Part shown: piece after piece, positions 1-64,000 of the stretch
How positions within the stretch are numbered: the stretch's first letter is position 1
How the letters are laid out: each line of letters opens with the position of its first letter
Origin: Nocardia asteroides
GTDB lineage: Bacteria; Actinomycetota; Actinomycetes; Mycobacteriales; Mycobacteriaceae
NCBI RefSeq assembly: GCF_900637185.1
Contig: NZ_LR134352.1
Coordinates: forward strand, 744,001 to 808,000
Length of the DNA stretch: 64,000 bases
Direction of reading: 5' to 3'
Notes under the pieces: model-generated
The model's input: the letters and a program-made list of their open reading frames with translations, nothing else
Told to the model about the DNA's origin: nothing
The model's database searches: none
Program-made: the position numbers and the translations under genes

Positions 1-744
1 GTTCAGGCCGGCGATGCGGGCCGCGAAGGTACTCCGGGGGTGCGACATGACATCGGTGACCGGGCCCGATTCGACGATCCGGCCCGCTTCCAGGACGACG
101 ATGCGATCGGCGAGGGTGATGGCGTCGATGATGTCGTGCGTCACCAGGACCGCGCAGCGCGGATGGGCTCGGCTGGGCTCGTCGCGCAGGACGCGGCGCA
201 GCAGGGTGCGCATGGCCGGGGCGGCGTCCACGTCGAGGGCTGACATCGGTTCGTCGAGCAGCAGCAGGTCGGGGTCGACGGCCAGCGCCCTGGCCAGCGC
301 GACCCGCTGCGCCTGGCCGCCCGAGAGGGCGCCGGGGGGCCGGGCGGCGAGTTCGGTGGCGTCGACGGCGGCCAGCCAGTCCATCGCGATCCGCTGGGCC
401 GCACGATTTCTCGCGCCCCGGCTGCGCGGGCCGAAGGCCACGTTGTCTCGCACATCGAGGTGCGGGAACAGCAGCGGGTCCTGCGCGAGCAGCGAGATTC
501 CTCGCCGATACGGCGGTACGGCAACGCCTTTCGCCGAGTCGGTCAGCGTCCGGCCGCCGAGCCGCACCCAGCCCTCGTCCGGCTCGATCAGCCCCGCGAT
601 CACGTCCAGCAGACTCGATTTTCCCGCACCGTTCGGTCCCAGCACCGCGAGTACCTCGCCCGGCGCGACCTCGATTCGCAGGTCCAGGTCACGCTCGGCG
701 ATCCGGGCGGCGACGGATACCCCCGACGTCCGCGACGCGCTCAT
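1..744 (-). CDS. modC: Molybdate ABC transporter ATP-binding protein ModC (partial)
   Basis: ATPase subunit that powers molybdate import through ModB. Reading leftward from the ATG at 744, I see Walker A (GPNGAGKSS), the ABC signature (LSGGQAQR), Walker B followed by the D-loop ([12 protein letters not shown]) and the H-loop (LVTHD), in the right order. The frame is open for 248 codons and runs off the window, so the C-terminal regulatory part is missing here. The ATG overlaps the modB stop by 4 bases (ATGA), which indicates translational coupling in a regulator-modA-modB-modC operon. Assignment to molybdate rather than another oxyanion rests on the modA/modB/TOBE context. Confidence 0.9.
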
Positions 745-1727
745 CGTGGCTCCCGCGTACCGTCGGACCGCGGCCACTCGCCGTCGGGTTTCGTTCCGCC
801 CGAGGCGGATCCGCCGACCGCGTCGGCGCCACGCGCGCGCGAATCGCCCGGTGCGCCGGCAACCGCGGCCCTTCGCCGTCGGTCACCGATCGCCGGACGC
901 TCGGCACCGTTTCGCGGCGGACCGCTCACACCGCGGAGCTGGGTGCCCGGGATCGGGCTCGTGCGCCGGTAGGCGAGCAGGACGATCAGCACCGCGACGA
1001 TGATCAGCACCACCGAGAGTGCGACGGCGGCATCCGGATCGGCCTCCCGTTGCAGGTAGATCTCCAGGGGCAGCGTGCGGGTGCGGCCCTGCAGGCTGCC
1101 CGCGAAGGTGAGGGTGGCGCCGAATTCGCCGAGCGCGCGGGCGAAGGCGAGCACCGCGCCCGAGATCAGCGCGGGCCGTAGCAGCGGCAGCGTGATCCGC
1201 CACCAGACCGTGCTCGGCCCCGCGCCGAGCGTCGCCGCGATCTGCTCGTAGCGGCTGCCCGCCGTGCGCAAGGCCCCCTCCAGGGTGAGGACCAGAAACG
1301 GCAGGGCCACAAAGGTTTGTGCCAGCACCACCGCGGTCGTGCTGAACGCGATGTGGATGCCCGCCGCCGCCAGCTGCTCGCCGAGCAGGCCGCGCCTGCC
1401 GAAGGTGTACAGCAGGGCGATACCGCCGACCACCGGCGGTAGGACCAGGGGCAGCAGGACCAGTGCCCGCAGCACCGGCAGCCCGCGCCAGCGCATCCTG
1501 GCCAGCACCACGGCCATCGGGACACCGAAGATCAGGCACAGCACCGTGCTCGCCGTGGCCGTGCGCAGGCTCAACCACAGGGCGTCGCGGGAGGCCTCGG
1601 TGCCGATGAGTTCGGCGAACCGGCTCCACTCCACACCGAGGGCCAGTGCCGCCAACGGCAGGACGACCAGCGCGAAGCCGATCGCCGCCGGCACGGCCAG
1701 CCACCGTGGCAGCCCCGCGCTCACCAC
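741..1727 (-). CDS. modB: Molybdate ABC transporter permease ModB
   Basis: Inner-membrane channel subunit of the molybdate importer. The first 255 or so residues carry several hydrophobic helices and the EAA-type loop ([23 protein letters not shown]) that contacts the ATPase. The start taken is the GTG at 1727; a second GTG follows directly. Unusual: after the last membrane segment there is a tail of about 70 residues rich in Arg, Gly, Pro and Ser, making 328 residues against roughly 220-270 for typical ModB. The stop overlaps the modC ATG. The gap to modA is 43 bases, so a slightly earlier start cannot be excluded. Confidence 0.9.
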
Positions 1728-1770
1728 GGCACGCCCCCGGCCGGGACGGTCCGGCTGTCGCCCGGCAGGG

Positions 1771-2517
1771 TCACGGTGCGCCGAACCCCGCCGCCGTCAG
1801 CGCCGCCCGGCCGGTCGGCCCGGTCACCAGTTCGGCGAACTTCGCCGCCGCCGCGGCCTGCTTCGAATCAGCGACCACCGCAATCGGATACGTGTTCACC
1901 GCGGCCGTGGCCTGCGGCACCGGCACCGCGGTCACCTTCGCGCCCGCGCTCGCCGCGTCGGTGACGTAGACCAGCCCGGCGTCGGCCTGACCCGAGGTGA
2001 CCTTGGTGAGCACGTCGGCCACCGAGGATTCCTCGCTCACCGGCCGCAACGCGGCACCCGCCGCGTCGGCGACCTTCTTCGTCGCCCGCCCGCACGGCAC
2101 CTGCGGCGCGCACACCACCAGCGACGCGTCGCCGAGATCGTCGATCCCGGTGATGCCCTTGGGGTTTCCCGGTGCGGTCACCAGGGTGAGGACATTGGTG
2201 GCGAAGGTGGTGGGCCGCGCCGTGATCCGGCCGCCCTGCACCACCTTGTCCATGGTCGGCTGATCGGCCGCGGCGAACACGTCGGCCGGGGCGCCCGCCA
2301 GCAGCTGCGCGGCCAGGTCGGACGAGCCGGCGAACGAGAACTGCACGTCCACACCGGGATTGGCGGACTCGAACTCCTGCTCCAACCCGGTGAAGACCGA
2401 CTTCAACGAGGCGGCGGCGAACACCGTCAGCGTCTGCTCCGACGACTCGTCCGCGCCGGCGCATCCGCTCACCGCGAGCAGTACCAGCGCGGCGCCCACC
2501 GCGACCCGGCCGATCAT
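1771..2517 (-). CDS. modA: Molybdate-binding lipoprotein ModA
   Basis: Extracytoplasmic substrate-binding protein that delivers molybdate to ModBC. The ATG at 2517 is chosen because it gives a lipoprotein signal peptide directly ([19 protein letters not shown], lipobox Cys at residue 19); the longer open frame upstream adds an Arg/Gly-rich non-signal stretch. The mature part starts with [13 protein letters not shown], the typical ModA N-terminus with the Ala-Ala-Ser oxyanion loop, and contains [13 protein letters not shown] further in. Length is 248 residues, normal for the family. The start overlaps the stop of the upstream regulator (ATGA), supporting one mRNA. Confidence 0.93.
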
Positions 2518-2912
2518 TCGGCCGCCTTCTCGACCACGACCGTCGTCGCCTTGACACTGGCCAGCGCCACGCTGCCCGGCTCGAGCCCCAGCTCGCGCAC
2601 CGATTCGCTGCTCATCAGCGAGACCACCGTGAACGGACCGCATTGCATCTCCACCTGTGCCATCACCGTGTCGGCCACCACGCGGGTGACCAGACCGGGA
2701 AACCGATTCCGTGCCGAACTGGCACTACCCACCTGGGTGTGTGGCGGACGCGCCTGCTCGACGGCCAGTGCCGCGAGCTCGCGGCCCTCGATCACCAGCC
2801 GTCCGGCCGAGTCCTTGGCCGCGGCCAGGGTGCCCGCGTCGATCCAGCGCCGCACGGTGTCGTCGCTGACGCCGAGCAGATCGGCCGCTTCCCTGATTCG
2901 CAGTGTCGCCAC
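2514..2912 (-). CDS. HTH-TOBE (Mop-type) molybdate-responsive regulator
   Basis: Probable transcriptional regulator of the molybdate operon. The N-terminus (TLRIREAADLLGVSDDTVRRWIDAG, residues 3-27) is a MerR/excisionase-like helix-turn-helix. The C-terminal half (from about SSARNRFPGLVTRVV) is a TOBE/Mop fold, which in ModE-type proteins binds molybdate. I take the GTG at 2912 (VATLRIREAADLL), giving 132 residues; an in-frame ATG at 2966 would add MCGDVFLFCPNLRNYPES, which looks non-conserved and crosses the candidate operator at 2958-2971. It is the first gene of the operon and overlaps modA by 4 bases, so autoregulation is likely (inference). Confidence 0.8.
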   Translation of the reverse strand: MATLRIREAADLLGVSDDTVRRWIDAGTLAAAKDSAGRLVIEGRELAALAVEQARPPHTQVGSASSARNRFPGLVTRVVADTVMAQVEMQCGPFTVVSLMSSESVRELGLEPGSVALASVKATTVVVEKAAE

Positions 2913-2957
2913 CGACTCAGGATAGTTCCGCAGATTCGGGCAGAACAAGAAAACATC

Positions 2958-2971
2958 TCCGCACATGCGGA
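2958..2971. promoter_or_regulatory. Candidate operator upstream of the mod operon
   Basis: Inverted repeat TCCGCA-CA-TGCGGA with perfect 6-bp arms, 46 bases before the preferred start of the regulator gene, in the divergent gap with the hypothetical gene at 3042. A further half-site (TTCCGCA) occurs near 2926-2932. Position and symmetry suit binding of the HTH-TOBE regulator; this is inference from sequence only. Confidence 0.4.
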
Positions 2972-3041
2972 ACGATCCGGCCGTGATGCCGTGCCAACAC
3001 GCCGCGGACCATGGCCGCCGACGTCGCGGCCAAGTACGCTC

Positions 3042-3866
3042 ATGTCCATCATGGCCACGTATTTCGATCCGAAGTCCTGGTCACTGTCGGGCGCTGTCGA
3101 TCTGGGCAGACGCCTGCTCGACCCGTCATGGATCGACCAGTGGCTCGGCTTCACCACGTCCTGGGCCGACCCCGTCGCCGACCTGGGCTCCGGCACCGTC
3201 ACCGCGCTCATGCCCGACGTGCTGATGACCGTGCTCAGCGAGGGCATCCTCAGCCGCTTCGGCGGCCAGGAAGTCAGCGCCACCCTGCTCGGGCACGACC
3301 TCACCGCCACCCTCGACGTGTTCAAGGTGCGCAGGCGCGGCGCCCACTTCCAGAGCAAGACCGTGCTGTCGGACCTGGTCTGGGACTCGCATCCGTTCGA
3401 CACGGTGACCGTCATCGCGCACGGCGTGCGCCTGATCCCCGGCGTGCCGACCAAGATCCGGGTCCAGCAGCTCGACATCGAGGGCACCATCGGCATCGGC
3501 GCGCTGGTCGACTGGGTCGACGCCCAGAACCTGGACTGGCGGGTGCACCTGGACGAGCGCCACCGCATCGTCGCCACCCACCGCACCCGCAGGATGCGTG
3601 CCCTGGTCGACGCGCAGGTCTACGACAACCTGCTCACCATCGACATCCGCAAGGCCAGCTGGCACGGCATCCGGCTGCCACGGCGCGCGGTGCAGGCGCC
3701 CGCGCTGCTGCTCGACGACCTGCCCAACCGGGCGAGCATCACCTACGCGCACCGGCGCGGCGACAAGGTCCGCTTCCGGATCGAGCTGCCCGAGACCACC
3801 GGCTCGTTCGACCTGGCCCAGATCCGCTCGGCCATCGTGGCCGGTACCACGCTGATCGTGTTCTGA
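3042..3866 (+). CDS. Conserved hypothetical protein
   Basis: I do not recognise this 274-residue protein with confidence. It starts MSIMATYFDPKSWSLSG; ATG at 3042 or 3051 are both possible and neither has a clear ribosome site. There is no signal peptide or membrane helix. The body is a succession of short amphipathic strands (for example FDTVTVIAHGVRLIPGVPTKIRVQQLDIEG), loosely reminiscent of DUF2993/LmeA-type lipid-binding folds, but that likeness is weak. It is transcribed divergently from the mod operon and converges on pcnA with stop codons back to back (TGATCA at 3864-3869). Codon use looks like that of the neighbours. Confidence 0.7.
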   Translation: MSIMATYFDPKSWSLSGAVDLGRRLLDPSWIDQWLGFTTSWADPVADLGSGTVTALMPDVLMTVLSEGILSRFGGQEVSATLLGHDLTATLDVFKVRRRGAHFQSKTVLSDLVWDSHPFDTVTVIAHGVRLIPGVPTKIRVQQLDIEGTIGIGALVDWVDAQNLDWRVHLDERHRIVATHRTRRMRALVDAQVYDNLLTIDIRKASWHGIRLPRRAVQAPALLLDDLPNRASITYAHRRGDKVRFRIELPETTGSFDLAQIRSAIVAGTTLIVF

Positions 3867-5333
<1,467 letters not shown>

Positions 5334-5521
5334 GACCAGCCACCCTACTGGTCGACAGCAGCCGCTATCCAGCAGGTATCGCCGGACCGAAGCAAGAACA
5401 TGGGTAACTCCCCAACCAACTCCAAGCCATCGGGCGCCCCAACGCGAGACCGACTACCAGTAGCCGAGCTACCGGAAGAGACGCAGGATTCGCGGGGAGG
5501 CGGGCCAGCTAAGCTGGCTGG

Positions 5522-6061
5522 GTGTCTCCTCCGGCCGATCGCGCGAACAGTCGACGCCGCCAGCCGCGGCGGCGCGGTTCGGCGAGCACTGCCGGCAAAC
5601 CGCGGATGCGGACCGTGCGCGAGACCTCGGCGGGCGGACTCGTCGTCGACGGGCTCGACGGCCCGGCCGAGCAGCGTTCGGCTGCGCTCATCGGCCGCAC
5701 CGATCGCCGCGGCAGGCTGCTGTGGTCGCTGCCCAAAGGGCACATCGAGGCTGGTGAGACCTCCGAGCAGACCGCCATCCGGGAGGTCGCCGAGGAGACC
5801 GGAATCAACGGCGAGGTGGTCGCCGAACTGGGCAGTATCGATTACTGGTTCGTGACCGAGGGCAGACGGGTACACAAGACTGTGCACCATTTCCTGCTGC
5901 GCTCGCTCGGCGGTGAACTGTCCGACGCCGACGTGGAAGTCACCCAGGTTGCGTGGGTTCCGTTGAGCGAGTTGGATTCCCGATTGGCCTACGCCGACGA
6001 ACGCCGGCTGGCCGAAGTGGCGAATCGGATGATCGACCGGATGGAGACCGGCAAGCGATGA
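5522..6061 (+). CDS. mutT4: NUDIX hydrolase (MutT4-like)
   Basis: Hydrolyses a nucleoside diphosphate linked to another moiety; the exact substrate cannot be read from sequence. The NUDIX box [23 protein letters not shown] is intact, with the glutamates that hold the metal. The start taken is the GTG at 5522, which adds an Arg-rich N-terminus; ATG at 5606 ([11 protein letters not shown]), just before the first strand of the fold, is a real alternative. Its TGA overlaps the ATG of the next gene (ATGA at 6058-6061), so it is the first gene of an operon leading to murJ. The position equals M. tuberculosis mutT4 (Rv3908). Confidence 0.88.
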
Positions 6062-8478
6062 CGGGTGGACTGTTCCGGCTGATCACGGCGGTCCTGACCA
6101 TCTTGGGTTCGGTGTCGCTGCTTCCCGCGATCGCGCACGCGCAGCCGAACGGGTCGGGACCGACGACGCCCAAGTTCCTCAAGCTGACCCTGGACGCCGT
6201 CGCACCGGGGACGGTGACCACGAGCAGCGATTCCATGCTGACCGTCTCGGGCACCGTCACCAATATCGGCGACCGGGTGGTCGACGACGTGAGCGTGCGG
6301 ATCCAGCGCGCCGCCGCGGTGGACTCGCCGAGCGGACTGCGCAGCTCGCTGCGGCTCGATCAGGTGAACTACGAGGTCACCGGCCCGTTCCAGGACATCG
6401 CCGAGCGGTTGAGTCCCGGTCAGCGCAAACAGTTCTCGGTGCGCATCGCGCTGCGGGCCGGCGGTGACGGCGCCTCGCTCGGGCTCACCGATCCCGGCGT
6501 GTATCCGCTGCTGCTCAATGTCAACGGGGAGCCGGCCTACGGCACCCAGGCCAGGCTCGACGACGCCCGCTTCCTGCTGCCGGTCCTCGGCCTGCCGCCG
6601 GTCGGCGGCGACCCGGCCTCCCAGCCGGTACCCGCGCCGCCGGAGGCCTCGCCGGTGGCGACCACGCTGGTCTGGCCGCTGGCCGACCGGCCGCGCATGG
6701 TCGCGGGGAACCCGGGCTCGGTGAACGCGCAGCCGGAACTGATCGACGACGAGCTGGCCGTCTCGGTGGGCAAGGGCGGGCGGCTCGAACAGCTGGTCGC
6801 CGCGCTCGAGTCGGTGGTCCCGGGGCCGGGGCGCGAGCGCAGCGTGGCGAGTTCGGTCTGCATCGCCATCGACCCCGACCTGGTCTCCACCGTGCAGACC
6901 ATGACCAGGGGCTACCGGGTGCTGGCCAGCCCGTCCGACCCCGAGGGCGCCACCAGGGAGGGGACCGGGGCCGCGAGCGCGCAGGCCTGGCTCGACCGCT
7001 TGCGCGCGCTGGCGAGCTCGATGTGCACGGTGGCGCTGCCGTTCGCGCAGGTCGACGTGTCGGCGCTGGCCGCGGTGAACGATCAGGGCCTGTCGGCACG
7101 GGCGCTGCTGGCACCCGCCGACGTGGTCGACGCGATCCTGGGCACCAGGTCGCTGCGCGGAGTGAGCCTGCCCGATTCCGGCAGCATCGACGATCCGGCC
7201 GGGCAGTTGCTGCGCGGTCACGGGTACGGGACGGCGGTGCTGGCCAGCACGGCGGTGACGGCCGACGGCGCGGTCGCCGAGCCGGAGAACGCGCTCACCT
7301 CGGCGCCGGTGACGCTGGAACCCGGCGTCGTCGTCGGGGGCGAGCAGGCGGCGCCCGACGTCGTGCGGGTGCCGAACGTGAGCGTCGAACCGGCCGCCGG
7401 GGCGCCGCCGTCGGCCGATCCGGCGCTGCATGTCACCACCTTCGACATCTGGTCGGCGACCGCGCTGGCCGCGGTCGGCTCCAACCCGCCGACCCCGTCG
7501 TTCACCCCGTCGAAGGTGCGGTTCGACGTCACCAACGACTCGCGCGCGGCCCGGCTGCAGGACGCGCTCGGCGCGATCGCCTGGACCGCGCTCAACCCGG
7601 CGCCGGACCGGCCGCGCTCACAGCTGCTCATGCCGCCGCAGCAGTGGGGCGCCAACCGCGAAGAGGGGATCGCGCTGCTCAAGCAGGTCGAACTGCTGAC
7701 TCGCAACAACCTGGCCAGCCCGCGCAGCTTCACCGACCTGGTCGCCCAGGGGCCCGATCCGCGCCCGTTCGCCCTCGAATACCTGCCGCGCGCCGCCCAG
7801 GACGCGGCGCCGGAACGGTTCGTGCCACCGGTGCGCGAGCAGGGCGCCCGGATCACCGAACTGATGCGCGCGCTGGTGGAGCTGCCCGAATCCGAGCTCA
7901 CCCCGCTCGCCTTCCTCACGCCCGCCCGTGAGGACCTGCTGCGCGCGCTGAGCCTGTCCGACCGCAGGGCCGACGACGACACGCTCGCCGATCTGCACGC
8001 GCAGCGCCGCATCGATCAGGTCACCCGGGAGCTCGACACCCTGTTCAACTCGGTGTCGGTGCTGCCGCCGGGCGGGGTGTACACGCTGGCCTCGGAGGAG
8101 AGCCCGTTGCTGCTGGTGGCGCGCAACGAGCTGCCGGTCGCCATTCGGGTGCAGTTCCGGATCGAGGCGCCCGCCGAGACGAACATCACCGATATCGGCG
8201 AACAGCTGCTTCCGCCGTCGGGCACCAGGTCGTTCCAGATTCCGACCGAGGTGAGCGACAGCCGTAAGCTGGTGATTCCGATCTCCCTTACCACGCCGGA
8301 CGGCGTGGCGCTAGGCGAGCCGACCTCGGTCTCGGTGCGCTCGAACGCCTACGGACAGGCCTTGGCCATAATTACGGCATGTGCCGGAATATTGCTGTTC
8401 CTGTTGGCCGGGCGCCGATTGCTGCGCCGGTTCCGCGGTCAACCCGATCCGGCGGACGAGGAATTCGAACGGCAGTGA
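6058..8478 (+). CDS. DUF6049-family secreted/membrane protein
   Basis: 806-residue envelope protein, corresponding in position to M. tuberculosis Rv3909. It has a signal peptide ([21 protein letters not shown]), a large extracytoplasmic part beginning with an immunoglobulin-like strand pattern ([19 protein letters not shown]), and one C-terminal membrane helix ([18 protein letters not shown]) followed by a basic cytoplasmic tail. No catalytic motif is visible. It is translationally coupled to the NUDIX gene by a 4-base overlap and precedes murJ by 119 bases. The conserved place directly before murJ suggests a role in lipid II export or envelope assembly, but that is inference. Confidence 0.85.
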
Positions 8479-8597
8479 ACACCCGCGCCACGGACGCGGG
8501 CGGGGGAACATGGCAGACGAGGACGAGAGTGGCACGGTGAGCGAAACGCTCATCGGACCGGCGGGATTCGCGGGTTGCGCCGGGTACAGGAGGCATG

Positions 8598-11500
8598 ATG
8601 GGCGACGATGATTCCGCTCATCGGCACGACCACGACGACCGTCGCGACGGACCGCCACAGCGTCCGGCGCCGGCCGCACCGTGGGAGCGTGGGATGACGG
8701 GCGGGGAACACGAAGGACACGTCGCCGCACCGGGCTCCGGCCTGCCCGAGGGGCGGCCGCTGCCGCCGCGTCGTCCGGGGGGCGATCCGCGTGCCGGGGG
8801 ACCGGCGGGTCAGCGGGGTGTGGATCCGCGCGGTGCCGGGGGGTTCCCCGAACAGGCCCGTCCTCCGTACGGCGAACGTCCCGACGGTCGTCCGCAGCCA
8901 CCGCCCGGCCGCTCGGGAGAGCTGCCGCGCGTCCAGCTGCCCGGCGAGTTCGCTCCGCGTCCTGGGCCGGGCGGTCCGGGCGCAGCTGGTGGTCCCGGCG
9001 GGCCCGGCGCAGCTAGTGGTTCCGGCGGGCCCGGCGCAGCTAGTGGCTCCGGCGGGCCCGGCGCAGCTAGTGGTTCCGGCGGGCCCGGCGCGGCCGGTGG
9101 TCCCGGCGGGCCTGGCGTCGCCAGTGGTCTCGGCGGACCGAATGGCCGCGGCGGGATGAATGCTCCCGGTGGGCTCGGTCGCCCCGGCCCGCAGGGTGGA
9201 CCCGGCCCGCATGGTGGACCCGGTGTCGCCGGTGGCCTCGGCGGTCCCCATGGTTCGAGCGCTCCGGGCGGTCCCGGTGCTCCACCGCAGCATCCAGGCC
9301 AGGCCGGTGCGCGTCCCAGCGGATTCCCGCCGGACCAGCATCCCGGCCAGGCCCCACGCCCGTTGCCGGGCGAGTTGCCGCCGCATCGCCCCGGCCAACA
9401 GCCTCGTCCCGCATCCGCGGGTCCACGCTCAGGTGAGTTCCCGCAGCAGCGCTCGGATCAGCCCGGTTCGGCGCGGTCGGGTGAGTTCCCGCTGCAACGG
9501 CCGCTGCATGAGCCGGGTTCCGCCGCGCAGTCCGGCGAGTTCCCGCTGCAACGACGTCCTGGTCAGCCGCTGCCCGGACCCGGCGCGCAGTCGGGTGAGT
9601 TCCCCCGGCAGCAACGCCCGGGCGCACCCGCCCAGGGGTCCGGCCCACGCGGCGGCGAGTTCCCGCAGCGTCCCGGGCAGCCCCCGCGGCCCGCTTCCGG
9701 CTTCGACGCGCGCTCCGGTGAGTTCCCGCAGCAGCGCCCCGGTCAGCCGATCGCACCCGGCCAGGGCGAATTCCGGCCGCCCAGCCACGCACCGGGCGCC
9801 GACGCCAGACCACAACGGCCAATGCTGCCCTCGGACGCCGACCCGGGCCTTCGTCCGCACTCGGCACAGACACGAGGCGCCGAAGCGGACTTCCGTACAC
9901 AGCGCCCCGGCCATCCGCCCGCCAGCGACGCGGACTTCCGCACACAGCGCCCCAGCCAACCGCCAGCCGGCGACGCGGACTTCCGCACGCAACGCCCCGG
10001 CCAACCGCCCGCCAGCGACGCGGACTTCCGCACGCCGCGCCCCAGCCAACCGCCCGCCGGTGACGCGGACTTCCGCACGCCGCGCCCCAGCCAACCGCCC
10101 GCCGGTGACGCGGACTTCCGCACGCCGCGCCCCAGCCAACCGCCCGCCGGTGACGCGGACTTCCGCACGCCGCGGCCCAGCCATCCGCCCGCCGGTGACG
10201 CGGACTTCCGCACGCCGCGGCCCAGCCATCCGCCCGCCGGTGACGCGGACTTCCGCACGCAACGCCCCGGCCAAGCACCGGGCTCGGAGCAGCGCGGGCC
10301 GCAGTCGGGCGCGATTCCGCGTCAGGCACCGGCCGACGGTGTTCGCCGGGACGACGCGGCGTCGGGGCGCGCGAGGCCGCCGCAGGGACCGCAGTCCGGT
10401 GCCATCCCTCGGCAGCGGACCGGTGCGCAGCCCGGCGGCTACGACGCGCCGGGACGGCAGCCGGAGCGGCGCAGCGCGCCGCAGCGGTATCCCGGGATGC
10501 CGGGGACGCCGGTCGACGCCGAGGCGCGACGTCGCCCCGTCGCCGTCGACGACAATGCCGCCGCGAAGACCCAGAAGATCGCGCGGCCAGCGAAGGTCGC
10601 TGAGAAGGACACGCCGCAGAGCGCCAACGCGAAACTGCTGAAGGACTCCGGCTCCATCGCCATCGCGACGCTGATCAGCCGCATCACCGGCTTCGCCAAG
10701 CAGCTGCTGCTGCTGACCGTGCTGGGTCCGGCGATCGCCAGTGCATTCACCTCGGCGAACCTGATCCCGAACATGATCGCCGAGCTGGTGCTGGGCGCCG
10801 TGCTCACCGCGATCGTGGTGCCCACGCTGATCCGCGCCGAACAGGAGGACGCCGACAACGGCGCCGCGTTCGTGCGCAGACTGGTGACGGCCGCGTTCAC
10901 CGTGTTGTTCGCCGCCACCGTCCTCACCATGGCCGCGACCCCGATCCTGGCCACCCATGTCTTCGTCGCCGCCGACGGCAAGGTGAACACCGCGCTCACC
11001 ACGGCGCTCACCTACCTGCTGGTGCCCGCGATCCTGTTCTACGGCATGTCCGCGCTGTTCACGGCCATCCTGAACACCAGGCAGGCGTTCAAACCGGGTG
11101 CCTGGGCGCCGGTGCTGAACAACATCGTGGTGCTGGTGGTGCTGGCCGTGTACGCGCTCACGCCGGGCGAGATCAGTCTCGACCCGGTACGCATGGGCGA
11201 CCCGAAACTGCTGGTCCTCGGCATCGGCATCACGGCCGGTGTGGCGACGCAGGCGCTGAGCCTGCTGCCCGCCATCCGCCGCCACGGCATCGACCTGCGG
11301 CCGCTGTGGGGTGTGGACACGCGCCTCAAGCAGTTCGGCCGGATGGGCGCGGCGATCATCCTGTACGTGCTGATCAGCCAGGTCGGCCTGGTGGTCGCCA
11401 ACCACATCGCCTCCGCCGCCGACGAGGCGGGCCCGGCCATCTTCCAGAACGCCTGGCTGCTGCTGCAGCTGCCCTACGGCGTGCTCGGCGTGACCCTGCT

Positions 11501-14297
11501 GACCGCGATCATGCCGCGCCTGAGCCGCAACGCCGCCGCCGACGACACCCCCGCCGTGGTCGACGACCTGTCGGTGGCGACCCGGCTCACCATGATCGCG
11601 CTGATCCCGGTGGTCATCTTCCTGACCCTGGCCGGACCGCAGGTCGGCGAGGCGCTCTACGGCTACGCCCGGTTCGCCGGCGACGCCGAGCGCCTGGGCC
11701 ACGCGGTGAGCTGGTCGGCGTTCTCGCTGATCCCGTATTCGCTGGTGCTGATCCATCTGCGCGTCTTCTACGCCAGGGAACAGGCCTGGACGCCCACCTG
11801 GATCATCCTCGGCATCACCGCGGTCAAGATCGTGTTCTCGGCGCTGGCCCCGGTGCTGGCGCGCGACAGCGACGACGTGGTGATCATCCTCGGCGTCGCG
11901 ACCGGCCTCGGTTTCACCGCGGGCGCGGTGATCGGCGGCATGCTGCTGCACCGCAGTCTCGGTGATCTGCGGATGGCCAATGTGGGCCGCACGGTCACCC
12001 GGGTGCTGCTGGCCTCGGTGGCCGGTGGCGCGGTGATGCTCATCGTCGACACGGTCACCCGGATGGACCAGCTCTCCGGCGGTCCCGCGTCGCTGCTGCG
12101 GGTCACCGTCGGCGCGCTGGTGATGTTCTCGGTGGCGTTCGGCCTGATGCGCCTGGCGGGCATCCCCGAGGTCGTGGCGATCACCGTCGCGATCTCCCGC
12201 AAGCTGGGGATCACCCCGCCCGCACCGGACCTCGGTCTCGACGAGGACGCCCCCGCGGACGACATCTACGCGACCACGGTGCTGCGCCGGCCCGACACCT
12301 ACGCTTTCCCGTCATATGGGCCGTCGATGGACACCCAGACCATGGTGCTGCCGGTCATCCGGCCCGGTGCTGTTGACATCACCGGTCAGGCACAGTTCCC
12401 GTACGCTGTTCGGCAGACCGACATGGGTGGCGATGGCGCCAGCACGCGGATGAATCCGCGAGATCAGGCCGAAGGAGGACCGAGGGTGAGCGATGACGCG
12501 GTGGGCGGCGTCCCGGCCGCTGATTCGGCGGCGCGCGCAGCAGGAGGAATGTCCACCGATGTCGATCCTGCCGCGTCCGATGCGACAGGATCAGAGCAGG
12601 CCGACACGCCCGACGAGGCCGAATCGCCGCATAACAGCTCGGCGGCGGACCAGCACGACGACGCGCGCCAGGCCATGCCGCCGCACGATCCGACCCACGA
12701 CACCGGCATGCTGCCGATCCCGCCGCAGGTCCCGCCCGCGGCGGCGAGCCGCGCCCAGCGTGGCCCGAAGCTGATCCCCGGCGCGTCCGTGGCGGGCGGC
12801 AGGTACCGCCTGCTGGCCAGTCACGGTGGCGCGCGCGGGCTGAAGTTCTGGCAGGCGCTCGACATCAAGCTCGACCGCGAGGTCGCGCTCACCTTCGTCG
12901 ACGCCGATCAGAAGTCGGGGGAGAACTCAGGGCACGACGGCCCGCAGGCCATCCTGTCGCGCACACTGCGCCTCGGCCGGATCAATTCGCCCGGCCTGGC
13001 AAGGGTCCTGGACGTGGTTCGCGGTAGCTCCGGCGGCATCGTCGTCGCCGAATGGACCCCCGGACGATCGCTGCGGGAGATGGCCGAGACCGTGCCGTCG
13101 CCGATCGGCGCGGCCAGGGCCATCCGCGCGCTGGCCTCGGCGGCCGAGCTCGCGCATCGCGGCGGCGGTTCGCTGTCGATCGATCATCCCGACCGCATCC
13201 GCATCAGCGCCTCCGGCGACGCCGTGCTGGCGTTCCCCGGCACCCTCGGCGACTCCGACGCCCAGGCCGACGTGCGCGGCCTCGGCGCGATGCTCTACGC
13301 CCTGATCACCGCGCGCTGGCCGATCCGGGTCGGTGGCGTCACCGGTACCGCCGCCACCATCGGTGGCCTGCGCCTGGCCGACTTCGGCCCGGACGGCACG
13401 CCGGTGGAGCCGCGGCAGATCCGGCCCGAGGTGCCGTTCGAGATCTCGGCCGTCGCGGTCCGTTCGCTGGAGTCGAACAAGGGCGTACGCACCGCCGCCA
13501 CCGTCCAGCACGTGCTGGAACAGGCGTCGGTGGTCGACCAGAAGACCGATTTCATCCCGGTGCTGCGGCTCGGTCAGCGTGCCGTCGCCAGCGGTCCCGA
13601 CTCGCTCGCCGATCCGGAACTGCTCGCCGCCGAGCGGGAACGCGGCAAGCGGATGATGTGGATCATGGTCGGCCTGGGCGTGCTCGCCGCGCTGGTCGTG
13701 GGCATTCTCATCTGGTGGATGGTCAGCATCTTCGCGCCCGGCGCCTCGGACAAGCCGCTGGACGAGCAGATCAACATCGGGCTCACCTCGAGTGTCGCGC
13801 CGCCGAGCGCGGCCGCGGAGACCCCGGCCGGGCAGACGCCTGCGGCACCGCCGACCAGCGTGCCCGTGCCGGTCACCGGTGCCGCGGTGTTCTCCCCTGA
13901 GGGCACCCCGGACGGCGCGGCCACCTCGGGCGCCGTGCTCGACCAGAACCCGGCCACGCTGTGGCGCACCGATCAGTACTTCCAGCAGTTCCCCGCCCTC
14001 AAGAAGGGCGTGGGGCTGCTGGCCACGCTGCCGACCCCGGCCAAGCTGACCAATGTCTCGATCACCTCGCCCAGTGCGGGCAGCACGGTGGAGATCCGCA
14101 CCTCGCCGACCGAGGCGCCCACGCTCGACCAGACCCAGCTGATCGGCTCGGCCAAGCTCGGTGACGGGGTCACCGACATCGCCGTGCAGACCGATCAGGC
14201 CGCTCGTTTCGTGCTCGTCTGGATCACCGGACTGGCGAATTCCGGCGGTCAGTTCCAGACCGCGATCGCCGACGTCCGCTTCGACGCCGCGCCGTAA
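8598..14297 (+). CDS. murJ: MurJ lipid II flippase fused to pseudokinase and extracytoplasmic domain
   Basis: Flips lipid II across the membrane. Approximate layout: residues 1-670 disordered, Gly/Pro-rich and repetitive; 675-1215 MurJ core with many membrane helices (starts NAKLLKDSGSIAIATLISR); 1390-1645 protein-kinase-like domain; 1687-1710 membrane helix (MMWIMVGLGVLAALVVGILI); then a C-terminal extracytoplasmic beta domain. The kinase part is dead: VALTFVD has Thr in place of the VAxK lysine, HRD is replaced by HRGGG and DFG is missing. In mycobacteria PknB phosphorylates this pseudokinase and FhaA binds it; both partners are in this window. At about 1899 residues it far exceeds the roughly 1180 of the M. 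tuberculosis protein, the excess being the N-terminus. AGGAGG at 8588-8593 favours ATG 8598 over 8595. Confidence 0.93.
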   Translation: MGDDDSAHRHDHDDRRDGPPQRPAPAAPWERGMTGGEHEGHVAAPGSGLPEGRPLPPRRPGGDPRAGGPAGQRGVDPRGAGGFPEQARPPYGERPDGRPQPPPGRSGELPRVQLPGEFAPRPGPGGPGAAGGPGGPGAASGSGGPGAASGSGGPGAASGSGGPGAAGGPGGPGVASGLGGPNGRGGMNAPGGLGRPGPQGGPGPHGGPGVAGGLGGPHGSSAPGGPGAPPQHPGQAGARPSGFPPDQHPGQAPRPLPGELPPHRPGQQPRPASAGPRSGEFPQQRSDQPGSARSGEFPLQRPLHEPGSAAQSGEFPLQRRPGQPLPGPGAQSGEFPRQQRPGAPAQGSGPRGGEFPQRPGQPPRPASGFDARSGEFPQQRPGQPIAPGQGEFRPPSHAPGADARPQRPMLPSDADPGLRPHSAQTRGAEADFRTQRPGHPPASDADFRTQRPSQPPAGDADFRTQRPGQPPASDADFRTPRPSQPPAGDADFRTPRPSQPPAGDADFRTPRPSQPPAGDADFRTPRPSHPPAGDADFRTPRPSHPPAGDADFRTQRPGQAPGSEQRGPQSGAIPRQAPADGVRRDDAASGRARPPQGPQSGAIPRQRTGAQPGGYDAPGRQPERRSAPQRYPGMPGTPVDAEARRRPVAVDDNAAAKTQKIARPAKVAEKDTPQSANAKLLKDSGSIAIATLISRITGFAKQLLLLTVLGPAIASAFTSANLIPNMIAELVLGAVLTAIVVPTLIRAEQEDADNGAAFVRRLVTAAFTVLFAATVLTMAATPILATHVFVAADGKVNTALTTALTYLLVPAILFYGMSALFTAILNTRQAFKPGAWAPVLNNIVVLVVLAVYALTPGEISLDPVRMGDPKLLVLGIGITAGVATQALSLLPAIRRHGIDLRPLWGVDTRLKQFGRMGAAIILYVLISQVGLVVANHIASAADEAGPAIFQNAWLLLQLPYGVLGVTLLTAIMPRLSRNAAADDTPAVVDDLSVATRLTMIALIPVVIFLTLAGPQVGEALYGYARFAGDAERLGHAVSWSAFSLIPYSLVLIHLRVFYAREQAWTPTWIILGITAVKIVFSALAPVLARDSDDVVIILGVATGLGFTAGAVIGGMLLHRSLGDLRMANVGRTVTRVLLASVAGGAVMLIVDTVTRMDQLSGGPASLLRVTVGALVMFSVAFGLMRLAGIPEVVAITVAISRKLGITPPAPDLGLDEDAPADDIYATTVLRRPDTYAFPSYGPSMDTQTMVLPVIRPGAVDITGQAQFPYAVRQTDMGGDGASTRMNPRDQAEGGPRVSDDAVGGVPAADSAARAAGGMSTDVDPAASDATGSEQADTPDEAESPHNSSAADQHDDARQAMPPHDPTHDTGMLPIPPQVPPAAASRAQRGPKLIPGASVAGGRYRLLASHGGARGLKFWQALDIKLDREVALTFVDADQKSGENSGHDGPQAILSRTLRLGRINSPGLARVLDVVRGSSGGIVVAEWTPGRSLREMAETVPSPIGAARAIRALASAAELAHRGGGSLSIDHPDRIRISASGDAVLAFPGTLGDSDAQADVRGLGAMLYALITARWPIRVGGVTGTAATIGGLRLADFGPDGTPVEPRQIRPEVPFEISAVAVRSLESNKGVRTAATVQHVLEQASVVDQKTDFIPVLRLGQRAVASGPDSLADPELLAAERERGKRMMWIMVGLGVLAALVVGILIWWMVSIFAPGASDKPLDEQINIGLTSSVAPPSAAAETPAGQTPAAPPTSVPVPVTGAAVFSPEGTPDGAATSGAVLDQNPATLWRTDQYFQQFPALKKGVGLLATLPTPAKLTNVSITSPSAGSTVEIRTSPTEAPTLDQTQLIGSAKLGDGVTDIAVQTDQAARFVLVWITGLANSGGQFQTAIADVRFDAAP
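8970..9131 (+). repeat. Six 27-bp tandem repeats in murJ (Gly-rich)
   Basis: In-frame 27-bp units at 8970, 8997, 9024, 9051, 9078 and 9105 encode the 9-residue motif GGPGAASGS with small changes. The period is a multiple of three, so the frame is kept. They lie in the disordered N-terminal region of MurJ and have the form expected from slippage or unequal recombination. Confidence 0.9.
9885..10289 (+). repeat. Nine 45-bp tandem repeats in murJ
   Basis: Nine units of exactly 45 bp start at 9885 and recur every 45 bases to 10245. Each encodes 15 residues of the form ADFRTPRPSQPPAGD; Q/P at position 6 and S/G at position 9 vary. Central copies are almost identical at DNA level, which indicates recent expansion. 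The unit is Arg/Pro-rich, hydrophilic and probably cytoplasmic. Confidence 0.93.
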
Positions 14298-14553
14298 ACC
14301 CCCGCGCCGACCTTTCCCACGCGCCCATCTGCGCAGGTCGCCGCCTGATTCCGCCCCGAAATCGGATATTCGCCGAACTGCGGTCCGGTTGGTGCGCAAT
14401 TGTTATCGACGATATGATCGCACCCGCGCTTCCGGCAGGGAGCTACCCAGGGTCTGTCCACGTCGATCCTGGACGCTGCGTTGTAGTCAGGTGATGGATC
14501 GGCCTCGCTCGCCGACGTGAAGTCGCCGTAATGAGCGCTGTCCAAGGGGTCAG

Positions 14554-15192
14554 GTGTTGTCGCCGGAAGTGAACGAGCAAGTCCGCGGGGGGAGAACGCG
14601 GCAGGTCGCCGCATACCGCGACCGCTCGTTCGTCCTGGAGAACGGCAGTGACAAGGAGTTGCTGGCCGCCCACGTCCGCGGCGAACCGCACGCCTTCGCC
14701 GAGCTGTTGCGCAGGCACAAGGATCATCTGTGGCAGACCGCGCTGCGCACCTCTTACAGCCGGGAGGACGCCGCCGACTCGCTGCAGGACGCGCTGCTGT
14801 CCGCCCATCGCACCGCGGGCTCGTTCCGGGCCGAGGCCGAAGTCCGCAGCTGGCTGCACGCGATCGTGGTGAACGCCTGCCTGGACCGGATCCGCCGCAA
14901 CAAGACCCGCCGCGCGATATCGATCACACCGGACACCATGCCGGAGGCGGTCGAGCCGCGCGACGAGTTCGCCGAGTACGAGTTGTCGACCGTCGTCGGC
15001 GAGGCACTGTTCACGCTGCCGGAGGATCAGCGGCTCGCGCTGGTCATGGTCGAGATGGAGGGGCGCAGCGTGGCCGAAACGGCCGCCGCGCTCGGCGTGG
15101 CGGAGGGCACTATCAAGAGCAGATGCTCCCGAGCGCGCGTACGTTTGCAAGAACGTTTGGAATTTTTCCGGGATCCGGGGAACCGGACCTAG
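14554..15192 (+). CDS. sigM: ECF RNA polymerase sigma factor SigM
   Basis: Extracytoplasmic-function sigma factor. Region 2 is visible at ELLRRHKDHLWQTALRTS...DAADSLQDALLSAHR...WLHAIVVNACLDRIRR, and region 4 at LPEDQRLALVMVEMEGRSVAETAAALGVAEGTIKSRCSRARVRLQ with its helix-turn-helix. Start: GTG at 14554, preceded by AAGGGG at 14544-14549; a GTG near 14650 would remove about 32 residues of leader that M. tuberculosis SigM also appears to have. It is followed after 83 bases by its presumed anti-sigma gene. The 256 bases upstream hold no gene, and I found no convincing promoter there. Confidence 0.9.
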   Translation: MLSPEVNEQVRGGRTRQVAAYRDRSFVLENGSDKELLAAHVRGEPHAFAELLRRHKDHLWQTALRTSYSREDAADSLQDALLSAHRTAGSFRAEAEVRSWLHAIVVNACLDRIRRNKTRRAISITPDTMPEAVEPRDEFAEYELSTVVGEALFTLPEDQRLALVMVEMEGRSVAETAAALGVAEGTIKSRCSRARVRLQERLEFFRDPGNRT

Positions 15193-15275
15193 GCCGGATG
15201 CGTCAATAACAGTGACGAACAAGTCAGCGATGTAAATCCTGCGATCCGATATCGACAGAACAGGGGAGGTGCGAG

Positions 15276-16202
15276 GTGGCTCGATCCGTGCCGCAGCCTC
15301 CGTTCCCGTCGGAACTGCTGGCCGATCTGCATGCCGACAACCTCGCGCCCGAACTGCGCGAGCAACTGTGGCCGAAGGTCAGCACCGACCCAGACGCGCT
15401 GCACTACCTGAGCCAGCTCGACGAGGTGAACCTGCACCTACGCGCCCTGGCCACCGACGACCCGGTCATGCACCCCATGCCCGACGACGTCGCCGACCGG
15501 ATGTTCCGCTTCATCGCCGATCTCGACCTCGACACCGGCGATGAAACGACCGACGTGCCTTCTTCCCCGGAGGACGGCCCCACCGAACGTCTGTCCACGT
15601 TGCTCGCCGCCCAGGAGGACGGTCCTACCGAACGCCTGAGCACGCCGCTCGCGGCTACCGAGGACGGCCCGACAGACCGCCTCGGCACCCTGCTCCCGGC
15701 CCAGGAGGACGGCCCCACCGAGCGGCTCACCGCGTCGTCCGTCCCGGCGCAGCCACCTGTCGCCGCACCGGTCTCGCTGGCGCAGTACCGATCTCGCCGC
15801 CGGATGGGCTGGCTCGCCGCGGCGGCCGCCACCGTCGCCGTCCTCGCCAGCGCGGGCGCCGTGGTCTCCACCCTCGACACCACCGACGGCACCCCCACCG
15901 CCGCCCCGATCATCGAGCCCGACCCCGGGGGCGACGAACTCACCACCGCCGCCGCGCTCAGCGCACTGGGCAAACGCGAAGTGAGCGGCCCGCTGGGCGA
16001 CGAGGGAGCGCTCGCCCGCTGCGTCCAGGCCAACGGCGTGGACCGCGCCGTCCTCGGTGCGTCGAACATCACCTACCGTGGCGCCGACGCGGTCCTCGTG
16101 CTCGTCATCGGACCGAAGCCGCCCACCATCACCGCGCTGGTCGTGGGCGCGGGCTGCACCACCGGCGCGCCCGAGCAACTCGCGCTACGCGACATCGGCT
16201 GA
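15276..16202 (+). CDS. rsmA: Anti-sigma-M factor RsmA-like membrane protein
   Basis: Presumed antagonist of SigM, assigned by position directly after sigM and before trxB (as Rv3912) and by topology: a cytoplasmic N-terminus of about 175 residues, one membrane helix (GWLAAAAATVAVLASAGAVV, about 177-196) and a short extracytoplasmic domain. There is no HxxxCxxC zinc motif, so it is not a ZAS-type anti-sigma. GTG at 15276 follows GGGAGG. Unusual: the cytoplasmic part carries four 15-residue tandem repeats (EDGPTERLSTLLAAQ type) between the presumed sigma-binding region and the membrane, making the protein about 308 residues against about 254 in M. tuberculosis. Confidence 0.8.
   Translation: MARSVPQPPFPSELLADLHADNLAPELREQLWPKVSTDPDALHYLSQLDEVNLHLRALATDDPVMHPMPDDVADRMFRFIADLDLDTGDETTDVPSSPEDGPTERLSTLLAAQEDGPTERLSTPLAATEDGPTDRLGTLLPAQEDGPTERLTASSVPAQPPVAAPVSLAQYRSRRRMGWLAAAAATVAVLASAGAVVSTLDTTDGTPTAAPIIEPDPGGDELTTAAALSALGKREVSGPLGDEGALARCVQANGVDRAVLGASNITYRGADAVLVLVIGPKPPTITALVVGAGCTTGAPEQLALRDIG
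15570..15749 (+). repeat. Four 45-bp tandem repeats in rsmA
   Basis: Units start at 15570, 15615, 15660 and 15705, each 45 bp and in frame, encoding the acidic 15-mer EDGPTERLSTLLAAQ with substitutions. The period equals that of the murJ repeat 5.3 kb upstream, but the sequence is unrelated. Confidence 0.92.
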
Positions 16203-16234
16203 CCCCGCGCTTCCAGGGAAGCGCCGTAACCCCG

Positions 16235-16260
16235 GGAACAACACCGTTTAGGCTGTTGTT
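16235..16260 (+). promoter_or_regulatory. Candidate SigR/SigH-type promoter of trxB
   Basis: GGAAC at 16235-16239 and GTT at 16258-16260 are separated by 18 bases, fitting the GGAAY-N18-GTT consensus of Streptomyces SigR and mycobacterial SigH promoters. These thiol-oxidative sigma factors are known to drive thioredoxin genes. Transcription would start about 30 bases before the trxB ATG, between rsmA and trxB. Confidence 0.6.
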
Positions 16261-16299
16261 GACCGACACGTCCCCAGCTTGTCTTTTCGGAAGGGCCCC

Positions 16300-17286
16300 A
16301 TGAGCACGCCAGTTCGCGACCTGATCATCGTCGGCTCAGGACCCGCCGGCTACACGGCAGCCGTCTACGCCGCCCGCGCCGAGCTGCAGCCGCTGGTCTT
16401 CGAGGGCACCCAGTTCGGCGGCGCCCTGATGACCACCACCGAGGTGGAGAACTTCCCCGGCTTCCGCGAGGGCATCATGGGCCCCGATCTCATGGAGCAG
16501 ATGCGCGAGCAGGCCAAGCGTTTCGGCGCCGACCTGCGCACCGAGGACGTCGACGCGATCGACCTGTCCGGCACCATCAAGAAGGTCACCGTCGGCGACG
16601 AGACCTTCGAGGCCTACGCCGTGATCCTCGCCATGGGCTCGGCCGCCCGCTACCTGAACGTGCCGGGCGAGCAGGAACTGCTCGGCCGCGGCGTGAGCGC
16701 CTGCGCCACCTGCGACGGCTTCTTCTTCAAGGGCCAGGACATCGTGGTCGTCGGCGGCGGCGACTCGGCCATGGAGGAAGCGACCTTCCTCACCAAGTTC
16801 GCGGCCAGCGTCACCGTGGTGCACCGCCGCGAGGAGTTCCGCGCCTCGCGCATCATGCTCGAGCGCGCCAAGGCCAACGAGAAGATCAAGTTCCGGCTCA
16901 ACGCCGAAGTGGTGAAGGTCAACGGCGAGACGAGCGTCACCAGCCTCACCCTGCGCGACACCCGCACCGGCGAGGAGTCCGAGCTCGCCGCGACCGGCCT
17001 GTTCGTCGCCATCGGCCACGACCCGCGCAGCGAACTGGTCAAGGGCCAGGTCGCGCTCGACGGCGAAGGCTATGTGCAGGTGACCGATCCGGGCACCGCC
17101 ACCGATGTGGCCGGCGTGTTCGCCGCGGGCGACCTGGTCGACCACACCTACCGGCAGGCGATCACGGCCGCGGGCACCGGCTGCCGCGCCGCGATCGACG
17201 CCGAGCGCTGGCTCGCCGAGCAGGGCGACATCACCGCCAACACGCTCGAGAACGCCGACGGCTCGGCCGCGGTGCCCGCCAACTGA
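16300..17286 (+). CDS. trxB: Thioredoxin-disulfide reductase
   Basis: NADPH- and FAD-dependent flavoenzyme that reduces thioredoxin. It shows the FAD-binding motif [19 protein letters not shown] near the N-terminus, the redox-active CATC at Cys135/Cys138, the NADPH-binding [20 protein letters not shown], and the closing FAD motif [12 protein letters not shown]. The ATG at 16300 is preferred ([12 protein letters not shown], preceded by GGAAGGG); an in-frame start at 16279 only adds MSFRKGP and includes the ribosome site. 328 residues is normal. It is followed after 41 bases by trxA. Confidence 0.97.
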
Positions 17287-17327
17287 TTTCGAGCTCGTCG
17301 AGTTCCACCCCCAGCAAGGAGAGACCC

Positions 17328-17660
17328 ATGGCCGAGAGCGCCAACACCATCACCGTCACCGACCAGTCCTTCGCCGACGACGTCCTGCTCAGCGAAAAGC
17401 CGGTGCTGGTCGACTTCTGGGCCGACTGGTGCGGTCCGTGCAAGATGGTCGCGCCCGTGCTGGAGGAGATCGCCGGTACCCACGCCGACAAGCTGACGAT
17501 CGCCAAGCTCGACACCGAGGCCAACCCGGGTGCCGCCCGGGACTACCAGATCCTGTCCCTGCCGACGATGATCCTGTTCCAGGGCGGCAAGCCCGTGAAG
17601 CAGATCGTCGGCGCCAAGGGCAAGGCCGCGCTGCTCCGCGAACTCGACGGTCTCATCTGA
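17328..17660 (+). CDS. trxA: Thioredoxin
   Basis: Small cytoplasmic protein disulfide reductant, 110 residues, with the canonical active site WCGPC at residues 34-38 and the cis-proline loop SLPTMILF. AAGGAGAG precedes the ATG at a normal distance. It is the reduction partner of the adjacent TrxB and is probably co-transcribed from the promoter at 16235-16260. It corresponds in position to M. tuberculosis trxC (Rv3914). Confidence 0.97.
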   Translation: MAESANTITVTDQSFADDVLLSEKPVLVDFWADWCGPCKMVAPVLEEIAGTHADKLTIAKLDTEANPGAARDYQILSLPTMILFQGGKPVKQIVGAKGKAALLRELDGLI

Positions 17661-17789
17661 CCGCAGTCTGATAAAGCACCTCCTACCGGCCGACGCGCCG
17701 TAGGATGCCTGGACCCGGGATTCCGCCAATACGGCCCGGGTCTGAGACAATCGAGGCGACGCTCCGGCCGAAGGAAAGGGCTATCCCGC

Positions 17790-18983
17790 ATGCACCGACT
17801 TCGTCACGGCGATTCAGGACCAGCCGTAGCAGAGGTTCGGAGCACCCTCGCAAGCCTCGGCTTCCTGCATCCCCAGCACGGCGACTACTGGAAAGACACC
17901 GACGCGGAATTCGACCGCTCGCTGGACTCGGCGGTGCGCGCGTTCCAGCAGCAGCGCGGACTGCTCGTCGACGGTGTGGTCGGTCCGGCCACCTACCGCG
18001 CGCTGAAGGAAGCCTCCTACCGCCTGGGTGCCCGCACGCTGATCTACCAGCTGTCCGCACCGCTCTACGGTGACGACGTGGCCACCCTGCAGCGCAAGCT
18101 GCAGGACCTGGGCTTCTACGTCCACCGGGTGGACGGCCACTTCGGCCCGCACACCCACGACGGGCTCAGCGCGTTCCAGCGCGAGATCGGCCTGTCCGCC
18201 GACGGCATCTGCGGCCCGGACACGTTGCGGTCGCTGGATCTGCTCGGCGCGCGGGTCACCGGTGGCAATCCGCACCGCATCGCCGAGGAAGAGGTGGTGC
18301 ACCGCGCGGGCCCGCAGCTCACCGGCAAGCGGATCGTCATCGATCCCGGATTCGGCGGCGCCGACAAGGGTTTCGCCGTGCCCACCGAGTTCGGTGACGT
18401 CTACGAGTCGGAGATCCTCTGGGATCTGGCCTCGCGGCTCGAGGGCCGGATGGCCGCCACCGGCATGGAGACCTTCCTGTCCCGGCCGTGGGGCGCCAAC
18501 CCCACCGATGTCGAACGCGCGGAGACCTCCAACGCCTTCGACGCAGACCTGATGATCTCGCTGCGCTGCGCCACCAGCGACAACCCGTCCGCGCAGGGTG
18601 TGGCCGGTTTCTACTTCGGCAACTCGCACGGCTCGGTGTCGATGATCGGCCAGGTGCTGGCCGGCTTCATCCAGCGCGAGGTCGTCGCCCGCACCTCGGT
18701 GCAGGACTGCCGGACCCATCAGCGCACCTGGGACCTGCTGCGGCTCACCAAGATGCCGACCGTGCAGGTGGACCTCGGCTACCTCACCAACGAGTACGAC
18801 GCCTCGGTGCTCACCAACCCGCGCATGCGCGATGTGATCGCCGAAGCCATCCTCATCTCGGTGAAGCGGCTGTACCTGCTCGGCCAGGACGACCAGCCCA
18901 CCGGCACCTACACCTTCGCCGAGCTGCTCGCCGAAGAGCTGGCCGCCGCCGACGCGGGCAACGTCCCGGCCCCGCGCGTCTAG
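17790..18983 (+). CDS. cwlM: CwlM, non-catalytic amidase-fold regulator of peptidoglycan synthesis
   Basis: In mycobacteria CwlM is a PknB substrate that activates MurA rather than cutting the wall. Two peptidoglycan-binding (PG_binding_1) repeats occupy about residues 1-140, followed by an Amidase_3 fold to about 370. Zinc ligands are lost: the usual DPGHGG reads DPGFGG, the SLHxN motif reads SLRCA, and the catalytic Glu before GYLTN is Asp (VDLGYLTN); only the Glu of YESE remains. There is no signal peptide, so it is cytoplasmic. The tail QPTGTYTFAELLAEE resembles the threonine segment phosphorylated by PknB in mycobacteria. The ATG at 17790 gives 397 residues. It converges on the next gene across a strong hairpin. 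Confidence 0.93.
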   Translation: MHRLRHGDSGPAVAEVRSTLASLGFLHPQHGDYWKDTDAEFDRSLDSAVRAFQQQRGLLVDGVVGPATYRALKEASYRLGARTLIYQLSAPLYGDDVATLQRKLQDLGFYVHRVDGHFGPHTHDGLSAFQREIGLSADGICGPDTLRSLDLLGARVTGGNPHRIAEEEVVHRAGPQLTGKRIVIDPGFGGADKGFAVPTEFGDVYESEILWDLASRLEGRMAATGMETFLSRPWGANPTDVERAETSNAFDADLMISLRCATSDNPSAQGVAGFYFGNSHGSVSMIGQVLAGFIQREVVARTSVQDCRTHQRTWDLLRLTKMPTVQVDLGYLTNEYDASVLTNPRMRDVIAEAILISVKRLYLLGQDDQPTGTYTFAELLAEELAAADAGNVPAPRV

Positions 18984-18997
18984 CCCCCGAAACGACC

Positions 18998-19027
18998 AAC
19001 GGCCCTGCGGTTCTCCGCAGGGCCGTT
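18998..19027. terminator. Bidirectional terminator hairpin after cwlM
   Basis: A perfect 13-bp stem (AACGGCCCTGCGG with its complement) and a TTCT loop lie between the convergent cwlM and the gene at 19042. No long T-run follows, as is common in actinobacteria. It would serve both genes. Confidence 0.8.
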
Positions 19028-19041
19028 GCCGTCTGTCCGGT

Positions 19042-19809
19042 TCAGAACACGCCGACGCGCGCGGGCGGTGCCATCGACGCGGCCGCGAGCAGCTGGTCGA
19101 GCGCGCGCTCCACGTCTTCCTTCCAGCCGTGGTCGGAGTTCAGTTCCAGCCGCAGCCGGGGGAAGCGGTGATGCTGGGCCACCACTTCGAACCCGACGTC
19201 GCTGAGGAAATCGGCGTCGATCATGCACGTTTCGGGTGTGCACTGGGTCGCGGCGGCGGGGTCGCGCAATGGCGCCGCGATCCGTTCCATCAACCGCATC
19301 GACGAGCCGAGGCCACGATCGGCCACCGAGCTCGACGCCGGGTTGTTGCGAATGCCGAAGGCCTCGATCGCCCGCACACCGCGACGCACCAGATCGGCCA
19401 CCACGCCCTGGATCAGCCGATCGGCTACATCGGCCTCCTCGTAGGGGAATTCGGCCTGCAGCGTGGTCAGCAGGACCGCATCCGGGCTCACGGGGGAGGT
19501 GGGGAACAGGGTCGACCGCGGCACCGCACTAGGCGGCGAGTAGAGCGCGCAGCCGGCGATGTTGTTGTCGACCTGGGCCAGCTGACCGCACGAGCCCCAT
19601 TCGAGCATCACGGTCGAGAGCCAGGCTTCCTTCTCGAAGACCGGATCGCTGAAGGCGTGGGAGTCGGCAGCGACGGCTGGATCGAGCTCCCAGAACACAC
19701 ACCGCCGGGTGTGCGCCGGGAGCTGATCGAGTCTGTCGAGGGTCAATGCCGTGACGCTGGTCGACACTGCTCTGCTCAGCCTCCAGCTGTCCGATTCATC
19801 CACGCTCAC
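19042..19809 (-). CDS. GNAT-like acetyltransferase-family protein (Rv3916c position)
   Basis: 255-residue cytoplasmic protein at the place of M. tuberculosis Rv3916c, between cwlM and parB. The region NNIAGCALYSPPSAVPRS...VSPDAVLLTTLQ resembles the central strands of GNAT N-acetyltransferases, but I see no clear acetyl-CoA pyrophosphate loop, so the enzymatic call is tentative. It has several cysteines (for example CGQLAQ, CTPETCM). Start ATG at 19809. The 64-base gap to parB and shared direction allow co-transcription with, or read-through from, parAB. Confidence 0.7.
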   Translation of the reverse strand: MSVDESDSWRLSRAVSTSVTALTLDRLDQLPAHTRRCVFWELDPAVAADSHAFSDPVFEKEAWLSTVMLEWGSCGQLAQVDNNIAGCALYSPPSAVPRSTLFPTSPVSPDAVLLTTLQAEFPYEEADVADRLIQGVVADLVRRGVRAIEAFGIRNNPASSSVADRGLGSSMRLMERIAAPLRDPAAATQCTPETCMIDADFLSDVGFEVVAQHHRFPRLRLELNSDHGWKEDVERALDQLLAAASMAPPARVGVF

Positions 19810-19873
19810 GCCACATCACTATCCACAGTAATGCCGCCTCTTTCAATTATGTAGAAAGAATGGGAGTGCCCCG

Positions 19874-20902
19874 TCACAGTGACGTTTCGGGGCCGGATTG
19901 CTCCATCAGCGCCACAATGCGCTCGAGGTCTTCGACGGAACCGAACTCGACAACGATCTTGCCCTTACGCTTACCGAGACTCACCGTGACCCGGGTGTCG
20001 TAGGAACCCGACAGCCGCTCGGCCACTTCCTGCAGACCCGGCATGTGGATCGGCTTGCGCTTCGGCGCCGGGGGAGCGACCTCCGTCGGATTGCGGTTGG
20101 CCAGCGTCACCGCTTCCTCGGTGGCCCGGACCGACAGTCCTTCGGCGACGATCCGCGCCGCCAGCACTTCCTGCGCGTCGGCTCCGGCATCCAGTCCGAG
20201 CAGCGCCCTGGCGTGCCCGGCCGAGAGCACGCCGGCGGCCACCCGACGCTGCACGGGGATCGGCAGCTTCAGCAACCGGATCATGTTCGTCACCACCGGG
20301 CGGGATCGACCGATTCGCGTGGCCAATTCCTCGTGGGTGACGTCGAATTCCTCGAGCAGCTGCTGATACGCGGCCGCCTCTTCGAGCGGGTTCAGCTGCA
20401 CGCGGTGGATGTTCTCCAGCAGGGCGTCGCGCAGCATCGAGCCGTCGGCGGTGTCGCGAATGATCGCGGGGATCGTCGCGAGCCCGGCCTCCTGGCACGC
20501 GCGCCACCGGCGCTCGCCCATGACCAACTGGAACTTGTCGACCCCCGGCTCCACCCGGCGCACCACGATCGGCTGCATGAGGCCGAACTCGCGGATCGAG
20601 TGCACCAGTTCCGACAGCGCCTCTTCCTCGAAGACCTGTCGTGGCTGCTTCGGGTTCGGGACGATCTGGTCGGCGGGCACCTCGCGGTAGACCGCGTCGC
20701 CGGGGGAGACGAGTTCCTCCTCAGGCTCCGGCTCGGCGTCCGGAACGCGGTGCAGGAATGCCTCGGCCGGCTGCGGGCCGATCGGGTTGATCCCGATCAC
20801 GCTCGCCGCGGCACTGCTGAGACCCGGCGCCGTCGCCGCCGGACCCGTCGGGATCAGTGCGGCCAAGCCGCGCCCGAGACCGCCCTTTTTCGCCTGACTC
20901 AT
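19874..20902 (-). CDS. parB: Chromosome partitioning protein ParB
   Basis: CTP-dependent DNA clamp that loads at parS and spreads to organise the origin. The N-terminus [12 protein letters not shown] is typical. The CTP/arginine motif [21 protein letters not shown] lies in the middle, followed by the helix-turn-helix region [26 protein letters not shown]. The C-terminus is the usual dimerisation segment. Length 342. It is the second gene after parA with a 34-base gap. Six parS-like sites, its presumed targets, are found in this window between 21897 and 48625. Confidence 0.96.
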
Positions 20903-20936
20903 CGGCTACCGATCCCTTCCTCGTTCCAACACACCA

Positions 20937-21932
20937 CTACGACGCGTCCTGGCGCAGCTGAGCGCGGGCGGCGAGCTCGCGCCCCGCGTCCAGGTAGCTC
21001 ATCGCACCGCGGGAGCCTGGATCATAATCGAGCACGGTCATGCCGTAGCCCGGTGCCTCCGAGACCTTCACGCTGCGCGGGATCATCGACTTGAGGACGA
21101 CATCGCCGAAGTGGTTGCGCACTTCCTCGGCGACCTGGTCGGCCAGTTTGGTGCGGCCGTCGTACATCGTCAGCAGCACGGTCGAGACGTGGAGTTCGGG
21201 GTTGAGGTGCGCCTGCACCAGCCCGATATTGCGGAGCAGCTGACCCACGCCCTCCAACGCGTAGTACTCACACTGGATCGGGATCAACACCTCCTTGGCC
21301 GCCACGAGCGCGTTGACGGTGAGCAGGCCGAGGGAGGGCGGGCAGTCGATCAGGACATAGTCGATGTCGTACCCGGCGAGCGCCGCCTCGTGGATGGCCG
21401 TCTTCAGCCGGCCTTCGCGCGCGACCATCGAGACCAGTTCGATCTCGGCACCGGCGAGGTCGATGGTGGCCGGAATGCACAGCAGCCGTTCGCCGTGCGG
21501 ACTCTGCTGAATCGCGTCCTTGACGGCGACCTCACCGATGAGCAGTTCGTAGCTCGACGGAACCCCGGAGTGATGCGCGACGCCCAACGCCGTACTCGCG
21601 TTGCCCTGCGGGTCGAGATCGACAACGAGAACCGTCATGCCCTGGTGCGCTAGCGCCGCAGCGAGATTGACCGTGGTCGTCGTCTTTCCGACGCCGCCCT
21701 TCTGGTTCGCGATGGTGATGATCCGTTGCTCGCGGGGTTTCGGCACAGTGACCTTTCCTGGATGCAGAATCTGGCTGGCGCGTTGCGCTTCCGCCGCGAT
21801 CGGGGTCTCGGCCGGGGAGATGTGCCCGAAAGGAGTGTTCCCGAACGTCTCCTGGTCGAAGCTGCTGGAGTCCAGCATCCCCGGGACCCGCGACGCTGTT
21901 TCCCGTGAAACATTCGCCGGACCGCTCGACAT
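20937..21932 (-). CDS. parA: Chromosome partitioning ATPase ParA
   Basis: Walker-type ATPase that moves ParB-bound origins. It shows the deviant Walker A KGGVGKTTTTVNLA (about residues 79-92), Walker A' (VVDLDPQGNAST) and Walker B (VLIDCPPSLGLL). A non-conserved N-terminal extension of about 65 residues precedes the ATPase fold; part of it (NVSRETAS) is encoded by a parS-like site at 21897-21912, so the coding sequence also carries a ParB site. Start ATG at 21932, 331 residues. Upstream lies the satellite region rather than rsmG, which normally sits close by. Confidence 0.96.
   Translation of the reverse strand: MSSGPANVSRETASRVPGMLDSSSFDQETFGNTPFGHISPAETPIAAEAQRASQILHPGKVTVPKPREQRIITIANQKGGVGKTTTTVNLAAALAHQGMTVLVVDLDPQGNASTALGVAHHSGVPSSYELLIGEVAVKDAIQQSPHGERLLCIPATIDLAGAEIELVSMVAREGRLKTAIHEAALAGYDIDYVLIDCPPSLGLLTVNALVAAKEVLIPIQCEYYALEGVGQLLRNIGLVQAHLNPELHVSTVLLTMYDGRTKLADQVAEEVRNHFGDVVLKSMIPRSVKVSEAPGYGMTVLDYDPGSRGAMSYLDAGRELAARAQLRQDAS
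21897..21912. promoter_or_regulatory. parS-like ParB binding site 1 (inside parA)
   Basis: TGTTTCCCGTGAAACA, 15 of 16 matches to the consensus TGTTTCACGTGAAACA. It lies within the 5' end of parA, about 11 kb left of the oriC unwinding region. Confidence 0.85.
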
Positions 21933-22156
21933 AGACAGCTCCTAACCCGAGAAACTTCAGATCACGTACTCCCGACCGAGCGTCGGCGCCGTGTCGTCAC
22001 AAACAAGATCGGCGGCGTCCGGCCATTCTGACGGTGGCTCCCGGCGCGCACGCCCGACTGTGAATAGCTTGCCAGCACTACGACGGATAAGAAAGCTGAA
22101 TCGCGGCACGCCGAGCAGGACACACCCAAGTTCACCCAATGCACTTGCCGGATCAA

Positions 22157-22172
22157 TGTTTCACGGGAAACA
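22157..22172. promoter_or_regulatory. parS-like ParB binding site 2
   Basis: TGTTTCACGGGAAACA, 15 of 16 matches to the parS consensus, upstream of parA and just left of the satellite DNA that starts near 22340. Confidence 0.85.
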
Positions 22173-24340
22173 CGAACAAAACGACCCCCAAATCCCAGCG
22201 GCCGATAGACCTTTCCGCGCCCCACTCAACCGGCCCGGCCCCATCCGAGCAGCCCACACGCGATCACCGCCCAAGGACAACTCAGCAACGAGACGTCATG
22301 GGATCACATGCACAGCTGAACTCGACGAGACTAGGGACAGACTGAGCTGGGCCGAGCTGGGCTAGGTCGCATCGAGTCAGGCCGAGCTGGGCCGGGCCGC
22401 ACCACGTCAAGCCAAGCTGGGCCGGGCCGGGTCAGGCTGAGCTGAGCTGAGCTGAGCAGCATCGAGCCAGGCTGAGCTGAGCTGGGCCGGGGCGGGGGTC
22501 AACGACGCCGCGACCGGCCGACCGGCTGAACCGTATCCGGAGCCGACCCACTACGAGTTCGCCGTGCTGGACGGAGCACGATGGGTTGGGCCGCGCCGCA
22601 CTACTCCACACCTCACCGCACTGAGCCACGCCACGCTGGGCCGGGCCACCGGACCGGGTGGGCCGCCTGGGCTGAAGCCGGGGCGCTCAGGGCCGAGCCG
22701 CTTGGCCGGGCCGCTCTAGTCCGGTCCGGGCCGCTCTGGTGCGGGCGGCGCCACAGCGCTCTGGGCCGAGCTGGTCCGCGCCGCACCGCTCTGGTCCGCG
22801 CCGCACCGCTCTGGGCCGCACCGCACCGCGCCGGGGCCGAGTCACGCACCGCACCGTGCCCGGGCCGGTTCACACGCGCACGCGCTGGGCCGGGCGAGTC
22901 ATGCCGCACCCACACCGAGCTGCCCTGAGCCACGCCGCATCTGGCCGACCGCTGGGGCCGCACCGAGCCTGGCCGCGTCGAACCACACCGATGGGCAGTC
23001 GCACCATGTAGGGCAGGGCGAGGCCCGCACCGCGCCCCACCCCACGGCACGGCATCACATCGAAGCGCCCAACCGCAGAGGCCGAGCCAGAACCGAGCTG
23101 GACAAGACTCGCCGGCAGCGCCGCGCTCTGCCCGGCAGGACGTATTCGGAGCAGGCTCGGGCCGGACGGGGCCGCGCGCACCGGGCCGCGCGCACCGGGC
23201 CGTGCTGGGCCGCGCACCGCGACGGGCCACATCACAGGACAACACCTACCGCGCCGGGCCGCGCCGAACCGCGCCAGGCCGAATAGCGCCGAGCCGGGCG
23301 GGCCGCGAGCAGAGCCGGGCTAGACCGTACAAGCACGGCGCCGATGCTGAGGCCGACGCGGGTGAGTCGACTGTCTGCCGCCGACCGGGGGCTGCCTCGC
23401 TTATACCTCCGGCGAGAGCGGACCGAGCCGCACCGAACCAACATGCATTCGGCCGAACGCCGCCGGTCCGGACCGAGCAGAGCCAAGCCGAGCCAGGCCA
23501 GGCCACGGCGGACCAAACCGTGCTGGGCCGTACCAACTGGACTGCACTGCACGCGCCGGGATGGGTCGAAACGACCCCACCGCGCTGAGCGCCGCAGAGC
23601 CGGACCGGGTGAGCAGAACTGAATCGAGCGGGGCCGAGCTGAGCCGGGCCGAACGGCGCAGCGCCGGACCGCGCCGCGGCAGACCGGGGTGGGGTAAGTC
23701 CGGACCACCAGTCCCCGTTACGCACTGCACAGATCCGGGCCAGCCAGGCCGAGCTGGCCGAGGGCCGAGCAGGCCGAGTCAGCCGGGCTGAGCCGAACCG
23801 AACCGGCCTGGGCCGAGCCGGTCAGAAGGACCCAACAGCCCGGTGCAGCACCGGGCGGTGCGGCGGCATGCCAGGGCAGGTCTGGACTGCGTTCATCCGG
23901 GACGCGTGCGGCACCGCACCGCGCAGCACCCGCGAGGTCGGGTAGCACCGCGTCCAGACCGGGTCGGGGTGAGCCGAACATCAGCGCCGGGCCGGTTTGG
24001 CCGAATTGGACGGGACGGGCCGGGCTTGGGTTGTTGGGCCTGGGCCGGGCTTGGCGGAGTCGCGCCAGCCCGGCGGGGTTACGTTCTGCCGAGCTGAGCA
24101 GAACGGAGTAGTGCCGATCTAAAGGTGGCTGGATCAGGTTTAGCGGAACGGTCAGGCCCAGGACTCCTGGGCCTGACCGAACAGGGCAGGGGAGTGGGCC
24201 GGACCGGACCGAATGGTGTTGGCGCCGGGCCGCGCTGCGGCAGGCTGGGCCGCAGCAAGTCTGGACAAGCAGCGGCGGACAGGTCGGGTTGGTTTGACGA
24301 AGGCAGGCAGGTCCGGGCTGCGCTTAGCCAGGCTCCGCCG

Positions 24341-24400
24341 GGCAGCACCGCGTCAAGGCAGGCAGCACCGCGCCAAGCCGGACAGCACCGCGCCAGGCCA
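24341..24400. repeat. 20-bp tandem sub-array in the satellite
   Basis: Three consecutive 20-bp units, GGCAGCACCGCGTCAAGGCA and two close variants, followed by decayed copies to about 24455. A second 20-bp array of different sequence (CTGGTCCGCGCCGCACCGCT type) lies at 22771-22830. Confidence 0.85.
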
Positions 24401-25623
24401 GGCGGCGCCGGACACCACCGCGCCAACAGCACCGCGCCAAGCCGGACAGCACGGCGCGGTCCGGCGCTGCACAGTTCAGCCCGACTCAGTTCGGCCCGGC
24501 TCGATTCAGCTTTGCCCACCGGTCCGGCCCGGCTCTGCCTGCCCCGGCTCTGCCTGGTCCTGCTCCGCCTGGTCCAGCCACCGCGCCAAGCAGCCGGGCG
24601 ACGCCGGGTGGCGTGGCGCCCGGCGGGCAGAACCAGGTCCGGATCGAGACCGGGCTTCGCTGGGTCGGGCTGGCTGTGCCCGCGCTGCGCCGAGCCGGTC
24701 AGAACCCCACCGCGCCCGACCGCGCCGAGCCGAGCCGGTCAGAACCGCGCCCGACCGCGCCGAGCCGAGCAAGTCAGAACCGCACTCGACCGCACGTGCC
24801 GTGACGAGCGGAGCAGGGGGGCGTACCGAGCCGAGCCGAGCAGGGGCGTACCGAGCCGGGCAGGCCGCACCGGGCAGGCCGAGCGCCGCATTGGCCCAAG
24901 CCGCCCGGACGGAACCGCTTCTGGCCGCACGGCAGTGCATCAGGCCGTGCCGGGCCGATCCACCAGGGCAGGTCCGCTGGACCCAGCCGTGCCGGGGTGG
25001 ACCGCCGGGCTTGGCCGACCAGCCGCGCCGGGCTGGGTCGGCAGGACATGGACACATCGGACTGAACCACACCGCACGGCGCCACGCCGCGGACCGGATG
25101 CCGCCTGTGCGCACTCGGCTAGGCCGCACAGGCTGGGCGGGTCAGGACCGGGCGGCCGGGGGTTGTGTCCCGCTGGGCTGGGCGCGCAGCTTCGGCCGCA
25201 CGCAGGGCCAGGCCGAGCCGAGCCGGACCGGACTGGCAGGGCTGGGCGGGAGCAGTACCGGGCCTCGACGGGTCGCACAGAACCGGCGGTGCAGCGCCGG
25301 GCAAATACCTGGGTCGGGCCATGCTCAGCCAGGCCCAGCAGGTTTGAACCGGGTCAGGCCGGATCGGTCCACGCCCAGCCGGGTCGGGACATGCAGGTCG
25401 GGACATGCCGATCCGGGCCTAGCGGGATTGGACTGGGCGGCGCCATGCCATGCCGGGCCATGCAGGACCGGGCGAGCTCGGCATCGGTGGCGTCCGGGCC
25501 ATGCCAGACCGGACCGCCGGACCCGGCTAGGAGAGGCCGGGCTGAGCCAAGCAAGGCCGGGCTGTGCCATACCGGACCGGGTCATACCGGACCTAGTCGG
25601 GAGGGGCCGGGTTGAGCCAACCG

Positions 25624-25860
25624 AGGCCGCGCTGGGTGACGCCGTGCCAGGTCGAGCCGAACTGGGCGGCCTGGTGGCGCTACGCCAGGTCGAACCGAGC
25701 TGGGCGGCCTGGTGGCGCTATGCCAGGTCGAACCGAGCTGGGCAGCCTGGTGGCGCTATGCCAGGTCGAACCGAGCTGGGCGGCCTGGTGGCGCTACGCC
25801 AGGCCGAGCCGAGCTGGGCGGCCTGGGTAGCGTTATACCGGGTCAGGCTGAGTTGGGCAG
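25624..25860. repeat. 38-bp tandem array in the satellite
   Basis: Units begin at 25662, 25700, 25738, 25776 and 25814, exactly 38 bp apart, with decayed copies before (25624) and after (25852). The unit starts CTGGGCGGCCTGGTGGCGCT and ends in CCAGGTCGAACCGAG. Copies differ at only a few bases. There are no spacers between units, so it is not a CRISPR. Confidence 0.93.
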
Positions 25861-26123
25861 GCCAGGCTAGGCGGGCCAGGCGGGACAGGGCGGGGCCAAG
25901 CGGGACCGCATCAGGCTGGCGGAGTGCCAAGCTGGGCCGGGCCGCTGGACCGGGCCGAGCGGGATAGCGCAGGACCGGGGCGGGACAGGCTGGACGACCG
26001 GGCCAGGAGGCGGGTCAGTGGGCACGCCGCGACACCCTCGGCTGGCCCGGTCGCCCAGCTCGCGTGACAGTGAGCCGTTCCGCTTGTCGAACTTTCGGTG
26101 GTGGCGTCGGCCGCACACGGTCA

Positions 26124-26139
26124 TGTTCCACGTGAAACA
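26124..26139. promoter_or_regulatory. parS-like ParB binding site 3
   Basis: TGTTCCACGTGAAACA, 15 of 16 matches to the parS consensus, just right of the satellite and downstream of rsmG. Confidence 0.87.
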
Positions 26140-26246
26140 CGTCTGCAGCGCAAGGTTGCGGCGACCCATCGGGAACATCGAAATTTCAGCCGATCTGGCG
26201 GTAGGCAGCTACACCCAACCAGTTTTGTCACGTTACGAAACGTGAA

Positions 26247-26987
26247 TTACCGCTTTCGCGCCTTCTTCTCCGCACCCGCAATCTTTCGCGCACCCCGACG
26301 GGTCGGTCGCTCGGCGCGGGGGAGGAGTTCGGCATTGATGACGAGTGTCGGCACCTCGACGATGCCCGCGCCGCAACCGACGACGCGGAGGTCGGTCGCT
26401 CCGTCGCGGATCAGTTCGGCGCCGTCGCGTTCGAGTTCCTCGGCGGCGCTCGTGCCCTTGAGGGCGAGCATCCGTCCGTGGTCGCGGAGGAGGGGGAGGG
26501 ACCAGTGGGCGAGTTTGGCGAGGGGGGCGACAGCGCGGGAGGTGACCACGTCGGCGCCGCCTGCTTCCTTGATGACGCCGGACTGCTCGGCCCGGCCGCG
26601 CACCACGGTGACGTTCTTCAGCCCGACCTCGTCGACGAACTCGCTCAGGAAGATGGTCCGGCGCAGCAGCGGTTCCACGAGGGTGATGCGGAGGTCCGGC
26701 CGCGCGATCGCCAGCGGGATTCCCGGGAGGCCCGCGCCGCTGCCGACGTCGACGACGGACGCGCCCTCTTCGATCAGTTCGCCGACCACCGCGCAGTTGA
26801 GGATGTGCCGCTCCCAGAGGCGGGGGACCTCGCGGGGGCCGATGAGTCCGCGTTCCACGCCGGCGGTGGCCAGCGCCGCACAGTAGCGGCGGGCGAGGTC
26901 CAGGCGGTCGCCGAATACCCGCGCGGCAACGGCCGGGGGTTCCAGGTCGGCGGTCTGCGCACCCAGTTCTCGTTCCACGTGAAACAT
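26247..26987 (-). CDS. rsmG: 16S rRNA (guanine527-N7)-methyltransferase RsmG (GidB)
   Basis: Methylates G527 of 16S rRNA using S-adenosylmethionine; loss of the M. tuberculosis enzyme gives low-level streptomycin resistance. The SAM-binding motif [17 protein letters not shown] is clear, and the family segment [12 protein letters not shown] precedes it. Length 246 residues with a basic C-terminal tail. The start codon and first residues (MFHVER) are written inside a parS-like site (26972-26987), a feature also seen in other actinobacterial rsmG genes. A terminator at 27028-27052 lies just upstream, so rsmG probably has its own promoter. Confidence 0.95.
26972..26987. promoter_or_regulatory. 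parS-like ParB binding site 4 (over the rsmG start)
   Basis: CGTTCCACGTGAAACA, 14 of 16 matches to the parS consensus. Its last three bases are the complement of the rsmG ATG, so ParB binding could affect rsmG expression. Confidence 0.8.
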
Positions 26988-27027
26988 CCTTCCGAGTGGT
27001 GATCGATTCTCAGCAGGGCATGAATAA

Positions 27028-27052
27028 GGCCCCCGGTCCGAGACCGGAGGCC
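27028..27052 (-). terminator. Intrinsic terminator of the rpmH-jag operon
   Basis: Read on the minus strand: an 11-bp stem with one mismatch (GGCCTCCGGTC / GACCGGGGGCC), a TCG loop, then TTATT. It starts about 30 bases after the jag stop codon. Confidence 0.8.
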
Positions 27053-27082
27053 CTACTCACACTCTTCGTGGGCGGTGTCAGC

Positions 27083-27616
27083 CTACTCGGGCACGACCAC
27101 CACATGACGATTCGGCTCGACACCTTCGCTCTCGCTGGCCACGCCATCGATGTCGGCGACGGCGTCGTGCACGATCTTGCGCTCGAACGGGGTCATCGCG
27201 GACAGCGCCTCGGGCTTGCCCGACTCCAGCACCCGCTTGGCCGCGGCGACGCCGAGCTCGCTCAGATCGCTGCGCCGCTGCGCGCGCCAGCCGGCCACAT
27301 CCAGCATCAAGCGGCTGCGCACGCCGGTCGCCTGCTGCACCGCGAGCCGGGTGAGCTCCTGCAGTGCGTCGAGAACTTCACCGTTGCGTCCGACGAGCTT
27401 GGTCAGATCACGACCGCCGTCGATGCTCACGACGGCACGGTCGCCCTCGACATCGAGGTCGATGTCGCCGTCGAAGTCGAGCACGTCCAGCAGCTGCTCG
27501 AGGTAGTCGCCGGCGATCTCGCCCTCTTCGATCAGCGCTTCCTCAGCGTCGTTCACGACGTCAACAGTCGTCGCCACAGTGGCGTCCCCTCCGTCGGTCT
27601 CGGTCTCAACAGTCAT
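27083..27616 (-). CDS. jag: Jag/KhpB-type KH-R3H RNA-binding protein
   Basis: Cytoplasmic RNA-binding protein of the Jag (SpoIIIJ-associated, KhpB) family, at the position of Rv3920c. An acidic N-terminus precedes a KH domain (LVGRNGEVLDALQELTRLAVQQ holds the GxxG-type loop) and a C-terminal R3H domain (LDVAGWRAQRRSDL...MTPFERKIVHDAV). Length 177. It is the last gene of the rpmH-rnpA-yidD-yidC-jag operon, 24 bases after yidC and followed by a terminator. The conserved link to yidC suggests a role in membrane-protein or envelope gene expression. Confidence 0.92.
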   Translation of the reverse strand: MTVETETDGGDATVATTVDVVNDAEEALIEEGEIAGDYLEQLLDVLDFDGDIDLDVEGDRAVVSIDGGRDLTKLVGRNGEVLDALQELTRLAVQQATGVRSRLMLDVAGWRAQRRSDLSELGVAAAKRVLESGKPEALSAMTPFERKIVHDAVADIDGVASESEGVEPNRHVVVVPE

Positions 27617-27640
27617 TGGATTCCTCTATCCGATCGCCAC

Positions 27641-28717
27641 TCAGCGCTTACGCTTCTGGTTCGCACGGCCGCGGTTACCCGGCCGCTTCTGGCCTCCCGG
27701 CCTGCGCTGACCGCCACCCTGCTTGGCGGTCTGCTTGGCGGTGCCGTTGGTCGCGGCGGTGCCGTTGGTCGACGAGTCGTCGGTCGCGGCGTCCTGTGGA
27801 CGCTTGCGGACGTCGACCGGTTTGGCGCCGGGCTTCGGCGCGTTCTGCGCCCGCTGCTCCAGCTTCTTCGCCTTCTTCTCTTCCTCTTCCTTCTCCATGC
27901 GGCCGAACACCAGGTGCTGCTGACCGTAGGTCCAGATGTTGTTGGCCACCCAGTAGATCAGGATGCCGATCATCAGGAAGGGGCCACCGACGAGCACGCC
28001 GAGCGGGAAGACCCACAGCGACAGCTTGTTCATGATGGCGGCCTGCGGGTTCGCGGCGGCTTCCGGCGTCTGCCGGTCGACGGAGGCGCGAGCGTTGAAG
28101 TGCGTCGCCAGACCGGCGATCACCATCAGCGGGATCGCGACGAGCGCGATGGTGAGCTTGGTCGGGGTGCCGCCCCACTCGGCGAAGGCTTCCAGTTCGC
28201 TCTGCGGCATCGTGATGAACGACGCGATCGGCGCACCGAAGATGCGGGCGCTCAGGAACGACTGGACGTCGGTCGCGGAGAAGATGTAGTTCGGGGTGTG
28301 CGCGTTGTCGTACGCGGACATACCGAGCTGGCCGAAGCCGTGGCCGGTGCGGTTGAACGAGCGCAGCACGTGGAAGAGACCGAGGAACACCGGCACCTGC
28401 ACGAGGACCGGCAGACAGCCCATCAGCGGGTTGAAGCCGTGTTCCTTCTGCAGCTTCTGCATCTCCCGCGCCATGGTCTCGCGGTCGTTCTTGTACTTCT
28501 TCTGCAGCTCCTTGATCTGGGGCTGCAGCTCCTGCATCTGCTTGGTGGTACGTACCTGCTTGACGAACGGCTTGTAGAGCACGAGCCGCAACGTGAAGAC
28601 CAGGAAGACGATGGCAAGGCTCCAGGCGAGCCCGCTGTCGGCGCCGAACACGAAGCCGAAGGCTTTGTGCCAGAACCACAGAATCGCGGATACCGGCCAA
28701 TAGATGATGTCGAGCAC
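27641..28717 (-). CDS. yidC: Membrane protein insertase YidC
   Basis: Inserts membrane proteins alone or with SecYEG. Five hydrophobic segments are visible, starting with [20 protein letters not shown]. The cytoplasmic hairpin after the second helix is highly charged ([29 protein letters not shown]), and [24 protein letters not shown] follows. The C-terminal tail of about 90 residues is very basic (ends [15 protein letters not shown]) and probably contacts ribosomes. The start is the GTG at 28717, only 4 bases after the yidD stop. 358 residues matches mycobacterial YidC (Rv3921c). Confidence 0.96.
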
Positions 28718-28721
28718 GGCT

Positions 28722-29021
28722 CTAGGTACTCCCGTCGTTCGTATCGCCGATCAGCGCGGGCGATGACTTTGTGCAGGCATTCGACCCGCGCTCTGGCACG
28801 GGATCCCACCCTCCAGGGTGCCAGGGCGCGCATTTCGCGAGGCGCACGACCGTCAGCACCGACCCGACGAGCAGGCCGCGGGTGCGCAGGGCGGTCACCG
28901 CGTACTCACTGCAGGTGGGGGTGAACCGGCAGATCGGCATCCGGGTGGGGGAGACATAGGTCCGGTACAGCTCGATCAGGAAGATCAGCGTGTTCGCGGG
29001 GAGCCGGAGCAGCGTCCTCAT
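28722..29021 (-). CDS. yidD: Membrane protein insertion efficiency factor YidD
   Basis: Small membrane-associated helper of YidC-dependent insertion. It shows the family pattern [34 protein letters not shown] followed by [14 protein letters not shown], including the conserved cysteines. 99 residues. The ATG overlaps the rnpA stop by 4 bases (29018-29021), so translation is coupled to rnpA. Confidence 0.95.
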
Positions 29022-29437
29022 CGCCGCTCACCGACCGGGGTGCGACCGAGCGCGGGCTCCGGTGCACTGCGCAAGCCGAGCTTGCGTAGTCCGGTGCGCA
29101 GCTGGCGCAGCAACTCGGCGGAGTCGGCGGTGGCCGCCCCGGGCAGCGCCCGGATCACCACATCGGTACCCGCGGGCAGTTCGTCGACGACCTGGGCGCA
29201 CATATGACGCAGGCGGCGGGCCACCCGGTGGCGAACCACCGCGTTACCCACCGCCTTGCTCACAATCAACCCGAACCGCGGCCCACCGATCCGGATCAGG
29301 GAATCGACGTCGGCGACATCGTCGTACGTATGCGTGAACGCATGTACGACGAGATCTCGCCTCCCGATTCGCTGACCGCGGCGCACCGTGCGGGAGAATT
29401 CGGCACGGTGGTGCAACCGATACGGCTCAGGCAACAC
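29018..29437 (-). CDS. rnpA: Ribonuclease P protein component
   Basis: Protein subunit of RNase P, which trims 5' leaders of pre-tRNAs. It has [19 protein letters not shown] and the RNR-type motif region [21 protein letters not shown] that binds the catalytic RNA. GTG start at 29437 is 22 bases after rpmH. 139 residues, basic. Order rpmH-rnpA-yidD-yidC is nearly universal. Confidence 0.95.
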
Positions 29438-29459
29438 CCCGAGCGTCCGACTGGCGCTA

Positions 29460-29603
29460 TCAGGCAGTCAGTTCGGCACGGCCCTTACGGCGACGCGCCG
29501 AAACGATGGCGCGACCCGCACGGGTGCGCATCCGGAGGCGGAAGCCGTGCACGCGCGCCCGACGACGGTTGTTCGGCTGGAACGTCCGCTTGCCCTTGGC
29601 CAC
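29460..29603 (-). CDS. rpmH: 50S ribosomal protein L34
   Basis: 47-residue basic ribosomal protein: it starts [20 protein letters not shown] with GTG as start (29603) and ends RKGRAELTA. It is the first gene of the leftward operon and divergent from dnaA. It matches L34 along its whole length. It is short, so easy to miss by length cut-offs. Confidence 0.97.
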
Positions 29604-30257
29604 GGTCAACACTCCTCGAGTTGGTGGGCACCGTACGGCGCCCGAAGTCTGTTCAATGATTCGGATGTCTGCGCAGCGGACCGCGGTCTACACGCAGAAA
29701 GCCTTGGCGATCGACGTGCAGCACAGAGCCGCCACCGCGCCAAGGGGTGACTGTACGAGGGTACTGATACCGCCAGGCAGGGTCAAACTCGGCCCCCGGA
29801 CACGGGTGCCGGGCACGATCTCCAGGTTACCGGACGCCATCGGACGGCCCCGAGCTGGGCCGACCTGGGACGACACGCCCGGGACGCACTGACGCAGCGG
29901 GGGAGTTTTCGTGAGTTCGTCCACACCTCTGGCCTTCTGCGGCGGCGACGGCTAACCTCTGTAGCCGGGGGATTGCTGAAGAACCGCAGGTCCAGCCCCA
30001 TTCACTGCCACACGCTGGCAGATTCCCCTTATCCCCAGGTTTGTCCACATCTGTGGATAATTGTGTGGAAAGACGGCCCGAGTGGCATATTCGTAGGGCC
30101 GACGGTGCCCGCGCCGCACTCGGAGATTCTGGGACCGCACGGCGTTCGAACCGGCTTCGGTTGTACGCAGGATTACTGGATTCCACCTGTTCACAGGTGG
30201 TTGCCGGCGTGCTCCCGGCCGTGGGCCCCAACGAACCGGTTCCGGGGAGGACGCTGC
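29604..30257. promoter_or_regulatory. rpmH-dnaA divergent control region
   Basis: 654 bases without a gene. DnaA boxes cluster at 30029-30060: TTATCCCCA (30029-30037, one mismatch), then the perfect inverted pair TTGTCCACA (30041-30049) and TGTGGATAA (30052-30060). An exact inverted repeat CCACCTG-TTCA-CAGGTGG lies at 30183-30200 in the probable dnaA leader. The boxes fit the known autoregulation of dnaA. I could not place -35/-10 elements with confidence. Confidence 0.75.
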
Positions 30258-32498
30258 ATGGACGACGAGCAGAATGTGCTGGCCACTGTTTGGCCGGAGG
30301 TGGTTGCCGAGCTCACCACCGGCTCCGCCGACGGCGCCATTCCCGCGGTCAGCCGCGCCCAGCAGGCCTGGCTGAAGCTGGTCAAACCGCTCACCGTCGC
30401 CCAGGGCTTCGCGTTGCTGTCGGTTCCTTCGTCGCTGGCACAGGAGGCGATCGAGCGCGATCTGCGTGAGCCCATCCTGCGTTCGCTGGGCCGCAGGCTC
30501 GGGCCGCAGGTGGAAGGACTCGGTGTTCGCATCGCCGCGCCGAGCCCGGCCGCGGGGGAGCGGGCGGGTAGTTCGCCCCGGCACGCCAGGATGACCAGCA
30601 GGCCGGAGCGGCCGCGGGAGCAGGCGCGTCCGCCCTCGGGCTACCCCGGCCCCGATTTCGGCGTCCCCGACTACGCCGCGCGCGGTGAGTACGGCAGGCC
30701 GCGCTACGGCGCGGGCGAGTACCCCGGCGGTGCCGGCGAGTACGGCAACGACTACCCGGCCGGCGCGGAGTACCCCGCCACCGGCGACTACGGCTCGGGT
30801 TACGGCGGCCGCGACTACCCCGGGCAGCCGGGCGAGTACGGCGAGCGCCCCGACTATCAGAGCCACCGCGAGTACCCGGCCGACACCGAGTACCGCCAGC
30901 CCGACACCGACTACCGTCAGCCCGAGCCGGAGTACCGCCAGCCCGAGCCCGAGTATCAGCAGCAGCCAGACTTCCCGCAGCAGGCCGAGTACGCGCAGAC
31001 TCCGGACTATTCGCAGAACCCGGAGTTCGGTGCCGAACGCCCCGAGTTCCCCGGTACCGATTTCGAACCGACCGCGGTGTACCCGGTGCCTGACTACGCC
31101 GGCGGTGAGTTCGGCGGCCGCGGCGAGTTCCGTGGCGGCCGCCCCGAGCCGCGCCCGGCCGAGCCCGCCCAGCAGGCCCGGCGCGAGCCGAGCGGTTCGC
31201 CGCGCCGCGAGCACATCCCGCCCGGCCAGGAATCGCTGTTCACTCCCGACCCGCCGCCGCAGCGCGCGCCGAGCCGCGGCCGGGCTCCGCAGCCGGAGGA
31301 GCCGCTCGCCGCGCGCGTCGAAGAACCCGTCGTCGAGGCGGCGCCCGAGCCGCTGCGGCCGGGCACGCCCGGTGCCGAGCCGGCCGAGGACGAGCCGGTG
31401 GTCGACGCCCGCAACAACTGGCCGACCTACTTCAACAAGTCGCCGGAGGCGCCGCCGCAGGCTTCGTCCTCGGCGAGCCTGAACGCGAAGTACACCTTCG
31501 AGACGTTCGTCATCGGCGCGTCGAACCGGTTCGCGCACGCGGCCGCGGTCGCCATCGCGGAAGCGCCCGCCCGGGCCTACAACCCGCTGTTCGTCTGGGG
31601 CGCTTCGGGTTTGGGCAAGACGCACCTGCTGCACGCGGCAGGCCACTACGCGCAGCGGCTGTTCCCCGGCATGCGGGTGAAGTACGTCTCCACCGAGGAG
31701 TTCACCAACGACTTCATCAACAGCCTGCGCGACGACCGCAAGGTCGCGTTCAAGCGGCGCTACCGCGAGACCGACATCCTGCTGGTCGACGACATCCAGT
31801 TCATCGAGGGCAAGGAAGGCATCCAGGAGGAGTTCTTCCACACCTTCAACACCCTGCACAACGCGAACAAGCAGATCGTGGTCTCCTCGGATCGCCCGCC
31901 CAAGCAGCTGGCCACCCTGGAGGAGCGGCTGCGGACCCGCTTCGAGTGGGGCCTGATCACCGACGTGCAGCCGCCCGAGCTGGAGACCCGCATCGCGATC
32001 CTGCGCAAGAAGGCGCGGATGGACCGGCTCGATGTGCCGCACGACGTGCTCGAGCTCATCGCCAGCCGGGTGGAGCGCAATATCCGCGAGCTGGAGGGCG
32101 CGCTGATCCGGGTGACGGCCTTCGCTTCGCTCAACGGCCAGCCGCTGGACCTGTCGCTGGCCGAGGTGGTGCTGCGCGATCTCATGCCCGACACCGCGGC
32201 GCTGGAGATCAACGCGGCGACGATCATGGCCGTCACCGCCGAGTACTTCAACACCACGCTGGAGGAACTGACCGGGCCGGGCAAGGCGCGCCCGCTCGCC
32301 CAGGCCCGCCAGATCGCCATGTATCTGTGCCGGGAGCTCACCGATCTCTCGCTGCCCAAGATCGGCCAGGCGTTCGGTCGCGACCACACCACGGTGATGT
32401 ACGCGGAGAAGAAAGTGCGCAAGGAGATGACCGAGCGGCGCCGCGTCTACGACCAGGTGCAAGAACTCACAGCCCGGATCAAACAACGCTCCCGCTGA
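30258..32498 (+). CDS. dnaA: Chromosomal replication initiator DnaA (long-linker form)
   Basis: Binds DnaA boxes and opens oriC. Domain I is residues 1 to about 95 ([11 protein letters not shown]...). Domain III starts near 409 ([22 protein letters not shown]), with Walker A GASGLGKT at about 448-455 and Walker [14 protein letters not shown]. Domain IV carries the signature [17 protein letters not shown] 30258 has GGGGAGG upstream at good spacing. Unusual: domain II is about 300 residues, disordered, and dominated by Tyr, Glu, Pro and Gln in short periods ([17 protein letters not shown] and similar), giving 746 residues against 507 in M. tuberculosis. It ends at a strong terminator. Confidence 0.98.
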
Positions 32499-32514
32499 TT
32501 TCATCCCCAACCCC

Positions 32515-32549
32515 GAACACCGCCCTGACCTGGGGCGGTGTTCTTTTTT
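32515..32549 (+). terminator. Intrinsic terminator of dnaA
   Basis: GAACACCGCCC and GGGCGGTGTTC form a perfect 11-bp stem (32515-32525 with 32533-32543), followed by TTTTTT at 32544-32549. It starts 16 bases after the dnaA stop and insulates oriC from dnaA transcription. Confidence 0.92.
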
Positions 32550-32551
32550 GC

Positions 32552-32599
32552 CCTGTGGATTCCTCGAGGAATCCCTGTGGAGTCCTCGAGGAATCCACC
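32552..32599. repeat. oriC 48-bp element, copy A
   Basis: Composed of two 22-bp-spaced units of the form TGTGGA-N-TCCTCGAGGAATCC. The first contains a perfect 18-bp palindrome GGATTCCTCGAGGAATCC (32557-32574). DnaA half-boxes TGTGGA (32554, 32576) and TCCAC (32595) flank the palindromes. It is repeated almost exactly as copy B, 185 bp to the right. Confidence 0.95.
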
Positions 32600-32736
32600 G
32601 CTTGTGCACCGGTTGGCGCACAGGGCCTGGGGACCGATCTGGGAGTGTTCACTCACAGGGAGTTGTCCACATCGTCCACAGCTCGATCCATGCACACCTC
32701 CACGGCCGGGCGGACCTGCGGCGACGCTGGATCCGT

Positions 32737-32784
32737 CCTGTGGATTCCTCGAGGAATCCGTGTGGAGTCCTCGAGGAATCCACC
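32737..32784. repeat. oriC 48-bp element, copy B
   Basis: Identical to copy A (32552-32599) at 47 of 48 positions; the one change is C to G between the two 22-bp units. It has the same palindrome at 32742-32759. Together the two copies give four TGTGGA-N-TCCTCGAGGA units in oriC. Confidence 0.95.
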
Positions 32785-32965
32785 TGGTTGCCACCACCCT
32801 GCCCCGACGTGTGAACAACCGGGTGAATCCGGTGGAACAACTCGAGGACTACTCGAGGATGAAAATGGGACAACTTCGCGCGTCCACAGTCGCGCCCGGT
32901 TCATCCTCGAGACACCCCACGGCCATCCCCATGCCGACGTGCCCGCTGACCTGCGGATTCGGGCG

Positions 32966-33032
32966 AAGTCCACAGATTCCACAGTGCCTACTACTACTTC
33001 AGTTCTTTCTTCTAGAGAGATCTCTTCAAAAC
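32966..33032 (+). other. Candidate DNA unwinding element with DnaA-trio-like motif
   Basis: Two abutting DnaA-box-like 9-mers (AAGTCCACA, GATTCCACA), a GC spacer (GTGC, 32984-32987), then CTACTACTACTTC (32988-33000) and an AT-rich run to about 33032. The complementary strand reads 3'-GAT GAT GAT GAA-5', the DnaA-trio pattern described for the bacterial basal unwinding system. Confidence 0.7.
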
Positions 33033-33280
33033 AGGGTGTGTGGAAAGTCGGTCGGACAGGCTCGGCTCGGTCGGTGCTCCACTCACAAGCGGCAAGGAGG
33101 AGAGGGGACAGGGCAGAGAGCCTTCGCTCGGCCGGGAGGGTCGATGCGGACTTCCCGCGATGCCCGGGTACCGTTTGGTTGTCGGCTGGTTGTGCGAGAC
33201 TCAGTGCGCGGCCGACGCAGCATCTGACTCCGCTGAACACCCCGCACACGGATTCGAAACTCGGAGAGGACAATCGGGCG

Positions 33281-34456
33281 ATGGAGCTTGCGAGCATGAA
33301 GTTTCGGGTCGCCCGAGAGGATTTCGCCGAGTCGGTGGCCTGGGTGGCGCGCAGCCTGCCCTCCCGTCCTCCTGTGCCTGTTCTGGGCGGTGTGCTGCTG
33401 GTGGCCGACGAGAACGGCCTGACGGTCTCCGGCTTCGACTACGAGGTCTCCGCGCAGATGCGGGTGGCCGCCGAGGTCGCCGGTCCCGGCCAGGTGCTGG
33501 TCTCGGGCCGGCTGCTCGCCGACATCACCAAGGCGCTGTCGAACAAGCCGGTCGATGTCTCCGTCGACGGCACCCGCGTACTCATCGCCTGTGGCAGCGC
33601 CAAGTTCTCCCTGCCGACCATGCCGGTCGAGGACTATCCCCAGCTGCCCGAGGTGCCGCAGCAGACCGGCGAGCTCGGTGTCGACGTGTTCGGTGAGGCC
33701 GTGGGCCAGGTCGCCGTCGCCGCGGGCCGCGACGACACGCTCCCGATGCTCACCGGTATCCGGGTGGAGATCGAGGGCAACGACGTGGTGCTGGCCGCCA
33801 CCGACCGCTTCCGGCTCGCCGTGCGTCATCTGCAGTGGCAGCCCACCCGCCCCGACATCGAGACCGCCGTGCTCATCCCGGCGCGCACGCTGTCCGAGGC
33901 CGCCAAGACCCTCGGCGCCACCGACGCGCCCGTGCAGCTGTCGCTGGGCACCGGTGGCGGCGCCGACGGCCTGCTCGGCATCGTCAACGCCGGTCGCCGC
34001 ACCACCACGCGCCTGCTCGACGCCGAATTCCCCAAGTTCCGCCAGTTGCTCCCCAAGGAGCACACCTCCATCGCCACGCTGCCCGTCGCGGCGCTGTCCG
34101 AGGCGATCAAGCGTGTCGCCCTGGTGGCCGAGCGCGGCGCACAGGTGCGGCTCGAGTTCTCCACAGACGGTGTGCTGCTGTCGGCGGGTGGGGACGACGC
34201 GGGCCGCGCCGAGGAATGGCTGGAAGCCGATTTCCGCGGTGAGCCGCTGACCATCGCGTTCAACCCCGGCTACCTCACCGAGGGCCTGTCGGCGCTGCAC
34301 GCGGACCGGGTGACCTTCGGGTTCACCACCCCCAGCCGTCCGGCCGTGCTGCTGCCCGCCTCCGACGAGGAGCCCAAGGTGCTGGAGTCCGGTGCGTTCG
34401 CCGCGCTGGAGAGCCAGTACATCTACCTGCTGATGCCGGTCCGGCTGCCCGGCTGA
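33281..34456 (+). CDS. dnaN: DNA polymerase III sliding clamp subunit beta
   Basis: Ring clamp that holds the replicative polymerase on DNA. Three clamp domains are visible over 391 residues: [35 protein letters not shown] starts the first, and the C-terminus [12 protein letters not shown] is the typical end. ATG 33281 (MELASMKF) has GGAGAGGA ten bases upstream; ATG 33296 would be the alternative. It is followed after 20 bases by recF. The leader lies immediately right of oriC. Confidence 0.98.
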
Positions 34457-34476
34457 GCCGGCCCGCGTAACCCGGC

Positions 34477-35664
34477 ATGTTCATTCGTGCGCTGTCGGTC
34501 CGTGATTTCCGGTCGTGGGAACATGCCGAACTGGAGTTGTCCCCAGGGCGCACGGTGCTGTTGGGGGCGAACGGCAACGGCAAGACCAACCTGCTCGAGG
34601 CGATCGGGTATCTGGCGACGCTCGGTTCACACCGCGTCTCCGCCGACGCTCCGCTGATCCGGATGGGCGCGACGCAGGCCAGGATCGGGGCGACCGTGGT
34701 CAACACGGGCCGCGAACTGCGCGTCGACGTGGAACTCAAGCAGGGCAGTGCCAACCGGGCCCAGATCAACCGGTCGCCGGTGCGCCGGTCCAGGGAGATC
34801 CTCGGGATCCTGCAGACGGTGCTGTTCGCGCCGGAGGATCTGTCGCTGGTGCGCGGCGATCCGGGGGAGCGGCGCCGCTTCCTCGACGAGTTGTGCACAG
34901 CCCGGCTGCCCAGGCTGGCCGGCGTCCGCGCCGATTACGACAAGGTACTGCGGCAGCGTTCGGCACTGTTGAAAACCGCTGGGCGCCATGTGCGTTCCCG
35001 TGCCGATCTGAGCACCCTGGACGTGTGGGACGGGCATCTGGCCGAGCACGCGTCGGTGCTGCTGGCGCAGCGATTGCGCCTGGTCCACGACCTGTATCCG
35101 TATCTGGCGCAGGCGTATCGATCGATCGCGCCCGAATCACGTCCCGCCGCAATCGCTTACCGGTCGAGCTATCTGCCGCCCGAGTTGCTCGACCCGGCCA
35201 GGGAGCCCGGCGCCGACGATGTGGCGCTGCTGCACGAGATCGTGCTGCGCGAGTTGTCCACAGCCAGACCGAGGGAACTGGAACGGGGCGTGTGCCTGGT
35301 CGGCCCGCACCGCGACGATCTCGAGCTGCTGCTCGGCAGCGCGCCCGCGAAGGGGTTCGCCAGTCACGGTGAGTCCTGGTCGTTCGCGCTGGCGCTGCGG
35401 CTGGCCTCGTTCGAGCTGCTGCGCAGTGCGGGCACCGAGCCGGTGCTGTTGCTCGACGACGTGTTCGCCGAGCTGGACCGGCGCAGGCGGACCGCGCTGG
35501 CGGAGGTCGCCGCGGGCGCGGAGCAGGTGCTCATCACGGCGGCGGTTGCCGAGGACGTGCCCGCCGAGCTGGCCGCCGAGCCGCTGCGGGTGCAGACCAC
35601 CGGGGAGGCCGACCGGCGTACCTCGCGGATCGTCGCCGAACAATCCGAAGATATGCACAGATAG
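34477..35664 (+). CDS. recF: DNA replication and repair protein RecF
   Basis: SMC-like ATPase that loads RecA at gaps. Walker [26 protein letters not shown] is near residue 30. The signature region is visible in [21 protein letters not shown], and Walker B is [12 protein letters not shown]. 395 residues, ATG at 34477. Probably co-transcribed with dnaN. The 139-base gap to dciA contains two imperfect DnaA boxes, TTATCAACA (35671-35679) and TGTGGAAAA (35686-35694). Confidence 0.97.
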
Positions 35665-35803
35665 CGATAGTTATCAACAGCAACCTGTGGAAAACCGGCA
35701 ACATGCTGGACATATGCCGGATCGGCTCGCTCGGCGTTGTCGGGCACCCGGCGTAGACTCACTGCGCACTCGGCCAGCATCGACACCGGAAGGCGGAACC
35801 GAG

Positions 35804-36340
35804 GTGAGCGAACAGCCGGAACCGGAGCTGCGCGGGATCGACCTGGCCCGCCGCGCGCTGGAGGAGGCGAGGGCCGCGGCCAAGGCCAGCGGCAAGTCGG
35901 TCGGCCAGGGCCGGGCGTCGCCGGTGCGCAAGCTGCGCGCGGGCGGACGCAGGCGCACCGGCTGGTCCGGCGCCGGTCCCGATCCGCGCGATCCCCAGCT
36001 GTTGTCCGCGCTCACCGGCTCGATCGCGAAGAGTCGTGGCTGGTCGGGCAAGGTGGCCGAGGGCATGGTGTTCGGCCGCTGGTCCGGGGTGGTCGGCGAG
36101 GACATCGCGGCGCACGCCACTCCGGTGACGCTGGAGGGCGGAGTCCTCAAGATCGCCGCCGAGTCCACCGCGTGGGCCACCCAGCTGCGCATGCTGCAGC
36201 CGCAGATCCTGGCCAAGATCAACGCCGCGGTCGGTCAGGGCGTGGTCACCTCGCTGCGGATCACCGGCCCGGCCGCGCCGAGCTGGCGCAAGGGCGAACG
36301 GCACATCAAGGGCCGTGGGCCGCGCGACACCTACGGATAG
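35804..36340 (+). CDS. dciA: DciA-type helicase loader/operator (DUF721)
   Basis: Conserved partner of the replicative helicase DnaB in bacteria that lack DnaC/DnaI. The DUF721 fold covers the C-terminal half: [52 protein letters not shown]. The N-terminus is charged and probably flexible. GTG 35804 is preferred ([23 protein letters not shown], with GGAAGGCGGA upstream); a longer open frame before it is mostly recF antiframe. 178 residues, equal to Rv0004 in position and close in size. Confidence 0.93.
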
Positions 36341-38747
<2,407 letters not shown>

Positions 38748-38807
38748 CCGGCGCTGCGCTCTGCCGAGCGCGCCCGCGCACCATGTCATGCCCTCGAAGG
38801 AGATTTG

Positions 38808-41318
<2,511 letters not shown>

Positions 41319-41357
41319 CCCAAACAGCGGCGGCAACGAACGGATCTGAGGATTCCA

Positions 41358-42401
41358 TTGACCACACCGAATCAGTCGAACGACGATCGGAACCAGACCA
41401 ACGGCGTCACCGAGCGGATTGCCTCGTCTCCGATCCAGCCGCGGCCCATCCCACGTCAGGGCGGTCCGGCCGAAGGTGCGGCAGCGCCGGAATCCGGTGC
41501 CGCCGGCGGCGAGTCGTTCGACCAGTCGACCGTGCGGATGAGCAACGAGCCCACCCCGCCCGCAGGCAACGGGAAGGGCAAGTCGCCCTACCAGGACGGT
41601 TGGGCGCAGCTGCCGCAGCGCGAGCCGCAGTCGAACCTGTACCGGCCCGGTGAGTCGCCGAGCCAGGGTCGTCCGTCCTCGGGTGCCGCGCCCGCCGCGC
41701 CGGCCTCGTCCGGCGGGCTGAAGGGCAGCGGCGCGTCCAACGCCCGCACCACCGCCGACCTGGCGGCCAAGGCGGCCCGCAAGGAAGCGGCGATGGTGAA
41801 GTCCGTCGGTATCGACGGCCCGACCCGCAGCATCGCCCGCCCCGAGCTGGTCAAGGACATGCCGGACCTGTCCGAGGTGCGGCACCCGACACCGGACGGC
41901 CAGGCCGCGCCGGTGGCGCCGCCCGGTCTGCCGATGGCGCACATCCCGCCGCAGCCGGGGCCGAGCGCTCGGGCCGCCGCCGCGTCCACCGGGGCGGTCT
42001 CGCCCGCGGTGCCGGTGGCCATCGCGGCCGCCGCGTCGGGCGAGCCGCTACGCGCGACGGTGCAGATCCGCCGGATCGATCCGTGGTCGACCCTCAAGAT
42101 CACCCTGGTGATCAGCGTCGCGCTGTTCTTCGTGTGGATGCTGGCGGTCGGCCTGCTCTACATCGTGCTGGCCGGTATGGGCGTGTGGGACAACCTGGAC
42201 AACTCGCTGGGCGAGATGCTGAACCAGGAGGGCAGCTCGTCGAGCCTGATCGATGCGGGCACGGTCTTCGGCTATGCCGGTGTGATCGGTCTCATCAATG
42301 TGGTGCTGTTCACCGCGCTGGCCACGGTCGGCGTGTTCATCTACAACCAGTGCTGCGATCTGGTCGGTGGCATCCAGGTGACCCTGGCCGATCCGGACTA
42401 G
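41358..42401 (+). CDS. DUF3566 membrane protein (Rv0007-like)
   Basis: 347 residues: a Pro/Gly/Ser-rich cytoplasmic N-terminus of about 230 residues, then the DUF3566 domain with two membrane helices ([33 protein letters not shown] and [28 protein letters not shown]). The start is taken as TTG 41358 ([10 protein letters not shown]...), 39 bases after gyrA, so it is likely co-transcribed with gyrA. The function is unknown; the place after gyrA and before tRNA-Ile is conserved in mycobacteria. Followed by a strong terminator. Confidence 0.88.
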
Positions 42402-42417
42402 GAATCGGTTCTGCCAC

Positions 42418-42462
42418 GACGGCCGGTCAGCCCCGGGAAAAGGGGCTTGACCGGCCGTTTTG
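42418..42462 (+). terminator. Terminator of the gyrBA operon
   Basis: CGGCCGGTCA-GCCCC and GGGGC-T-TGACCGGCCG form a stem of about 15 bp with one bulge, loop GGGAAAA, then TTTT, 18 bases after the DUF3566 stop. Confidence 0.88.
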
Positions 42463-42538
42463 GTTATCGGCAGGCCGGTAGGGTAACCTCTTTTTTCGTT
42501 GCGGTGCACTGCTGAAGCGGGGCGATCGGAACGAGTAC

Positions 42539-42612
42539 GGGCCTATAGCTCAGGCGGTTAGAGCGCTTCGCTGATAACGAAGAGGTCGGAGGTTCAAGTC
42601 CTCCTAGGCCCA
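42539..42612 (+). tRNA. ileT: tRNA-Ile (anticodon GAT)
   Basis: 74 nt. Acceptor GGGCCTA pairs with TAGGCCC; the D-arm is GCTCAGGCGGTTAGAGC; the anticodon stem CTTCG/CGAAG carries loop CTGATAA; the T-arm is GGAGG-TTCAAGT-CCTCC. The discriminator A is followed by CTC, so CCA is not encoded. It occupies the conserved place after gyrA. Confidence 0.97.
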
Positions 42613-42641
42613 CTCCCGAACATCACAGTAGGGTGGGAATC

Positions 42642-42749
42642 ATGAAGATTGTCCTCACGGTCGGTGTTGTGATCGCGGTTCTCATCGGTATCACCAAATT
42701 CCGCAAGCGCGACGACGCTGACCTCTGGCGTGAGGTCACCACCCGCTGA
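42642..42749 (+). CDS. DLW-39 family small protein
   Basis: 35-residue ORF between tRNA-Ile and tRNA-Ala: one hydrophobic segment (IVLTVGVVIAVLIGITKF), a basic patch (RKRDD) and the DLW motif in the tail DADLWREVTTR. It matches the actinobacterial DLW-39 family, which is known from this locus. The function is unknown; topology suggests a single-pass membrane peptide with a cytoplasmic tail. It begins with ATG, preceded by GGGTGGGA. Confidence 0.85.
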   Translation: MKIVLTVGVVIAVLIGITKFRKRDDADLWREVTTR

Positions 42750-42782
42750 TTCGGGTTGCCAACTGGTTCCGCGAGCCAGCAA

Positions 42783-42855
42783 GGGGCCTTAGCTCAATTG
42801 GCAGAGCACTGCCTTTGCAAGGCAGGGGTTAGGGGTTCGATTCCCCTAGGCTCCA
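42783..42855 (+). tRNA. alaT: tRNA-Ala (anticodon TGC)
   Basis: 73 nt. Acceptor GGGGCCT pairs with AGGCTCC (one wobble), D-arm GCTCAATTGGCAGAGC, anticodon stem CTGCC/GGCAG with loop TTTGCAA, T-arm AGGGG-TTCGATT-CCCCT. CCA is not encoded. A protein gene starts six bases after it. Confidence 0.97.
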
Positions 42856-42860
42856 CTTCT

Positions 42861-43775
42861 GTGAATTCCTCGGTATTCGATTTTCTGCTCACCGCAGCTC
42901 CCGTCGAGTCGGACTCGACCGATATCGCCGCGCTCGCGGCAGTACAGCGCGCCCGCAGCGCCACTTTCCCGAATTCGGTCGATCGCGCCGCCGTCGCCGG
43001 ATTCGACAGTGCCGGAACAGGTCCGGCGTTTCTCGGTGGATATCAAGAGGCATTGCGCGCGCTGCTGCCGACGCTCGGCGACACCGAACTCACCTCCATG
43101 TGCGCGACCGAGGCGAACGGCGCACGCCCCTCGGCGATGACCACCACCGTCTCAGCCGAGGGTTTCGTCAGCGGCACCAAGTCTTTCGCGACGCTCGGCG
43201 AATTCGCGACCCGTTTCCTGGTGATCGCGCGCGCGGGCGAACAGGCCGATGGTCGCGCCGACCTGCGCGCGGTCCTGGTGCCCGCCGGCGCGGGCACCGT
43301 GGTGACGCCGCTGCCGTCGCTGCCGTTCGCCCCCGAAGTACCGCACGCCACCGTCACCTTCGACGCGGCGCCCGGTGACCTGCTGCCCGGCGACGGCTAC
43401 GCCGACTACCTCAAGCCGTTCCGCACCGTCGAGGATCTGCACGTGGTCGCCGCTGTGCTCGGACAGCTCCTGCGGGTGGCCCGCCAAGCTTCCTGGCCCG
43501 CGGAGGCCGTAGAACAGCTGCTGGCCCTGTTTGCGGGCGTGCGTGGACTCGGCGCGGAGGATCCGGGCTCGCCGGGCGTGCACATCGCGCTGGGCGGCGT
43601 CTTCGAGCGGCTCACCCGCCTGCGCGCCGAACTCGCCCCGCTGTGGGCGAGCGTCGAACCCGGGACCAGACAGCGGTGGGAGCGCGACGAACCGCTGCTC
43701 GGTGTGGCGGGCAAGGTCAGGGCACTGCGGCTGGCGACGGCCTGGCGCGCGGTGGCCGAGGACGTCACCGGGTGA
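42861..43775 (+). CDS. Acyl-CoA dehydrogenase-like protein
   Basis: 304 residues. The middle section (TELTSMCATEANGARPSAMTTTVSAEGFVSGTKSFATLGEFATRFLVIARAG) resembles the FAD-binding middle domain of acyl-CoA dehydrogenases, including the G.K.F turn. The protein is shorter than typical 380-residue family members, and I cannot locate the catalytic glutamate, so activity is uncertain. GTG 42861 follows tRNA-Ala by only 5 bases and has no room for its own promoter, so the mRNA is probably released by tRNA processing or is read-through. The stop overlaps the convergent hydrolase gene by 11 bases. Confidence 0.7.
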   Translation: MNSSVFDFLLTAAPVESDSTDIAALAAVQRARSATFPNSVDRAAVAGFDSAGTGPAFLGGYQEALRALLPTLGDTELTSMCATEANGARPSAMTTTVSAEGFVSGTKSFATLGEFATRFLVIARAGEQADGRADLRAVLVPAGAGTVVTPLPSLPFAPEVPHATVTFDAAPGDLLPGDGYADYLKPFRTVEDLHVVAAVLGQLLRVARQASWPAEAVEQLLALFAGVRGLGAEDPGSPGVHIALGGVFERLTRLRAELAPLWASVEPGTRQRWERDEPLLGVAGKVRALRLATAWRAVAEDVTG

Positions 43776-45345
43776 ACTTGCCCAGCCCGTTCTCGTTGAA
43801 ATAGTCGAGGGTGAGCGTCCCGTTGTCGAAGATCGCCGAGGACACGGTGCCCGGCGGGGCGTTCTCGCCGCTGAGGTCGAAGGCGAAGGTGTCGCCGTCC
43901 CAGTGCCGCAGCGGGTATCGGCGCTGTGCGGGTCCGAGGGTGAGCACCAGGCCGCCCTCCGCCTCGGAGATGTCGGCGGCGCCCCAGTACTCGTTGGCGT
44001 AGCTGCCGGTGTAGTCCCGCAGGGGCTTGGCGGGTGCGGGATTCGCCGGCGGCTGCTTGCCCGCGAGATCGCCCTCCGGGTCCATGATCGGGGCGATGAC
44101 GGCCTCGTACAGGCTGCGCCAGTCCTCCTTGATCTCGCCGTACTGGACCAGATCGGCGAACTCGGCGGTCAGCGCTTCCGGCGCGCCGATGGGGGAGGCG
44201 TTGGTGAGCGCGACGATGGCGACGTCGGCCGACGGGATGGCCAGGAAGTTCGTGGCGGCGCCGAGTGCGAACGCGCCCGAATGACTGAACGAGGTGCGGC
44301 CGGTGGACGAGGTCGACGAGTTGAAGCCGAAGCCGTAGAAGCCCGCTCGTGACTCGGGGGTGGAAGCGGGCCCGGAGATCACCTGCGGGGTGATCGCGGG
44401 CAGCAGCGCCTCGGGCGGTGCGATGGTCGTTCCGTAGGCGGTACCGCCGCCGAGCACCATCGCCAGCCAGCGCGCCATGTCGTTCACCGACGAGCTCACC
44501 CCGCCCGCGGGGGACTGCGGATCGGGGTCGCGAACGTACCGCGCGACCCAGTTGCCGTCGACGTTCACGTGCCCGAGCGCCCGGTTCGGCCTGGCCTCGA
44601 AATCGGCGAAGCGCGAGCTGGTCGACGTCATCCCCAGCGGGCCGTACAGGCTGTCGGCGCTGAGCCGGTCCCACGGGGTGCCCGCCGCGGCCGCCACCGC
44701 CTCCGCGCCCGCGGTCAGGCCGAAGTTGGTGTAGGCGTAGGTGATCCGGAACGGATCGAGGGGCTCGAGGCGGAGTTTGCCGAGAATCTCCTCCCGGTTG
44801 TAGCCGAGGTCTTCGAGCCGGTCGCCCGCGTGGTCGGGCAGGCCGCTGCGGTGCGCGAACAGGTCGCCGACGGTCAGCTGGGCCGTGGTGGCCGGATCCG
44901 CGAGGGCGAACGAGGGGAGCTTCGAGACGACCGGTGTCTCCCAGTCGACGGTGCCCTTGCCGACCTGGCTCGCGACCACCGTCGCCGCCACCGACTTCGA
45001 GACCGAGGCCAGCTGGAAGACGGTATCGGCGTCGATCTTGTCCTGGCCGCCCGCCTGCCGGACACCGAAGCCCTTCGCGTAGACGGTCTTTCCCCCGTGC
45101 ACCACGGCCACGGCCATGCCGGGGATGTGTGTGCTGTCCATCAGCGACTGCGCCAGCTCGTCGAGCTTGCCCACGGCCTTGTCGACGGCGTCGTCGGCGA
45201 TGGGGATCGCGGCTACCTGATTCGGGGGGAGCGCGGGGGTGCTGGTCGCGGCGGAATTCTCGTCGTCGTCGGCGGATCCGCCACAGCCGACGACAACTGC
45301 CATGGAGACGACCAGCGCCGCGATCGCGCCTTTGCGATGCACCAT
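43765..45345 (-). CDS. Beta-lactamase-fold serine hydrolase lipoprotein with DUF3471-like tail
   Basis: 526-residue exported hydrolase (class C beta-lactamase/esterase family). The ATG at 45345 gives a lipoprotein signal (KGAIAALVVSMAVVVGCGGS). Catalytic motifs: SVSK (SxxK), YTN (YxN) in RITYAYTNFGLT, and HSG near HSGAFALGAATN. The last 100 residues (YTGSYANEYWGAADI...LDYFNENGLGKFTR) form a lipocalin-like DUF3471 domain. The substrate is unknown; a role in cell-wall or lipid-ester turnover is possible. The longer open frame upstream is not used because it would bury the signal peptide. Confidence 0.88.
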   Translation of the reverse strand: MVHRKGAIAALVVSMAVVVGCGGSADDDENSAATSTPALPPNQVAAIPIADDAVDKAVGKLDELAQSLMDSTHIPGMAVAVVHGGKTVYAKGFGVRQAGGQDKIDADTVFQLASVSKSVAATVVASQVGKGTVDWETPVVSKLPSFALADPATTAQLTVGDLFAHRSGLPDHAGDRLEDLGYNREEILGKLRLEPLDPFRITYAYTNFGLTAGAEAVAAAAGTPWDRLSADSLYGPLGMTSTSSRFADFEARPNRALGHVNVDGNWVARYVRDPDPQSPAGGVSSSVNDMARWLAMVLGGGTAYGTTIAPPEALLPAITPQVISGPASTPESRAGFYGFGFNSSTSSTGRTSFSHSGAFALGAATNFLAIPSADVAIVALTNASPIGAPEALTAEFADLVQYGEIKEDWRSLYEAVIAPIMDPEGDLAGKQPPANPAPAKPLRDYTGSYANEYWGAADISEAEGGLVLTLGPAQRRYPLRHWDGDTFAFDLSGENAPPGTVSSAIFDNGTLTLDYFNENGLGKFTR

Positions 45346-45956
45346 GGGCAGACGATAGTCCCGGTTGCGGGCCGATCGCGGGAACGTGGCTGGACTGTGA
45401 CGGACGGACCGCCGGGGCATACGCACCCGGCGGCGCGAACAGCGACCTTGCCGGAAAATGGGGAGCGGGCCTCGGCGAAGGGGGGGAGTTAGCCGAGGCC
45501 CGCGTAGGGTCGGCCCGGGGGGGGAGGGGCCGACGTGAACGATCCTACGCGATACGAGCCGGATTCGTGTACGCGCAACGACCCAGTTTCCAAGATTTTT
45601 CGGCGAGCCTGCCCGGAACCGGTTGTCAGCGTGGGTTCCGAAGATCGCAGATCCGCAGGTCGCACGCGTGATCGACGCGGAAATTCGAGCGTAAATCACT
45701 GGTACGCAACGATTTACGAAGAAGTTGTGACGATCGTGTGGTGACCGGTCGCCGGGTGTTGCCCCGGAGATTGCGGGCTTGTGGCCGGACCGGTCACCGG
45801 AAAATCGGTCCGATTCGCCGCGTGTCGCAGGAAATCGGCATGTCGAACAAACGTGTACATCGGGACGCGAAACGTGGCAAAAGGGGATGCGACTTGTCGG
45901 TGGGTCCCGCAATACTGGGCCGAAGGAAGCGTTCGAACTTCGACATCAGGAGCATC
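45346..45956. other. Divergent intergenic region with two G-run hairpins
   Basis: 611 bases between the hydrolase and the ABC exporter with no credible gene. Its marked content is two neighbouring inverted repeats: CGGGCCTCGGC/GCCGAGGCCCG (45466-45476 with 45492-45502), loop containing seven G; and GTCGGCCC/GGGCCGAC (45509-45516 with 45527-45534), loop containing eight G. The ABC ribosome site AGGAG lies at 45948-45952. Promoters could not be assigned. Confidence 0.65.
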
Positions 45957-46946
45957 ATGCCCGACGCAATCGTCGCCGAGGGTCTGGTCAAACGGTATGG
46001 GCAGCTCACCGCTCTGGACGGGCTCGACCTGTCCGTGCCCGAAGGCACCGTCACCGCACTTCTCGGCCCCAATGGCGCGGGAAAGACCACGACTGTCCGC
46101 GTTCTCACCACTCTGTTGATCCCCGACGAGGGGCGGGCCACCGTCGCCGGGATCGACGTACTGAACAATCCCCAGGCGCTGCGTTCCCGGATCGGCACGT
46201 CCGGGCAGTACGCGGCCGTCGACGAGTACCTCACCGGGTTCGAGAACCTGGAGATGGTCGGCAGGCTCTACCACCTCGGCGTGCAGCGCAGTAAGGAACG
46301 CGCGCGCGAGCTGCTCGAGCGCTTCCGGCTCACCGACGCCGCCGACCGGCCGGTGAAGGGCTACTCCGGCGGTATGCGCAGGCGCCTCGACCTGGCAGGC
46401 GCGCTGGTCGCCAATCCGCCGGTGCTGTTCCTCGACGAGCCGACCACGGGCCTGGACCCGCGCGCCCGGCTCGACCTGTGGGACGTCATCGAGGAACTCG
46501 TCGCGGGTGGCACCACCCTGCTGCTCACCACCCAGTACATGGACGAGGCCGACCGGCTCGCCGACGCGATCGCCGTGATCGACCACGGCAAGGTGATCGC
46601 CCGCGGCACCGCCGACGAACTCAAGGCCATGGTCGGTGGCGACCGCATCGAACTCACCGTCGCCACCCCCGATCAGCTCGCCCCCGCCCAGCAGGTGCTG
46701 ACCGGACTGGCCGACGGCGAGATCCACCTCGAGCCGGGGCTGCGCCGGATCACCGTCCCCGTGGCAGACGGCTCCCAGGACCTGGTCACCGCGATCGGCC
46801 GGCTCACCGAGCACAAGGTGCAGATCAACGACGTCGCGCTACGCAGGCCCTCGCTCGACGACGTGTTCCTGACACTCACCGGGCACGAGGCCGAGGAACT
46901 GGTCGCGGGCGACGCCCAGGTCGCCAAGGAAGGGCAGAACCGATGA
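45957..46946 (+). CDS. Daunorubicin-resistance-type ABC exporter, ATP-binding protein
   Basis: 329-residue ATPase of the DrrA class. It has Walker A GPNGAGKTTTVRVL, signature YSGGMRRRLDLA, Walker B VLFLDEPTTGLD and the H-loop-region glutamine LLTTQYMDEAD. The C-terminal domain (LRRPSLDDVFLTLTGHEAEEL) is typical of DrrA. ATG 45957 is preferred, with AGGAG four bases upstream; an earlier frame extends without homology. ATGA overlap with the permease shows coupling. It exports an unknown hydrophobic compound; it is not part of the usual origin gene set, so it is probably an insertion between tRNA-Ala and ppiA. Confidence 0.9.
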   Translation: MPDAIVAEGLVKRYGQLTALDGLDLSVPEGTVTALLGPNGAGKTTTVRVLTTLLIPDEGRATVAGIDVLNNPQALRSRIGTSGQYAAVDEYLTGFENLEMVGRLYHLGVQRSKERARELLERFRLTDAADRPVKGYSGGMRRRLDLAGALVANPPVLFLDEPTTGLDPRARLDLWDVIEELVAGGTTLLLTTQYMDEADRLADAIAVIDHGKVIARGTADELKAMVGGDRIELTVATPDQLAPAQQVLTGLADGEIHLEPGLRRITVPVADGSQDLVTAIGRLTEHKVQINDVALRRPSLDDVFLTLTGHEAEELVAGDAQVAKEGQNR

Positions 46947-47788
46947 GCACGCTGGTCAAAGTGCAGGCTCCCAGCCTCGGCGAACGGCTGTCGATGGTGG
47001 TCACCGACAGCATCACCATCGCCAAGCGCAATGTCATCAAGATCAAGCGCGTCCCCGACGTGCTGATCTTCACGACGCTGTCGCCGATCATGTTCGTGCT
47101 GCTGTTCGCCTACGTGTTCGGTTCGGCGATCACGGTCGAGGGCGTGACGGGCGGCTATCGCGAATTCCTGATCGCCGGCATCTTCGCGCAGACCGTGGTC
47201 TTCGGCGCCACGTTCACCGGCGCGGGCCTGGCCGAGGACATGCAGAAGGGCATCATCGACCGGTTCCGCTCGCTGCCGATGGCACCGTCGGCGGTGCTGG
47301 TCGGCCGCACGATCAGCGACGTGGTGATCAATGTCGTGAGTCTGGTCGTCATGTCGCTGACCGGTCTGGTCGTCGGCTGGCGGATTCGCGGGTCGTTCCT
47401 GGACGCGGTGCTGGCCTACGCGCTGATGCTGCTGTTCGCCTACGCGCTGTCCTGGATGATGGCGGTGGTGGGGCTGCTCGTGCGCGCGCCGGAGGTGTTC
47501 AACAACGCCAGCTTCATGGTGATCTTCCCGCTGACGTTCCTGTCGAACGCGTTCGTGCCGCTGGAGGGTATGCCGGGTCCGCTGCAAGTGTTCGCCGAGT
47601 GGAATCCGGTCTCGGCGCTCACCCAGGCCGTGCGCAACCTGTTCGGCAATACGAACCCGCTGGCTCCGCCCTCCGACGCGCTGCCGATGCAGTACCCGGT
47701 GGCCACGACACTGATCTGGATCGTGGTGATCCTGGTCGTGTTCGTGCCGCTGGCTCAGGTGCAATACAAGAAGTCGGTGAGCCGCTGA
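46943..47788 (+). CDS. ABC-2 type exporter permease (DrrB-like)
   Basis: 281-residue membrane partner of the preceding ATPase. Six hydrophobic segments are visible, with the amphipathic entry [24 protein letters not shown] and the ABC-2 family turn [35 protein letters not shown]. It starts inside the ATPase stop codon. It is followed by a hairpin shared with the convergent small gene. Confidence 0.9.
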
Positions 47789-47793
47789 CGGCT

Positions 47794-47835
47794 CGGTTCG
47801 CGCCGGCCTCCGGTCAGGAGGTCGGCGCCGAACCG
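47794..47835. terminator. Hairpin between convergent genes after the ABC exporter
   Basis: CGGTTCG-CGCCGGCCTCC and GGAGGTCGGCG-CCGAACCG form a long, slightly imperfect stem with loop GGTCA. It begins 5 bases after the permease stop and covers the end of the small gene at 47814. No T-run. Confidence 0.55.
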
Positions 47836-47969
47836 TTGCGCGAGTAGCCCAGGCGCGGCGGTTCGGCCGCGGGCTCGGGGAGTTGCGGACGCTTGCTGCG
47901 GGCCAGGAATGCCAGGGCGCCTGCCCCGGCGATCGCGAGGGACGCGATGAGCGGGTTACGAAGCTTCAT
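47814..47969 (-). CDS. Small single-pass membrane protein (cwsA position)
   Basis: 51 residues: [22 protein letters not shown] is a basic start plus one membrane helix, followed by a Pro-rich basic tail ending [11 protein letters not shown]. It sits directly before ppiA, the place of cwsA (Rv0008c) in M. tuberculosis, but is only about a third of CwsA's length. It may be a reduced CwsA or an unrelated peptide; sequence alone does not decide. Confidence 0.6.
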
Positions 47970-48026
47970 GCGACCACTGTGGCACAGCTGCCCGGGTTCC
48001 CGCCGCCCCCGTGGCACCATGATCGC

Positions 48027-48554
48027 GTGACCTCACCCCACCAGACCGCCGTGGCGACACTGCACACCAATCACGGCGACATCAAGATCGCGCTTTTCGG
48101 TAATCACGCGCCGAAGACGGTGCGCAACTTCGTCGGTCTCGCCGACGGCAGCGCGCCCTACACCACCGTGAACGCCGGTGGCACGGAAGCCGGTCCGTTC
48201 TACGACGGCGCCGTCTTCCACCGGGTGATCCCTGGCTTCATGATCCAGGGCGGCGACCCGACCGGGACCGGCCGCGGCGGGCCCGGTTTCGAGTTCGGTG
48301 ACGAGTTCCACCCGGAACTGCGCTTCGATCGCGGCTACCTGCTCGCGATGGCCAACGCCGGGCCGGGCACCAACGGCTCGCAGTTCTTCATCACCGTCGG
48401 CCCGCAGCCGCACCTGAACCGCAAGCACACGATCTTCGGTGAGGTGGTCGATCCGGACTCGCGCAAGGTGGTCGACGCGATCGCCTCGGTGAAGACCGAT
48501 CGCAACGATCGCCCGGACGAGCCGGTCGTGATCACGTCGGTGAGCATCGGCTGA
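48027..48554 (+). CDS. ppiA: Peptidyl-prolyl cis-trans isomerase, cyclophilin type (PpiA)
   Basis: Catalyses proline isomerisation during folding. Cyclophilin motifs: [30 protein letters not shown] (catalytic Arg in FHRV), [10 protein letters not shown] and [11 protein letters not shown] 48027 is used because the nearby ATG at 48019 runs into a stop; 175 residues, no signal peptide, so cytoplasmic. Equal to Rv0009. Followed by a strong hairpin. Confidence 0.96.
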
Positions 48555-48570
48555 TCGAGCGGTACACAGC

Positions 48571-48608
48571 AGAACTCCCCGCCGCGCCGATGCGCGACGG
48601 GGAGTTCT
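48571..48608. terminator. Hairpin between convergent ppiA and PH-domain gene
   Basis: AGAACTCCCC pairs exactly with GGGGAGTTCT (48571-48580 with 48599-48608); a parS-like site begins two bases later at 48610. It serves as terminator for both convergent genes. Confidence 0.75.
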
Positions 48609-48609
48609 C

Positions 48610-48625
48610 TGCTTCACGTGAAACC
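48610..48625. promoter_or_regulatory. parS-like ParB binding site 6
   Basis: TGCTTCACGTGAAACC, 14 of 16 matches to the parS consensus, in the convergent gap between ppiA and the PH-domain gene, about 15.6 kb right of the oriC unwinding site. Confidence 0.78.
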
Positions 48626-48632
48626 GTGCGCC

Positions 48633-49088
48633 TCAGTCGGCCACCGCGGCGAAGCCGTTGACGACCAGCGCGTCGTACACGTCGTGGGGATTGGTGCCCA
48701 GATCCCAGCGGCCGAAGATCAGCAGGCGCTCGGCGTCGCCGTGCCGGACGTCGATCTCGAGCATCGCCGACTTCCGCCCGAGGCGGCGGTAGTCGACCAT
48801 CCGGATGCGGTCGATGCGGTCGAGCGGGTAGGTCTTCGGGCCGGTCAGTGTGCCCACCACCAGACGCGGCGCCGGGCCGGGGACCATCGTCAGCCGGGGG
48901 CGCTGGCGGAATCCGAGGACGGCCATGCCGATGACCGCGAGCGCGGCCAGGCCGACGAGCAGCCTGCTCGGCCCGTCCTGGGCCAGGATGGCGGCCACGA
49001 CGAGGATCAGGCCGCCGCCCGAGACGGCGAGCAGTCCCGACGTGGGAGTTGTCCACGAGGTGCCGTCGGCGGATTCCACAGCGTTCAC
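48633..49088 (-). CDS. PH-domain membrane protein (Rv0010c-like)
   Basis: 151 residues. Two hydrophobic segments near the N-terminus (SGLLAVSGGGLILVVAAILAQ and LLVGLAALAVIGMAVLGF) are followed by a PH-like domain (RLTMVPGPAPRLVVGTLTGPKTYPLDRIDRIRMVDYRR). GTG 49088 (VNAVESADGTSWTTPTSG) is preferred over the in-frame start at 49136, because the extra codons run through two DnaA boxes and look non-conserved. The function is unknown. Equal in position to Rv0010c. Confidence 0.82.
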   Translation of the reverse strand: MNAVESADGTSWTTPTSGLLAVSGGGLILVVAAILAQDGPSRLLVGLAALAVIGMAVLGFRQRPRLTMVPGPAPRLVVGTLTGPKTYPLDRIDRIRMVDYRRLGRKSAMLEIDVRHGDAERLLIFGRWDLGTNPHDVYDALVVNGFAAVAD

Positions 49089-49116
49089 GCGGCGTCGTCC
49101 CCCATTGCTCCTCGAG

Positions 49117-49137
49117 TTGTCCACAGCTTCATCCACA
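49117..49137 (+). promoter_or_regulatory. DnaA box pair upstream of the PH-domain gene
   Basis: TTGTCCACA (49117-49125, perfect) and TCATCCACA (49129-49137, one mismatch), three bases apart, with CTCGAG immediately before (49111-49116). The context TCCTCGAGTTGTCCAC closely mirrors, on the other strand, 32831-32850 in oriC. Confidence 0.7.
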
Positions 49138-49182
49138 GGTGTGCATGAATAACACCGGTGTAATCCGGTGCGCGATGCCTGC

Positions 49183-49446
49183 TCAGCGCCATCGCATGGT
49201 CATGATCAGACCCACGACCATCAGGCCGAATCCGATCAGGAAGTTCCAGGCGTTGAGATCGTTCATCCAGCCGATGTGCTCGGCGGCCAGGTAGTAGACC
49301 AGCAGCCAGACCAGGCCTGCCAGCATGAAACCCAGCATGATCGCGACGTACCAAGCCGGCGACGGGCCCGCCTTCACCTTCACCGGGGTGCGGCTGGCAG
49401 GGCTCGGGGTGTAGTCGGCCTTCTTACGGACCTTGGACTTGGGCAT
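49183..49446 (-). CDS. crgA: Cell division protein CrgA
   Basis: 87-residue septation protein that binds FtsZ and septal penicillin-binding proteins in actinobacteria. Basic N-terminus [14 protein letters not shown], two membrane helices ([24 protein letters not shown] and [18 protein letters not shown]) and the conserved NDLNAWN between them. ATG at 49446. Equal to Rv0011c. Confidence 0.95.
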
Positions 49447-49540
49447 GACGTCCTCGAATTCGACAGTACTGGTAGTCCCTAGGCTATCCCACCAGGTAAT
49501 GAATGCGACGACCTACAGGGTCGGCACGTACTCTCGACGC

Positions 49541-50203
49541 ATGCGTGTATTGGTCGTCGACAACTACGACAGCTTCGTGTTCAACCTGGTGCAGTACCTC
49601 GGCCAGCTTGGTGCCGAGGCCGTGGTGTGGCGCAACGACGACCAGCGCCTGACCGACCTGGACACCCTGCTCACCCGCGGCGACGCGGGCGGGACCTTCG
49701 ACGGCGTGCTGGTGAGTCCCGGCCCCGGCAGCCCCGACCGCGCGGGCGCGAGTATCCCGCTGGTGCACGCGGCCGCGCGGCACGCGACACCGCTGCTCGG
49801 CGTGTGCCTCGGCCACCAGGCCATCGGCGAGGCGTTCGGCGGCACCGTCGACCGCGCGCCGGAGCTGCTGCACGGCAAGACCAGCGAGGTCTACCACATC
49901 GGCGCGGGCGTGCTGGCCGGCCTGCCCGACCCCTTCACCGCGACGCGGTATCACTCGCTCACGGTGCTCCCCGAGACCATGCCCGCGGAGCTGGAGGTCG
50001 TCGGCCACACCGAGAGCGGCATCGTGATGGCGATGCGCCACCGCACCCTGCCGATCCACGGCGTGCAGTTCCATCCCGAGTCGGTCCTCACCCAGGGTGG
50101 GCACCGGATGCTGGCCAACTGGCTCGAGGTCTGTGGACAACGCCCGGCCGAGGCCCTGGTGTCCGCGCTCGAAGCGGAGGTCGCCGCGCTGGTGACCCAG
50201 TGA
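49541..50203 (+). CDS. trpG: Glutamine amidotransferase, anthranilate/aminodeoxychorismate synthase component II
   Basis: Releases ammonia from glutamine for the partner synthase (TrpE or PabB), feeding tryptophan or folate. The triad is visible: Cys in GVCLGHQAIGEAFGG and His/Glu in HGVQFHPES. It begins MRVLVVDNYDSFVFNLVQYL at ATG 49541; upstream in-frame codons are not conserved. 220 residues. Whether it serves Trp, PABA or both cannot be told. Its TGA overlaps the GTG of the next gene (50200-50203). Confidence 0.93.
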   Translation: MRVLVVDNYDSFVFNLVQYLGQLGAEAVVWRNDDQRLTDLDTLLTRGDAGGTFDGVLVSPGPGSPDRAGASIPLVHAAARHATPLLGVCLGHQAIGEAFGGTVDRAPELLHGKTSEVYHIGAGVLAGLPDPFTATRYHSLTVLPETMPAELEVVGHTESGIVMAMRHRTLPIHGVQFHPESVLTQGGHRMLANWLEVCGQRPAEALVSALEAEVAALVTQ

Positions 50204-50886
50204 GGCCGTATGTCCTGCTGTCGGTGGCGACGAGCCTGGACGGCTACATCGACGACGCGAGCGCCGAGCGCCTGCTGCTGTCCAACAGCGCCGACTTCGA
50301 CCGGGTCGACCAGGTCCGCGCCGAATCCGACGCGATCCTGATCGGCGCGCGGACCCTGCGGGCCGACAATCCGCGGTTGCTGGTCAACAGCGCGATGCGT
50401 CGGGCCGACCGGGTGACCGCGGGCAAACCGGAGTATCCGCTCAAGGTCGCCGTCAGCGGATCCGGCGACCTCGATCCGGAGCTGCGGTTCTGGCACACCG
50501 GTGGGGACAAGGTGGTCTACACGACCCACGCGGGCGCCACCCGGCTGGGTGAGCGCCTGGCCGGCCTGGCCGACGTGGTGGCGCTGGGCGCCGAACTCGC
50601 GCTGCCCGCCCTGCTCGACGATCTCGGCGCGCGCGGAATCCACCGGCTCATGGTCGAAGGCGGCATGGGGATCCATACCGGGTTCCTCGCCGCCGATCTG
50701 GTCGACGAGATCCGGCTGGCGATCGCCCCGATCCTGGTCGGCGACCCGGGCGCGCCGCGTTTCGTCGGCCCGGCCCGGTTCCCCGGCGGCGCGCAACGCC
50801 GGATGCGGCTGGCGGGTGTGGAACAACTTGGGGATGTCGCTGTGCTGAAGTACCTGGTCGGCGCAGGTGACGACCCCGTTCGCTAA
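50200..50886 (+). CDS. RibD C-terminal-like (dihydrofolate reductase-fold) pyrimidine reductase
   Basis: 228 residues of the RibD_C fold: YVLLSVATSLDGYIDD at the N-terminus, VRAESDAILIGARTLRADNPRLLVN (typical nucleotide-binding segment) and GIHRLMVEGGMGIHTGFLAADLVDEIRLAIAPILVGDPGAPRF. It starts with the GTG that overlaps the trpG stop. The probable reaction is NADPH-dependent reduction of a ribosylamino-pyrimidine or similar substrate. The following gene is a RibD-like deaminase, so the two may jointly replace a bifunctional RibD. Confidence 0.87.
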   Translation: MRPYVLLSVATSLDGYIDDASAERLLLSNSADFDRVDQVRAESDAILIGARTLRADNPRLLVNSAMRRADRVTAGKPEYPLKVAVSGSGDLDPELRFWHTGGDKVVYTTHAGATRLGERLAGLADVVALGAELALPALLDDLGARGIHRLMVEGGMGIHTGFLAADLVDEIRLAIAPILVGDPGAPRFVGPARFPGGAQRRMRLAGVEQLGDVAVLKYLVGAGDDPVR

Positions 50887-50931
50887 CCGGTCCTGTGGTC
50901 GAAATCATGGCGCCGACCTGGGAAAATGTCA

Positions 50932-51007
50932 CTGTCCACAGCTTGTCCGGCGAAACGCTGCACACCTGAACATGACCGAATCCACATCGTGCGACAGTTG
51001 TGGATAA
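50932..51007. promoter_or_regulatory. DnaA boxes upstream of the deaminase gene
   Basis: CTGTCCACA (50932-50940, one mismatch) and TGTGGATAA (50999-51007, perfect TTATCCACA on the minus strand). The second lies 23 bases before the ATG at 51031. Confidence 0.6.
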
Positions 51008-51030
51008 CTCCCGACCAGCAGGGGAACGCG

Positions 51031-51498
51031 ATGAGCGCAGGCAATGCCGAGAACACCGACCATCGATTCATGCACAGGGCGATCGAGCTCGCGCGCAATT
51101 GCCCGCCCAGCGCGACGGCCTATTCGGTGGGGGCGGTCATCGTCGCCGACGGTGTGGAGATCTCGACGGGCTGGTCCAGGGAGACCGACGAGAAGGTGCA
51201 CGCCGAGGAGTCGGCGCTGAACAAGCTCGACCCCGACGACCCGCGGCTGACCAGGGCGACGATCTACAGCACGCTCGAACCGTGCTCGACCCGCGCCACC
51301 GCGAGCCGGCTGCCGTGTACCGACCGCATCCTGGCCGCCGGTATCCCGACCGTCGTCATCGCCTGGCGTGAGCCGAGCCTGTTCGTCGCCGCCTGCGAGG
51401 GTGTGGACAAACTGCGCAGGCACGGCGTGCGGGTGGTGGAGCTGACCGACCTGGCCGCCGAGGCCATGTCGATGAACACCCACCTCGATCTGAGCTGA
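51031..51498 (+). CDS. RibD-type cytidine/deoxycytidylate deaminase-fold protein
   Basis: 155 residues with the zinc deaminase signature HAEE (zinc His and catalytic Glu) and the PCSTR...C zinc cysteines in YSTLEPCSTRATASRLPCTDRIL. The following VVIAWREPSLFVAACEGVDKLRRHGVRV is typical of the RibD deaminase domain. ATG 51031 is used. It stands 144 bases after the reductase half in the same direction. DnaA boxes lie in its leader. It converges on the CBS gene with a 3-base gap. Confidence 0.87.
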   Translation: MSAGNAENTDHRFMHRAIELARNCPPSATAYSVGAVIVADGVEISTGWSRETDEKVHAEESALNKLDPDDPRLTRATIYSTLEPCSTRATASRLPCTDRILAAGIPTVVIAWREPSLFVAACEGVDKLRRHGVRVVELTDLAAEAMSMNTHLDLS

Positions 51499-51501
51499 GG
51501 G

Positions 51502-51921
51502 TCAGGGCCGCCCGTAGATGGCGGTCACGAACTCGCCGAGCTGATTGTCGTCGAGGTGCCGGGCCAGATCGGCCTCGCTGATCATGCCGACCAGCCGCTT
51601 GTTCTCGATCACCGGCATCCGCTTGACCCGGTGACCTTCCATCTGGTCGAGCACGTCCTCCACGTCGGCGTCGGCGTCGACCCAGCGCGGGGTGGCTTCG
51701 CACAGTTCGGCCGCGGTCGTGGTCTCCGGGGACAGACCGAGCGCGATGCACTTCACCACGATGTCGCGGTCGGTGATGATGCCGCACATGCGCTCGTCGT
51801 CGTCGGCGACGACCAGCGATCCGACACCGAGATCGGCCATCGCGGTCGCGGCGGTCGCCACGGTGTCACCGCGGGTGATCCACTGCGCGCCGGGCTTCAT
51901 GATGTCCCTGGCCGTGGTCAT
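51502..51921 (-). CDS. CBS-domain pair protein
   Basis: 139 residues, two CBS motifs: ITRGDTVATAATAMADLGVGSLVVADDDERMCGIITDRDIV and WVDADADVEDVLDQMEGHRVKRMPVIENKRLVGMISEADLA. Such stand-alone proteins sense adenine nucleotides. ATG 51921 follows GAGGAGG at normal spacing; a longer frame upstream is ignored. The partner is unknown. Confidence 0.92.
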   Translation of the reverse strand: MTTARDIMKPGAQWITRGDTVATAATAMADLGVGSLVVADDDERMCGIITDRDIVVKCIALGLSPETTTAAELCEATPRWVDADADVEDVLDQMEGHRVKRMPVIENKRLVGMISEADLARHLDDNQLGEFVTAIYGRP

Positions 51922-52042
51922 AGGGGCTACCTCCTCGTTCAGCGGTGCTGGGTGGGATGGAGCAGCCCCATTCTGCGCCCGCCGCGCCGCGATACGAGTT
52001 TTCTCCATCCGATCGAGACCTCCGCACCCCCGCATACCGACA

Positions 52043-52093
52043 ACGCGAACAGCGGCGGCGACCATTCGAGATGGTCGCCGCCGCCGTTCGCGT
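52043..52093 (-). terminator. 23-bp hairpin terminator after the small secreted gene
   Basis: ACGCGAACAGCGGCGGCGACC-AT and its complement form a 23-bp stem with one mismatch and a TCGAG loop. It starts 13 bases after the stop of the leftward gene at 52106 and also shields the CBS gene. No T-run. Confidence 0.8.
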
Positions 52094-52105
52094 AGAGATA
52101 TCGAC

Positions 52106-52345
52106 TCAGTCGATCACAACCGCGTAATAGAACCACCAGCCGTCGCGGCCTTCCATCTGGAAGCAGCTCGTCGTCGGGTTCTTGCCATTGGAGTTCAACT
52201 GCTCGGCGGCGCGCTGACATGCGGACGACGACGGCCAGGGACCCGCGAGGCTGTCGTAGGGCGTCGTTTCAGCGAGCGCCATCCCGGCGCCACCGAGAAC
52301 GGTGGCCGCTGTGAGTACGGTGCCCACGACAAATTTCTTGATCAT
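52106..52345 (-). CDS. Small secreted protein
   Basis: 79 residues with a clear signal peptide (MIKKFVVGTVLTAATVLGGA, predicted cleavage after ALA) and a mature part of about 53 residues with two cysteines (SACQRA, TSCFQM) that could form a disulfide. It ends in an aromatic run (DGWWFYYAVVID). I do not recognise the family. The flanking 52300-52450 is less GC-rich than its surroundings. It lies between pknB and the CBS gene and is probably transcribed alone. Confidence 0.78.
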   Translation of the reverse strand: MIKKFVVGTVLTAATVLGGAGMALAETTPYDSLAGPWPSSSACQRAAEQLNSNGKNPTTSCFQMEGRDGWWFYYAVVID

Positions 52346-52452
52346 TCATTCCCCCCAGAATTCAGTTCGGAAAATCGAACAGTGCCAGCCTACTGTCTCC
52401 AATAGCGTTGAGCAACAAGGATTTTCCGTGACTGATTTCGGGGGGCACTGCA

Positions 52453-54357
52453 TCAGCGTGGCAAGGGGGACGCTCCGACCTGGACCAGGATGTTGGAGTT
52501 CATCGTGACGCTGGCGCCGGCGCTGGGACTTTGTCCGAGGATCTTGCCCGAGGCGCTGCCGTCCAGGGTGATGACTGTCGTCTGGCTGAGCTGACCGGTC
52601 CACCCTGCCGCGCGCAACTGTTCCTGAGCCTGCACCGGGGTGAGTCCGGACAGATCGGGGACGTTGATCTTGTCACCCGCGGAGACCTGCACAGTGACGA
52701 TCGACCCCTTGTCCGCGGTACTGCCACCGGCCGGGCTCGTGGACAGCACTTCGCCCTTGGGCTTGCTGGACTTGACCTCCTGGACGACCACGTTGAACCC
52801 CGCGCTCGCCGCGAGATTGGGCTGCGCGACGGAGATGTCCTGGCCGACGACGAAGGGCACCGGAACCTGCTCGGGGCCCTTGCCGATGGTGACGACCACG
52901 GTCTGATCCACATCGACCCGCGAACCGGCCGATGGCTCTTGCCCGATCACTTTGTCGACCTCGGCGGTACTCGACTCCTTGCGCTGGACGTTCGGGTCGA
53001 GCCGTAGTCCCATCGAGTTCAGCTTCTGCTCGGCCTCGCTCTGGGTCAATCCGACCAGGCGTGGCAGCTGCACCTGCGACGGACCGGTCGACACCTGAAG
53101 CGTGACGGTGCTGCCCTCGTCGATGCGCGAACCGCCGAGCGGCTGGGTCGCGATGACGTTGCCGGGGGTCACCTTGCCGTCGGGTTTCTGCTGCACGGCC
53201 ACGCTGAAACCGGCCTGCTGCAAGGCGGTCTGGGCCTGCTGGGAGGGCTGGCCGGAGACGTCCGGCACGGCGACCTGGTCGGGCTGGCTGCCCGGGCCGA
53301 CCAGCACCCAGAACAGGCCGAAGGCGACTGCCAGCGCGGCGGCCACGCCGAGGGCGATGAGTCCGGTGCGGTTGCGGCCCTCGTCGGGTGGCGCGATGGC
53401 GGCCTGCTCGGAGGTGTCGTCGCGGCGGTCACGGAACGTGCGCGGGGCGGGCTCGTCGTCGTAATCCATGATGGTGGTGCGGTCTTCGTCGCTCATCACC
53501 ATCGGCGCGCTCGGCTTCTGCCCGCCCAGTACCCGGATCAGGTCGGCGCGCATCTCCGCGGCCGTCTGGTACCGGTTGGCCGGGTTCTTGGCCATCGCCT
53601 TGAGGATCACCGAGTCGAGTTCGCGCGGCACGCCGGGATTGATCGACGACGGCAGCGGCGGATCCTCTTTGACGTGCTGGTACGCGACCGCGACCGGCGA
53701 GTCGCCGGTGAACGGCGGCTGACCGGTGAGGATCTCGAACAGCACACAGCCCACCGAGTACACATCGGAGCGGGCGTCGACGGTCTCGCCGCGCGCCTGC
53801 TCCGGCGAGAGGTACTGGGCGGTGCCGATCACCGCGGCGGTCTGGGTCATCGGGTTGGAGCTGTCGGCGATCGCGCGGGCGATACCGAAGTCCATCACCT
53901 TCACCGCACCGGCGCGGTTGATCATGATGTTGGCCGGCTTCATGTCGCGGTGCACGATGCCGGCCTTGTGGCTGAAATCGAGCGCGGCGCACACGTCGGC
54001 CACGACTTCCATCGCCTTGCGCGGCGCCAGCGGGCCCTTGCCGCGCACGATGTCGCGCAGGGTGTCGCCCTCGACGTACTCCATGACGATGTAGGGCAGC
54101 GGGCCGCCGTCGACGGTGGCCTCGCCGGTGTCGTACACGGCGACGATGGCCGGGTGGTTCAGCGCGGCCGCGTTCTGCGCCTCACGCTTGAACCGCAGGT
54201 AGAACGTGGGATCGCGAGCCAGGTCGGCCCGCAGCACCTTGATCGCGACGTCGCGTGAGAGGCGCACGTCGCGGGCCTTGTGCACCTCCGACATGCCGCC
54301 GAACCCGATGATCTCGCCCAGCTCGTACCGAGAGGAGAGATTCTTCGGGGTCGTCAT
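52453..54357 (-). CDS. pknB: Serine/threonine protein kinase PknB with four PASTA domains
   Basis: Essential envelope-sensing kinase in mycobacteria. Kinase domain residues 11-275: GFGGMSEV P-loop, Lys40 in [19 protein letters not shown], and an activation loop ([22 protein letters not shown]) with the threonines that are autophosphorylated. The juxtamembrane segment contains [15 protein letters not shown]. Membrane helix about 331-355. Four PASTA repeats (about 360-634) bind muropeptides or lipid II outside. It overlaps pknA by 4 bases and is last in the pstP-rodA-pbpA-pknA-pknB operon. Known targets CwlM and MurJ are also in this window. Confidence 0.97.
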
Positions 54358-55886
54358 GGTTGTCCTTGTGGCGCGGTGTCGTCGACGGTGATGTTCGGGC
54401 CGAGCGCGTTCGGGGCGTCCGGGAACGGCAGGTCGAGCGTGGGCAGCCGGGGACGTCCGTTGACCGTGGTGGTGCCGCCCGCCGTGGTGGAGGCCGGCGG
54501 CTTGGTGGTCTTGGTCGTCGACGGCGGCTTCGTGGTGGTCGTCGGCGGGACGGTCGTCGTGGTCGGCGGTTCCGTCGTGGTCGTCGGCGCCTCGGTGGTC
54601 GTCGTCGGACGCGGCGGCGGGGTCGTCGTCGGTTCCTCGGTGGGCGGCACGATCGGCGGCGGGAACGTCTTGCTCGTCACCGGCGGGGGCAGCGGATTGG
54701 TGGTCTGCACCGTGGTGGTCGTGGTGGTGGAACCACGATTGGGCTCACCGCCGAACAGCAGCCACAGCACGCCGCCGCCGAGCAGCAGCGCGCCGATACC
54801 CAGGGCGATCAGCCACTTCTGGTTGTTCCTGGCATTGCTGCCCGCCGCGACGGCCGCGGGGGCGGCGGCCTGGGTGGCCGGACCGGAATAGCCGCCGCCG
54901 GGGGTGATCGGCTGCGGTGCCTGGTTGCCGAAACGCATGGTCGCGCCGTCGTAGTCGGCGCCGGCGGCGGCCGGGATGACCATCGTCGGGCCGGGCGGCA
55001 GCACCCGGGTCGCGCCGGTGAGCGAGGGCGCCGCGCCCGCGGGCGGGGGCGGCATGTGCCCGGCGCGCACCGCGGCGACCGCGTCGGCGAACTCGCCGCC
55101 GCTGCTGTAGCGCTGCGACGGGTCCTTGGCCATCGTGATCGCGATCAGCTCGTGCACGTTCGGCGGCAGATCGGCGGGCATCGGCGGCGGTGCGTCGCGG
55201 ACGTGCTTCATCGCGACGGTGATGGCGCCGTCGCCGGTGAACGGGCGCACGCCTGCCAGCGCCTCGTAGCCGACGATGCCGAGCGAGTACACGTCGCTGG
55301 CCGCGGTGGCGTCCTCGCCGACGGCCTGTTCGGGCGCGATGTACTGGGCGGTGCCCATCACCATGCCGGTCTTGGTCACCGGCGAGGCGTCGACCGCCTT
55401 GGCGATGCCGAAGTCGGTGATCTTCACCTGGCCGGTAGGCGTGACCAGGATGTTTCCCGGCTTCACGTCGCGGTGCACCACGCCGGCGGCATGGGCGACC
55501 TCGAGTGCGCGGCCGGTCTGCTCGAGCATGTCCAGACCCTGGACGACCGAGAGCCTGCCCATCCGGTTCAGCACGGCGTTGAGCGGCTCGCCTTGGACGA
55601 GCTCCATCACCAGGTAGGCGGTCTCGCCGCCCTGCGGGTCGGTGGTCTCGCCGTAGTCGTAGATGCCCGCGATCCCGGAGTGGTTGAGCTGCGCGGTGGT
55701 GCGCGCCTCGGTCCGGAACCGCTGACGGAAGGTCGGGTCGGCGGAGAACTCGGTCTTGAGGACCTTGACCGCGACCCGGCGGTCGAGCCGGGTGTCCATC
55801 GCTTCCCACACCTGACCCATACCGCCGGTGGCGATGAGCCGCTGTAGGCGATAGCGGTCGGCGATCATGGCGCCGTTGTTCAGCAT
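54354..55886 (-). CDS. pknA: Serine/threonine protein kinase PknA
   Basis: Partner kinase of PknB in growth and division control. Kinase domain: Lys41 in [29 protein letters not shown], activation loop [20 protein letters not shown]. Membrane helix [22 protein letters not shown] near residue 370. The outer part is a Thr/Pro-rich stalk (long TTTT, PPTTTT runs) without PASTA domains. ATG 55886 ([25 protein letters not shown]) is preferred; the frame extends upstream without conservation. 510 residues. The stop overlaps the pknB ATG. Confidence 0.96.
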
Positions 55887-55923
55887 CGGGGCCCCCGTGT
55901 TGTCACTCGCACACTCATTTCGT

Positions 55924-57390
55924 TCAGCCCCCTGCCAGGCCGGCGTCCAATACCGACCTGGCGATCGGAGCGGCCACCGACCCACCGGTTGCCGCCAATG
56001 CCCGGTCTCCACCGTTCTCCACGATCACCGCGATGGCGATCTCCGGCTTCTGCGCGGGCGCGAACGCCATATACCACGCATGCGGCGGGGTGTTACGGGG
56101 ATTGCTGCCGTGTTCGGCCGTGCCGGTCTTGGACGCGATCTGGTACGGCGTCCGCCCGCCACCCGCGGTGTTGCTCTCCGAGGCGACCATCAGATTCGTC
56201 AGGGTCGACGCTACCTGGGGGCTCACGGCTTGTCCGACCGAGACCGGCTTGGTCTTGCTCAACTCGGACAGGTCGGGCGCCTGGGTCTGGTCCACCAGGT
56301 ACGGCTGCATCCGGGTACCGCCGTTGGCGATGGTCGCCGCGACCACCGCGATGTCGAGCGGGGTGACCGCCACATCGCGCTGACCGATGCTCGACTGGCC
56401 GAGCGCGGCGTTGTCGGAGATCGGACCCACGGTCGACTCGGCGACCGGGATCGGCACACCGCGGTGCGGACCGATGCCGAACGCGGCGGCCTCGTCCTTG
56501 AGCGCGCTCGCGCCCACCTTCACCCCGAGCTCGACGAACGCGGTGTTGCAGGAGCGGCGGAACGCCTCGTACAGGCTGGCCGTCGGCCCGTCGCCGCAGG
56601 TGCTGCCGTTGTAGTTCTCCAGCGTGGTGCTGGTTCCGGGCAGGGTGATGTTGGGCGCGGCGGTGAACTGGTCGTCGGGACCGGCGACGCCGTTGGAGAG
56701 CGCGGCGGCGGTGACGATCGTCTTGAACGTGGAGCCGGGCGGATAGGTCTGCGAGACGGCGCGATTGAGCATCGGCTGGGCGGGATCGGTGCTGAGCCGC
56801 TCCCAGGCCGCCCGGCCCGCCGCGCCGTCGTGGCCCGACAGCTCGTTCGGGTCGTAGCTGGGCGTCGAGACCATCGTCAGGATCTTGCCGGTGCTCGGCT
56901 CGATCGCGACCACGGCGCCGGTGTAGCCCTTGGAGGTCATCTGCTCGTAGGCGACCTGCTGCATCATCGGGTTCAGCGTGGTCAGCACGTTGGCACCGCG
57001 CGGGTCGCGGCCGGAGAACATGTCGATGAGCCGACGGCCGAACAGGCTCGAGTCGTTGCCCGACAGCAGCGGGTCCTCGGCCAGCTCGAGGCCGGTCTTG
57101 CCGTACTGCATCGAGTAGAAACCGGTGACCGGCGCGAACGCGGGCGGGGTGCTCGGGTACTGGCGCAGGTACTTGTACCGGTCGTCGGTGGCGACCGAGC
57201 TCGCGAGCACGGTGCCGCCCGCGGAGATCTGGCCGCGCTGGCGCGAGTACTCGTCGAGCAGCACCCGGGAGTTGCGCGGGTCGCTGCGCAGATCGTCGGC
57301 CTTGACCACCTGCAGGTAGGTCGCGTTCACCAGCAGCGCGACCACCATCACCATGACGGCGACGGCGACGCGACGTAGTGGAGTGTTCAT
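55924..57390 (-). CDS. pbpA: Penicillin-binding protein PbpA (class B transpeptidase)
   Basis: Peptidoglycan transpeptidase working with the SEDS protein encoded just upstream. An N-terminal membrane anchor ([22 protein letters not shown]) is followed by the dimerisation region and the transpeptidase domain with STFK (in [10 protein letters not shown]), SCN (RRSCNTAF) and KTGTAE. 488 residues. It overlaps the rodA stop (ATGA) and precedes pknA by 37 bases. Equal to Rv0016c. Confidence 0.96.
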
Positions 57391-58859
57391 TCGCTCGCCC
57401 TGCCTTCCGACCTGCGGAACATCTCGGTCGGCGCCTCGGCGATGGGCGCCGGGCCGCGCTTGCGCACCGGAGCGGGCGCGCGGGCGGCATCGGAGATCTT
57501 GATCAGCAGTCCGAGCAGCGCGTAGTTCGCCAGCAGCGACGAACCGCCGTAGGAGATGAACGGCGTGGTCAGACCGGTGAGCGGGATCAGCTTGGTGACG
57601 CCGCCGACGACCACGAACACCTGGATGGCGATGGTGAACGACAGCCCGGCCGCGAGCAGCTTGCCGAAGCTGTCGCGCACGGCCAGCGCGGTCCGCAGCC
57701 CACGCACGATGAAGATCAGGAACAGCATCAGCACCGCGGTGAGCCCGATCAGGCCGAGCTCCTCGCCGATGGTGGTGACGACGAAGTCGGTCTTGGCGAA
57801 GGGCACCTGGTTGGGGCGGCCGCTGCCGAGACCGGTGCCCGCCAGCCCGCCGGTCGCGAAACCGAACAGCGACTGCGAGATCTGGTAGCCGGTGTTGTGG
57901 TAGTCGTCGAACGGGTGCAGCCAGGTGTCCACGCGCACCCGCACGTGCCCGAACAGCTGGTAGGCGAACACGAAGCCCAGTGCGAGCAGGCCGCCGCCGA
58001 TGATCAGCCAGCCCACCCGCTCGGTGGCGATATAGATCATCACCAGCACCGTGCCGAAGATCAGCAGCGAGGTGCCGAGGTCCTTCTCCAGCACCAGCAC
58101 GCCGATGCAGACGATCCAGACGATCAGCACCGGGCCCATGTCGCGCGGGCGCGGGAACTCCATGCCGAGGAAGTGCTTGCCCGCCGCGGTGAACAGATCA
58201 CGCTTGGCCACCAGCACTCCGGCGAAGAAGACGATCAGCAGGATCTTCGCGAATTCGCCCGGCTGCACACTGAATCCGGGCAGCTTGATCCAGATCTTGG
58301 CGCCGTTGACCTCGGAGAACCGGCTCGGCAGCAGCGCGGGGATCGCCAGCGCGACCAGGCCGACCAGGCCGAGGGTGTAGGTGTAGCGCGCGAGCGTGCG
58401 GTAGTCGCGCAGCACGATGAGCAGGGTGATGAACACGACGATCCCCAGGCCGGTCCACATGATCTGCTGGTTGGCGTCGGGGGAGGGGATCGGGCTCGAG
58501 TCGTAGGCCGCCTTCTGCGCGTCGGCCAGGTCGAGGCGGTGGATCAACACCAGGCCGAGCCCGTTGAGCAGCGCGATGATCGGCAGCAGCAGCGGATCGG
58601 CGAACGGCGCGAACCGGCGCACCGCCAGATGCGCGATCCCGAACAGCGCGAGAAAGGCCAGACCGTACTTGGCGATGTCCCAGGTGATCGACTGTTCCTG
58701 GCTCGCCTCGACGATGAACAACGACACCGTCGTGATTCCCGCCGCCCCCGCCAGCAGCAGCAACTCCTGGTTGCGCCGTGTCGACGGGGGTGGTGCTGGC
58801 GCGAATCCGCCAGGGGGGCTGGGGAAAGCCCCAGCCGACGGCGGTGCCGGTGCGGACAT
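57387..58859 (-). CDS. rodA: SEDS peptidoglycan glycosyltransferase RodA
   Basis: Polymerises glycan strands from lipid II. Multi-spanning protein (about 10-12 helices) with the SEDS features [47 protein letters not shown] (long outer loop) and [21 protein letters not shown] near the end. 490 residues with Pro-rich N-terminus and basic C-terminus. It starts one base inside the pstP stop (TGATG) and overlaps pbpA. The SEDS-PBP pair is arranged as in other Mycobacteriales. Confidence 0.97.
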
Positions 58860-60310
58860 CAGTCCGTCACCCGGCAGTTCTCCCCTGAGATCTGCGGAGT
58901 TGTCGTCGTGGTCGTGGTCGGCGGAGCGGGTGTCGGGGTGGTGGTCGGCGTGGCGGGCTGATCCGGACCGGGCGTCGGCGCGCCACCGGGGATGACCGGC
59001 GGCTGCTCGGTGGGCAGCACGCCGGGCTGCGGCACCGATTCCTTCTTCGGGCAGGGCGGCAGCAGTTCCTTCTGCGCCAGCACCTTCATGCTGTCGCGCG
59101 CCTTGTCCAGCGAGTCCGGCGGCAGGCCCTTCTGGACCTGATCACGGCCGGTCTGCTTGAGATCGCTGACCATCAGCTTCTTGCAGCCGCTCGGCGCGGA
59201 CTTGCCCGCCTCGACGAGGGTCAGCTCGCCCTTGCTGTTGACGCAGCCGGTGAGCTCCACATCGTGGATGGAGTAGCCGAGGATCGACCCGGGCAGGCCG
59301 CGCATCACGACCACCTGATCGTTGTCGGCGCCCACGTAGTAGTTGCTGCGAATCATCTTGTAGCCGACCACGAGTCCCACCGCGACGGCCGCGATCAGCG
59401 CCACCGAGAGCAGCAGCCAGCGCAGCCGGTGCGACTTGGGTTCCGGCGGCGGCGGCGCGGCGGCGGCCCGACGCGGCTGCGCGCGCGGCGGGCGCATCGC
59501 GGCGGCGCGGCCCGCCGCGGTGTTCGGCGGCGGGGTGTCTTCCTCCTCCTCGGTGGAGGCGGCGCCGGCGACGATGGGATGGCTCTGGCCGTAGTCGAGA
59601 TCGATGACGTCGGCGACGACCACGGTGACGTTGTCGGGTCCACCGCTGCGCAGCGCCAGCTCGATGAGCCGGTCGGCGCACTCGTCGGTGTTGCCCTCGC
59701 GCATGGTGTTGCCGATGGTCTCGTCGCTCACCACGTCCGAAAGACCGTCGGAGCACAGCAGATAGCGGTCACCGGCGCGGGCCTCGCGCATGATCAGCGT
59801 CGGCTCGATCTCGTTGCCGGTGAGGGCACGCATGATCAGCGAACGCTGCGGATGGGTGTGCGCCTGCTCCGGCGTGATCCGGCCCTCGTCGACCAGCGAC
59901 TGCACGAACGTGTCGTCGCGGGTGATCTGGGCGAGCTCGCCGTCGCGCAGCAGATAGGCGCGAGAGTCGCCGATGTGCACCATGCCGAGCTTGCCGCCGG
60001 CGAACAGGATGGCGGTGAGAGTGGTGCCCATGCCGTCGAGTTCGGGTTCGGCCTCGACGTGATCGGCGATCGCGGCGTTGCCGGAGCGGGTCGCCCGGTC
60101 GAGCTTGCCGAGGATGTCCTGGCCCGGCTCGTCGTCGTCCAGATGCGCCAGCGCGGCGATCATCAACTGGGAGGCGACTTCTCCGGCGGCGTGGCCGCCC
60201 ATACCGTCGGCGAGGGCCAGCAGGCGTGCGCCCGCGTAGACCGAATCCTCGTTGTTGCCCCGGACGAGTCCGCGGTCGCTTCGCGCCGTATAGCGCAGAA
60301 CAAGTGTCAC
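58859..60310 (-). CDS. pstP: PP2C-family serine/threonine phosphatase PstP
   Basis: Reverses PknA/PknB phosphorylation. The PP2C metal-site motifs are [37 protein letters not shown] and [10 protein letters not shown]. One membrane helix ([21 protein letters not shown]) around residue 300 is followed by an outer domain and a Pro/Thr-rich tail. GTG 60310 overlaps the fhaB stop (GTGA). 483 residues, a little shorter than M. tuberculosis PstP. Confidence 0.96.
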
Positions 60311-60783
60311 GATCGCAGCTCGATCACAGTTTTGCCGACCCGGACCGGAGTGCCGAGCGGAACACGGACAGCGGTGGTGACTTTCGCGCGGTCGAGATAT
60401 GTGCCGTTGGTGGAACCGAGGTCTTCCACGTACCAGTCGTCACCACGCTGAGACAGTCGCGCGTGCCTGGTCGAGGCGTAGTCGTCGGTGAGTACCAGCG
60501 TCGAATCGTCGGCGCGGCCGATGAGGACCGGCTGCGTGCCGAGGGTGATTCGAGTGCCGGCGAGTGAACCATGAGTCACCACTAGATACTTGGCGCCCTT
60601 CTGGCCTCGGCTGAAGGAAGGCAGACCGAGGGAGCCGCGCGATCCGCGGGTGGCCCTCGGCTGTATCCGGATGCCGGATGCCGCGTAGATATCGCTGCGC
60701 AAGGTCCGCAGAACGGCCCAGACGAACAACCAGAGCAGCAGCAGGAACCCCGCGCGGGTCAATTGCAGGATCAATCCCTGCAC
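60307..60783 (-). CDS. fhaB: FHA-domain protein FhaB (FipA)
   Basis: Phosphothreonine reader linked to division in mycobacteria. The N-terminal membrane helix AGFLLLLWLFVWAVL is followed by a linker and a C-terminal FHA domain with GRADDSTLVL, TDDYASTRHARL and [11 protein letters not shown]. 158 residues. GTG 60783 with GGAGG upstream. First gene of the fhaB-pstP-rodA-pbpA-pknA-pknB operon, each joined by overlap or a short gap. Confidence 0.95.
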   Translation of the reverse strand: MQGLILQLTRAGFLLLLWLFVWAVLRTLRSDIYAASGIRIQPRATRGSRGSLGLPSFSRGQKGAKYLVVTHGSLAGTRITLGTQPVLIGRADDSTLVLTDDYASTRHARLSQRGDDWYVEDLGSTNGTYLDRAKVTTAVRVPLGTPVRVGKTVIELRS

Positions 60784-60951
60784 GGCGTTCCACCTCCTGT
60801 TCGCCCGGGTACGTCGGTACGGCAGGTGCGGGGCGAACTACCCCCACCAGCGTGCTGGCTTGCGGGCCCCGAGGTCGGGGCCGTGCGTGTGATGGCAGCA
60901 TCATAGGGCCGACAGCGTCGACTCGTGACCTGCACCGCGCAGCTTACGGGA

Positions 60952-62361
60952 TCAGACGATCCGGATCAGGATCTCGGAATGTCCGGCCCGGATGACGTCG
61001 CCGTCGGCGAGCTGCCAATCCTGCACCGGCGAGCCGTTGACCAGGGTTCCGTTGGTGGAGCCCAGGTCGGAGAGCATCGCGGTCTGGCCGTCCCAGCGCA
61101 CCTCGATGTGGCGGCGCGACACACCGGTGTCGGGCAGCCGGAAGTGCGCGTCCTGGCCGCGGCCGATGATGTTGCTGCCCTCGCGGAGCTGGTAGGTGCG
61201 GCCGCTGCCGTCGTCGAGCTGCAGCGTGGCCGAGTAGCTCGACTGCTGCGCCGCGCCGTAACCGCCGCCCGCGGGCTGGCCGTAACCCGGCTGCTGAGCG
61301 CCGTAGCCGCCCTGCTGGCCGTAGCCGCCCTGCTCCTCCTGGCCGTAGCCCGGATCGGCGTAGCCCTGCTGGCCGTAGCCACCGCCCTGCTGGCCGTAGC
61401 CCTGCTGGTCGCCGTAGCCACCCTGCTGGCCGTAACCGCCCTGCTGGTCATAGCCGGGTTCGGCGTAGCCCTGCTGGCCGTAGCCACCCTGCTGGCCGTA
61501 GCCCTGCTGGTCGCCGTAGCCACCCTGCTGGCCGTAACCGCCCTGCTGGTCGTAACCGGGGTCGGCGTAGCCCTGCTGACCGCCGTAGCCGCCGCCCTGC
61601 TGGCTGTACGCCTGCTGACCGTAGCCACCCTGCTGGTCGTAACCGGCCTGATCGGCGTAGCCCTGCTGGCCGTAACCACCCTGCTGGCCGTATCCGCCCT
61701 GCTGGTCGTACCCGTTCTGGTACTCGCCGCCCTGCTGGCCGTACGCCTGGTCGCCATAGCCTTGCTGGCCGTAGCCACCCTGCTGGCCGTACTCGTCCGG
61801 GTAGGCACCGCCGGGGGCCGCACCACGGCCGGCGGGCGGCGGAGCGTACCCGCGGTTGCGTGGATCGGACTCCGCGGGCTCTCGGCTCGGCTCGTAGCCT
61901 GAGTTGTGCGTCATGGGGCCAGCTCCTGGTTGCGGGTGTGCGGGTCGTTGTGGCGGTCCTGGGCGAGGTGGGGCGGTCCCGCGACCGGCGTCGGGGTCGA
62001 CGCGGCCGCTCGCTCTGAACATTCCGGTGTGCAGCGTAGGTGATGCCTCGAACGCCACGTGTACTTCGCCGTAGGTCTGCCAGCCCTGCTCGCGGATGTA
62101 ATCCTGCAGATGTTTGGCGAACGCCTTGGTCGTGAGGTCGTGATCGGCGTCGAGTTTTCCGTGATCGGATTCGTTGATCGTGATCACGTAACTGTTCGGC
62201 GCGAGCTTGTGCCCACTACCCAGATCTTGCACCTGATCAGCGGCTTCGCGCTGCAGAGCGGCCTCGACCTCCTGGGGGACGACACTGCCGCCGAACACTC
62301 GCGCGAACACGTCACCGACAGCGCCCTGTAAGCGTCGCTCGAATCTCGACACGATGCCCAT
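60952..62361 (-). CDS. fhaA: FHA-domain protein FhaA with Tyr/Gln/Gly-rich linker
   Basis: Binds the phosphorylated MurJ pseudokinase in mycobacteria and restrains peptidoglycan synthesis. The N-terminal DUF3662 domain ([25 protein letters not shown]... to about 130) is followed by some 200 residues of [16 protein letters not shown] repeats, then an FHA domain ([35 protein letters not shown]). ATG 62361 is used (AAGGGAGGG upstream). 469 residues. Separate from fhaB by 168 bases, so it probably has its own promoter. Confidence 0.95.
61203..61800 (-). repeat. YGQQGG-type low-complexity repeats in fhaA
   Basis: In-frame repeated codons for Tyr-Gly-Gln-Gln-Gly-Gly, spaced with YADPGYDQ and YGDQQGY units. 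Composition (almost only Tyr, Gly, Gln, with some Asp/Ala/Pro) is like that of phase-separating low-complexity domains. DNA-level near-identity of units implies expansion by slippage. Confidence 0.85.
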
Positions 62362-62580
62362 CACAGCCCTCCCTTCGGTGCGCGTGTCCTCGTAGGCCGA
62401 CACGTTGCTCACGGCGTGTCCGGACCCGACCACGTTCCTTGCATGATATCCACGATCCTCCAACCCTGTAACTCCCGGCGAACCGCCTCGGTTCCCGAGC
62501 CGAATCCCCTCCCATCGCCGCAGGTCAGAGGGCCGATTTTATTTTCGCTGCCCGAGCATGTTAGATTTTTCCCGTCGCTC

Positions 62581-62666
62581 GGGCGAGTGGCGGAATGGCA
62601 GACGCGCTGGCTTCAGGTGCCAGTGTCCGTAAGGACGTGGGGGTTCAAGTCCCCCTTCGCCCACCA
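62581..62666 (+). tRNA. leuT: tRNA-Leu (anticodon CAG)
   Basis: Class II tRNA, 83 nt plus encoded CCA. Acceptor GGGCGAG pairs with TTCGCCC (one wobble); anticodon stem CTGGC/GCCAG with loop TTCAGGT; a long variable arm with stem TCCG...GGAC; T-arm GGGGG-TTCAAGT-CCCCC. Same position as the tRNA-Leu beside fhaA in M. tuberculosis. Confidence 0.97.
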
Positions 62667-62667
62667 A

Positions 62668-62710
62668 GACTAGAGGCTCGATCCCCCGGGATCGGGCCTC
62701 TAGTCGTTTT
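62668..62710. terminator. Terminator after tRNA-Leu
   Basis: GACTAGAGGCTCGATCCC and its near-perfect complement form an 18-bp stem (one wobble), followed by GTTTT at 62706-62710. Confidence 0.88.
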
Positions 62711-62756
62711 CGGGGTTGTCCGCCCCTTCCTCCGCTCAGGGAACGCATGGGGCTGG

Positions 62757-63293
62757 TCAGCGGGTGGCGAGGCGCAGGAGGGCTTCGCGGAGGGGTGGGT
62801 GGGGGCTCGTGGTGGTGAGTTCGTGGAGGGCTGTTTCGGCGATGGCGGCCACCAGGAGGGTGGCGATGGGGGTGGGGTCCTGCCAGCCGATGGCGGTGAG
62901 GTCGGCGGTGATGAGGGCGGCGGCGGTGGCGTTGCGGGCGGCGACCTCGGGGCCGAGGCCCGCGTCGGTGCGGGCCTGGACGAGCAGGCCCTTGGTGGCG
63001 GGGTCGGCGAGGCAGCCGTCGAGGTAGGCGGTGATGCCGGCGGCGAGGCGGTCGGGGCCCGGGTCGAGGCCGGCGATCGCGGCGGTGACCTTGGCGTCGA
63101 GGTCGTCGTGGAAGGCGCGATGCAGGGCGACGAAGTAGGCCTCGCGGCTCGGCCAGTGCTGATAGAAACTGCCTTTGGCCATCTTCGCCTCGGCGGCGAT
63201 GGCGTTGACCGACAGTTTGGTCAGGTCCTCGGTGGACAGCAGCGCGCGGCCCGCCGCCAGCAGGGCACGCCGACCTGGCTCGGCGGATCTCAT
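62757..63293 (-). CDS. TetR-family transcriptional regulator
   Basis: 178 residues. The N-terminal helix-turn-helix is typical: GRRALLAAGRALLSTEDLTKLSVNAIAAEAKMAKGSFYQHWPSREAYFVALHRAF. The C-terminal ligand-binding half is helical. ATG 63293 overlaps the stop of the upstream hydrolase gene (63290-63293), so both are in one leftward operon and the hydrolase or its neighbours are likely targets. The long frame upstream is not coding for this protein. Confidence 0.9.
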   Translation of the reverse strand: MRSAEPGRRALLAAGRALLSTEDLTKLSVNAIAAEAKMAKGSFYQHWPSREAYFVALHRAFHDDLDAKVTAAIAGLDPGPDRLAAGITAYLDGCLADPATKGLLVQARTDAGLGPEVAARNATAAALITADLTAIGWQDPTPIATLLVAAIAETALHELTTTSPHPPLREALLRLATR

Positions 63294-64000
63294 GGTCGCA
63301 TTCCAGCACAGGCGCCGAGGAATTCGCGCACCGCGTCGAGGAACAGTTCGGGTGCCTCGGCGAACGGTTCGTGCCGGGTGGACAGCACGGCCACCTCGGC
63401 CTGCGGCAGCGACCGGGCGACGGCCGCGCGGTTGGCGAACCACGGGTTGGTCGGATCGCGGCGCCCCCACACCACCTGAACCGGGACACCGGGAATCAGC
63501 TTCCCGTCGGCGGTGAGGTCGAAGCGGGGACTGTCGAAGCTGCGCCACAGGCTCCGGTAGACGGCGAGGCGCACCGGATCGCCGGGCACCGCCCGCGTCC
63601 GCTCGAAGATGGCGCGCACCCCGCCGCGGTGCAGTGGTCCCAGATACAGCCGCGCGTTCGGCACCACAGAGCGCCGTGCGACCGCCGCACTCGCGACGAA
63701 GCGAAAGTAAGCCCTGGTGAACGGGTTTCGGGGCGCGAAGCCCGCCGGCTGCACCAGCACCAGACCGTGCACCAGGTCCGGTGCCCGCTGTGCCAGCCGC
63801 ACCGCGGCATAGCCGCCCGCGCTGTTGCCGAGCACGGTCAGCGCGCCGAAACCCCGGTGCGACAACTCCTGCGCGACCAGTACCGCCACGTCGGCGAGCG
63901 CGTCGATCGTGATGAGCTCCGGATCGGCGACGGTCGACGCGCCGTATCCGGGCCAGTCGACTGCGGCGATCGCCCAGTCGCCCGCCAGCGCGGGCACGAT
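63290..64000 (-). CDS. Alpha/beta hydrolase (partial)
   Basis: Runs off the right edge; the N-terminus with the HG oxyanion region is outside. Visible: DWPGYGAS, the nucleophile elbow GNSAGG, the acid region VQVVWGRRDPTNPW and the histidine in STRHEPFAEAP. About 237 residues are present. The substrate is unknown. It overlaps the TetR gene by 4 bases. Confidence 0.88.
   Translation of the reverse strand: MVPALAGDWAIAAVDWPGYGASTVADPELITIDALADVAVLVAQELSHRGFGALTVLGNSAGGYAAVRLAQRAPDLVHGLVLVQPAGFAPRNPFTRAYFRFVASAAVARRSVVPNARLYLGPLHRGGVRAIFERTRAVPGDPVRLAVYRSLWRSFDSPRFDLTADGKLIPGVPVQVVWGRRDPTNPWFANRAAVARSLPQAEVAVLSTRHEPFAEAPELFLDAVREFLGACAGMRP

Follow-up and report, generated by a model that had tools for sequence, protein, structure and literature searches.

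A degenerate pentanucleotide satellite between parS-like sites in the hypervariable parA-rsmG gap of Nocardia asteroides

In Nocardia asteroides, a degenerate pentanucleotide satellite of about 3.7 kb lies between parA and rsmG, flanked by parS-like sites amid the genome's parS cluster, in what is the hypervariable gap of its Nocardia neighbourhood. We consider it rather probable that the spacer between these sites tolerates any length and that slippage repeatedly makes satellites in it, the parS sites being kept and the satellites not. Positions refer to the window, the whole 64,000-nucleotide stretch that was analysed.

The satellite (22333..26032; GC 74% by base counts) was delimited by a periodic HMM, autocorrelation and control windows. 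The five-state HMM, trained on 22340-26015 and scored per 100-nt block, revealed the repeat unit (G/A)-C-(C/T)-G-N (R-C-Y-G-N), of which GCCGG is probably the ancestral form. Scores were above 0 in 36 of the 37 blocks from 22333 to 26032, the sole exception being block 23333, and below 0 in all blocks scored outside the satellite (4/4 upstream, 3/3 downstream). Identity at lag 5 was 0.471 (z 18.8 versus 50 order-1 shuffles), and purine/pyrimidine identity at this lag was 0.716; units differ mainly by transitions at positions 1 to 4, while position 5 is almost unconstrained. Across multiples of 5, identity was 0.47 at 5 bp but had dropped to 0.31-0.32 by 100 bp and stayed there at larger distances, marking the self-similarity as local. 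All 13 overlapping 500-bp satellite windows had a repeat score above 0.11, versus 2 of 4740 control windows from the same genome (60 x 20 kb, that is 1.2 Mb or 17% of the genome), none of which had a lag-5 identity above 0.40. The GC content of 500-bp windows within the satellite was 71-76%, mostly higher than that of adjacent windows. TRF identified a 38-bp x 4.8 tandem array with 94% matches (25646..25826), which is a recent local duplication within the satellite, and a repeat search recovered two inverted-repeat arms, a 69-nt arm at 23608..23676 and its 87% complementary counterpart at 24452..24520. TRF rows span only 22% of the parA-rsmG gap. The left (22173..22332; blastn against relatives, HMM) and right (26033..26123; HMM, comparison with other gaps) spacer ends carry neither repeats nor conservation. 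Overall, these results bear out the preliminary description, which had proposed a GC-rich degenerate satellite at 22340..26015 and asked for a tandem-repeat analysis.

The satellite is non-coding, as had also been proposed. Two overlapping long frames on the forward strand, of 584 and 496 aa, run through a repeat of period 5. The longer one is uncommon yet within chance, its length being reached by 2/300 block shuffles and 4/300 order-1 shuffles. A hexamer coding signal was absent from the satellite (best 12.6 over 48 bp) under a custom-built model that was trained on this genome and is thus less reliable for other species. None of the three satellite frames tested matched Pfam, and the 584-aa frame had no homologue at E 0.001 among 7978 scored candidates. 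Similarly, Rfam at the gathering threshold gave no match in 20000-33000, nothing in the gaps of sister species matched the satellite, and no RNA fold signal was detected in 24 windows per strand (average z -0.46 and -0.23). The frame's excess over most shuffles might point to a genuine gene, or to a regulatory RNA, with a low-complexity product, but we consider this extremely improbable. We also regard an assembly artefact as highly improbable. Repeats do assemble poorly, and parA and rsmG are split between contigs in 9 of the 146 Nocardia genomes that have both, but the present genome is a single contig, degenerate units that are not identical can be placed more readily than pure ones, and comparable gaps occur in the assemblies of other species.

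The surrounding genes belong to the partition and origin region. On the reverse strand lie parB (19874..20902; Pfam ParB_N, HTH_ParB), the adjacent parA (20937..21932; Pfam AAA_31/CbiA) and rsmG (26247..26987; Pfam GidB), and on the origin side of the locus dnaA (30258..32498, forward strand; Pfam Bac_DnaA) starts 4-8 kb from the satellite. We scanned for parS with a consensus taken from general knowledge. At up to 2 mismatches, the entire 6.98-Mb genome held seven parS-like places, four of them in 21897-26986, and a reversed-pattern control yielded none. These four, which together span 5.1 kb beside parA and parB, lie within the parA 5' end (21897..21912, 1 mismatch), at the left border of the variable spacer (22157..22172, 1 mismatch; motif scan and blastn), at its right border (26124..26139, 1 mismatch) and at the rsmG start codon (26971..26986, 2 mismatches). 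With parA and parB adjacent and the motif clustered near oriC, the locus has the makeup of a ParABS region. The core of the M. smegmatis parS motif GTTTCACGTGAAAC, given in a table row of PMC7022226, matches the scan consensus. Judging by their sequence, the parS-like sites would bind ParB. Even with 3 mismatches allowed, the satellite itself contains no parS-like site, and its unit is unrelated to parS; a ParB-binding iteron array was accordingly rejected.

Comparison with relatives revealed that the spacer changes while its borders persist. The region upstream of parA (21933..22172, reverse strand) is conserved at 84-93% identity in the four closest relatives compared, and blastn alignment with the sister species stops no more than 2 bp from the parS-like site at 22157..22172. 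The spacer had no blastn match in sister species whose flanks are 92.3% and 92.1% identical, and two parS-like sites are kept in close relatives at spacings of 114 bp (L009), 323 bp (L010) and 981 bp (L011). Turnover was uneven between species pairs: in some, such as the 95.8% identical pair L031/L035, the spacers still align end to end, an observation that counts against the tolerance reading. No plasmid counterpart of the satellite was found, the sole match, 150 bp at 69%, falling between two annotated genes of a Mycetohabitans megaplasmid.

The comparison of gap lengths across Nocardia, likewise called for in the preliminary description, gave a range of 270-7836 bp and a median of 1043 bp in 137 of the 148 sampled genomes (two had no rsmG match and nine had the genes on different contigs). 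Among 16 neighbourhood gaps, compared in 67 Nocardia rows with both genes on one contig, parA-rsmG alone was long in many species and widely spread; three others showed single or moderate outliers of 1.7-5.9 kb. Long gaps also recurred. On a quick 68-tip tree, likewise built from Nocardia rows with parA and rsmG on one contig and with 17 of 74 inner branches left open, gaps of at least 2 kb (20 tips) required 13 changes, a minimum count without shuffle control, as are the 11 changes at a 1-kb and the 9 at a 3-kb cut-off. In the rest of the family, the gap measured 17-840 bp in 17 of 19 genera, among the matches listed. The claim that parA and rsmG lie close together in related genomes thus stands for these genera and fails for Nocardia itself. 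Long gaps were present in two other family genera (3/4 and 14/14 genomes measured), and 16 of these 17 gaps contain parS-like sites, again among the matches listed. This comparison covers 98 of 204 non-Nocardia genomes searched, from the matches listed; it omits one genome with parA and rsmG on different contigs and ten g10 genomes with two rsmG matches, the nearer copy being 37-109 bp from parA among the matches listed.

We further examined 83 distinct gaps, namely 67 named Nocardia loci, the window's own and 15 more chosen mainly for length, so that shares of long or repetitive gaps among them do not equal genus-wide frequencies. Every one of the 83 contained a parS-like site, at a density of 1.41/kb versus 0.011/kb in flanks (about 125-fold), and site number grew with gap length (Spearman 0.72). 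This growth is also expected if the entire zone is selected, which speaks against tolerance. Tandem duplication that copies parS with its flanks was rejected as a source of the sites, the identity of 30-nt flanks being 0.329 versus 0.311 at random; 3 of 376 same-gap flank pairs exceeded 0.6 identity, versus none among random pieces. Many long gaps carry different satellites, with periods of 8, 13, 16, 17, 18 bp and others, some arrays being nearly or 100% pure (for example, 17 bp x 31 at 98% and 13 bp x 17 at 100%). We found no unit or period common to the gap satellites of the species. We rejected helical phasing as a role of the 5-bp period, since other gaps use 7, 8, 13, 17 or 18 bp. The notion of long gaps as uniformly gene-free was likewise rejected, as some contain genes, including an IS21 IstB.

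These data bear on the roles that had been suggested for the satellite. The spacer might be a selected, nearly gene-free platform or insulator, where sliding ParB clamps and loading SMC would not collide with transcription, such that its length matters and its sequence does not. The density of parS-like sites, their increase with gap length and their presence in the long gaps of two other genera would fit, but close relatives keep two sites at 114, 323 or 981 bp, 17 of 19 further genera listed have short gaps, and genes occur in some long gaps; we consider such a platform unlikely. That the ParB or SMC platform previously suggested would be required is not supported, sister species keeping two parS-like sites with spacers of 114 or 323 bp. 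Lsr2, a xenogeneic silencer, prefers AT-rich DNA, and its binding here is unlikely because the array is 74% GC. The idea of a sequence-specific nucleoid-protein substrate is further disfavoured by the variation of unit, period and composition between species.

Satellite windows accounted for 91/593 windows in gaps of at least 1 kb, versus 43/4440 in flanks and 22/385 in adjoining origin gaps; genome samples gave 2/4740 (own genome) and 1/1580 (G112, 400 kb). Such enrichment, and the singular length and spread of parA-rsmG among the 16 neighbourhood gaps, would be expected if ParB clamps, SMC loading or early-replication conflicts at parS raised breaks or slippage and created a mutational hotspot. 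However, the comparison alone does not separate cause from tolerance. A worn GC-rich pentamer array of about 500 bp with the same type of unit arose in another Nocardia (L196, G096), in an intergenic region unrelated to this gap, and the 3.2-kb locus around it lacks parS-like sites even when 3 mismatches are allowed; in this search, two candidate places were scored per genome. Conversely, no satellite window was flagged in the sampled stretch that contains the parS-like site at C1:978550, and the site at window position 48610 has only a 24-bp TRF array near it. A parS-driven hotspot is thus quite unlikely. The G096 array also rejects a pentamer satellite type exclusive to parS, and because of it we favour slippage over a centromere-specific role; of the selfish or slippage expansion proposed earlier, slippage is the part retained.

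Under the preferred reading of a tolerant spacer, the Nocardia gap would be a stretch mostly without genes that bears the chromosome's parS cluster. Selection would retain the short parS sites and the region upstream of parA; between these sites, both the length and the sequence of the DNA would be free to vary. Satellites would keep arising there through slippage during replication, through local tandem duplication and, now and then, through inverted duplication, and point mutation, mostly transitions, would then erode them. In N. asteroides, a GCCGG-like pentamer would have expanded to 3.7 kb, and we infer that it has no sequence-specific job, serving at most as an inert track between ParB entry sites. 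Pure tolerance faces two objections: other non-coding gaps should expand too, yet of the 16 neighbourhood gaps parA-rsmG alone is long in many species, and the deletion bias of bacterial genomes should purge 4 kb of junk.

The position in the partition locus and the centromere-like logic noted in the preliminary description were strengthened by the parS-like borders, the hypervariable and species-specific spacer and the persistence of the sites. It is possible, albeit doubtful, that the parS cluster is a small regional centromere, in which ParB/SMC would destabilise DNA or select a gene-free track, satellites turning over while parS islands stay. If so, bacteria would have a counterpart to the fast-evolving centromere DNA of eukaryotes, where the cause of this fast evolution is an old question in which drive, chromatin and recombination are entangled. 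In eukaryotic centromeric satellites, unit and length turn over fast while the segregation locus stays. By analogy, the Nocardia locus would resemble them in this respect; however, its array is far smaller, the site is marked by parS sequence, and the drive and chromatin component is not part of the likeness.

Other known systems are also similar in part. Like chromosomal ParABS centromeres, the locus combines parA and parB with a parS-like cluster near oriC, but here a species-specific satellite several kilobases long parts two of the sites. Bacterial VNTR or minisatellite loci are tandem arrays with local homogeneity; the satellite shares this homogeneity, and some relatives' gaps hold nearly pure arrays, but it is 3.7 kb long, strongly worn and tied to one site, at which species differ in their unit. 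The G096 array is alike in unit type, wear and intergenic position, and differs in its length of about 0.5 kb and its lack of a parS-like site. In the open PMC set, no paper among the matches listed addressed inter-parS satellites or the parA-rsmG gap in its title or abstract start, and the word Nocardia is absent from the main text of PMC7022226. The locus suggests that a bacterial centromere region can serve as a fast-changing nursery of repeats. A conserved locus with satellite turnover between sister species, in a bacterium with a three-part partition system, would make tolerance, instability and selection separable. Being adjacent to parA and variable in size, it may also serve for Nocardia strain typing.

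Sequence comparison indicates that, in Nocardia parA–rsmG gaps, parS is the constant element and the spacer between sites the variable one. In N. asteroides (6.98 Mb, a single contig), Pfam assignments gave the gene order parB (19874–20902, minus strand), parA (20937–21932, minus), the gap, rsmG (26247–26987, minus), a KH/R3H gene, yidC, rnpA, dnaA (plus) and dnaN. The gap contains a degenerate tandem array at 22333–26032, hereafter the satellite. We searched the whole genome for the parS motif TGTTTCACGTGAAACA with up to two mismatches and recovered seven parS-like places, compared with none for a reversed-pattern control. Four lie at window positions 21897, 22157, 26124 and 26971, and the others at C1:742433, C1:792610 (window 48610) and C1:978550 on the same contig. 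The interval between 22157 and 26124 is mostly taken up by the satellite. As motif matches, these are putative ParB binding sites. At least one parS-like site was present in all 83 distinct Nocardia gaps examined (mean 3.1), at 1.41 per kb, compared with 13 sites in 1,152,619 bp of flanking DNA, and their number increased with gap length (Spearman 0.72). Sequences neighbouring different sites of one gap had an identity of 0.329, versus 0.311 for random pieces, giving no indication that the sites were multiplied within a repeating unit.

The satellite repeats at a lag of five (identity 0.471, z 18.8), with a repeat identity of 0.716 for its purine/pyrimidine pattern. A five-state periodic model describes the unit as G/A-C-C/T-G-N, with phase jumps at a rate of about 4% per base; the first four positions depart from GCCG mainly by transitions, and the fifth can be almost any base. 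The plus strand has more A than T, which, judging from the unit model, may simply come from a G-rich unit with G-to-A changes. Self-similarity is local, falling to background within about 100 bp. A 38-bp array (4.8 copies, 94%) and a 69-nt inverted duplication inside the satellite show later rearrangement.

The satellite does not look coding. Its two long frames (584 and 496 aa) overlap, and stops are scarce in such sequence: frames of at least 584 aa arose in 4/300 order-1 and 2/300 block shuffles. Across the gap there was no hexamer coding signal (the top score was 12.6, over 48 bp); none of the three frames tested matched a Pfam family, and no homologue was found for the 584-aa frame. RNA folding resembled that of shuffled sequence. 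In the window and the sampled sequence of this genome, the gap was the longest stretch lacking coding signal (3734 bp; second, 2698). As a control, we took 4740 segments of 500 bp from 60 stretches, each 20 kb long, which together cover 1.2 Mb or 17% of the genome. None exceeded a lag-5 identity of 0.40, and two exceeded a general repeat score of 0.11, compared with 13/13 segments of the satellite. Similarly, across 400 kb of another species (G112), 1/1580 segments passed this score, versus 7/15 in its parA–rsmG gap. Tandem repeats elsewhere in the window (8963–9136, 9885–10274, 54512–54632 and 61275–61791; periods 27, 45, 21 and 18/102) have periods in multiples of three and probably lie within low-complexity protein genes.

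Gap length varied considerably. In 137 of 148 sampled Nocardia genomes, parA and rsmG share a contig and a strand; the gap in these was 270–7836 bp long, with a median of 1043, and reached at least 2 kb in 42. That of N. asteroides ranked 13th. When 16 gaps were compared across named Nocardia loci, parA–rsmG was by a wide margin the most variable in length (n=67; interquartile range 597–2200, maximum 6534, 39 at 1 kb or more). The two origin-side gaps were long but varied little (medians of 982 and 943, with interquartile ranges of 724–995 and 900–1047), except for one dnaA–dnaN gap of 2779; the remainder had medians of at most 377 bp, and individual outliers among them reached 1694 and 5865 bp. 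On a quick tree built from five concatenated proteins, a gap length of 2 kb or more required a minimum of 13 changes across 68 Nocardia tips, of which 20 were long, a count that does not separate gain from loss. Within the five-member clade that includes the window (SH-aLRT 99), gap lengths run from 522 to 4314 bp.

Elsewhere in the family, 98/204 genomes were measurable, and the gap was 17–840 bp in 17 of 19 other genera. It was long in g16 (3.8–4.7 kb in three of four genomes, 67 bp in the other) and g30 (1.1–4.2 kb in 14/14). parS-like sites were present in all three long g16 gaps and 13/14 g30 gaps, and TRF reported few tandem repeats, or none, in most of these 17 gaps; one g30 gap (L159, genome G265) is filled over its 4.2 kb by a degenerate repeat of period seven (lag-7 identity 0.44). 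In a further genus, g10, at least 11 genomes (for example G309, G219 and G291) have two strong rsmG matches whose starts are 1.1–3.5 kb apart; the nearer of the two lies close to parA.

Spacer turnover was evident among close relatives. The nearest named relatives compared were Nocardia sp. MH4, N. rhizosphaerihabitans and N. neocaledoniensis (90–92% nucleotide identity). In the closest relatives, the parA upstream region was alignable by blastn over 240–242 nt (84–93%), and the alignment ended within 2 bp of the first parS-like site. Between this site and the following one, the spacer measured 114 bp (L009), 323 (L010), 981 (L011), 1894 (L007), 3347 (L006) and 3951 in the window. L006, 92.3% identical to the window over 17.4 kb aligned, carries in its spacer a 17-bp unit × 31 (98%), a 16-bp unit × 13 and a worn CAC-rich repeat, none resembling the window's pentamer; L011 had no TRF array. 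Satellites differed from species to species. Leading periods in the 20 long gaps fetched include 8, 13/26/39, 17/34/51, 18/36 and 16/32, with arrays such as 13 bp × 96 (L132, the G112 gap), 17 bp × 42 (L123), 13 bp × 17 at 100% (L121) and 8 bp × 45 at 100% (L175). Of 55 Nocardia gaps of at least 1 kb, 27 had at least one 500-bp segment above the repeat score and 28 had none. Such segments made up 91/593 in these gaps, 15 of the 91 from the window's own, versus 43/4440 in flanks and 22/385 in neighbouring origin gaps, the last indicating some such signal in non-coding DNA generally.

Most likely, selection acts on the parS sites and on the region upstream of parA, keeping both, and the DNA between sites would be free of constraint; slippage and local duplication would fill it with whichever short unit happens to start, and mutation would then wear the satellite down. 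The parA–rsmG gap may be where this happens simply as a large zone without order-dependent content. Alternatively, ParB/SMC traffic may destabilise DNA there, or may favour extra track; the 114-bp spacer of a close relative shows that a long spacer is not an absolute requirement. The preliminary description had also suggested a nucleoid-protein substrate and named Lsr2 for ChIP-seq; a role for Lsr2 is at odds with the 74% GC and the absence of any shared composition.

A purely centromeric reading is countered by genes in some long gaps, namely IS21 IstB (L116), an FAD-binding enzyme (L127), an AraC-type regulator (L118) and a hydrolase (L131), and by a species pair (L031/L035, 95.8% identical) with its entire spacer in common. 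Searching 150 Nocardia genomes for the satellite gave matches in 64, counting its own genome; almost all were short patches, including one inside G124's parA–rsmG gap and one beside rsmG at a contig edge in G049. The best match outside the own genome (G096:C18:69396–69881) is an intergenic worn pentamer array of about 500 bp and of the satellite's type; its 3.2-kb locus (L196) contains no parS-like site, which also counts against that reading.

Satellites, VNTRs and parS clusters are each already known. Among the literature matches listed, no title or abstract opening describes a parS cluster in which, from one sister species to the next, new satellites repeatedly replace the DNA separating the sites.

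Within the 260 parS-like sites of the 83 gaps, including window 21897, 22157, 26124 and 26971, none matched TGTTTCACGTGAAACA perfectly, all having one or two changes; the core 14-mer was perfect in nine. The commonest forms at the parA-adjacent site were TGTTTCACGGGAAACA (28/83 gaps) and TGTTTCACATGAAACA (25/83), with their reverse complements rare there. Just before the rsmG stop end, a near-palindromic block, TTTTGTCACGTTACGAAA (26223–26240), is conserved in six aligned near-clade gaps, though most of the gap is not; its exact form TTTCGTNACGTNACGAAA occurs in 5/83 gaps.
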